Both the position numbers and the translations under genes were made by a program. 64,000 nucleotides of DNA from Bathymodiolus brooksi (lineage: Eukaryota; Mollusca; Bivalvia; Mytilida; Modiolidae), in assembly GCA_963680875.1 (NCBI GenBank), contig OY804586.1, forward strand, positions 55,896,203-55,960,202, written 5' to 3'. The notes beneath the pieces are model-generated. The model saw only the letters and a program-made list of their open reading frames with translations, did no database searches and was not told the DNA's origin. Of the stretch, positions 1 to 64,000 are shown one piece after another; the stretch's first letter is position 1; each line of letters opens with the position of its first letter.

Positions 1-3000
1 TGTCTGTCGTTGTTTGTTTTAGAGGGGTTCGTGCTGCTCAATCTTTAGTTTTCTGTGTAGTGTTTTGTCTGTCGTTGTTTGTTTTTTAGAGGGGTTCGTG
101 CTGCTCAATCTTTAGTTTTCTGTGTAGTGATTTGTCTGTCGTTGTTTGTCTTTAGAGGGGTTCGTGCTGCTCAATCTTCAGTTTTCTGTGTAGTGTTTTG
201 TCTGTCGTTGTTTGTTTTTAAAGGAGTTCGTGCTGCTCAATCTTTCGTTTTCTGTGTAGTGTTTTGTCTGTCGTTGTTTGTTTTTAGAGGGGTTCGTGCT
301 GCTCAATCTTTAGTTTTCTGTGTAGTGATTTGTCTGTCGTTGTTTGTTTTTAGAGGGGTTCGTGCTGCTCAATCTTTAGTTTTCTGTGTAGTGTTTTGTC
401 TGTCGTTGTTTGTTTTTAGAGGGGTTCGTGCTGCTCAATCTTTAGTTTTCTGTGTAGTGTTTTGTCTGTCGTTGTTTGTTTTAGAGGGGTTCGTGCTGCT
501 TAATATTTAGTTTTCTGTGTAGTGTTTTGTCTGTCGTTGTTTGTTTTTAGAGGGGTTCGTGCTGCTCAATCTTTAGTTTTTCTGTGTAGTGTTTTGTCTG
601 TCGTTGTTTGTTTTTAGAGGGGTTCGTGCTGCTCAATCTTTAGTTTTCTGTGTAGTGCTTTGTCTGTCGTTGTTTGTTTTTAGAGGAGTTCGTGCTGCTC
701 AATCCTTAGTTTTCTGTGTAGTGTTTTGTCTGTCGTTGTTTGTGCTTAGAGGGGTTCGTGCTGCTCAATCTTCAGTTTTCTGTGTAGTGTTTTGTCTGTC
801 GGTGTTTGTTTTTAGAGGGGTTCGTGCTGCTCAATCTTTAGTTTTCTGTGTAGTGTTTTGTCTGTCGTTGTTTGTTTTTAGAGAGGTTCGTGCTGCTCAA
901 TCTTTAGTTTTCTGTGTAGTGTTTTGTCTGTCGTTGTTTGTTTTTAGAGGGGTTCGTGCTGCTCAATCGTTAGTTTTCTGTGTAGTGTTTTGTCTGTCGT
1001 TGTTTGTTTTAGAGGGGTTCGTGCTGCTCAATCTTTAGTTTTCTGTGTAGTGTTTTGTCTGTCGTTGTTTGTTTTTTAGAGGGGTTCGTGCTGCTCAATC
1101 TTTAGTTTTCTGTGTAGTGATTTGTCTGTCGTTGTTTGTCTTTAGAGGGGTTCGTGCTGCTCAATCTTCAGTTTTCTGTGTAGTGCTTTGTCTGTCGTTG
1201 TTTGTTTTTAAAGGAGTTCGTGCTGCTCAATCTTTCGTTTTCTGTGTAGTGTTTTGTCTGTCGTTGTTTGTTTTTAGAGGGGTTCGTGCTGCTCAATCTT
1301 TAGTTTTCTGTGTAGTGTTTTGTCTGTCGTTGTTTGTTTTTTAGAGGGGTTCGTGCTGCTCAATCTTTAGTTTTCTGTACAGTGTTTTGTCTGTCGTTGT
1401 TTGTGTAAGAGGGGTTCGTGCTGCTCAACCTTTAGTTTTCTGTGTAGTGTTTTGTCTGTCGTTGTTTGTTTTTTAGAGGGGTTTGTGCTGCTCAATCTTT
1501 AGTTTTCTGTGTAGTGATTTGTCTGTCGTTGTTTGTCTTTAGAGGGGTTCGTGCTGCTCAATCTTTAGTTTTCTGTGTAGTGTTTTGTCTGTCGTTGTTT
1601 GTTTTTAGAGGGGTTCGTGCTGCTCAATCTTTAGTTTTCTGTGTAGTGTTTTGTCTGTCGTTGTTTGTTTTTAGAGGGGTTCGTGCTGCTCAATCTTTAG
1701 TTTTCTGTGTAGTGTTTTGTCTGTCGTTGTTTGTTTTAGAAGGGTTCGTGCTGCTCAATCTTTAGTTTTCTGTGTAGTGTTTTGTCTGTCGTTGTTTGTT
1801 TTTAGAGGGGTTCGTGCTGCTCAATCTTTAGTTTTTCTGTGTAGTGTTTTGTCTGTCGTTGTTTGTTTTTAGAGGGGTTCGTGCTGCTCAATCTTTAGTT
1901 TTCTGTGTAGTGCTTTGTCTGTCGTTGTTTGTTTTTAGAGGGGTTCGTGCTACTCAATCTTTAGTTTTCTGTGTAGTGTTTTGTTTGTCGTTGTTTGTCT
2001 TTAGTGGGGTTCGTGCTACTCAATCTTTAGTTTTCTGTGTAGTGTTTTGTTTGTCGTTGTTTGTTTTTAGTGGGGTTTGTGCTGCTCAATCTTTAGTTTT
2101 CTGTGTTGTGTTTTGTCTGTCGTTGTTTGTTTTTAGAGGAGTTCGTGCTGCTCAATCTTTAGTTTTCTGTGTAGTGTTTTGTCTGTCGTTGTTTGTGCTT
2201 AGAGGGGTTCGTGCTGCTCAATCTTCAGTTTTCTGTGTAGTGTTTTGTCTGTCGTTGTTTGTTTTTAGAGGGGTTCGTGCTGCTCAATCTTTAGTTTTCT
2301 GTGTAGTGCTTTGTCTGTCGTTGTTTGTTTTTAGAGGGGTTCGTGCTGCTCAATCTTTAGTTTTCTGTGTAGTGCTTTGTCTGTCGTTGTTTATTTTTTG
2401 AGCGGCTCGTGCTGCTCAATCCTTAGTTTTCTGTGTAGTGTTTTGTCTGTCGTTGTTTGTTTTTAGTGGGATTCGTGCTGCTCAATCTTTAGTTTTCTGT
2501 GTAGTGTTTTGTCTGTCGTTGTTTGTTTTTAGAGGGGTTCGTGCTGCTCAATCTTTAGTTTTCTGTGTAGTGTTTTATCTGTCGTTGTTTGTTTTTAGAG
2601 GGGTTCGTGCTGCTCAATCGTTAGTTTTCTGTGTAGTGTTTTGTCTGTCGTGTTTGTTTTTAGAGGGGTTCGTGCTGCTCAATCGTTAGTTTTCTGTGTA
2701 GTGTTTTGTCTGTCGTGTTTGTTTTTAGAGGGGTTCGTGCTGCTCAATCGTTAGTTTTCTGTGTAGTGTTTTGTCTGTCGTGTTTGTTTTTAGAGGGGTT
2801 CGTGCTGCTCAATCGTTAGTTTTCTGTGTAGTGTTTTGTCTGTCGTGTTTGTTTTTAGAGGGGTTCGTGCTGCTCAATCTTTAGTTTTCTGTGTAGTGTT
2901 TTGTCTGTCGTTGTTTGTTTTTAGTGGGATTCGTGCTGCTCAATCTTTAGTTTTCTGTGTAGTGTTTTGTCTGTCGTTGTTTGTTTTTAGAGGGGTTCGT

Positions 3001-5680
3001 GCTGCTCAATCTTTAGTTTTCTGTGTAGTGTTTTATCTGTCGTTGTTTGTTTTTAGTGGGGTTCGTGCTGCTCAATCGTTAGTTTTCTGTGTAGTGTTTT
3101 GTCTGTCGTGTTTGTTTTTAGAGGGGTTCGTGCTGCTCAATCGTTAGTTTTCTGTGTAGTGTTTTGTCTGTCGTGTTTGTTTTTAGAGGGGTTCGTGCTG
3201 CTCAATCGTTAGTTTTCTGTGTAGTATTTTGTCTGTCGTGTTTGTTTTTAGAGGGGTTCGTGCTGCTCAATCTTCAGTTTTCTGTGTAGTGTTTTGTCTG
3301 TCGTTGTTTGTTTTTAGAGGGGTTCGTGCTGCTCAATCTTTAGTTTTCTGTGTAGTATTTTGTCTGTCGTTGTTTGTTTTTTGAGGGGTTCGTGCTGCTC
3401 AATCTTTAGTTTTCTGTGTAGTGTTTTGTCTGTCGTTGTTTGTTTTTAGAGGGGTTCGTGCTGCTCAATCTTTAGTTTTCTGTGTAGTGTTTTGTCTGTC
3501 GTTGTTTGTTTTTAGAGGGATTCGTGCTGCTCAATCTTCAGTTTTCTGTGTAGTGTTTTGTCTGTCGTTGTTTGTTTTTAAAGGAGTTCGTGCTGCTCAA
3601 TCTTTAGTTTTCTGTGTAGTGTTTTGTTTGTCTTTGTTTGTTTTTAGAGGGGTTCGTGCTGCTCAATCTTTAGTTTTCTGTGTAGTGTTTTGTCTGTCTT
3701 TGTTTGTTTTTAGAGGGGTTCGTGCTGCTCAATCTTTAGTTTTCTGTGTAGTGTTTTGTCTGTCGTTGTTTGTTTTTAGAGGGGTTCGTGCTGCTTAATC
3801 TTTCGTTTTCTGTGTAGTGTTTTGTCTGTCGTTGTTTGTTTTTAGAGGGGTTCGTGCTGCTCAATCTTTAGTTTTCTGTATAGTGTTTTGACTGTCGTTG
3901 TTTGTTTTAGAGGGGTTCGTGCTGCTCAATCTTTAGTTTTCTGTGTAGTGTTTTGTCTGTCGTTGTTTGTTTTTTAGAGGGGTTCGTGCTGCTCAATCTT
4001 TAGTTTTCTGTGTAGTGTTTTGTCTGTCGTTGTTTGTTTTTAGTGGGATTCGTGCTGCTCAATCTTTAGTTTTCTGTGTAGTGTTTTGTCTGTCGTTGTT
4101 TGTTTTTAGAGGGGTTCGTGCTGCTCAATCTTTAGTTTTCTGTGTAGTGTTTTATCTGTCGTTGTTTGTTTTTAGTGGGGTTCGTGCTGCTCAATCGTTA
4201 GTTTTCTGTGTAGTGTTTTGTCTGTCGTGTTTGTTTTTAGAGGGGTTCGTGCTGCTCAATCGTTAGTTTTCTGTGTAGTGTTTTGTCTGTCGTGTTTGTT
4301 TTTAGAGGGGTTCGTGCTGCTCAATCGTTAGTTTTCTGTGTAGTATTTTGTCTGTCGTGTTTGTTTTTAGAGGGGTTCGTGCTGCTCAATCTTCAGTTTT
4401 CTGTGTAGTGTTTTGTCTGTCGTTGTTTGTTTTTAGAGGGGTTCGTGCTGCTCAATCTTTAGTTTTCTGTGTAGTATTTTGTCTGTCGTTGTTTGTTTTT
4501 TGAGGGGTTCGTGCTGCTCAATCTTTAGTTTTCTGTGTAGTGTTTTGTCTGTCGTTGTTTGTTTTTAGAGGGGTTCGTGCTGCTCAATCTTTAGTTTTCT
4601 GTGTAGTGTTTTGTCTGTCGTTGTTTGTTTTTAGAGGGATTCGTGCTGCTCAATCTTCAGTTTTCTGTGTAGTGTTTTGTCTGTCGTTGTTTGTTTTTAA
4701 AGGAGTTCGTGCTGCTCAATCTTTAGTTTTCTGTGTAGTGTTTTGTTTGTCTTTGTTTGTTTTTAGAGGGGTTCGTGCTGCTCAATCTTTAGTTTTCTGT
4801 GTAGTGTTTTGTCTGTCTTTGTTTGTTTTTAGAGGGGTTCGTGCTGCTCAATCTTTAGTTTTCTGTGTAGTGTTTTGTCTGTCGTTGTTTGTTTTTAGAG
4901 GGGTTCGTGCTGCTCAATCTTTCGTTTTCTGTGTAGTGTTTTGTCTGTCGTTGTTTGTTTTTAGAGGGGTTCGTGCTGCTCAATCTTTAGTTTTCTGTAT
5001 AGTGTTTTGACTGTCGTTGTTTGTTTTAGAGGGGTTCGTGCTGCTCAATCTTTAGTTTTCTGTGTAGTGTTTTGTCTGTCGTTGTTTGTTTTTTAGAGGG
5101 GTTCGTGCTGCTCAATCTTTAGTTTTCTGTGTAGTGATTTGTCTGTCGTTGTTTGTCTTTAGAGGGTTCGTGCTGCTCAATCTTCAGTTTTCTCTGTAGT
5201 GTTTTGTCTGTCGTTTGTTTTTAAAGGAGTTCGTGCTGCTCAATCTTTCGTTTTCTGTGTAGTGTTTTGTCTGTCGTTGTTTGTTTTTAGAGGGGTTCGT
5301 GCTGCTCAATCTTCAGTTTTCTGTGTAGTGTTTTGTCTGTCGTTGTTTGTTTTTAGAGGGGTTCGTGCTGCTCAATCTTTAGTTTTCTGTGTAGTGTTTT
5401 GTCTGTCGTTGTTTGTTTTTAGAGGGGTTCGTGCTGCTCAATCTTTAGTTTTCTGTGTAGTGCTTTGTCTGTCGTTGTTTGTTTTTAGAGGAGTTCGTGC
5501 TGCTCAATCCTTAGTTTTCTGTGTAGTGTTTTGTCTGTCGTTGTTTGTGCTTAGAGGGGTTCGTGCTGCTCAATCTTTAGTTTTCTGTGTAGTGTTTTGT
5601 CTGTCGTTGTTTGTTTTTAGTGGGGTACGTGCTGCTCAATCTTTAGTTTTCTGTTTAGTGTTTTGTCTGTCGTGGTTTGT
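1..5680. repeat. 66-bp satellite array, about 86 copies
   Basis: A head-to-tail unit of 66 bp (core TTCGTGCTGCTCAATCTTTAG, then TTTTCTGTGTAGTG and TGTCTGTCGTTGTTTG) fills the start of the window and continues off its left edge. Some units are 64-67 bp, which breaks phase. Blocks recur at about 990 bp (near 79 and 1069) and about 1119 bp (near 3421 and 4540), so the array grew by block duplication as well as single units. In one + frame the consensus is 22 open codons, giving short hydrophobic repeat ORFs. I do not regard these as genes, because indels break the frame repeatedly. The last unit runs into the 3' part of a dispersed element also seen at 25.9 kb. Confidence 0.95.
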
Positions 5681-5760
5681 CTGTTTGTCTCTTTTTCCTT
5701 TTGTCATTACATTGTCTGTCCCTTTGTTTACGGTTTTTGTTTGATTACCCATTGGGTATC
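5660..5760 (+). repeat. 3' flank of the dispersed element that seeded the 66-bp array
   Basis: After the last unit the sequence runs through TTGTCTGTCC, a TTTACGG stretch and GGGTATCTTCAAA. The same order (TTGTCTATCC, TTTACGGGTT, TGGTATCTTTAAA) follows the single repeat unit near 25950-26225. This marks the array as an internal expansion of a dispersed repeat. Confidence 0.7.
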
Positions 5761-5849
5761 TTCAAACTTACTTCGATGTGATAGAACGAACAAAACCAAC
5801 GATCTTGAAAACGTGCATTATGCCACTACCCCGATATTAGGGATTGAGT

Positions 5850-5998
5850 TATGGTGTTTAACGCCATTTTAACACTATTTCAGCTATATCGTTGCGGTCA
5901 GTTTTATTGGTGGAGGAAACCGGAGTACCCGAAGAAAACCACCAACCTGCCCCGAGTCACTGACAAACGTTATCACATAATGTTTTATAAAATACACT
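5850..5998 (-). mobile_element. SINE type A fragment (3' module and middle)
   Basis: Contains the reverse-oriented module GGTGTTTAACGCCA, then AGCTATATCGT and GGAGGAAACCGGAGTACCC, and ends near TCACATAATG. The tRNA-like head is missing. Confidence 0.8.
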
Positions 5999-6042
5999 AT
6001 TCGATATTAAAATAAAATAACCACTTATTTACATATATATAA

Positions 6043-6315
6043 CAGGGGCGGATCCAGGGGGTGCGCACCCGGCGCGCGCCCCCCCCCCCCCTAAAATTGG
6101 AAAAAATATGATTTTTTTGGCGTAAAATCGTGATTTTCCACACGAAATACCCCAAAAATTTTCGCGCCTCCCTCCGCCATTGGAAAAAATATGATTTTTT
6201 GGCGTAAAATCGTGTTTTTTCACACGAAACACCTCAAAATTTTTCGCGCCTCCCTCCGCTCGTCGCATTTTTTTAAGTGCGCCCCCCCTAACTTGAAATC
6301 CTGGATCCGCCCCTG
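6043..6315. mobile_element. hAT-like MITE
   Basis: Bounded by CAGGGGCGGATCCAGG and its inverted copy CCTGGATCCGCCCCTG. The interior is a C-run, AT-rich blocks and an internal direct duplication of about 75 bp (AAAATATGATTTTTTGGCG occurs twice). The CAG...CTG ends and terminal inverted repeats suggest hAT. Target-site duplications are not clear. A second copy in reverse orientation lies at 26024-26201. No transposase is present. Confidence 0.8.
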
Positions 6316-6617
6316 TATAAAAATAGTTTATGCTGTAAGTAAATACAACCACATATTTATATGTTTGCGTCAAACAATTACATGGTTTATAAGTCGGGTT
6401 AACATTTCGTATCAAGATGTTACATTTAATAAGCACACGTCTAAAGGGCATTCAATCTTATTGAACAACACATCCAGACGTATAAATTGTGTCTCTACCT
6501 TCAAGAAATATATTCATTTTTATTTAGTTCTATTTGTTTATATATTAATAGTAAACTTAATCAAATTGGCGACTTTTATTCCAAAATACAGAATAATTTT
6601 CTATATTACGAAAGGGC

Positions 6618-6631
6618 GTGTCACGTGACAC
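6618..6631. promoter_or_regulatory. 14-bp perfect palindrome with CACGTG E-box
   Basis: GTGTCACGTGACAC is a perfect palindrome about 130 bp upstream of the candidate start codon of the WAP/Kunitz gene. Its core matches the E-box bound by bHLH-zip factors of the USF/MITF/TFE type. A promoter role is inferred from position only; no TATA box is convincing. Confidence 0.4.
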
Positions 6632-6759
6632 ATGTACGAATATTGTAATTTTATTTGAATTTACAGTAGATTTTTTTTTATTAATTATTCTGAAAGACTA
6701 TTGACATCAGATATTACAGCCTAGTCTAAGATTTTTACACAGTGAAAGTAAACGTGAAA

Positions 6760-6810
6760 ATGTGGCCGATTGTCTTCGTCCTGTATGGATGTCTGTGTCA
6801 GCTTGCTCAT
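6760..6810 (+). CDS. Exon 1: candidate signal peptide
   Basis: ATG with A at -3 opens [17 protein letters not shown], a short hydrophobic stretch typical of a secretion signal, followed by the strong donor GTAAGT at 6811. It ends in phase 0, which matches exon 2. It lacks a basic n-region, and the link across a 23.7-kb repeat-filled intron is inferred. It could belong to another transcript. Confidence 0.55.
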
Positions 6811-9800
6811 GTAAGTAGTGCTTTATTCCATACTTTTGCAGTAATGCGATTAGCTTTTTCTTATTTTATTTTATATTCTATTATTTTGTTTTACGTTAAT
6901 ATAAAATTTGTTCACGCCACGAAATAGCTGAAATACTGCTAAAGTTGGCGCTAAACACCAATCAATCAATCAATCAATATTCTTGTATTTATTTGAATTT
7001 GGCGTTTTCAGGTTTTTGGTTTTTTTTATTTAATTTTCATTAATGTAATGACCTCTAAAATTATTCTACACATTTAAGATGGTTATGGGGTTAGAGTTAT
7101 GGTGTTTAACGCCACTTTAACAATATTTCACTATATCGTGGCAGTTTTATTCATTCATTCCTCTATATAGAGATTCCTATGAAATTTCAAATAGAAATTA
7201 AACAATAGAATACATTAATTATAACATGTCAATTAGAAGTTTTATATACAATAGTAGTAGTTTGTAACATACACATTTTTCCTTCTTTGATGTTTTTATG
7301 CAGTAATCAACTTAAAAATAGTGAACTTTTACAAACCATGGTCTAACATGAAGATCTTGATGTTATTCCATGATTTTGCGGACCTCGACGAAAGCACTCA
7401 ATATTGATTTCTGTTACAAACCAAATGTCATGGATCTTACTCATGAACTTATTCAAACCAACTCATCCTTCGGATTCGTTGGTTTAAATAAGTTAATTCG
7501 TTAGATATATAAAACTTATTTTGTGGTTTGCTGATGATACAATTATCAACTGGATCAACTAGCAATTAACGTGAACATAATCTCATTACAATAATTTCTT
7601 TTGATTTTTATTAGTCTGTACAAACTGAAATAGCAGGCGTTTTAGGCACAGCTTATAATAATATGTTATGTGCACTAATTTTGATATCTACGATTTACAC
7701 TGAGAAACGGACAAAAATTATGTGACAGGAAGGACTAAATTATCTATATATATATATTTATCCTTATTTCACCTGTCTGGTTGTGTTACTTTCACTTTCG
7801 TTTTCTCATTTTATATTTGAAAGAAATTAATTAGAAAAGTTGCGATTTTATCTACACGAAATGGCGACCCAAAATTTAGTATAATGTTATACTTATGTGT
7901 TTTTGTTTTTATCAGTTCTTTTTTAATGAAATTTACATAAACTGAAATAAACTCTGATGAAATGATTATTTATTCGATTTAACCATAAAATGCGCGTTAT
8001 GTTGACTTTGTGACCAAAGGCAGTGATCATGTTATTACTGTTACGTAGTTTGATAAAATTGTTTATTCATTTATCTCGTTTATACCAGGAAATTCCGTGT
8101 GCATGTACATCGTGACGACATACGAAATGTGTTAATCCTCTGTTATTACACCGCATGTAAATTGTTATTTTTCACAAGCGGATATAAAATGCATGAGAGT
8201 TAAAAGTACATGTAACTTTGTACTTAAGTTCAGAAGCATCTACGTACTAGGAAACCCCGCCACGATATAGCTGAAATATCTCTTAAGTTGGCGTTAAGCA
8301 CCAATGAATCAATCAGTCAATCAATTAATCGTAATAGTAAACGAAACATTCGGCGTGAAAACCAACGACCTTTATTATATTTGTTTACTTTGTCGTTTTG
8401 ATATATCAGACGAGCCCCTTAGGGCGAGTCTTACATTCAATCAGATTACAGGTCGTTGCTTTTTTTTTCACGAGCGTAAGTCAAAAGTACACCTATCACT
8501 GCATAGTGCATAATGTCAAAGAGCGTTAGACCATAACCTACTACATCTATGGTTAGCAATGCATCACAGGAGCTATCGTGATCGTAATCCTATGAGGTGG
8601 ATTGACAATAACCTATGTAATCAAGTGTCTATCACCACTATCTTTGTGAGTTCGAATCTCGTTCATGGCGAGGTGTACTCGATACAACATTATGTGATAA
8701 AGTTTGTCAGTGACTTGCGGCAGGTCGGTGGTTTTCTCCGAGTACCCTGATTTCCTCTACCAATATAACTGACCTCCACGATATAACTGGAATATTGTTG
8801 AAAGTAGCGTTGAACATCATAACCCTGTCGTGTTGATATATCAGACGAGCCCTAAGGGGTGAGTTCTACATTCAATCAGATTACAGGTCGTTACTTTGGG
8901 TTTTTTTCACAATGGAAAGTCAAAAGTACATATACAATACATTTTATAATGTCAAACAACGTTAGACCATAAGCTACTACTACTACATCTATGGTTAACA
9001 ATGTCTCTTGATATATAGAGTAGGGAATATATATGAATTAAATTATTTTAAGCTAGTCTTATTGGTGTGTAAAATTTGACCAAAGTATATTTTGTATAAA
9101 ACGTGATTAAAGTATACTTCAGTAAACGTTTATACAACTGATGATGATCTCATAAATATACAAGTATATGTAAATGCAATCAACATATTTATAATAACAT
9201 TTTTACGTGATTGTATGCAGCAAAGTATGAATTTTCTTTTTTATTTTAAACCCATCTGTGTTGCACTTTATTATGTTAAATTTTAGAAGAATTTGTTTTG
9301 GCAAAAAAAAAAGCTGCATAGGCTTGTAGAAATGTGACCTGTAGATAAATCATAGTTTATCAATCCCATCCATTTATATTCCCTCTTTGCGGAAAATGGA
9401 GTTATCGTTCGTAATTTGAATTATCGTCCTTGGCAGTGGGTATATAGCATTTCCGGTTGCAAAAGTTTCCCTGGCGGTTTTTAATAGATTGATTGAATAA
9501 ATAATAAGTGCGAAAAAATATGAAATTAATTGACGTAGATTCCAAGGCAACACTTGAAGACTTCCTAACTTTAAAAAAAACTGAACTTGTACAGTTTCTA
9601 CGGAAATGTAATGAAAAAATCAGTGGTATCAAGAATGAGCTTACCCTCCGACAAAGATGTAGAGACGTATCTTTTAAAAAGCCGGTCAGATGACAATGAA
9701 AAAATTAGCTGCTATAGACAGTTCATTAGAGTCTTTAACTTTTATAAAGAAAATTATATACACGAAATTCCCTTTTTTTAAACTTCTATAAAAAAAAGTT

Positions 9801-12800
9801 ATTTACTCTAAAACATATTTTTCTCTGGATTTGTAACATATTTGTACAAATAACTCCAAGTTTGTATTTTCATACCACTGAATATGTTAAATATTTTGGA
9901 TGATTGTCACCAGATTTTTCTGCAAAACGGAAATACTGCGCGATTTTCCCTGTACACTGAAAGCGGAAATATTTAAAAAAAAAAAGAAAAAAAAAGATTT
10001 TCTCTCCCTTCATTAAAAAGCGTATTTTATTATTTTCATTACACTCGAAGACAAGGCAAGATAAATTTGAAAGCATTTTAGAATTAATAGAATCTGTGGT
10101 TTCTTCACCATTTGTAAAAGCAGAAGCGGATTTGGTAGAATATTTTGTACTGTGTTTGAAACGGTCTGTGCGTCTTCATTAGCAATGTCCTCTTATCAGA
10201 TAGGTGAACACCTGCATCTAACATTTGCCGACCATCTCGACTTGCACAGTCAACAAGCAAATCCCAATTTTCGGTTTCCGTCAGAGCAGATCCCACTTTT
10301 TTCTGAATGAATAATGTCCCTCATCTGGAATATTTTGAATAGGAAATAAAACGATCACGAACGCGGCTTTTTTCTGTTTTTAATATATCAAGAACAAGCA
10401 ATCGGTCTATCGTTTAAAAAACAATGGTGTATTTGGAGATCGCATCTCTGTCCATTGAAACTTATCTGTCATATTAAAGATGTATTTTTAGACATATGCA
10501 CTTCTCGACCGCTACCCAATGATTTCGGATACCGTCTAAGTACTGACGACAAATAGATTATTTTGCAATAAATGCATTTACATCTCATAATCTTACAGCC
10601 AAAAATGCCGTTCTGAAGCTAAGCTTAACAATGTAGACAGACAAACAAAAGGACTGATAGGATTCGAACCACCTTCTAGAACTATCCATTCCATCACAAG
10701 GCAGCGCCAATGCGATCATGACTACTGTGCTCCCGCATTTATTACTTAATACAGTAGTGATGGGATAAAATGCGAATTAGTAAAGATAGCAGACGATTTG
10801 ATTTCTCATCTGCAGATTTAAGAAAATAACTACCAAGTACAAAAAAAAAATATAAAAAAAGCTCTGATGGTTTGCTTACGATAAAAACGACATGTGCTAA
10901 ATTGCTTTATTTTTATTGATTATGACAGTTTACGTGATGTTTGGAAAAAAAAAACAAAAAAAAAACCGACAGAATAGTTAATATTGATAAAGAAAAATAT
11001 GAAATTAACAGCTTGCATTCGTGTTATGATTTCATATGTAAGGAAATATTCGTTGTACGGCTTTCGAAAAAACGATACAAATCTACTGTACAATCACAAT
11101 TCTTATAATTTGTAAAATAAAATTAAAAAAAACTTAATATAAATATAGCCTCCATTTTTATCACTTTAACCGAAATTAATAACGAAACACATTATGTTCC
11201 TAAAAAACAAAAAAAAAAACAAAAAAAAAACCCAAAAAAAAACGAAAAAAAAAACAAGACAAAAACTTCTCCGATAGGATTCGCACTCTCAGTGTAAGTC
11301 TGCAGGGGTCGTGAAGCAGCGACTATACGATCACGTCTATGGTACAATGATCACATTTGTAAGTTTTGTTTTCTTTTTTGTGGTATATAAGGTGTACCTG
11401 ATGTAAATTGGTGCAACTCTATAATAAAGCAGACGATGCCTATATTTCATAAAATCATATTTAAGCATATTCCATAAAAGGGAAAGTCTTTATATGCATG
11501 TTAAAAAGGAAGTTTTGTGTTGCAACTTTTTGATTTTTAACAATTGTATTTTTGTTTGTTTTCGTGTTTTTCTCCTTTACACCAGCATTGAGAGCACTTG
11601 TATCTGAAATTTTTTCCATTTCCCCCCCTTTAAAATCGGTAAAATCTTCAATTTTCCCCATCCAGTTTTTGGAAGAAGCGGTCATATTTCTACCTGACGT
11701 CTCTGACGTTTGGAGATGGCCAAATCCGGTAAAAACCCTAAATGCTCCTTTTTTATTACAAAATCGGCAGTGGAACCAAAGAATGAATAGTCATGAACCA
11801 TGTATATAACTAAAGGTAAAATATTCAATTTCTTTATCCTGAATGGAGCCTGTCGTAATTTCTATGGGAATCTGCATTGATCTCTTGAAAAAAAAACAAA
11901 AAAACTAAACATCATGCAAAAATAGACATATTTTTAATAGACTCCGAGCAGATAAAATATCTTGAACATTTCAAGATTAAGATAATCCCCTGTAAAAGGA
12001 AATAAAACAAATGATTCCACTGCGTAAATCGGAATGAATTTTCCAAACATCGCTATTAACGTCCGTAATTTTAACAGCAAAGCCGATTTTCGAGAAAATC
12101 ATCTTTGAATATAAAACACTGAATTTATTAATTATTACGGTCATTCAGGATATGAAATAAATATTCAGATCTCATAGAATTTACCGATATAAAAAGCTAA
12201 ATAAAATAATTCCAATAAATCGGATTTTATTTGAATAAGAATACATAGTTTTTTCAATTTTTTTTAAACTTTTTGTGACGTTCCTAAGTTATGTAACCGG
12301 ATGTGTACATACCCTCTGCCAGGAAAAGATAACTCGATTCAAGAACGATAACTCTAGTTATCGTAAATCGGGAATAATGAAATGGAAATTTTAATATGAC
12401 GCCCTTCTTTCGCTTTGCAAACAAACGAGCAATTAATCAGATGGCAAAATCGCATTAGCACATGTGCGATGCACACATTTAAGCCAGGGGATCAAATCAC
12501 AAAATAAAATTATTTACACTGTTGTTAACGTTTTAAACATCTACATGATATTCACTGAAAATAATCAACATATCCAAAATTAATAATATGCGGTGTACAA
12601 TTAAAACATGCAAGCACAATAGTATTGTTACTGATGCTCCATCAATACGACTGACTTTCCCGTCGTAAAAGTACATGTTGATGAGTTATTGTTTGCTCAA
12701 ACTTGGCAGTATAAATTGTGTGCGACATTGTCCGCAAACGTAAATATAAATTACCGTCTTCCATCAAAGTATACTACCGTATTTGTACTGAAACTAAGAT

Positions 12801-15800
12801 ATATCAAAATCGAAATAATTCATGGACGCCAGAATGTGTTTTGAGTTTTAACATGTGTTGGAGAATGTTAGTAAATTTTATCCACCAACCCATGTTAAAA
12901 CTCAAAACACATTCTGGCTTCCATGATTTATTTCTTAAATTTACGATCCAATCATATATTTGTCAACTGAAAAGTAGACGACCCGTGCATCCCTGTTTAA
13001 GCGGCACGTCTCTGTTTACCATTAGGAAATAACCCCCTCCATGCACTGTTAACGTTATATAGGGTACACAAGTACGGACAAGCTAATCCAAGTATTATAT
13101 CCTTATAAAAGCTAATACTCTTGGATATTTAAAAAAGTAATTAACAGAGAAATATGGGCAACATATGGTACGTAAAATAACTTTACGCCCCATGTAACGC
13201 CCATATCATACATGATATTATTTGAAATCATGTATATATACTGAATATTACATGTCAAAATCTGTATCACATGCCGTATCAACCCGAGAACCCTATAGGT
13301 CGAGGGTTGATACGGCATGTGATACAGATTTTGACATGTAATGTTCATTATATCATATAGTTTAACCATGCCTTTGATAATACACGTATTTAGATATTCA
13401 CTATATTTCTATCTGAATAGAGTTACTTACCCTTTCAAATTTATGTTTTTTTAAATTTCTTTCATATGTATTCAAATTGTTATATTTGTAAGTCTTGGTC
13501 CAATTCTAATATTTATATACATACATAACAATTCCAAAAATCTGAAAAATCTATTGTAAAATTTTAATTGTTATGCTTAATTTGAATTTGTTGTAACCAA
13601 ATCTTATCTTCTGTAACACTTTTCAAATTTAAAGAGGTATATAATGCGGCATTCGAAGAAGACACCCATACGATATAGGGTATGCGATATAGATCTAGGG
13701 GTGCGATATAGGGTAAACGATATAGGCTTGGGACAATCATTGATAATGCATATACAAAACACCTGTATTTTAATCTAAATATATGATATAAATGTTAATC
13801 AAAGTACCTGGAACTTTATTAACCTGTTACTAATAACTATAAACACTTTTGCACATTAGTAAGCAGGAGTTACTTACCATCCCGGAGCACTTTAGTTCTC
13901 CCCTGGCAGGAGTTACTTACTATCCCGGAGCACCTTAGTTCTCCCCTGGCAGGAGTTACTTACCATTCCGGAGCACCTTAGTTTTCCCCTGGCAGGAGTT
14001 ACTTACCATTCCGGAGCACCTTAGTTCTCCCCTGGCAGGAGTTACTTACCATTCCGGAGCACCTTAGTTCTCCCCTGGCAGGAGTTACTTACCATTCCGG
14101 AGCACCTTAGTTCTCCCCTAGCAGGAGTTACTTACCATCCCGGAGCGCCTTTGTTCTCCCCTGGCAGGAGTTACTTACCATCCCGGAGCACCTTAATTCT
14201 CCCCTAGCAGGAGTTACTTACCATCCCGGAGCACCTTAGTTCTCCCCTGGCAGGAGTTACTTACCATCCCGGAGCACCTTAGTACGTACCCTACCTATTC
14301 GTGTATTGCAGTACGAAAACGACACACATTCATGGCAAACTTTATGACATAATGTTGTATCGAGTATATCTCGCTTGTGCGGGATTCGAACTCACAACGT
14401 TATTGGTGATAGTCATTGATTGCATAGGTAGTCATTATAAATCCAACTACCATACGATCACGACCACGATGACCCGTACTATGTATTTTTATCGGTAATT
14501 TGTTACACTTTTCTTTGATCTTTACTACCCGATAAATTTAGTAACAACGTTCAGTTGACCACCAACTCGTGATACTAGAAATTATCAGCTGTTGGTCATT
14601 TGTCATGCACGGTCTAACTAAACATTTCATTAAAAAAAAGAGGTCAAAACACAACAAAGAAATCACAAAGCTGTGTTAAAATTGTGAAATTACCGATATG
14701 GACCTGATAATCCTTGTCTTGAGAAAAAAAATATTAATAATTAATATATATCGAAGTCTTACATTCTGATTTGATTGATACCGGTAACAATTAACATGCA
14801 TAATTATTTTGTGTCGCCTTAACCCTTTAATGAGTGTAATTCTTGCTCACAATATTATAATAACATTACTTTTAGTAACACTAATCAAATAAAAAACAAA
14901 CAATACTACACTGTCTAATAGAACAATCTTAGAAAGAAACAAACAATACTACACTGTCTAATAGAACAATCTTAGAAAGAAACAAACAATACTACACTGT
15001 CCGATAGAACAATCTTAGAAAGAAACAAACAATAGTACACTGTCCAATAGAACAATCTTAGAAAGAAACAAACAATACTACACTGTCTGATAGAACAATC
15101 TTAGAAAGAAACAAACAATACTACACTGTCTAATAGAACAATCTTAGAAAGAAACAAACAATAGTACACTGTCAAATAGAACAATCTTAGAAAGAAACAA
15201 ACAATACTACACTGTCTGATAGAACAATCTTAGAAAGAAACAAACAATACTACACTGTCTAATAGAACAATCTTAGAAAGAAACAAACAATACTACACTG
15301 TCAAATAGAACAATCTTAGAAAGAAACAAACAATACTACATTGTCTAATAGAGCAATCTTAGAAAGAAACAAACAATACTACACTGTCAAATAGAACAAT
15401 CTTAGAAAGAAACAAACAATACTACACTGTCCGATAGAACAATCTTAGAAAGAAACAAACAATACTACACTGTCCAATAGAACAATCTTAGAAAGAAACA
15501 AACAATACTACACTGTCAAATAGAACAATCTTAGAAAGAAACAAACAATACTACACTGTCCGATAGAACAATCTTAGAAAGAAACAAACAATACTACGCT
15601 GTCCAATAGAACAATATTAGAAAGAAACAAACAATACTACACTGTCCGATAGAACAATCTTAGAAAGAAACAAACAATACTACGCTGTCCAATAGAGCAA
15701 TCTTAGAAAGAAACAAACAATACTACACTGTCCGATAGAACAATCTTAGAAAGAAACAAACAATACTACACTGTCCAATAGAACAATCTTAGAAAGAAAC

Positions 15801-18800
15801 AAACAATACTACACTGTCTAATAGAGCAATCTTAGAAAGAAACAAACAATACTACACTGTCAAATAGAACAATCTTAGAAAGAAACAAACAATACTACAC
15901 TGTCTGATAGAACAATCTTAGAAAGAAACAAACAATACTACACTGTCTAATAGAACAATCTTAGAAAGAAACAAACAATACTACACTGTCTAATAGAACA
16001 ATCTTAGAAACAAACAAACAATACTACACTGTCCAATAGAACAATCTTAGAAAGAAACAAACAATACTACACTGTCTAATAGAGCAATCTTAGAAAGAAA
16101 CAAACAATACTACACTGTCTGATAGAACAATCTTAGAAAGAAACAAACAATACTACACTGTCTAATAGAACAATCTTAGAAAGAAACAAACAATACTACA
16201 CTGTCCAATAGAACAATCTTAGAAAGAAACAAACAAACAATACTACACTGTCTAATAGAGCAATCTTAGAAAGAAACAAACAATACTACACTGTCTGATA
16301 GAACAATCTTAGAAAGAAACAAACAATACTACACTGTCTAATAGAACAATCTTAGAAAGAAACAAACAATACTACACTGTCCAATAGAACAATCTTAGAA
16401 AGAAACAAGCAATACTACACTGTCTAATAGAACAATCTTAGAAAGAAACAAAAAATACTACACTGTCCGATAGAACAATCTTAGAAAGAAACAAACAATA
16501 CTACACTGTCCAATAGAACAATCTTAGAAAGAAACATACAATACTACACTGTCCAATAGAACAATCTTAGAAAGAAACAAACAATACTACACTGTCTGAT
16601 AGAACAATCTTAGAAAGAAACAAACAATACTACACTGTCTGATAGAACAATCTTAGAAAGAAACAAACAATACTACACTGTCTAATAGAACAATCTTAGA
16701 AAGAAACAAACAATACTACACTGTCAAATAGAACAATCTTAGAAAGAAACAAACAATACTACACTGTCCGATAGAACAATCTTAGAAAGAAACAAACAAT
16801 ACTACACTGTCTAATAGAACAATCTTAGAAAGAAACAAACAATACTACACTGTCAAATAGAACAATCTTAGAAAGAAACAAACAATACTACACTGTCAAA
16901 TAGAACAATCTTAGAAAGAAACAAACAATACTACACTGTCAAATAGAACAATCTTAGAAAGAAACAAACAATACTACACTGTCCGATAGAACAATCTTAG
17001 AAAGAAACAAACAATACTACACTGTCCAATAGAACAATCTTAGAAAGAAACAAACAATACTAAACTGTCAAATAGAACAATCTTAGAAAGAAACAAACAA
17101 TACTACACTGTCTGATAGAACAATCTTAGAAAGAAACAAACAATACTACGCTGTCCAATAGAACAATATTAGAAAGAAACAAACAATACTACACTGTCCG
17201 ATAGAACAATCTTAGAAAGAAACAAACAATACTACGCTGTCCAATAGAGCAATCTTAGAAAGAAACAAACAATACTACACTGTCCGATAGAACAATCTTA
17301 GAAAGAAACAAACAATACTACACTGTCCAATAGAACAATCTTAGAAAGAAACAAACAATACTACACTGTCTAATAGAGCAATCTTAGAAAGAAACAAACA
17401 ATACTACACTGTCAAATAGAACAATCTTAGAAAGAAACAAACAATACTACACTGTCTGATAGAACAATCTTAGAAAGAAACAAACAATACTACACTGTCT
17501 AATAGAACAATCTTAGAAAGAAACAAACAATACTACACTGTCCAATAGAACAATCTTAGAAACAAACAAACAATACTACACTGTCCAATAGAACAATCTT
17601 AGAAAGAAACAAACAATACTACACTGTCCGATAGAACAATCTTAGAAAGAAACAAACAATACTACACTGTCTGATAGAACAATCTTAGAAAGAAACAAAC
17701 AATACTACACTGTCTAATAGAACAATCTTAGAAAGAAACAAACAATACTACACTGTCCAATAGAACAATCTTAGAAAGAAACAAACAAACAATACTACAC
17801 TGTCTAATAGAGCAATCTTAGAAAGAAACAAACAATACTACACTGTCTGATAGAACAATCTTAGAAAGAAACAAACAATACTACACTGTCTAATAGAACA
17901 ATCTTAGAAACAAACAAACAATACTACACTGTCCAATAGAACAATCTTAGAAAGAAACAAGCAATACTACACTGTCTAATAGAACAATCTTAGAAAGAAA
18001 CAAACAATACTACACTGTCCGATAGAACAATCTTAGAAAGAAACAAACAATACTACACTGTCCAATAGAACAATCTTAGAAAGAAACATACAATACTACA
18101 CTGTCCAATAGAACAATCTTAGAAAGAAACAAACAATACTACACTGTCCAATAGAACAATCTTAGAAAGAAACAAACAATACTACACTGTCTGATAGAAC
18201 AATCTTAGAAAGAAACAAACAATACTACACTGTCTAATAGAACAATCTTAGAAAGAAACAAACAATACTACACTGTCAAATAGAACAATCTTAGAAAGAA
18301 ACAAACAATACTACACTGTCCGATAGAACAATCTTAGAAAGAAACAAACAATACTACACTGTCTAATAGAACAATCTTAGAAAGAAACAAACAATACTAC
18401 ACTGTCAAATAGAACAATCTTAGAAAGAAACAAACAATACTACACTGTCAAATAGAACAATCTTAGAAAGAAACAAACAATACTACACTGTCAAATAGAA
18501 CAATCTTAGAAAGAAACAAACAATACTACACTGTCCGATAGAACAATCTTAGAAAGAAACAAACAATACTACACTGTCCAATAGAACAATCTTAGAAAGA
18601 AACAAACAATACTACACTGTCAAATAGAACAATCTTAGAAAGAAACAAACAATACTACACTGTCCGATAGAACAATCTTAGAAAGAAACAAACAATACTA
18701 CGCTGTCCAATAGAACAATATTAGAAAGAAACAAACAATACTACACTGTCCGATAGAACAATCTTAGAAAGAAACAAACAATACTACGCTGTCCAATAGA

Positions 18801-21800
18801 GCAATCTTAGAAAGAAACAAACAATACTACACTGTCCGATAGAACAATCTTAGAAAGAAACAAACAATACTACACTGTCCAATAGAACAATCTTAGAAAG
18901 AAACAAACAATACTACACTGTCTAATAGAGCAATCTTAGAAAGAAACAAACAATACTACACTGTCAAATAGAACAATCCTAGAAAGAAACAAACAATACT
19001 ACACTCTCTGATAGAACAATCTTAGAAAGAAACAAACAATACTACACTGTCTAATAGAACAATCTTAGAAAGAAACAAACAATACTACACTGTCCAATAG
19101 AACAATCTTAGAAACAAACAAACAATACTACACTGTCCAATAGAACAATCTTAGAAAGAAACAAACAATACTACACTGTCAAATAGAGCAATCTTAGAAA
19201 GAAACAAACAATACTACACTGTCCGATAGAACAATCTTAGAAAGAAACAAACAATACTACACTGTCCAATAGAACAATCTTAGAAAGAAACAAACAATAC
19301 TACACTGTCTAATAGAGCAATCTTAGAAAGAAACAAACAATACTACACTGTCTGATAGAACAATCTTAGAAAGAAACAAACAATACTACACTGTCTAATA
19401 GAACAATCTTAGAAAGAAACAAACAATACTACACTGTCCAATAGAACAATCTTAGAAAGAAACAAACAAACAATACTACACTGTCTAATAGAGCAATCTT
19501 AGAAAGAAACAAACAATACTACACTGTCTGATAGAACAATCTTAGAAAGAAACAAACAATACTACACTGTCAAATAGAACAATCTTAGAAAGAAACAAAG
19601 AATACTACACTGTCCAATAGAACAATCTTAGAAAGAAACAAGCAATACTACACTGTCTAATAGAACAATCTTAGAAAGAAACAAACAATACTACACTGTC
19701 CGATAGAACAATCTTAGAAAGAAACAAACAATACTACACTGTCCAATAGAACAATCTTAGAAAGAAACATACAATACTACACTGTCCAATAGAACAATCT
19801 TAGAAAGAAACAAACAATACTACACTGTCCAATAGAACAATCTTAGAAAGAAACAAACAATGCTACACTGTCCAATAGAACAATCTTAGAAAGAAACAAA
19901 GAATACTACACTGTCCAATAGAACAATCTTAGAAAGAAACAAATTCGATACCACTAACACACAAATAAACTAATGTTATGTGCCCAAACCTCCTCTCTTA
20001 GTGAAATTTTGACGTCATCATCGTAGGATAATTTTCAATTGATATCTAACCGTTAAACTCAGCAATTTCTCAGCTATGTTAAAGAGAGAAGATGTTACAT
20101 TCGATAAGATGGTGATGAGGTCCGCTTTGTGGTAGACCGACACTCTTATTTGAATTTTGTTTTTGACAGTGCTAGCTCACTGAAACGACAGTTCGAGAAT
20201 AGACTTGTACATAGCTCCACTCAGAAACATTACCCTGAATCCGAGCCAACCATAGTGTTCTCCTTAATATTACTTGCTTAGCGGAGAAGCAGCAAATACC
20301 ATTTGATAGTCTTTTGTTTGATCTGATCGGGACTCGAACTCACAATCTATGAAAACCACACTCAAGACGATGACGTTAACCATTACACTACCGATGCAAT
20401 ATTAATAGAAGTACAAGCTGTAGCATTATATTACGTCAGAAAGTTGGATTGTTCTTTCACTTTAATATACAACATGTTGGGTAAATCTATGTTGACACAA
20501 GGCAACTGTATTGTATTGTATTTTCATTTGTCTAGTGGTTTTAATGCAGTTATTTTAAATAACATATGTCTGTGCAGAACATAATTATTAGAGGAAAAAA
20601 ATAAAATTAAGTATTATATAGCATTAATAGATATATATAACTACGGTTTTTTATTCTAGAATAGCAAGAAAAAATGCATTATAAAAGTTACAATTCAATA
20701 CAGCTGTCATTGATTCTTAAATCACTAGATAAAGCAAGGAACACAACACGTGTTCTTGCTGTCACATTCCACGTGTACTTTAAGAGTTTTACTAACCGCA
20801 TCGGTGGTATGATGGTTAGATGCTTGTCTCGAGTGGGGTAGATCGGATGTTCGAGCGAGCCAGGTCGGATCAAACCATAGATTATAAAATGTGTATGTAT
20901 AGCCCCTCTGCTAATAACGCAACATTAAGGAGTAAGAACAAAGACTTGAATCAGGATAATGTGTCGTGAAGTGAAGTGAAGTGAAGTGACATGTCTACCA
21001 GCGAACTGTTCTTTAAGTGAGCTAGCACTATTTTTTAAATTTCATCTAAGCGTGTTGAGATCTAGTACAAAGGGGCTATCTTTATCTCATATAAATGGAA
21101 GTTATTCTCACCATGACATGGCTAAAAATGCTTTATTACTTTTGAAGTTAAAAACGAAATGAGATTCATCATCTACACTATTATGGGTAGTATTATGAAA
21201 TTTAAAACCTTACTGAGAAAATTTTGAGGTACGCTATAAATCGAAAGATTGAAAAGCCAAATAATTTAAAAGTGTTTGGCAACAATAAAACTAAAGGGCC
21301 GATTAGTAAAATTACATTAAGGTCACCTATGCCTGAGGGAGGAGAACCTTAGTTTTGATTAAAATTACATTATTTAGGAACTGTAAATTTCTAGAGGAAA
21401 AATTATATTAGCAAACCATGTCAGTGGCGAAGTTTCGACTACGGTACTGGTCGGGTGGTAACCTCGGGACTAATAGTCCATCAGCAGAAGTATCGACTAC
21501 TGGTCGGATGGTAACCTCGGGACTAATAGTCCACCAGGAGAAGTATCGACTACTGGTCGAGTGGTAACCTCGGGACTAATAGTCCACCAGCAGAAGCATC
21601 GACTACTGGTCGGGTGGTAACCTCGGGACTAATAGTCCACCAGCAGATGTATCGACTACTGGTCGGGTGGTAACCTCGGGAATAATAGTCCACCAGTTGA
21701 TGTATCGACTACCGGTCGGGTGGTAACCTCGGGACTAATAGTCCACCAGCAGAAGCATCGACTACTGGTCGGGTGGTAACCTCGGGACTAATAGTCCACC

Positions 21801-22362
21801 AGCAGATGTATCGACTACTGGTCGGGTGGTAACCTCGGGAATAATAGTCCACCAGCAGATGTATCGACTACTGGTCGGGTGGTAACCTCGGGACTAATAG
21901 TCCACCAGTAGATGTATCGACTACCGGTCGGGTGGTAACCTCGGGACTAATAGTCCACCAGGAGATGTATCGACTACTGGTCGGGTGGTAACCTCGGGAC
22001 TAATAGTCCACCAGGAGATGTATCGACTACTGGTCGAGTGGTAACCTCGGGACTAATAGTCCACCAGGAGATGTATCGACTACTGGTGGAGTGGTAACCT
22101 CGGGACTAATAGTCCACCAGCAGAAGTATCGACTACTGGTCGGGTGGTAACCTCGGGACTAATAGTCCACCAGGAGATGTATCGACTACTGGTCGGGTGG
22201 TAACCTCGGGACTAATAGTCCACCAGGAGATGTATCGACTACTGGTCGGGTGGTAACCTCGGGACTAATAGTCCACCAGGAGATGTATCGACTACTGGTC
22301 GGGTGGTAACCTCGGGACTAATAGACTTATTGAGTGTTTAGTCGATATATTTTAATTAATTG

Positions 22363-22421
<59 letters not shown>

Positions 22422-23758
22422 GTTTAACGCCAACTTGAGGAAAGCCACTGGATGCATACGTAGACATCCAATTTTTATACGCCGGGGGGCATATCGGCGC
22501 TTAAGAGATTGAAAATAAAACGTAACCGGTAATGACGGAATAATATAACACATCACATCAGCAGAAGTCACTCCTCTGATAAACCCGTACTTAGCACACT
22601 GATCACGAGGTTTGGTATTTAACGCCACTTTCAATGATATTTCAGTTACATCGTGGCGGCCAGTTTCATTGGTGGAAGTAACCGCAGTTCCCGGAGAAAA
22701 CCATCGATCTGTCACAAGTCATGGACAAACTTTATAACATAATGTTGTATCGAGTACACCTCACCATGAACGGGATTCGAACTCACAATTTTCGTGGTTA
22801 TAGGCACTGATTGCACATGTAGTTGTAAATCCAGCTACCATACGTATACGATCACGACCATGACGGCCACGCATACTGAGAAACATGGTGGACAAATACT
22901 ACAAAACAAAAGACGAATACGGTTTATTTGAACTGAAAACATCTTCCTGTCACGTGATTTGGTATTAAATATACAATATACGTATATTATTGGAAAAATT
23001 AAAAAAATATAGATATGTAGGAGCTTTAGGAACAGGTAGAAAAGCGAGTCCTTATGAGCTTTTCTATCCTGTTTCTCAGCAAGTACAAACTAATTTTATC
23101 ATATTAACGACAATGTACGTATATTGTGTTTATCCTGCAATACTAGAATCAAAAAAGTACAAAAAAACTGCCAAATCGTCAACCCTTATACTTATTTCTT
23201 TCTGTCGCTCTACACGAACCAGGTGCCAGAAAAGTTTTATAAGGTCTATAACTAAAATAATCGTCAGCCCTTATACTTATTTCTTTCTGTTGTTCTACAC
23301 GAACCATGTACTAGAAATGCTTTATTAGGTCTGTAACTAAATAACACTAAAGTTTATTTGATCCCCTTTATTAGTATTCAAAATCATCCATTTGCAGGAT
23401 AAAAAGCCAAAGGGAGATTTTACAGCTAGAAGCGTCCTAATCCTAGTATAATTTAACCCAAAGGATAAGGATGTAAATTTACGGTTGATCAATTTAAAAT
23501 CGGACTTCAAAGGGCGACATCTTGTATTTTAGAAACGTTTTACGGCTGTCGAATGATTTTTATTCACTTTTAACCGATGTAATGTTGTATCAATGATTTA
23601 ACCTTATGAAATTATTGGACAAATTTAACGCGAAAGTAGGCATGTAAGTTTGAATGAAACTGTGCATGGTTAATATCCTTTAGTGTAACAATTTCTGAGA
23701 ATATGTCCTTAATTAACGCTACGATATAGCTGAAATATTGCTAAAGTTGGTGTTAAAC

Positions 23759-23793
<35 letters not shown>

Positions 23794-26700
23794 TGTCCTT
23801 AATTAAACACATAGTCCACGATTGTATTTAGATCTCTATAAAAAAGATATAAATAAACTGTAGGTTGGGTTTTTAACGCCACTTTCAACAATATTTCAGT
23901 TATATCGTGGCGGTCAGTTTTAATTTTGGAGGAAACCAGAGTACCCGGAGTAAACCACCGACCTGTCGCAAGTCACGGACAAACTTTATCACATAATGTT
24001 GATCGAGATTCGAACTCTCAACATCAGCGGGGATAGGCACTGATTGCATAGGTAGTTGTAAATCCAACTACCATACGATCACGGCCACGACGGTCCCTTA
24101 AGTTTGAATGAAACTGTGCATGGTTAATATTTAGTGTGACAATTTCTGAGGATATGTTCTTAATTAACGCCACGATATAGCTGAAATATTGCTAAAGTTG
24201 GCGTTAAATATCAACCAATCAATCAATTAATCACTATGTGTTTATAGAGTACGATCTTTTTTTAGATCTAAATACTTTGACGGGGGATATATTAAAAACA
24301 TAAATAAACTGTATACCGAATAGACGGTGTGTGAATTTCGGAATACCCACTCCCCCTCCCCACTTTTTTTTGTCTTGCAACGGGTGACAAAACGATACAT
24401 ACATTTCATCTTTCTTTTACTTGCAAATAGATACGACAGGATAATTGGTAAATCTAATAGTTAGACTCGTGAATTCTGATAAATATTAGAGCTAGGGATA
24501 TGGTGTTTAACGCCACTTGCAACAATATTTCTGTTATATCGTGGCAGTCAGTTTTATTGGCTGGAGGAAACCGGAATACCCGAAAAATAAACCCACCGAC
24601 CTGCCGCAATTCACTGACAAACTTGATCACATAATGTTGTATCGAATACACCTCTCCTGAGTGGGAACTGGACTCAAGATCTGTGGATTACGGTATCACA
24701 GTAAGCCCTCCGAATTCATCTTGAATACAACTTAACATGAGAATGCAATACATTAGATGGGGACGGATGGTGGTTGTGAGTTTATGGCTTACCGGCACTT
24801 TCAACACATCTCCATGAACGGGGTTCGAACTCACAACTTTAGTTGAAGTGCATGTACATGTATATTTGAAATGAAATAACTTTATCCTACTATAAATTAT
24901 GCTAAAAATAATTTGGTAGAATGTCTTGTATTGGTATCTGGCCCCTTAAGGAAATATCGTTCTGCTTGCAGGTTTTCAAATAAATAACTATTATTGAGAA
25001 TATTTGTAGACTAGTTCCACTAAAAACATTTTAACTTAAAAACTTGACCGCCAGACTATGTTTGCTTAGTACCTCATACTTCCTGTTGTTTCGATTCGGA
25101 CCGGCTTTCTGATTGGCTCCTCAAAACTCGAATAACCTAGTCGTTACGTGTATTTATTCCGAATCAATTCTGTCGCTACATCATGAGATTATTGTCGACA
25201 GAAGGCACAGTAATTATCCGAGTTAACCTGCTGTTCCATTAATTAAATTTGCGGCGAGCGCGCGAATAGTCTAGTTTTAGTGGCTAATCAATGTAAAAAT
25301 CACATGAAGCATTGCATTGTTTTTTTCTTCTTGTTGACATGTTTAAATTTCTGTGCATTCACCCAGGCTTTAATGTAGTGTCAGTAGGAAGTCGGAATAT
25401 AACGACTGGATTATTCGGGTTAATAGAAGGGCTCGGGTGGCTCAATGAATTAGATAGTTGGATTACCTAACAACTCATACAAGCCTATCACCAATACGGC
25501 CTGGGTTCGCGCCCAGATTTGTAAATTACTAAAAGGTGCACTCGACTCGAAGCCGCAAGTGATAATGTTTACCAGTTGCTTGCCCATTGTCGATGGTTCT
25601 CTCAGGGTACTCCGGCTTCTTCCACCACTAAAACTAAAACAATCAATCAATCGGGTTAATAAATACATGTAGGTGTTAGGTGTAGGTCTTTTTCATTTAT
25701 TAACTTAGACACATACGGATATGTCTAAGTTAATAATAATAATAATTCTTTATTAGCACAACTTACACCCAATCAATTTTGAAAAAATCCACGCCAAGAT
25801 AAAGCTGAAATACTGCTAAAGTTGGCGTTTCAAAAACAATCAATGGAGCAGGAACTTGTCACCCTTCCGGAGCATATGAGTTTCACCCTTTTAAATAGTG
25901 GGTTCGTGTTTCTCGATCTTTCGTTGTCCGTGTAGTGCTTTGTAGATCGTTGTTTGTCCATTTTCTTTTTGGCCATTGTGTTGTCTATCCTTCTTCGATT
26001 TACGGGTTCTGATTCAGGGGCGTATCCAGGATTTCAAGTTAGGGGGGGGCGCGCTTAAAAAAATCGCGCCGAGCGGAGGGAGGCGCGAAAATTTTTGGGG
26101 TATTTCGTGTGAAAAATGACGATTTTACGCCAAAAAATCATATTTTTTCCAATTTTAGGGGGGGGGGCGCGCCGGGTGCGCCCCCCTCTGGATCCGCCCC
26201 TATGATTTCCCCTTTGGTATCTTTAAATTCTTTTTAGGGACCGACCATTTAACTTGCAGGGGGGGGCTATGGGTTTTTTTCTCGTTCAGAATTTTTTTTT
26301 CGGACAACACGAGAGTTAGAATATTTTTTTTTCCCAGAATTTAACATTAGGTTATATGACAACTCTGAATCACATTTTTTTTTTCCTCCGCCAAAATCAG
26401 AATATTTTTTCAGCAACATTGGGAATCAGAATATTTTTTTAGAAAAAAAACATAGCCCCCCCCCCCCCCCCTGGAAGTTAAATGGTCCGTCCCTTAGTAG
26501 TGCACACAAATGACCAAGGTCAAGTGAACACGTCGCACAAAGTTCAGCTTATTTACTTAAATACTACGTAATACACAACACAATGGCGGTATGTAAATAA
26601 GTAGAATCATGTGACTGCTACAAAATGTCACGGAAATATGTTAATAAATTCATTTGAACACCGAGAAATATAATAAATGGATAGACAAGAACTTCAAGAA

Positions 26701-29700
26701 TGTGACTATATTGGTGAGAAACTGTGACACTTGAGAAAATTACTGAATTGTCAAAAACTGCTTTTGCGAAAGCACGTGGTTTTCTATACAACACTATACA
26801 AATCAAAAATTGGTTCCAGCTAGGTGCAATTAATTTTATTACAATTTACAATGGATAAGACTAAAATACGTCAGTAATTTGACACAATCGCATATACACT
26901 GGTCTATCTAAGGAGCTTTTATTATGTAAGGGGTTAAAGTTCATTATAATACTTGTCAGGGGTGTGTTCGACTTGCAATTTGTTTAAGGAAAGGAACAAA
27001 TTTATTTTTTAATGAATAAAAAATATATACCAGCGCATAGTAAAAATATTTTACATTGGCTATTTGGATACTTTGTTTTACATTAACAGAAATGGTTCGT
27101 GCAGAACATCTGCTGTTCTCTGCAACCTACTATATCACAGGGACTCGCAGTTATATTTTCACATCACCAGGTATCTTTTTAACACATACCTGGTGATGTG
27201 AAAATATAACTGGAGCTCCTGTGCCTACCATAGTTTTCTTCTTAATATTCTATAAATAGTTTTAATCACTAAACGTTCGTTCCTGCACTAATTTACTTTC
27301 ATATCATTTACAAATTAAATTGTTGTTGTTTCTTTTTGGCACATTTTTAATCATTTTTAGCTCACCTGCCATCACTTTTCGTCCGTCCGTCAACATTTCA
27401 CATTTTAATCTTCTCCTCAGAAACCACTCGGCCAATTGCAACCAAACTTTGGTGGAATGGTCCTTGGGTGATCCCTTTCCACAAATGTGTCCGGTGATCC
27501 CGACTTCCAACCAAGGTGGCCTCCAAGCTAAAAATAGAAAAAAGGGGGAATGAAATTAAAAAAAATCTTCTCTGAAGAAAATACTGAGCCAATCTCAACC
27601 AAACTTTGCTGAAATGATCCTTGGGTGATCCCCTTCCAAAATTGTGTCCGGCATTTCAGACCTCCGACCAAGATGGCCCCCACAGCCGAACTTAATTTAA
27701 CATAGAACCCCATGGGAAATTCCCATAAAAATCTTCTTGTCTGAAACCATTTGCTCAATAAGAACTAAATTTTGATGAAATAGTCATTGGATGGTTCTCT
27801 TCCAAAAGTGTGTCCGGCGGTTCGGCCCTTCGACCAAGATGGCCCCCACAGCCGAACTTAGCTTAACATAGGACCCTATGGGAAATTCACATAAAAATAT
27901 TCTCCTCAGAAACCACTGGGCCAATTGCAACCAAACTTTGGTGGAATGGTCCTTGGATAACCTCCTTCCAAAATTGTGTCCAGTAATCCCGACTTCCAGC
28001 CAAGCTAAAAATAGAAAAAAGGGGATGAAATTTAAAAGAAATCTTCTCTGAAACTACTGAGCCAATCTCAACCAAACTTTGCAGAAATGATCCTTCGGTG
28101 GTCTCCTTCCAAAATTGGGTCCGGCATTACAGACCTCCGACCAAGATGGCCACCACAGCCGAACTTAATTTAACATAGGACCCTCAGGGGTCCAAATTAG
28201 CGGTCGCCCAGTCGCCCATGGCAACCAAAATGTCACCTGGGCGACTTGAAAACGTAGAAAGATAGCCCAGCTGGCTATTAAAAATTCCAGTAGCCCTGTA
28301 TCCTTAAACTATCGTTTGTCCGTTTGTATCGTGATCGTTTTTCTTTTAACTGTTCAACTGAAATGTTTCTAACTCAAAGGAACATCAGTTATGGCTTTTC
28401 AAACAGGAAAACAGAATGCGTAGTTTATAGAATAATCGTCTGGCTAAGGAGCACTCTAAATTTCGGTAAATTTCCAAAGTTCAAAACATACCAGTGCGGT
28501 CGTAAAGCTTACGGATGAATTCGAGAAAAGGTGATTTTTTTTTAATTTTGTAATTAATTAATTGTTATTGTTTAGATTATAGTATGTCGTTAATATATTA
28601 AAATGTACCAAAACACAGAAATAAATTGAGACAATTCCAGAATTGTTTTTTATCTTTAATCTTTTATCAACATCCGTGTTAAGTTTATCGAAAATTAAAG
28701 TTAGCAGTTAGTGATGTGGAATTATTTATCGGGGGTCAAGCCTCCCAGTGAATCTGAAAAGAAAAAAAGGAAGTTTGAAAGTAACAAAGAGTACTACAAG
28801 GGGTATGATACTCACACAAATTAAGATAATGAGATCATACTACTATTCTGGTAGTTGAATTTTTTTTAAATCAAGAAAAATGTACCAAATGTTTATATAC
28901 CATCGTGTTATCGGTTTTCGCGCTATTATCGATTTTCAGATATAGCGATTAACAGTGTTAACCCTCCATTCATATGACGATTGGAATCTTCAAAGAATGG
29001 CTAGTTAAATATTTCTTTGTGCATAAGATTGTTTTTAAAGCCATTCTTGTATTTTAATATACTCTCGAGTCTCGATTACCTGGCAATTTTTGTTGTCAGT
29101 AAAATGGCGTCATCTGTTTCCGTGGCAAATAAAAACAAGGCCGATATACGGGATGGAAACGAATATAAAATCCGGAAATGGCTAGTTTTAAAATTTCATG
29201 GTTCTGGCCATCTACCAAATCATACTACATCTAAATAAAATAACAAAATGTTTGAAAATGACCACTTTCAAAATTGTGTTTACTTTTGATGTTTTTTTTA
29301 GTGCTGAAACCACAATGCACTGCAAAGTGACATGTATTTTATATAAGAAACAGGCACATTTCAGTCAGCTCTTTTGTTTACAAATACGATAAGTGACCCC
29401 ATGATAGTAACATGACAGGAAGAGCAGGTGTCTGAGAGGCAGACGACATAGTTAAATTTTATATAGCCCTTCTGGATTTTTTTCCACCTACGTTATAAAT
29501 GAAGTACATTTTTGGCATTACAAAAAGTATGGTTCAGTAGGTAGGTTCACTGTTTTTGGTACTTACGTCTTTAAAAGTAAACTTTATCATTTTTTACAGA
29601 TGTCAGCTTTCGTATTGTTTATGTTTCATAAATAGAAACCGGAAGACACGTCAAAAATAATGCGTGCGCTGTGGAAATCGAAAACAAATGACGCACGAAA

Positions 29701-32700
29701 ACACATACGTGACGATATTGGGGAAAATCCGCTTTTTCAACTAGTTTTATTTCTTTCAAAAATGTGTGTAAAATGCAGGATTTGGCTTAAAAAGTAAAAA
29801 AAATTCTTGGGAGGAGAGGGGGAATAACCCCCCTAGTGGCCCTCGTCATTTTCACCTGGGCTACTGCTTTTTAATCTGGGCTAACAGTCACAAAATTTTC
29901 AGTTGGCTATTATGCACAAAAAGTTAATCTGGGACCCTATGGGAAATTCCCATAAAAATCTTCTTGTCTGAAACCATTAAAATTGATACATGTTTAATGA
30001 TAGATTACACATATCAATCAAAACTCAAATTAGTAGCCATTTTCGGTCAAAGTCTGTTTTCTTCCACGGTTAGATTTTTCGCCAGAAGACATTTTCATTA
30101 GCAAACCGATACATACAGAGGTGGAGTTATCTTGATTGACTTGAATTAGAGTGGCCCAGACACAAATTGCATGTGAGCCCCTTTATCCCCGAAATATTTC
30201 GTGAAAACCACTTTTCGGTGTTTTAGATGAATTTTTACTCACATCTGTTCAAGTTTGGTAGAAAAATTCAGATTTAAAAAATCTGACAAAATCGTAGACA
30301 TTGCCCGTTTAACGAATAGTCCATGTACATGTAGTTTTAACCTGTATATAAAGGGCACATTTTCAAATTCCCTTTAGGACCTTTTACATAAAAGTTTGAC
30401 TGAAGTTATTTTAATTTGTGTGGATTTGAAAGCATATTTAAAAAAATAAACTTTTCAAAAGAAACTTAAAAACATAAAATGCAGAAAATATAGTTTTAGT
30501 TTTGTTTTGTAGACCTCCAGCAGAGAATGTCCAGCAGCACCCCCTATGGACCCCTCATGTAAATTCCGACGTATAGCACCAGGATGTCAAACAGATTCAG
30601 ATTGTAAGACTACAGGTACTGATTTTTTATAATTAAGTGTTCATGTAAATCTATATAAAAAAATAAATGCGCTCTTCCTTAAAAGTTGGGCCAATACAAT
30701 TTGAAATACATGTATTTGATTTTCACCAAACCTTAATTATGTCATCAGATCTAATGTTCTATACATGTACCAAATAAGCTCTCTTCCATAACGGCGAAAT
30801 TTTATATTAATAAAAGCACATTTGCCGGTTTCACTCCGCCACATTTTGTGCCTGTCGAGAACTAGAACCTGCATTTCTATCGGCTTATGTGGAGGTATAT
30901 ATTGTGTTGGGAGTTGGGGGGTAGTTGTTCATGTTTAAATTGGCTTTGTTGTTGACCATCACTGTTTTAAGCTTTCTTTTCAAAATTCTACCTTCCAACT
31001 TTATCTCTGAAATTTTAAAATTGTATTCCATTTACACTTACTGCAAGCTAGCGAGTGTTCTCTTAAGCTCACGTATTGAATATTCTAATATATTTCAAAA
31101 TAATAAATGATTGAATCAGACGTCGATTTCTTAAAATAAACTTTATAGGCAAATCAAACTTAAGGCTTATATTTTATGCTTATGTCTTTTTTTATTCTAC
31201 CATTTTAAAGGCTTGACTATTATCTTTTAAATATCACCACCCCCTTACTCCTCCTCCATCCTCCCCACCCCCTAAATATCTGCTGATTGATCCTCAAAAT
31301 AAAATACAGTGAAACTTGTCTACACCGGACCCCGAATAAGCCGGAATCCTGTGTAAACCCATCATAAAATGAAATTCTAAATGTAGGAAATCTTTGTTGA
31401 TTTAACCTGTATAAACCAAACACCTAGGCTACCCATTTCCAACAAAAAACTTGGTCCTAAATAGATTTGGTTTATACCGGTTTCCCCAGCTTAAATTACA
31501 AAAGGGTGCACTCGACTCGCAGCCCAAGTGATCAAGTTTACTAATTGCTCACCCATGGTCTGTGGTTCTCTCTGGGTACTCCGGCTTCTTCCAACATTAA
31601 AACTGGTTGCCATGATATACTGTTTTCCGTAGCTGAATTATTGCTGAAAGTGGTGTTAAAACACAAAACATTCAATCAATCAAAATCATTTAGACTGGCT
31701 TCACTATATAAACATAACATATGTCTTTGTTTTTTTAACAGGAACAAAGTGCTGTGTCAGCGATTGCGGTGTCTTGCAGTGTGTCAATTCAGTAGCTTCG
31801 GTATGTATATTCATCTGACATGTCAGGGACCTAATTCTGAGGGTAAACATGTGATAATGTATGTTGAGAGCTTTAAAACTGATGCAATTGTTTTTATTGG
31901 TAAAGTCATCAATGAATTTAACATTGCACTGACTGTTAATTTTCAGTATGAGAGTCGGTCCCCTGATAATGGGAATGTCACTCTCTGAGATCAAAGGAAA
32001 AATGTCCAATTACATGTACTGCAAAGTTGAATATCGTAGTTTCAGCGACAAAGAATTTTATTTAGAAAAATCTAGATATTCGAGTTATCAGAGGGGCCAA
32101 TAGTAGACAAAAATTGTCCAAACTTTTTGTTACAGACAGATCATTTGAACTTTATTTATATTTTAGGGGCCAAGAAAAGATTGTCCCGTTCTTCCTTCAC
32201 CACAACCACAATGTTTTTGGTTTAACCAACAGTGTAAATCAGACAAAGATTGTTCCAATGGTGAGAAAAAATGTTTCATTTCCCTAAAATCACTCAAATG
32301 CACAGTCAGCAGTTTTTCAGTCACAGATGCTTTGGAGATATTTTTTTTCATGTAAGGTAACAGGAAAAGGCAGCTCCATTTTCGTTACAGGCAGTGCCGG
32401 ATATAGATAAAGAGAGGCACTAGGCTATTCCACTTGTGAGGGCCCTCCCAATTCCCCACCTTCACGACTAGAGGAAAATGGAAGTGTGTTTAATCAATTT
32501 CAATAAAGGCGAAGATGCATGAGGGGTGTTTAAAATTCTGCAATATTCCGAAATGGAGTGCAACTCTGCAAGGAAAATTACTGAAGGGTTGTTTAGAACA
32601 GCATATGTTGGAAAGTCCAATAACAGTGTTAAAGATATTATACACCTTGGCCTCCCTCAATTTGTAGGCCCTAGGCTTCAGCCTATCAAGCCTATGGGTA

Positions 32701-35700
32701 AATCCGGCAGTGGTTAAAGGCCTGGATGGCTCAATGAGTTAGGTTGTTGGATTACCTAACAATTCATACAAGCCTATCACCAATATGGCGTGGGTTCATG
32801 CCCGGCTTTGTAAATTACAAAAAAGGGTGCACTCGACTCACAGCCACAAGTGATAAAGTTGACCAGTTGCTTGTCCATGGTCAGAGGTTCTCTCCGTGTA
32901 CTCCGGCTTCTTCCACCACAAAAACTGGTCACAATGATATTGCTGAAAGTGGCATTAAACACAATAAAATCAAATCAAATTAGTCAAAATGAGGTCTTTT
33001 TTACATCAACAAACCACATCGGTGATGTAATATTGGTATTTGTTCCTTCTCCACTTAGTATGCAGCAATAAGGAGAAAGAGCAATGACTGGTTGGCTCGG
33101 AATCAGGATAATGTGTCTGAGTGCAGCAACATGTCTACCTGCCGACTATTGTTTCAGTGAGCTAGCAAGCACTATAAAAACCAATTAAGTGAGTTGGTCT
33201 AATACAAAGTGAACATCATCATCTCATTGAATATAGCTTGTTCTCGCCATGTTATGGCTAAAAATATTAAACATTAAAGGCTTTAAACAATACTCACCCT
33301 CTAAAAATATGGTTTGGTGGTTTGGTTTATGGTGTTTAACGCACTTTAAACAATATTTCAGTTATATCGTGGGGGTAAATATGGGTAATAACAAAATTAC
33401 CGAACTCCGAGCAATCTTCCAAAGGGAAAGGCAAAACTCATAATTAAACAATCAGACAAAATCAGTCAACAATAAATTTTATTGGTTGAGGAAATCAGAA
33501 TTATCCAGAGAAAACCACCGACCTGTCGCAAGTCACTGACAAACATTATCACATTTGTTGTATTGAATACACCTCGCCTGTGCGGGGTTCAAACTCATAA
33601 CATCAGTGGTGATAGGCACTGATGTAGTTATAAATACTAATAATATGAGGTCGCTTGTATATCAGACATTTTAATCAAACACGATTCGCCAATGAATAGT
33701 TTATGGTTACATTTTAACATTTATTTTAATGCACAGTTAAGTTCCAGTTAATGTTGAAGTCAATGCTCTTTTATAGGACAAATTTGCTGTGGAGCTCCAT
33801 GTGGAACGGCATGTACTGACCCAGTTACTTCCCCTGTAAGTATAATTAGTAACTGAACATGAGTTTAATTTGTGTGTCCATGAATTTCATTTATGTTAAC
33901 ATCAAATTGCATGTGTCGACCCTATTAGATACTATAATTATATGTATTATAGTATCTAATAGGGTCGACACATGCAATTTGATGTTAGCATAAGATTGTA
34001 TGAATATTGACACGAACAGTTAAAATTAGGAAAAAGAGATGAAATAATAAAGAAATAAAGAAATTTTATTGAAAATAAATTTGTAAACTGAAAGTTAGAA
34101 AAAGGGGGGTGGTCCGTGCCACAAGCACCTGTGGTCTATGACTGGCAGTTTGTATTTTTATGTTATAGTCATGGTTAAGTGTGACAATTTGTATATTACA
34201 GCCGTCAATTAATAGATTTTATAGTCATGGTCAAGTGGGACAGTTTATATGTTGCTATATACTCATGATCAAGTTTGACATCGTGTATGTAATAGTATGA
34301 TCAAGCAAGACAGATTGTAGCTTACACTTTCTGCACTAAGACAACAGTATTTGACAAACACGACCAGTATATCTATTTGTTTTAATTAATCTTTTCTTTA
34401 TGTAGATGTGTTCTTAAGTCTAAAGATTTATAGGGTTGGTTCAGTTATATCGTGGCGGTCAGTTTTATTGGTGGAGGAAACAGGAGCACCTGGAGAAAAC
34501 CACTGACCTACCACAAGTAACTAACATGCTTTATCACATAATGTTGTATCGAGTACACCACCCCTGAGCAGGATTCAAACTCACAACATTAGTAGTGATA
34601 TCATCTGATTGCATAGCCATAGGTAGTTGTAAATCCAACTACCATAATATTATGACCGTGACGACCCCCAAAGATTTATACCAATACATTGTCTTAATAA
34701 CCAAGAGAGTTAAGAAATAGTTTTTTGAAGTTAGGCGCTTGGGGTTTTCTGTCATGACTGAATGGGATTTTTGAAATTATCATTAAACTTGCGTTAATGT
34801 CAATCATTCATTTTCTGCTCTGCATTATTTGGTACTTTCAAACCTGTATTAAGAGGTCACCTTAGGGACAAAGAAAATTTGGTCTTTTAAGACAGGTAAC
34901 ATCTTAAAAGAGGTTCAATTCACATGAAATTTTCTATGACAGGACAAGAAAAAAGTGACATTTTAATGTAGGTGACTGCTTAATATGGAATGACCACATG
35001 GCCATGTTTGACTGTATTAATTAGAATTAATCTGAATTCATATTTGAGCTATATATATAAATTCTTTAAGTATATGATTTGCCGTTTTATTTTCTCTCAG
35101 ACTTTGAAACCAAGACCAGGCGTTTGCCCAGCGATTAGAAAAGTTTCAAAAGACTTTTGTGCTCGTGCATTTGTAGTATCTGACTGCAAAGGGAAAGACT
35201 CTGATTGTCCAAAAGGTATACCATTACAGAGGACACAGCGTGTTTTTTTTTACATTTCCCACTATTCCGTCACGGAAATTAATCCTTTCCACGATGGCTC
35301 TGTCGCGGAAAACACGACGGAACAGGTAAACTGATATTTTTCATTCGCAGTGGTATCATTGTGGAAAGGATTAACTCTTATTACATATATAGGTCGAAAT
35401 TATAGGAAGGAAAGTAAATCCAGATATTGTACTGCACAATTGAATGAAATCCACAGGAAGCAAGATTTCGCACAAAAAACGGAAGTTGTGTTATAATTTC
35501 ACTATTTTGTCTTGACTATTTCGAAGTTACTTATATAATATATGTTATACTGGTATTTAGCACACATACCATGTATCACACAGCTTCTTTTTCGTTTTAT
35601 GTTTATTTTTTAAATAAAGTGAACTCAAAGATCATATTAAGCAACAAATATTATTTCTATTAAGAAAAGGTTGTGTTAGATGTTCTGAATGTGCTAGCAA

Positions 35701-38700
35701 GGTTGAAATATTGTCGCAACGTTGTCTCCACGTTGAACTACATTGTGCGCCTGCCTGGATCGTGGCAGTCAGTTTTATTGGTATAGGAAACCAAAGTATC
35801 TGTCAAAAATCACTACAGTTCACATACATTTGTGCCGAGTACACCTCATCACCAGTCTGAATCAAGCTCAACACTATTAGATGTGATTGGATTCCTTGGT
35901 AGATGGAAATACAACTACATGTACCATATGATCACGACCTGGGAGAAAAGGGTGATCTACTTCAAGTGTTCTAATGTAATCTATGGAAATATTTCTTTTG
36001 ATAAAAATATACCAGTCAGATGAAAACTACTATGACTTTTGCATTATGCAACATTATTTTTTTCTTATTTTAAGAAGAGCAGTGACAGATACAAAAATGA
36101 AATCTACGGAAGTATTTCTATGACTTTCGAATAGCGCAGCATTATTTTTTTTTTGTACCGGGGTAATTAGTAATTAAAATTTTTTTTTTATAAAGGGCCG
36201 TGACAGATACAAAGAAACCTTGAATATAAAATTTTACACAAACAAAAGATATTAGGTTCTCTAAACAGCATTTTACCTAACATGATAGGTGCCACATGTG
36301 GAACAGGAACTGCTTATCCTTCCGGGGCACCTGAGTTTACCTGCGGTTTGTAGTGTGGTTTGAGTTGCTCGATCTTAGTATTCTGTATAATGATTTGGAC
36401 ATTGCATTGTCTGTCATGGCTTCTGATTAACATAAAATGGAAGTTACAATGTTGTTTTAAATTATCGTCTGAATCTGTTCTAATTTTCTTTACAGCCGGA
36501 CAAAAATGTTGCCCTGGTCTGTGTGGGTCTCTAAGATGTCGAGATCCTATAACGGTATGTTACATTACGTTCTTTTTTTTTAACTGCACAAAATGAAAAA
36601 AAAATGAAAGGTAGATATCAAATATTGTTTGCACGGTGTGTTTCTGGAATAACCATCAGGTACACTTAAGCCCCTGTTACACGGTATAAAGCAAGTATCA
36701 TGATACTTGTATCATAAACCAAAAAATACATTGTAAACAGTGCTATTACTCTGTATCATGCAACTTTTAGAAGTTGCATGATACACACTTTGGGATATAT
36801 AGAACATGTTCTATTCTGTACAGCTAGGATCACGATACATTTTATCTCTGGCCAATCAGAGATCTTGGTTTGAGGTCAGGAGGTTACAACATCATCAACA
36901 AATAAAATCACATGGTCAGCACATGGTAAATAAAACATGGCTGGAAAGGGAAAGAAAGTAGTGATGTTATTTGGTCAAAGGAACAGATAGAAAATCTCCT
37001 CCATTTGTATGAACAGGTTCCCTCTGTATTGCTGAATTCCAGCAGGAATTAGCAAAATACAAACAGGGATGATAATGTCTTCATTGTCAGGATTCTCCAT
37101 TTTGGTTGGAACAATTTGTAGACAAGCTCTACATGAAACATGCTACTTGATTTAGTGTGTAAACTGACAAGGATTGTGATACAACAAGTTGCATGATACA
37201 AGTATCACGATACTTGCTTTACCGTGTAACAGGGCCTTTACGGCCAAAAGATTGGAAGCCAAATAATTTAATAACCATCAGGAGCAAGAAAACCAAAGGG
37301 TCTAAATAGAATAGCAAAAATCAGCTAAGATCACCTATACCTGAGAGAGGGGAACCTTGGTTTTAATAATATTTATTTAGGAACTGTAAATTTCGATAAT
37401 AATATAGCTTTTAAACCATGTCAGTGTCGAATCACTAACTAGTGGGCGGACGATGCCCTAGGGGACTAATAGTCCACCAGCAACAGAGGTGTTGACACAA
37501 CATTAGATTAAATCCTCGTATTTTGATATCATAATCGTCTGTTGAAATTGTAATTACTGGATGATTTTGTTGCATGTTAGAACAACCTGTATTGCCATGT
37601 TAACCATGTTCACTTTTTTAAATTATTACTGTAACGCTACACACTCTAGACCCAGTTACCGCATCGATGGTGTAACGGTTAGCATGCTCACCTCAAGTGC
37701 AGTAAATCACGGGCTCGAGACGGGTCAAACCAAACACTATACAATTGGTATTTATGGCTTCTCCGCTAAGCATCCAGCATTAAGGAGAAAGAGCAAAGAC
37801 TAGTTGGCTTGGTATCAGAATAATATGTCAGAGTGGAGCAACATGTCTACCCGAGAACTGTTATTTCAGTGAGCTAGCACTATAAAAATCCAACTTGGCG
37901 TGTTGGTCTCGCCATGATATAGCTGAAAAATTCCTGAATTGGCGTTAAACAACAATCACACACTCACTCTAGTTCCATTCATTTTTTTAATTTTTTTTAT
38001 CTCGTTCAGAATATGCCTTGAACATTTGCCACTGGAAGTTGAGCAATCAATCAAGTTGATAGAAAATAGCTTTCCGTATATTGTATAATGAACGCTGGAT
38101 CATAAATCGTACCTCTTAAGTCGATCAAAAAATGTTTGACAATCTCAATGTTTATCTATTTACAGGAAGATAGACACGGATATGTCCACCATAAATGTTT
38201 GACAATCTCAATGTTTATCTATTTACAGGGAGATAGACACGGATATGTCCACCATAAATGTTTGACAATCTCAATGTTTATCTATTTACAGGGAGATAGA
38301 CACGGATATGTCCACCATAAATGTTTGACAATCTCAATGTTTATCTATTTACAGGGAGATAGACACGGATATGTCCACCATAAATGTTTGACAATCTCAA
38401 TGTTTATCTATTTACAGGGAGATAGACCCGGATGTCCACCATTTAATCCTCACCTTCGCTGTATCATCTTCAATCTCAATGTTTATCTATTTACAGGGAG
38501 ATAGACCCGGATGTCCACCATTTAATCCTCACCTTCGCTGTGTCATCTTCAATCAACAATGTAATGCTGACAGAGACTGTGATGACGGTCAGTGTAATGT
38601 ATTTAAAGGTCACATTGTTATAATTCTGAGAAACTGTGACAAAGGTCGTATAGTGTTTAAAGGTCACATTAGTACAGTCAAACTTGATTTAAGCAGCCAC

Positions 38701-41700
38701 TTAAAAACTGGCTGCTAAATAAAGGTGACCTGTAATTCAATAGGTTCACAATTTTTTGGGTCAATTTACCATGGGGTTCAAAATACCATATGACACCGGA
38801 ATTAAAACTGTTTTGTCCCTGCCATGGGTACTCATCAGGTGGCTTTACATATATATATACATGTACATGTGTATGTATATATATATAATATATAGGCTGC
38901 CCATTATCTGTGCAACATCTCGAGAACTTTTCCCAACGTCATGTAGTTTGATGGCTTCAACTCTTTCGGATAACGTTAACACCTTGCGTGACATTTTTAT
39001 GACTGACAAAACAATGTCGTTTTTCTTTATTTAAAGACTTAAATTTTACTCACATGTTGTGAACTTACCTGTTACACCTGTTCTGGACATCTTAATTAAA
39101 TTAATCAACTTTAATTTAAACTTAATCATCGTTGATTGCCAAGTTCTAGCCTGGGGTTATTCTGTTGACATGTAAACTACAACAGGGGAGATAATTTGCC
39201 ACATGATCAAATAAGATGTCACATGACTGAAGTAAAAATTAATACTGTGTTAATCACGAAAGGTATCCGCAAGCGACAAAACAAATATATTTGTGACCGT
39301 TAAAATAGGTATTTTAACATTATTGGGACAAATTTTTTCTGTTCGTTGGCCGTGTAAAGGAAGTGACCGTTAATTTAAGTTAATTTATTACATAAAAATC
39401 CATGGGAGGACCTGGCAGTGTCCAGAAAAGAGAGGTGACCGTTTATTTCAAGTGACCATTAGGGCAAGTTTGACTATAATTATGATCCTATTTGTCATGG
39501 CCGTGATCGTATGGTAGTTGGATTTACAACTACCTATGCAATCAGTCCCTATCACCACTGATGTTGTGAGGTGTACAACAAACATTATGTGATAAAGTTT
39601 GTTGGTGACATGCGACAGGTCTGTGGTTTTCTCCGAGTCCTCCAGTTTCCTCCACCAATAAAACTGACCGCCATGACATAACTGAAATATTGTTGAAAGT
39701 AGCGTTAAAACACCATCCAACAAACAAACAAACAAATACAATTTTATTTGCAAGCGTCAGTTTAGTATATTTTGATTGGGTAGTAGTATTGTGTGTATCT
39801 TTCGACGAGTTTACACGTTAATAATTCTTATAGCTGGAACTACTTTCGTATCCAATGTAAACAAGTTGACTACAGCCTGACGTCTCATCAGGGGTGCATT
39901 TTATTTACAAAATCATGCTTCAGATTTTTTTGAAAATCAGAAACATGTTTTATGTGAAATAAAAACTTTGTGATTTACTTTAAATGATTTCAAAGATGGC
40001 TTCTATAGAGAATAAATATTTCAAATTGGATCATGCTCGATCTTCGATTTGCTTGATTCAAGATCATGATTTTGACATTAATTATAAAACGCGGAATCGG
40101 AATCCGGATTCTGAAACACGATTCAGATTTCGAATTAAAAAATGCGCCCCTGTTTATATTTACACATTTAAGCATAAAATTATTTAAAAGTTTATTTTTC
40201 TTTCTTTTTTAAACCCTCTAACCTCACCCAATCAGGGCCACCATTCCCTGTAATATATCCTTTCATTTGATTGATTTATTGTGGCTAATGCCACTTTCAG
40301 CAATATTTCAGCTATATCATGGCGACCAGTTTTAGTGGTGGAAGAAGCCGGAGTACACGGAGAGAACCACAGACCATGGGCAAGCAACTAGTAAACTTTA
40401 TCACTTGTGCCTGTGAGTCGAGTGCACCCTTTTTTCTAATTTACAAAGACAGGTGCGAACCCACGCCGTATTGATGATAGGCGTATATGAGTTGTTAGGT
40501 AATCCAACTACCTAATTCATTGAGCCACCTGGGCCCTCCGTAATATATACATGTATCATATAAGTATAAAATGTTAATTAGAACAGAGGCTAATGAACAC
40601 AAAGATAGCTGATCAAATTTTAAAACTATGCCACACCTTTTTGTCCATCTTCATAAAGAGATAATTGTATTTTTAACAGGGAAGTTGTGCTGTTTCCAAC
40701 GTGCATGTGGAACATCTTGTCAGAAGAAAGTAAAACCAACTCCAGTAAGTATTAGTGAAATAACCATCAATAAAAGTTACAGTCAAAGTCAATTTTGACA
40801 GTGTGTATGTTATAGTCATGGTCAAACATGACTTTTTGTAGCTTACAATGTCAGCATTAAAACTCCAGTTACAGTCAAAGTCAATTTTGACAGTGAGTAT
40901 GTAATAGTCATGGTCAAACATGACTGTTTGTAGCTTACAATGTCAGCATTAAAAAATCCACTGTTACAGTCAAAGTCAATTTTGACAGTGAGTATGTTAT
41001 AGTCATGGTCAAACATGACTGTTTGTAGCTTACAATGTCAGCATTAAAACTTCACTGTTACAGTCAAAGTCAATTTTGAGAGTGAGTATGTTATAGTCAT
41101 GGTCAAACATGACTGTTTGTAGATTACAATGTCAGCATTAAAACTCCACTGTTACAGTCAAAGTCAATTTTGAGAGTGAGTATGTTATAGTCATGGTCAA
41201 ACATGACTGTTTGTAGATTACAATGTCAGCATTAAAACTCCACTGTTACAGTCAAAGTCAATTTTGACAGTGAGTATGTAATAGTCATGGTCAAACATGA
41301 CTGTTTGTAGCTTACAATGTCACCATTAAAACTCCACTGTTACAGTCAAAGTCAATTTTGACAGTGAGTATGTAATAGTCATGGTCAAACATGACTGTTT
41401 GTAGATTACAATGTCAGCATTAAAACTCCACTGTTACAGTCAAAGTCAATTTTGACAGTGGGTATGTAATAGTCATGGTCAAACATGACTGTTTGTAGCT
41501 TACAATGTCAGCATTAAAACTCCACTGTTACAGTCAAAGTCAATTTTGACAGTGAGTATGTTATAGTCATGGTCAAACATGACTGTTTGTAGATTACAAT
41601 GTCAGCATTAAAACTCCACTGTTACAGTCAAAATCAATTTTGACAGTGAGTATGTCATAGTCATGGTCAAACATGACTGTTTGTAGCTTACAATGTCAGC

Positions 41701-44700
41701 ATTAAAACTCCACTGTTACAGTCAAAGTCAATTTTGACAGTGAGTTTGTTATAGTCATGGTCAAACATGACTGTTTGTAGCTTACAATGTCAGCATTAAA
41801 ACTCCACTGTTACAGTCAAAGTCAATTTTGACAGTGAGTTTGTTATAGTCATGGTCAAACATGATTGTTTGTAGATTACAATGTCAGCATTAAAACTCCA
41901 CTGTTACAGTCAAAGTCAATTTTGACAGTGAGTATGTAATAGTCATGGTCAAACATGACTGTTTGTAGATTACAATGTCAGCATTAAAACTCCACTGTTA
42001 CAGTCAAAGTCAATTTTGACAGTGAGTATGTAATAGTCATGGTCAAACATGACTGTTTGTAGCTTACAATGTCACCATTAAAACTCCACTGTTACAGTCA
42101 AAGTCAATTTTGACAGTGAGTATGTAATAGTCATGGTCAAACATGACTGTTTGTAGATTACAATGTCAGCATTAAAACTCCACTGTTACAGTCAAAGTCA
42201 ATTTTGACAGTGGGTATGTAATAGTCATGGTCAAACATGACTGTTTGTAGCTTACAATGTCAGCATTAAAACTCCACTGTTACAGTCAAAGTCAATTTTG
42301 ACAGTGAGTATGTTATAGTCATGGTCAAACATGACTGTTTGTAGATTACAATGTCAGCATTAAAACTCCACTGTTACAGTCAAAATCAATTTTGACAGTG
42401 AGTATGTCATAGTCATGGTCAAACATGACTGTTTGTAGCTTACAATGTCAGCATTAAAACTCCACTGTTACAGTCAAAGTCAATTTTGACAGTGAGTTTG
42501 TTATAGTCATGGTCAAACATGACTGTTTGTAGCTTACAATGTCAGCATTAAAACTCCACTGTTACAGTCAAAGTCAATTTTGACAGTGTGTTTGTTATAG
42601 TCATGGTCAAACATGATTGTTTGTAGATTACAATGTCAGCATTAAAACTCCACTGTTACAGTTAAAGTCAATTTTGACAGTGAGTATGTAATAGTCATGG
42701 TCAAACATGACTGTTTGTAGCTTACAATGTCAACATTAAAACTCCACTGTTACAGTCAAAGTCAATTTTGACAGTGAGTATGTAATAGTCATGGTCAAAC
42801 ATGACTGTTTGTAGATTACAATGTCGGCATTAAAGCAGCATGTATTTACATTAATATTTTCTTTTGTTATTAATAAGATATGTAAATCTATGTGTTATTT
42901 ATTCTAACACAGGCATTAAACACCATTCAATCAATCATATTCTACCGATTCATGACAACAAAATGTATAGTTAACAATACAAGAAAAAATTTATTTATTT
43001 AAGTATATAATAGTGTGTGTTTTTTCCAGACTCTGAAACCAAGACCAGGCGTTTGCCCAGCTGTAAGAGAAGTTCCAAAAGACTATTGTGCTCGTGCATT
43101 AGTATTATCTGACTGCAAAGGGAAAGATTCTGATTGTCCGAAAGGTACAAGTACATATATAGGTCAAAATAATAGGAAGAAAGGGAAATCCAGATGTAGA
43201 ATGAAAGAGAGGTTTTGTTTATTGGTGTTTTACACCATTTTCTGTAATATTTCAGTTATATCATGGCGGTTAGTTTTATTGAGGTAATCACACCAACCGG
43301 AACTCACATACAGTTGTGTCGAGTGCACCTCATTCTTGCGGGACTGAACTCAACAACAGTATAGGTATTAAGTTCTCTGATCAGAAATTTGCAGCACTAC
43401 ACTATAATTTCAAGTTATTACATATACATGTATAAACAGTATTTTGCATAAGGAAAACTTGAAGCTATATTTTCATGGGGGCCTGGGTGGCTCAATGAGT
43501 TGGCTAGTTGGATTACCTAACAACTCATACAAGCCTATCACCAATACGGCGTGGGTTTGCGCACAGCTTTGTAAATTACAAAAAAGGGTTCACTCGACTC
43601 GCAGCCGCAAGTGATAATGTTTACCAGTTGCTTGCCCATTGTGGGTGGTTCTCTCCGGGTACTCCAGCTTCTTCCACCACTAAAACTGGTCGCCATGATA
43701 TTGCTGAAAGTGATGTTAAACACAATCATTCAATCATATATTTTCATTGAAAATAAAATGGAAGTAGCGAAGTAGTTTTGTTTGATCCTCGTGGATATTG
43801 TATCAAATGGTATCTATTGCCTGAATCTGTTCTAATTTTCTTTACAGCTGGACAAAAATGTTGCCCTGGCCTGTGTGGAGCTCTGCAATGTCAAGATCCT
43901 ATAACGGTATGCTGCATTCTAAGGGGTGGTTGTGGTCGTGATCGTAGTTGGATTTACAACTATCTATGCAATCAGTACCTATCACCACTAACGTTGTGAG
44001 TTCAAAACCCACTCATGGCGAGGTGATAAAGTTTGTCAGTGACGTGCAACTGGTCTGGTTTTCCCAGGGTACTTCGGTTTCGCCATCAATAAAACTGACA
44101 GCCATGATATAGATGAATATTGTTGAAAGTGGCATTAAGCACCACAAAACCAAACCATTTAAATTCGTGAATTCCTATTTTCGTGGATATGTAAATTTGT
44201 GGATCCACAATATCCACAAAAATTGCTATACCACAAATAATAATGATTTCACAGTATCTTGCTGGATCATGAATCATGCATGTCAAGTCGATCATTAAAT
44301 GTTTGAGAATCTCAATGTTTATCTTGTATGATCTATTTACAGGGAGATAGACCCAGATGTCCACCATTTAATCCTCACCTTCGCTGTATCATCTTCAATC
44401 TCAATGTTTATCTATTTACAGGGAGATAGACCCGGATGTCCACCATTTAATCCTCACCTTCGCTGTATCATCTTCAATCTCAATGTTTATCTATTTACAG
44501 GGAGATAGACCCAGATGTCCACCATTTAATCCTCACCTTCGCTGTATCATCTTCAATCTCAATGTTTATCTATTTACAGGGAGATAGACCCAGATGTCCA
44601 CCATTTAATCCTCACCTTCGCTGTATCATCTTCAATCTCAATGTTTATCTATTTACAGGGAGATAGACCCGGATGTCCTCCATTTAATCCTCACCTTCGC

Positions 44701-47700
44701 TGTATCATCTTCAATCTCAATGTTTATCTATTTACAGGGAGATAGACCCGGATGTCCTCCATTTAATCCTCACCTTCGCTGTATCATCTTCAATCTCAAT
44801 GTTTATCTATTTACAGGGAGATAGACCCAGATGTCCACCATTTAATCCTCACCTTCGCTGTATCATCTTCAATCTCAATGTTTATCTATTTACAGGGAGA
44901 TAGACCCGGATGTCCTCCATTTAATCCTCACCTTCGCTGTATCATCTTCAATCTCAATGTTTATCTATTTACAGGGAGATAGACCCGGATGTCCACCATT
45001 TAATCCTCACCTTCGCTGTATCATCTTCAATCTCAATGTTTATCTATTTACAGGGAGATAGACCCAGATGTCCACCATTTAATCCTCACCTTCGCTGTAT
45101 CATCTTCAATCTCAATGTTTATCTATTTACAGGGAGATAGACCCGGATGTCCTCCATTTAATCCTCACCTTCGCTGTATCATCTTCAATCTCAATGTTTA
45201 TCTATTTACAGGGAGATAGACCCGGATGTCCACCATTTAATCCTCACCTTCGCTGTATCATCTTCAATCTCAATGTTTATCTATTTACAGGGAGATAGAC
45301 CCAGATGTCCACCGTTTAATCCTCACCTTCGCTGTATCATCTTCAATCTCAATGTTTATCTATTTACAGGGAGATAGACCCGGATGTCCACCATTTAATC
45401 CTCACCTTCGCTGTATCATCTTCAATCTCAATGTTTATCTATTTACAGGGAGATAGACCCAGATGTCCACCATTTAATCCTCACCTTCGCTGTATCATCT
45501 TCAATCTCAATGTTTATCTATTTACAGGGAGATAGACCCGGATGTCCTCCATTTAATCCTCACCTTCGCTGTATCATCTTCAATCTCAATGTTTATCTAA
45601 TTACAGGGAGATAGACCCGGATGTCCACCATTTAATCCTCACCTTCGCTGTATCATCTTCAATCTCAATGTTTATCTATTTACAGGGAGATAGACCCGGA
45701 TGTCCACCATTTAATCCTCACCTTCGCTGTATCATCTTCAATCTCAATGTTTATCTATTTACAGGGAGATAGACCCGGATGTCCACCATTTAATCCTCAC
45801 CTTCGCTGTATCATCTTCAATCTCAATGTTTATCTATTTACAGGGAGATAGACCCAGATGTCCACCATTTAATCCTCACCTTCGCTGTATCATCTTCCAT
45901 CTCAATGTTTATCTATTTACAGGGAGATAGACCCGGATGTCCTCCATTTAATCCTCACCTTCGCTGTATCATCTTCAATCTCAATGTTTATCTATTTACA
46001 GGGAGATAGACCCGGATGTCCACCATTTAATCCTCACCTTCGCTGTATCATCTTCAATCTCAATGTTTATTTATTTACAGGGAGATAGACCCAGATGTCC
46101 ACCATTTAATCCTCACCTTCGCTGTATCATCTTCAATCTCAATGTTTATCTATTTACAGGGAGATAGACCCGGATGTCCACCATTTAATCCTCACCTTCG
46201 CTGTATCATCTTCAATCTCAATGTTTATCTATTTACAGGGAGATAGACCTGGATGTCCACCATTTAATCCTCACCTTCGCTGTATCATCTTCAATCAACA
46301 ATGTAATGCTGACAGAGACTGTGATGGCGGTCAGTATAATATACATGTACTTTATAGTGCCTATATTTGGTGGTATAAACACCGTCAATATTTCATAAGT
46401 TAGGAAATACAGTAACCTAATATCTACTAGTATTTACATGTGAACTCAATCAACTGTAACGAATCAACACAAAAGAAAATCAATATAATGGCAGACGATT
46501 GCAGCCAAAATACATTTATTAGTGCACAGGTACGACTGTCCCTCAAAGTGAAAGATTTTCACTTACGGTGTCAGCATACAGCACTCAAATTGATGGTTGG
46601 TTGGTTTTTGGTGTTTAATGCCACTTTCAGCAATATTTCAACTATATCATGGCGACCAGTTTTAGTGATGGAAGAAGCCTGAGTACCCAGAGAGAACCAC
46701 CGCCTATGGGCAAGCTACTGGTAAACTCTATCACTTTTGGCTGCAAGTCGAGTGCACCCATTTTTATAATTTACAAAGCCGGGCGCGAACCCATGCCGTA
46801 TTGCACTCAAATTGATATTCTACAATAATCTGTTTTATTGTTAGAATAACATTACCATCTGAACAAGTAATTGTGTCCTACAATATCATGCTAGTCCTCC
46901 TGGTTAACCATATATCTCTGTCGTCCAAAAATAATGTTATTTCATTTGTGATGTTATTATTCAATTTTGTAGACCATCTTGTCTTGTCATGTGTATTTAT
47001 TGTCTATGTTAAATTTTCAAGCAGGAATCCCTTACAGCTATACTTAACTGACCAGGAAACCCCCAACCATGGGTAATGAGTGAGTGATCGTTGTTTAACT
47101 CAGCAATTTTTCAGCTATATCATGGTGAGAACAAGTTAATTTTCAATGAGATGATGATGATGAGGTCCACTTTGCTGAGTTGGATATTTATAGTGCTAGC
47201 TCACTGAAACAACTGTCTGAGGGTAGACATGTCGCTCCACCTGGACACATTATTCTGATTCCGAGCCAACCAGTCTTTGCTCCCTCTCCTTAACGCTGCC
47301 TGCTTAGTGGAGAAGTGACAAATACCAATTTTATAGTCTTTGGCTTGACCTGACCGGAGCTCGAACCCATGATCTACTGCACTCGAGGTGAGCATGCTAA
47401 CCATTATGCCACCGATGCGGTCTCCAACCATGAGTAAGTGTCTGAAAATCTTTACATTTGAGGTTGGTCTAGAGGCTGCAAACTAACGTCATTGGTGTTT
47501 AGTCCGGGTTCAGAGGTCAACTACCCTATCCACTCGGGGCCACCTTCCCCGTAATGTATGCATATATCATACTTTGTTTTTATTTACACTATTTGTCTTT
47601 GTAAGCAAGCCAGTACAATATAATATAAAACCCGGAAATCGACCGACATTGCATTCAATTGTGTTCTGACTGAAGTAGTTTTGGTACGTTGTGTATAATA

Positions 47701-50700
47701 TAACAAACAGTTCATGGCCGAATGGCAGTTTATGGACCGGTCTGTCATCCCCAAAATATTATATGGACCTTGGCTTTGCTTAGGTCCATAAACTGCCATA
47801 TGGCCCTCAGTGTAATGAACTATTTGTATTATATAAGTATGAAATGTTATTTAGAACAGAGGCTAATGAACATGGAGAAAGTTTATTAAAATATTAAAGC
47901 TATAGCACACCTTATAATCCATCTTTCATAAGCAGAAAGTTTTTTTTTATTTAACAGGGAAACAGTGTTGTTTCCAACCTGCTTGTGGAACATCATGTCA
48001 GAAGAAAGTAAAACCAGATCATGTACGTATTGTGTTTTTTTATGTTTATGGTGTTTAATGCCACCTTCAACATAATTTCAGTTATATTGTGGCAGTCAGT
48101 TTTATTGGTGGACGAAACCGGAGAAAGCCGTGGATCTGCCGCAAGTCACTAACAGAATTTACCACATAATGTTGTATCGAATACACCTCGCCTGAGTGGG
48201 ATTCAACTCACAACTTTAGTGGTGATTGTCACTGATTGCATTGGTAGTTGTAAATCCAACTACCATAGGGCCGAAGTGGCTCAATGAGTTAGGTAGTTGG
48301 AATACCTAACAACTCATACAAGCCTATCACCAATACGGCTTTGTAAATTACAAAAGAGGTTGCAGTCGCAAGTGATAAAGTTTGCCAGTTGCTTGCCCAT
48401 CGTCAGTGGTTCTCTCCGGGTACTCCGGCTTCTTCCACCACTAAAACTGGTCGCCATGATATAGCTGAAATATTTCTGATAGGCTTGTATGAGTTGTTAG
48501 GTAATCCAACTACCTAACTCATTGAGCCACCTGGGCCCTACAACTACCTAACTCATTGAGCCACCCGGGCCCTACAACTACCTCACTCATTGAGCCACAC
48601 GGGCCTTACAACTACCTAACTCATTGAGCCACCCGGGCCCTTCCACACATCTAGATTCTAATCATCGTCGGTAATCCACTATCAATCAAGCTCATTCTTT
48701 CATTACTCGATGATCAATTTATATGGAAACCTCCTTTTTTTTGTCTGTTCTGTACCTAATCTATATTTATCTTCCATAACAACAATCAAATACAACTATT
48801 AGTCATATTAAACAGATTATGTAAGAAACATTCTGATTGGATGATACAGAATTATACTTTTGTAATGAAACCAATGAAAAATACTCATGAATTATCCATG
48901 GATATTGGAGAATGTTCTACCATAATAAAGTTTCTAGTAATGGATTAAAATGTTGATATTTCCATCTCTTTCAATATGAACTTGAAGGCTAGGGGCCATT
49001 TAGGTATCACACTCATTTTAAGGTATGAGTTTTGCTCATTGTTGAACAGCATATACTGTGACGATTGATATGTAGAACAGCAGTAACAAGCACTGTTCCT
49101 TTACCTTAATTTGTGTCTAATTTGGGAATATGGTGTGTAATGTCACATTCAACAATATTTCAGTTATATCATGGCGGTCAGTTTTATTGATGGAGGAAAT
49201 AGAGTACCCGTGGAAAACCACTGACCTGCCATAAATCGCTGACAAACTTTATGTGTCTAAGTGTAAAATTGAATATCCTCTCATGTTCAATTGGAACCAT
49301 ATGTTTTATTATTTACAGAGTCAATGTCCACCTATTAGGAGAGACATCCATTGTAAACGTTATGACAGACAGTGTTCCTCTAACAAAGACTGTAAACACG
49401 GTACAGTATATTAAAATATTTAGCTTTCTATACAGGCAATTGTGAATATTGTTTTTTATCCTGCTATTATGTGATTTTGAGCACTAATAAAGGAGAACAA
49501 ATTGAGTGTTATTTAGTCATGGTCCTAATGAAGACTGTAAGCACGGTACTGTATATAAAAATTAAACCCACCTATTGTGAATTGTGATTTTTTTTTTTTG
49601 TAATTTAAAATTTTTAAAGCATTCATTTCATTTCACATGATCGAGTATGATTTAATTGATTTATTTATTTATTGTGTTTAACCAGTATCACTATGAGAGT
49701 TGTGATGCGACGATTAGTTCTCACAACAGGCAAGAACTGTCGCAGATATAAAGTCTTGTACCAACACACTATGTAATGAATTTTAAACAAAAAAACAAGG
49801 GTTGAATTAAAATTTATAAATACTCTGAGGGAGACTACATTTTGTGCATGACGTCACGTTATCTGCCGTTCATTCACCAATGTCACTTTACTGTGTTTTG
49901 ACTCGCATTCCATTGATATGACGTCATGACAATGTAGTTCGGCAGAGAACGTCTCATGCAACGTCACGCTATTCTTTTATCACCACAGTGTGGTGATACA
50001 ACGTCTTGTATCAGATAGGCGACTTTCTTAAATTTCAAAGGAAAACGTACATAATGTTAGATAAATGGTTTTATTCATATATTTTAGGTACCATCTGTTG
50101 TACTGTTGATTGTGGTACAGCCTGTAAACTGCCAGTAAAGCCTCCCGGTTCAGGTAAGTTTATTTAGATATCTTGGGTACCATCTGTTATCCTGTTGATT
50201 GTGGTACAGCCTGTAAACTGCCAGTAAAGCCTCCCGGTTCAGCTAAGTTTATTTATATATCTTGGGTACCATCTGTTGTCCTGTTGATTGTGGTACAGCC
50301 TGTAAACTGCCAGTAAAGCCTCCCGGTTCAGGTAAGTTTATTTATATATCTTGGGTACCATCTGTTGTCCTGTTGATTGTGGTACAGCCTGTAAACTGCC
50401 ACTTAAGCCTCCTGGTTCAGGTAAGTTTATTTAGATATCTTGGGTACCATCTGTTGTCCTGTTGATTGTGGTACAGCCTGTAAACTGCCAGTAAAGCCTC
50501 CCGGTTCAGGTAAGTTTATTTATATATCTTGGGTACCATCTGTTATCCTGTTGATTGTGGTACAGCCTGTAAACTGCCAGTTAAGATTCCCGGTTCAGAT
50601 AAGTTTATTTAGATATCTTGGGTACCATCTGTTGTCCTGTTGATTGTGGTACAGCCTGTAAACTGCCAGTAAAGATTCCCGGTTCAGGTAAGTTTATTTA

Positions 50701-53700
50701 GATATCTTGGGTACCATCTGTTGTCCTGTTGATTGTGGTACAGCCTGTAAACTGCCACTTAAGCCTCCCATTTCAGGTAAGTTTATTTATATATCTTTTT
50801 TTTTTTTTATTTTTTTTTTTTTATAGTCAGGATTTTATAAATTCCCTTACATCACCACCTGACTATGGTGTGACAGGAGTTTTCAAAAATAAGTTTTGTG
50901 ACTACATTGGTTTTACATTTTGATAAACAAAATAAAGAAATAATAATATATAATAGTAATAAACACTTTCATTCATCTTTCACACACATTCTCTTACCAT
51001 TTTGTTTTTCTAAAATATTTGATTGCTCCTGACATTTTGTACTTAATCAAAAAAGCTGAAAAAAGAATCTCATCACTATATGAATCAAACAAACAAAAAA
51101 TATTATGATTAGTTGAAAATATATTGTAAGGGGGTCCACATTTTTTCAAATGCTAAAATGGTATTGTTTTTCTTTGATATATATTGTTCAAGTGAACGGT
51201 ACCACATAATTTTATGTTTAAATTCTACAATATTTAGCCTTTGTTCATTGAGTTTGCACTTGAAGTTGTAATTTTTTGCAATAATTGAAATCAAATTAAC
51301 AAGAAGATCCCCTGACTCAAAACCAAAGAAATATTCTTTTTTGTCAAAAATCAAATTCTTGTAATATTGTTTTAATTGTTTTGACAAAGATTTGAGAAAA
51401 ATTTGTGTCATAGGACAGTCAAAGAATAGATGTTCAATAGTTTCATCATGAATTTTGCAAAATGTACATAAATTAGTATTCTTGAGCTTTATTTTATGTA
51501 AAAAGGAATTGGTAGGAATGATCCTGTGTAACAATTTAAATTGAAAATTTTGAAGATATGAGTTTCTACAAGATTTTTTTAAAATAATAAAATATTTTGA
51601 CCAATTTGTTATTTCACAATTAAAAAAAGAAGTTTTTCCCATTTGGAAAAATTTTCTGTTGGTAAAGAAATGATTGCATTCACAAGACCTTTATAAACAA
51701 ACCTAACATTTTTACTATGAACTATTCTCTCTAAATAGGCATCCTTTTTACTAAGTATGTCGAAATTTACATTTACACAGTTTTCCTTCAGATGATCTTT
51801 GATGTACTTGGGAACATTTGACACCAGACTATAGTACTTCAAAAAATTATTGGTATTCAGTTTATTTCTAGTCTGTTCAAAAGTATAAAAATTACCAGAA
51901 TGTGGGTCAATAAGATCACATAAATACTGCACAGTATGTTCTATCCATCTAATATAATAATTTAAATCAGTTACTGGTACAAAATTAAGGATATCAAGAG
52001 ACAATAGTTCATTAGTATTCATCTTTGTATAAGGTTTTGCAAAATGATAGCTAGACAGAACATCTTTCCAAAAAGGATTTGTAAGCTTCATAGCAACTTC
52101 CTTTAGCTTTTCTTTCTGAAAAGTTAAAATTCTTTCACCGCCATAGCTTTGAAGATTGAATAATAATACTTTTTGCCAATCACCATCTAAATTGGAAAAT
52201 AATCGTTTAATCCAACCTACTTTCAGATAAATATTAAATGATTGAAGATCTATCATTTTCAAACCCCCTGATATATATCACCGATTAAGGTACTTCGCTT
52301 TATCTTATCTGACTTCCCGTTCCATATGAATTTATAAAAAAGTGAATTTAAATCATTTATTTTTGTCTGAGGTAAATTTGGTAAAGATGTCAGTAAATGA
52401 ATTAGCTTTGGTAGTGCAAGACTTTTTATAACTGTAATTTTACCAAGTAATGTCAGTTTTCTATGCTGCCAACTTTTTAGTATTGCCTTAACCTCCTTGA
52501 TTTTTTTGGTAAAATTTATATCTGTAATACAGTTTAAATCAAGTGAAAAATCAATTCCCAAAACCTTAAAGTTTTCATGAGACCAATTTAGTTTCATATT
52601 TGGACAAATAATTTGATCTGAATACTTCTTGTTTCCAACCCACACAGCTTTTGTTTTGGATGAATTCATTTTTAAACCAGACACCTTGTAAAAAGATTCA
52701 AAACATTCAAGAGCCTCCCTCAATGAATTTTCACTCCCATCTAGAATAAGAAAGGTATCATCAGCATACAAACTTATGAGAGATTCAACTTCATTGATAA
52801 TAATACCATGAATGTCTTGGTTGGCCTTCAATTTTAATGAAAGCAGCTCCACACCGATTATAAACAAATAAGGTGAAAGCGGATCACCTTGTCGACAGCC
52901 TCTTTCTAGAGAAAAAAAATTTGACATGTGACCATTATTTATAACACAACTTTTGGCTTTTGAATAGAATAGTTCAAACCATTTACAAACAGATGGTCCA
53001 AAATTAAAACTTGAGAGGGCTTTTTTCAAAAATTTCCATTCAACTGAATCAAATGCTTTCTCGAAATCTACAAGAAGTAAAAGACCGGTTTTGTTATGTT
53101 GTTCAAGATAATGCATCAAATCATACAACAGTCTTGTATTTTCCCCAATAAATCTTCCTTTTATAAAACCTTTTTGTGTATCACTAATAATAAATGGTAA
53201 TAGAGGTTTAATTCTATTAGCAATTACAGCAGAAGCTATTTTAAGGTCAGTATTTAATAAACTTATTGGTCTCCAGTTGCCAATAAAACGCCTGTCCTTT
53301 CCTTCTTTTGGAATACATGTTATGACTCCCTGATACTGAAAATCAGTGAAGCTTCCAGACTCATAGGCTAAATATAATGACCATAAAGCAATGGACCAAT
53401 ATCTTCCCAAAAATGTTTTATAAAAATCTACAGTATATCCATCAGAACCTGGACTTTTTCCATTTGTCATTAACTTTAGTGATTGGGCACATTCTTTAAA
53501 TGTTATATTACCTTCACACAAGTTCTTCTGTGAGTTTAATATTATGATTAAAAATGGACTCGTCATTACAATCTAAATTTGTTGTTGAATACAATGTTTT
53601 GTAAAAATCGTGTTGTTGAAGGAGAATTTTAGATTGATCTGATATATGATGACCTGCGTCATCAATAAGCTCAGTTATAGTTTTTTTAATAAAATTTTTC

Positions 53701-56700
53701 TTTTCTAGTTTACAAAAGTATTGTGAACATTTTTCTCCATTTTCATGCCAGTTTGCCTTTGATCGAAGAAGTATACCCTCTACCTTTTCCTCCCTTTTCC
53801 TTTCAAACTCTATTTTTTTATTATTTAAAGACGACTGTATTAATTCACTTGGTGCTGAGTTCATAATATCTTCTAAATTAAGAATATCCTTTTCAAGTTT
53901 AAGGGTAAGGTCTTTTTCTTCCCTTGTTTTTCGTATACTATGAGATATTGAAATACTTCTGATCTTCATCTTAAGAATTTCAAAAAATACTTGGTCATTA
54001 CATGTAAGTTCAACATTTAAAAGATCATTAATATCTCCAGATAAATAGTACTCAGACACAGTTTCTTTAATACATGTCTTAACCTTCTCTACATAAACAA
54101 AATCTCTAAGTAACTGAGAATTAAATTTCCAATACCCCTTTCCCCTTCTGGCAAGACTGGCAGAAAAAGTGAAAGTGATTGCTGAATGGTCAGTTTTATT
54201 TCCTGGAATTATTTTTGTATTTTTCATAAGTGAAAAAAGATCCTCAGATACAAGAAAGTAATCAAGACGACTTTGTTTTATTGGGGAGCTTTGACGCCAG
54301 GTATACTTTCTACCATTTGGAAAACAGGTTCTCCATGGATCTAGTAATTCAAAGGTTTCTAACATTTCTTCGATTTTCTCCCTCGAATTTTGGTTTCTAT
54401 TATGTATAATATTATATGTATCAATACTAGTATCTTGAACAACATTCCAATCACCACACAATAAATAACTAGTGTTAGAATAAGAAGCAATATTCTTCAT
54501 AATTTCATTAAACATTTCCGGTTCATCACTGTTATAGCCATAAAGAGACACAAATGTTAATCTTTGATCAAATAAACTAATATCTAAAATTATGTATCTT
54601 CCATTCTGATCAATCTTTGAATCATGAACAGTATAATCTAGACCTTTCTTAAACATAACACAAACACCAGCACTTCTGTTATTAAAATGACTGAAAAGAC
54701 ATGTATCTCCCCATTCATCCTCCCAAAGTTTTTCAACCTCTTTACTACTATGGGTTTCTTGAAAACAAACAATTGAGGTATTTTTCCCTTTTGCCCAATC
54801 AAAAACATCATTTCTTTTTTTAACACTTGAAAAAAGACCCCTTACATTCATTGAGAGAACTGTAACAGTATTATCCATATCTAAAATATGAAGCAACAAA
54901 AACAAAATTCAGGAACCAATCTACTATTTCATATACAACAATAAAAATTTTACAATACACATTCATACAAACACACACATTTATAAGATGACGCTTGACA
55001 GTTGGTGATAAAGGCATAACTGTTAATTACAACAGATTTTATTTCACAGTTAGGCAGTAATCAAATATATATATATACATATCATAAATATTTATAACAA
55101 TCATTTATGTGAACAAAAGTTGTTTCCCTTATTGAATATAAGGTACTATATTGGAGTACAAGTAGACCGAATGATAAAGAGGAGATGGAAAAATCCTATT
55201 CTTGTATAATGATTTTTATTTCAAGAACAAGGAATATATTACTTGCAAGTAGGGTTGTTTAAAGAAACATATAAACTGATGTAAAGTTACTGAATTTATA
55301 AGATACTGTTTCAAAAAAAAAAAAAAAAAAATAGATCCAAAGATAAAAATAAAAAAGAGTTTTCTCCCTTCTAGTATGAAGTGGACAAAAATGGGGGGAA
55401 TATTGGATTCTAACAATATACATATTACATATTTAAACATTAACACTACACTTGGTGCACATTTTAATAGTAACACATCACACATAATACATATCATAAT
55501 ATCAACATTTATAACAATCATTTACGTGAACAAAAATTGCTTCCCTTACTGAAAATCACATACTATATTGGAGTACAAGTAGACCTAAGGATAATAGTAA
55601 AGAGGATATGGAACAATCATATTCCTGTATAATATTATTTATTTCAAAAACAAAGAATATATTACTTGCAAGTAGGGTTATTTAAAGCTACATATTTTAA
55701 GCTGATGTAAAGTTACTGAATTTATAAGATAATGCTAAAAAATAAACAAAAATAAATAAATAAAAAACTAGATCCAAAGATAAATATAAATAAGAGTTAT
55801 CTCCCTTCTAGTATTAAAGTGGACAAAAATGGAGGGGAGGGGTGTATATTAAATTCTTTAAACCAACAATATACATAATACATAATATAACATTAATATT
55901 ACACTTAGTACACATTATAATAGTAACACAACACCAAGTACACATTTTAATATCAACATCATAGATAATACATATCACAATGTTAACAACACACACAGCA
56001 CATACTGTATCATAATATAAACACCATACATGGTACACATTACAATATTAACACCATACATGGTACACATTGTAACATTAACATTACACATAGTACATCA
56101 ACATTTAAAACAATCATTTATGTGAAGAAAAATTGCTTCCCTTATTGAAAATCACATACTATATTGGAGTACAAGTAGACCTAAGTATCATGATAAAGAG
56201 GAGATGGAAAAACCATATCCATGTATAATGTTCAGAAACAAGGAATATATTTCTTGTGAGTAGGTTTATTTAAAAAAAAAAAAAAAAAAAAAAAACGAAA
56301 TAAAACAAAATATATTCAAAGATAAATATAGATAAGGGGTATCTCCCTTCTAGTATTTACGTTGACAGAGGAGGGAATATTTGACTCTATAAATTTTGAT
56401 TTAACATGACAAATGGTACCTATTATAATATGATTATCACAATATTAACACTCAGCAGTTAACTGTATCATAATATTAACATTACACATAGTACATATCA
56501 TAATAGTAATTCAAAGACATTATATAGATTTAAATAGTAGTTATAGTTTTTATTTACATTTCAATTTAAATATATAAATACATACATGTTCTTATCTTTT
56601 CTTTCTCAACTTTTCCTCAATATTGTCAAAAATATCAAATTTAATTCTTGAACCCTCAGCTAGCTTTGCATATACATTACAGTTATAAAACCACACATTT

Positions 56701-59700
56701 TCAAATCTTTCACTTCTCTTAAGTCTAGCCATAAGTCCTAGATTACTTTGTGTAATATCGTCGTGGAAACGAAAGTCTTTCTTTAAATTTCTCTTCTTTC
56801 TCATAATGTTAATTTTAACTTCAGTGTTTTTCACTTTTACAATCACAGGTCTAATTCCTCTATCTTTACCAGGTATTCGGTGTATAGCTTGCACATCACT
56901 AGGTGAGATGTGGACCTTGAGCTCAGTGTTAACTAGTTTCACAAAGTCCTCTCTCAGGTTTTCATCCTTTCTCTCTGGGAAATTCAACATTCTGATATTG
57001 TGCTTCAGAGCATCAACAGATCTTCTATCAGCATCATTTAGCTTTTCCTCTAAAGAATCCATTTTCTTATCTTTGTCTCTCAATCTTTCCTTTAAGTTTT
57101 CATTCTCAATCGCAAAAGAATCAATTTGATCCTGCATCTTTCCAGTTTGTTCCTTCACTTTACTTTCAATTTCCTGTGAGAATGATTTTTTAAATGTTAC
57201 TAATAATTTGTTGACAATAGATGTAACGAGGTCATTCAGATCACTTTGCTTGACTAAACAGTTAACTGCACTTTCTAGATCAGTTTTGGTACAAGTAGCC
57301 TGAAGGGATTTTTTAATTTCACCTAAGTCACTGTGAATACTCATTAAATCAATTCCTTCCACACTGTCTTCTGCCACATCTGAATGAGTTCTTTTGTCAC
57401 GCTTGGGAGGATTTTGTTTAGAAGTATTCCCTGTCTTTTTTGCTGCAAGCATAGTTTGCACAGTCTTCACATCTTTTTGACTATTATCCCCAGTAGGCAT
57501 AATGGTTGGTAAATCACTTTAAAAAGTCCATATCAATAGCCTTTAAATGTTGATTACAAGAATCTGTTTTTCATTGATTAAGATCACAAAATTCAATGTT
57601 TTTCCATTCAAAAAGCATTTTTATAAAGCTGAAAAATTTCCACACGAGATGATTCTATTTATAATGTTGTATTACATCAAAATCCAGCTTAAAAAAGCCA
57701 AAAACTGCAGAGCTGAAATTAACTCACTACTCTAATGGCGGCCATCTTAGTCTTATTTATATATCTTGGGTACCATCTGTTGTCCTGTTGATTGTGGTAC
57801 AGCCTGTAAACTGCCAGTAAAGCCTCCCAGTTCAGGTAAGTTTATTTATATATCTTGGGTACCATCTGTTGTCCTGTTGATTGTGGTACAGCCTGTAAAC
57901 TGCCAGTTAAGCCTCCTGGTTCAGGTAAGTTTATTTATATATCTTGGGTACCGTCTGTTGTCCTGTTGATTGTGGTACAGCCTGTAAGCTGCCAGTTAAG
58001 CCTCCCGGTTCAGGTAAGTTTATTTATATATCTTGGGTACCATCTGTTGTCCTGTTGATTGTGGTACAGCCTGTAAGCTGCCAGTTAAGCCTCCTGGTTC
58101 AGGTAAGTTTATTTATATATCTTGGGTACCATCTGTTGTCCTGTTGATTGTGGTACAGCCTGTAAACTGCCAGTTAAGCCTCCTGGTTCAGGTAAGTTTA
58201 TTTATATATCTTGGGTACCGTCTGTTGTCCTGTTGATTGTGGTACAGCCTGTAAGCTGCCAGTTAAGCCTCCCGGTTCAGGTAAGTTTATTTAGATATCT
58301 TGGGTACCATCTGTTGTCCTGTTGATTGTGGTACAGCCTGTAGACTGCCAGTAAAGCCTCCCGGTTCAGGTAAGTTTATTTATATATCTTGGGTACCATC
58401 TGTTGTCCTGTTGATTGTGGTACAGCCTGTAAACTGCCAGTTAAGCCTCCTGGTTCAGGTAAATTTATTTATATATCTTGGGTACCGTCTGTTGTCCTGT
58501 TGATTGTGGTACAGCCTGTAAGCTGCCAGTTAAGCCTCCCGGTTCAGGTAAGTTTATTTATATATCTTGGGTACCATCTGTTGTCCTGTTGATTGTGGTA
58601 CAGCCTGTAAACTGCCAGTAAAGCCTCCCGGTTCAGGTAAGTTTATTTATATATCTTGGGTACCATCTGTTGTCCTGTTGATTGTGGTACAGCCTGTAAA
58701 CTGCCAGTTAAGCCTCCTGGTTCAGGTAAGTTTATTTATATATCTTGGGTACCATCTGTTGTCCTGTTGATTGTGGTACAGCCTGTAAACTGCCAGTTAA
58801 GCCTCCTGGTTCAGGTAAGTTTATTTATATATCTTGGGTACCGTCTGTTGTCCTGTTGATTGTGGTACAGCCTGTAAGCTGCCAGTTAAGCCTCCCGGTT
58901 CAGGTAAGTTTATTTATATATCTTGGGTACCATCTGTTGTCCTGTTGATTGTGGTACAGCCTGTAAGCTGCCAGTTAAGCCTCTCGGTTCAGGTAAGTTT
59001 ATTTATATATCTTGGGTACCATCTGTTGTCCTGTTGATTGTGGTACAGCCTGTAAGCTGCCAGTTAAGCCTCCCAGTTCAGATAAGTTTATTTATATATC
59101 TTGGGTACCATCTGTTGTCCTGTTGATTGTGGTACAGCCTGTAAGCTGCCAATTAAGCCTCCCGGTCCAGGTAAGTTTATTTATTTATCTTGGGTACCAT
59201 CTGTTGTCCTGTTGATTGTGGTACAGCCTGTAAACTGCCAGTTAAGCCTCCTGGTTCAGGTAAGTTTATTTTATATCTTGGGTACCATCTGTTGTCCTGT
59301 TGATTGTGGTACAGCCTGTAAGCTGCCAGTTAAGCCTCCCGGTTCAGGTAAGTTTATTTATATATCTTGGGTACCATCTGTTGTCCTGTTGATTGTGGTA
59401 CAGCCTGTAAGCTGCCAGTTAAGCCTCTCGGTTCAGGTAAGTTTATTTAGATATCTTGGGTACCATCTGTTGTCCTGTTGATTGTGGTACAGCCTGTAAG
59501 CTGCCAGTTAAGCCTCCCGGTTCAGGTAAGTTTATTTATATATCTTGGGTACCATCTGTTGTCCTGTTGATTGTGGTACAGCCTGTAAACTGCCAGTTAA
59601 GCCTCCTGGTTCAGGTAAGTTTATTTATATATCTTGGGTACCATCTGTTGTCCTGTTGATTGTGGTACAGCCTGTAAGCTGCCAGTTAAGCCTCCCGGTT

Positions 59701-62700
59701 CAGATAAGTTTATTTATATATCTTGGGTACCATCTGTTGTCCTGTTGATTGTGGTACAGCCTATAAGCTGCCAGTTAAGCCTCTCGGTTCAGGTAAGTTT
59801 ATTTATATATCTTGGGTACCATCTGTTGTCCTGTTGATTGTGGTACAGCCTGTAAGCTGCCAGTTAAGCCTCCCGGTTCAGGTAAGTTTATTTATATATC
59901 TTGGGTACCATCTGTTGTCCTGTTGATTGTGGTACAGCCTGTAAGCTGCCAGTTAAGCCTCCCGGTTCAGGTAAGTTTATTTATATATCTTGGGTACCAT
60001 CTGTTGTCCTGTTGATTGTGGTACAGCCTGTAAACTGCCAGTTAAGCCTCCTGGTTCAGGTAAGTTTATTTATATATCTTGGGTACCATCTGTTGTCCTG
60101 TTGATTGTGGTACAGCCTGTAAACTGCCAGTTAAGCCTCCTGGTTCAGGTAAGTTTATTTATATATCTTGGGTACCATCTGTTGTCCTGTTGATTGTGGT
60201 ACAGCCTGTAAACTGCCAGTTAAGCCTCCTGGTTCAGGTAAGTTTATTTTATATCTTGGGTACCGCCTGTTGTCCTGTTGATTGTGGTACAGCCTGTAAG
60301 CTGCCAGTTAAGCCTCCTGGTTCAGATAAGTTTATTTATATATCTTGGGTACCATCTGTTGTCCTGTTGATTGTGGTACAGCCTGTAAGCTGCCAGTTAA
60401 GCCTCCCGGTTCAGGTAAGTTTATTTATATATCTTGGGTACCATCTGTTGTCCTGTTGATTGTGGTACAGCCTGTAAGCTGCCAGTTAAGCCTCCCGGTT
60501 CAGGTAAGTTTATTTATATATCTTGGGTACCATCTGTTGTCCTGTTGATTGTGGTACAGCCTGTAAGCTGCCAGTTAAGCCTCCTGGTTCAGGTAAGTTT
60601 ATTTATATATCTTGGGTACCATCTGTTGTCCTGTTGATTGTGGCACAGCCTGTAAGCTGCCAGTTAAGCCTCCCGGTTCAGGTAAGTTTATTTATATATC
60701 TTGGGTACCATCTGTTGTCCTGTTGATTGTGGTACAGCCTGTAAGCTGCCAGTTAAGCCTCTCGGTTCAGGTAAGTTTATTTATATATCTTGGGTACCAT
60801 CTGTAGTCCTGTTGATTGTGGTACAGCCTGTAAGCTGCCAGTTAAGCCTCCCGGTTCAGGTAAGTTTATTTATATATCTTGGGTACCATCTGTTGTCCTG
60901 TTGATTGTGGTACAGCCTGTAAGCTGCCAGTTAAGCCTCCCGGTTCAGGTAAGTTTATTTATATATCTTGGGTACCATCTGTTGTCCTGTTGATTGTGGT
61001 ACAGCCTGTAAACTGCCAGTTAAGCCTCCTGGTTCAGGTAAGTTTATTTATATATCTTGGGTACCATCTGTTGTCCTGTTGATTGAGGTACAGCCTGTAA
61101 ACTGCCAGTTAAGCCTCCTGGTTCAGGTAAGTTTATTTATATATCTTGGGTACCATCTGTTGTCCTGTTGATTGTGGTACAGCCTGTAAACTGCCAGTTA
61201 AGCCTCCTGGTTCAGGTAAGTTTATTTATATATCTTGGGTACCATCTGTTGTCCTGTTGATTGTGGTACAGCCTGTAAACTGCCACTTAAGCCTCCCATG
61301 CCGTATTGGTGATAGGCTTGTATGAGTTGTTAGGTAATCCAACTACCTAACTCATTGAGCCACCCGGGTCCTACAACTACCTAACTCATTGAGCCACCTG
61401 GGCCCTACAACTACCTAACTCATTGAGCCACATGATCCTCCATTTTAAACTTTAAGTTTAATGTCATAATTTAGACATTTGTTGTTTTTTTTATGGTTAT
61501 GCTTATGGGGCTTAACGCCATTTTAATCAATATTACAGTTATATCGTGGCGGTTAGCTTTATTGGTGAAGGAAACTGGAGAAAACCGCAGATTTGCCACA
61601 AGTCACTAGCAAACTTTATCACATAATGTTGTATCGAGTACACCTCACCATGAACGGGGTTTGAACTTACAACTTTAGTGGTGACAGGATCAGATTGGTA
61701 GTGATTGCACAGGTAGTTGTTAATCCAACTACCATGCGATCAAGACCACAATGGCCCCATTTTTTGTTGTTGTTTTTTTTTATCTAAATTATATTGTGTA
61801 GGATGAATTATAGGAATAAACACATTTTTTCTGGAGTTTATTGATGTATAACCTGGACCAATTCACTCACAAACAAATAAAAATCTGGGGTTATACATCA
61901 ATAAACTGCGGAAAAAATGTGTTTAATCCTTATAATTCTGTAACTAAGTTTTTTTTTTCTTCATTTGTTTTGAAAATTTACATTTGGGGATCCCCAGTAT
62001 GCACACATACATTCCATCGGTGTGTGTCGGCCATGAATAACAAAATGAACTAACCTTATTTCCTACTTTAAACTAGACAAGACGGTGATGTAATTAAGTT
62101 ACCGATATTTTCCAATTTGATGGCATTTTGCATTTAGCTACTCAAACAAGTAAAATGCCCACAAAATCGTAAAATAAATCAGTAACCAGCTTGTGTCAAT
62201 CAGCATCCCTTGTAAACAACGTCACAGGATGACGATATATTACAAGTCAAAGTCGATAGATGGTTGTCTTAAGTATTTTTTCCGGAATTTTTTGTTTATG
62301 TCAACAATACAAGCTTTTTTTTTCATTGGCATTTATTTTTTTATTTCATATCTAACAATAATTGTCGATTATTAACAATAAACATTGTTTCTTTTATCTT
62401 TTTTTATTATTGGGAATCCAAGCCGCCATTTTGTTTACATTACGAAAAAAGTAGTCCGCTGAACATCGTCTATCGAAAAATAAACTGACAAAACCCCGCC
62501 TCCATAAGCGCTTATACCCAATCAGAGTATAGGATTTCTAATTATGTAAATCATATAAGAATTATTACAAGAGCAACATATTGATTTGATATTTTAATAT
62601 TTTATTTATGCGATGTAACCTAGTTTGGGGTAGCCGTTTATGAAAAGAGTAAACAGTACCAAACCAGGTTATACAAATATAACCTGTTCAAAAATTTCAA

Positions 62701-63857: not shown

Positions 63858-63939
63858 GTATGTTAATACAAAATAAAATTATTGATATTTTTGTTATAGT
63901 TGTAATGCCTTTTTGTCGCTTCCGAAATGGGAAGAGGAG

Positions 63940-64000
63940 ACGTCGTGGCCATGAACGTATGGTGGTTGGATTTATGACTACATATGCAATCAGTGCCTAT
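63940..64000 (+). mobile_element. SINE type A head, cut by window end
   Basis: GTCGTGGCCATGAACGTATG, GTGGTTGGATTTATGACTAC, ATGCAATCAGTGCCTAT. Confidence 0.85.

Follow-up and report, generated by a model that had tools for sequence, protein, structure and literature searches.

A 25-copy minisatellite spanning the acceptor boundary of a predicted WAP exon, probably of the mirage type

In the window (the whole stretch of 64,000 nucleotides of DNA analysed here) a 79-bp tandem-repeat unit spans the intron-exon boundary of a predicted exon, N6, that would encode the N-terminal half of a WAP domain. The array presents 25 near-identical acceptor sites, and only the last of them is followed by a complete exon with a donor. 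We consider it quite probable, judging from the anatomy of the locus, that this is a boundary-spanning minisatellite of the kind called a mirage in amphioxus, and that such one-sided duplication would be nearly neutral for splicing, the inner site pairing with the only partner that is available to it.

Results

Fifteen predicted exons were mapped on the + strand between positions 30513 and 63857 from the contexts of their acceptors and donors. They consist of alternating N- and C-terminal WAP half-domains in seven pairs, N1-C1 to N7-C7, followed by a Kunitz exon (63687–63857, + strand) which is assigned by its Pfam match and lies in phase with C7. The exon-length remainders are 1 for the N exons, 2 for C1 to C6, and 0 for C7 and the Kunitz exon, and one reading frame fits all 15 mapped exons if each array is counted as a single exon. 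The joined predicted protein scores 105.3 bits against the WAP family PF00095 (cut-off 20.8), with six stretches passing for the seven exon pairs, and 73.9 bits against the Kunitz family PF00014 (cut-off 21). The best 60 of the 135 sequence-matched solved structures are Kunitz inhibitors, which align mainly over the Kunitz part. N6, numbered exon 12 in the first-pass annotation, is the 11th of the 15 exons in this mapping, which covers the window from 30.5 kb on.

The array ahead of N6 was reported by TRF in the one assembly with a period of 79, 25.0 copies, 98% matches and 0% indels (44331–46304). A motif scan located 25 AG-G junctions in it, spaced at exactly 79 bp in all 24 intervals, so that the exon starts follow 44343 + 79k for k = 0 to 24 and the last falls at 46239. 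Twenty-four exact 79-bp intervals combined with 98% identity are no chance pattern. The string TTACAG/GGAGATAG (the slash marks the cut) is present in 25 of the 25 copies and ATTTACAG in 24, the exception at 45607 reading AATTACAG; the 26 nt that precede the true N6 acceptor recur identically in 20 of the 24 decoys. By TRF, motif scan and translation, the 24 decoy units (44343–46238, + strand) each carry an acceptor and the first 53–58 nt of N6. The rest of the exon and the donor GGCG/GTCAGT belong to the last copy only, and exon N6 (46239–46329, + strand, 91 nt) is thus the sole complete copy; the ITGDRPGCP junction in the relative P0025 supports it as well.

These observations bear out most of the architecture proposed in the first-pass annotation, namely a unit that crosses the intron-exon boundary, 25 acceptors at 24 × 79 bp and one completable exon. 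The unit is composed of 21–26 nt of intron and 53–58 nt of exon. The 53 nt of shared exon that had been given there stands as a minimum and gives way to a range as an exact value, because the join sits in a 5-nt microhomology, CAATC. Translated from its acceptor, every one of the 24 decoys meets TAG after 28 codons, again as had been anticipated, so that use of a decoy with retention up to the donor would lead to a premature stop; translation of the last copy meets no stop ahead of the donor. The exon immediately upstream of the array, C5 (43848–43906, + strand), ends in a donor GTATGC, whose partner has to come from among the 25 acceptors.

Variation among the first 24 units is confined to 6 of the 79 positions, at two of which the variants are common, and the mean pairwise identity of these units is 98.5%. 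A higher-order repeat of three units was not significant (lag-3 match 0.50 against 0.32 expected, P 0.056), nor was the match at lag 5 (also 0.50, P 0.066). Phage records queried with 101 bases at the last copy gave no match. The possibility that the array is part of a transposable element was rejected, as the unit consists of the gene's own intron and exon.

The strength of the splice sites was compared with a rough matrix built on 13 acceptors or 14 donors from the same gene. By this matrix the score of 23 of the 24 decoys equals or exceeds that of the true N6 acceptor. The true acceptors themselves range from −5.9 to 16.6 in leave-one-out scoring and are poorly separated by it, and the matrix indicates only that the predicted N6 decoys are no weaker than the true site. 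The three GT sites within the 79-bp unit score from 0.7 to 1.2, and the 15 mapped donors from 2.1 to 11.3 (leave-one-out). We rejected the reading of every copy in the array as a real alternative exon, since the decoys have no donor and the three GT sites of the unit score so low.

A smaller acceptor array precedes exon N4 (38497–38587, + strand, 91 nt), a paralogue of N6 with 96.7% identity in the alignment. According to TRF and the motif scan it contains five decoys (38166–38496, + strand). Four acceptors are spaced at 63 bp, and the first of them carries a GGAAG variant; after these comes a fifth, from which a 79-bp step leads to the exon. The join in this 79-bp step is identical to that of the N6 array. 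The remaining paralogous exon pairs are 83–90% identical, and for this reason the join common to N4 and N6 may either predate the duplication of the modules or have spread through gene conversion. The 63-bp units have different end points and would therefore derive from a separate event. A weak match (78% over 45 nt, score 19) crosses the donor of N4.

At exon C7 the arrangement is reversed. Of the copies in an 89-bp array, only C7 itself (50088–50153, + strand, 66 nt, donor TCAG/GTAAGT) has its exon start at an acceptor AG. Seven further exon-like units follow it (50154–50797, + strand); 5 of the 7 keep the donor GT, and in 7 of 7 the acceptor AG has become GG. Over the eight units together, AG is found in 1, GG in 7 and the donor GT in 6. 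Four of the seven extra units hold another AG (TTTATTTAG) about 13 nt before the lost one, so the absence of an acceptor here means the absence of an AG at the authentic position. A second 89-bp array of about 40 units by TRF (57753–61297, + strand) occupies the intron between C7 and the Kunitz exon; among the units caught by the pattern the acceptor AG is present in 0 of 39 and the donor GT in 36 of 39. The donor boundary of exon N7 (49319–49400, + strand), at 49380–49417, recurs in degenerate form at 49525–49562, with 87% identity over 38 nt or, by a second measure, 74% over 78 nt. In this gene either exon boundary is thus affected, the acceptor in the arrays at N4 and N6 and the donor in the array at C7. 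We also considered whether the 94-bp array at 40776–42834 might be another boundary array and decided against it, as it starts 31 nt past the end of exon C4 and excludes the donor.

The protein search returned 140 relatives, of which 120 were listed; among those listed, the best E-values belong to arthropod papilin-like proteins covering 15–16% of the query, and the mussel Mytilus coruscus is the source of two relatives, P0042 and P0056. P0014 and P0025 have the order WAP-WAP-WAP and then Kunitz, with an ITG-(N/D)RPGCP junction. P0025 is 58% identical to the N5-to-C7 part over 155 aligned columns and follows the order N5-C5-N6-C6-N7-C7, the N6-type exon being present once. Judging from these relatives, the animal is probably a bivalve mollusc close to the mussels. 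The matching domain with its junction occurs in 3 of the 120 listed relatives (ITGNRPGCP, ITGDRPGCP and IKGNRPGCP), once in each. Five of the six decoy read-through strings that were tested occur in none of the 120 listed relatives. The sixth, GKFIY, occurs in one (P0077); by its letters it is a usual Kunitz motif there, as the same string is present in the window's own Kunitz exon. The single copy of the domain in relatives is weak evidence that the last acceptor would be used, and the relatives' own genes may lack the array.

Discussion

The first paper on mirages is reportedly that of Canestro and others in 2002. The name was given to boundary-spanning tandem repeats in amphioxus Adh3, and further examples come from globin genes, in which 5' as well as 3' boundaries can be affected (PMC3087553, in the sections consulted). 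Judging from these sections, the amphioxus mirages (Adh3, BflGb6, BflGb9 and troponin C) resemble the N6 array in spanning a boundary, in occurring on either side of the exon and in the high identity of their units, and many of their extra copies hold AG/GT signals, as they do here. The BflGb6 haplotypes have 6 and 3 units, with unit identity of 81–100%, while the N6 array has 25, a comparison that covers the globin examples in the consulted part of PMC3087553. The present case differs further in the animal group, which appears to be another one, and in the combination of acceptor and donor arrays within one gene. With respect to function, the Adh3 data and the globin RT-PCR suggest, in the view of the authors, regular splicing without interference (same sections of PMC3087553), and the consulted text of PMC3902484 states that the Adh and troponin C mirages generate no aberrant mRNAs and likens PGBD5 duplications to mirages.

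Two further systems are related more distantly. In human segmental-duplication genes some variable tandem repeats are located at boundaries, and it is discussed whether novel introns arise from them (PMC2812944, in part). They differ in that the variable internal repeats of that study average 30-bp units × 4, a figure for repeats of all kinds and not for boundary repeats alone, and in that repeat-retaining alternative transcripts are often supported. The Rogers model, in which introns are gained via tandem duplication of an AG/GT proto-splice site (as cited in the consulted part of PMC3087553), likewise involves local duplication with splice signals; at N6, in contrast, no new intron arises and an existing one is lengthened. 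No molluscan case of boundary-spanning arrays was found in the open-access literature searched. The N6 locus belongs to a kind already described in amphioxus and likely extends the range of mirages to the molluscs. Should the animal be a mollusc, mirages exist outside lancelets, and the question arises of how common they are.

The beginning of the array can be approached through the sequences at its junctions. The join of the N6 unit reads TTCAATCTCAATG and the exon reads TTCAATCAACAATG; the intron of the paralogous N4 reads GACAATCTCAATG, and that ahead of the first N6 copy reads GAGAATCTCAATG. Comparison of join, exon and intron places the duplication within the shared CAATC or AATC. A microhomology-mediated tandem duplication at CAATC, between exon N6 and the preceding intron, would have copied the acceptor and part of the exon. 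Minisatellites usually expand by slippage or unequal exchange, and later turnover may have brought the N6 array to its 25 near-identical copies. One acceptor-donor pair would still yield a normal-sized 91-nt exon, because the donor and the 3' part of the exon were not copied. Exon definition would then select the donor-proximal acceptor and the other 24 copies would be spliced out as intron, as the anatomy and the amphioxus precedent suggest; the expectation in the first-pass annotation that exon definition should favour the last acceptor finds here a natural reason in the single donor. The C7 array would follow the mirror logic, with many donors and with no acceptor AG left at the authentic position of any extra copy. 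Duplications of this sort may persist if extra copies of one exon side are nearly neutral for splicing and if any use of a decoy is removed in the form of nonsense-carrying transcripts.

A regulatory role had also been suggested for the decoys, namely that they lower productive output. In its full form such a role would make the array a splicing rheostat in which the true acceptor has to compete with the decoys, the share of productive mRNA depends on the number of copies and the remainder is directed to nonsense-mediated decay. The TAG in each of the 24 decoys and the matrix scores of 23 of them, at or above that of the true site in the rough matrix, are what this would predict, but a stop within a few dozen codons of intron-like sequence is expected by chance alone, and the amphioxus mirages are reported as not disturbing splicing (PMC3087553 and PMC3902484, in the sections consulted). 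We regard the rheostat as very improbable, and the claim of reduced output received no support; in amphioxus, regular splicing seems to go on unhindered by such arrays (PMC3087553, same sections). It is also improbable, if slightly less so, that the copy number of the N6 array has been inflated or set wrongly by the assembly. Long arrays of near-identical units are difficult to assemble, and one amphioxus mirage appears to be aberrantly assembled in the draft genome (PMC3087553, in part); against this, the variable positions among the first 24 units, including the two common variants, and the identical 79-bp join at the paralogous N4 with a different copy number speak for a genuine array.

Beyond mere tolerance, splice boundaries could be a mutational hotspot for the birth of minisatellites in this genome, which we consider unlikely, though less so than either of the preceding explanations. 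The placement of local repeat families was tested post hoc on the gene region collapsed to 25,150 bases. Of the 6 families, 3 span a boundary (P 0.024); treating the 63-bp array as a family of its own gives 4 of 7 (P 0.004), and restricting the count to families reported by TRF gives 2 of 5 (P 0.044). The weak match across the N4 donor did not enter these counts. The families were hand-listed after being seen and merged post hoc, the region was chosen for the finding, and the paralogous exons are not independent, all of which weighs against the hotspot. The test dropped 43611–44117 (dispersed elements) and 34160–34253 (a relative of the 94-bp unit) and merged nine rows at 55–56.5 kb into one family (an AT-rich block). 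In a test of 30 boundaries, moreover, 24 score 13 or less, which amounts to nothing, and the other long arrays of the window stand apart from the mapped exons. The C6 donor scores 17 in that test with a match that falls outside the boundary. Its random-position control, in which 35% of the 224 positions reach a score of 40 or above, was swamped by the arrays; the placement test took its place, and there the boundary excess of repeat families is only a hint.

The mirage-type reading, with near-neutrality of one-sided duplication, is the one that we prefer, and its generalisation is a different matter. It is in our opinion a long shot that such arrays are widespread among animals and obey a one-sided rule, by which the number of acceptors or donors may grow without bound provided that the opposite side of the exon stays single, and that their copy number works as a heritable, fast-mutating dial on productive mRNA. 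If the one-sided rule were true, the 25 acceptors with one donor and the run of donors with one acceptor would be its clearest case. The decoys and the true acceptor are near-identical on both sides of the cut, and the choice among them should therefore rest mostly on position and on the partner donor. The N6 locus would thus allow exon definition to be tested in a natural setting, with the C7 donor array as the mirror case in the same transcript. As a counterpoint, intron definition would favour the first N6 decoy, which lies 436 nt from the upstream donor of C5 and is transcribed first.

Repeats and paralogous exons within the predicted WAP/Kunitz gene

Exons N4 (38497–38587) and N6 (46239–46329), both encoding N-terminal halves of WAP domains and both bearing acceptor arrays, are 96.7% identical, whereas the identity of other paralogous exon pairs is 83–90%, and this difference suggests that gene conversion has taken place between the two. 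The donor of N4 is crossed by a weak repeat (38572–38616 and 38629–38670, 78% over 45 nt), perhaps an old duplication of the exon–intron boundary.

In the intron downstream of C7, an exon encoding the C-terminal half of a WAP domain, there is a second 89-bp array (57753–61297) composed of about 40 copies of the C7-exon unit that lack the acceptor AG. The start of this array matches the first 89-bp array, located at C7 itself, at 95%, and its downstream flank matches 48471–48599, also at 95%; judged from these two matches, the array looks like a moved copy. A 94-bp array of about 22 copies (40776–42834) begins 31 nt past another C-terminal exon, C4, and a degenerate relative of it is found after exon C2 at 34160–34253.

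Other tandem arrays and dispersed elements

The first part of the window carries a 66-bp array of 86 copies (1–5680), beginning at or before the window start, and two 43-bp arrays, one of 117 copies (14894–19943) and the other of about 10 (13863–14283). Most units of the latter contain, on the minus strand, the donor-like string GGTAAGTAA; no exon was mapped there. The unit of a 53-bp array (21445–22324) has GACTAATAGTCCACCAGCA in common with a site near 37464, and the array was therefore probably derived from an interspersed repeat.

Tandem blocks of 34 bp at 48507–48641 and 61340–61431 appear to be part of a SINE-like dispersed element, of which the window holds many copies. Element copies at 6044–6318 and 26012–26201, in opposite orientation, are 92–93% identical, have GGCGGATCCAGG-like ends and perhaps represent a small transposon.
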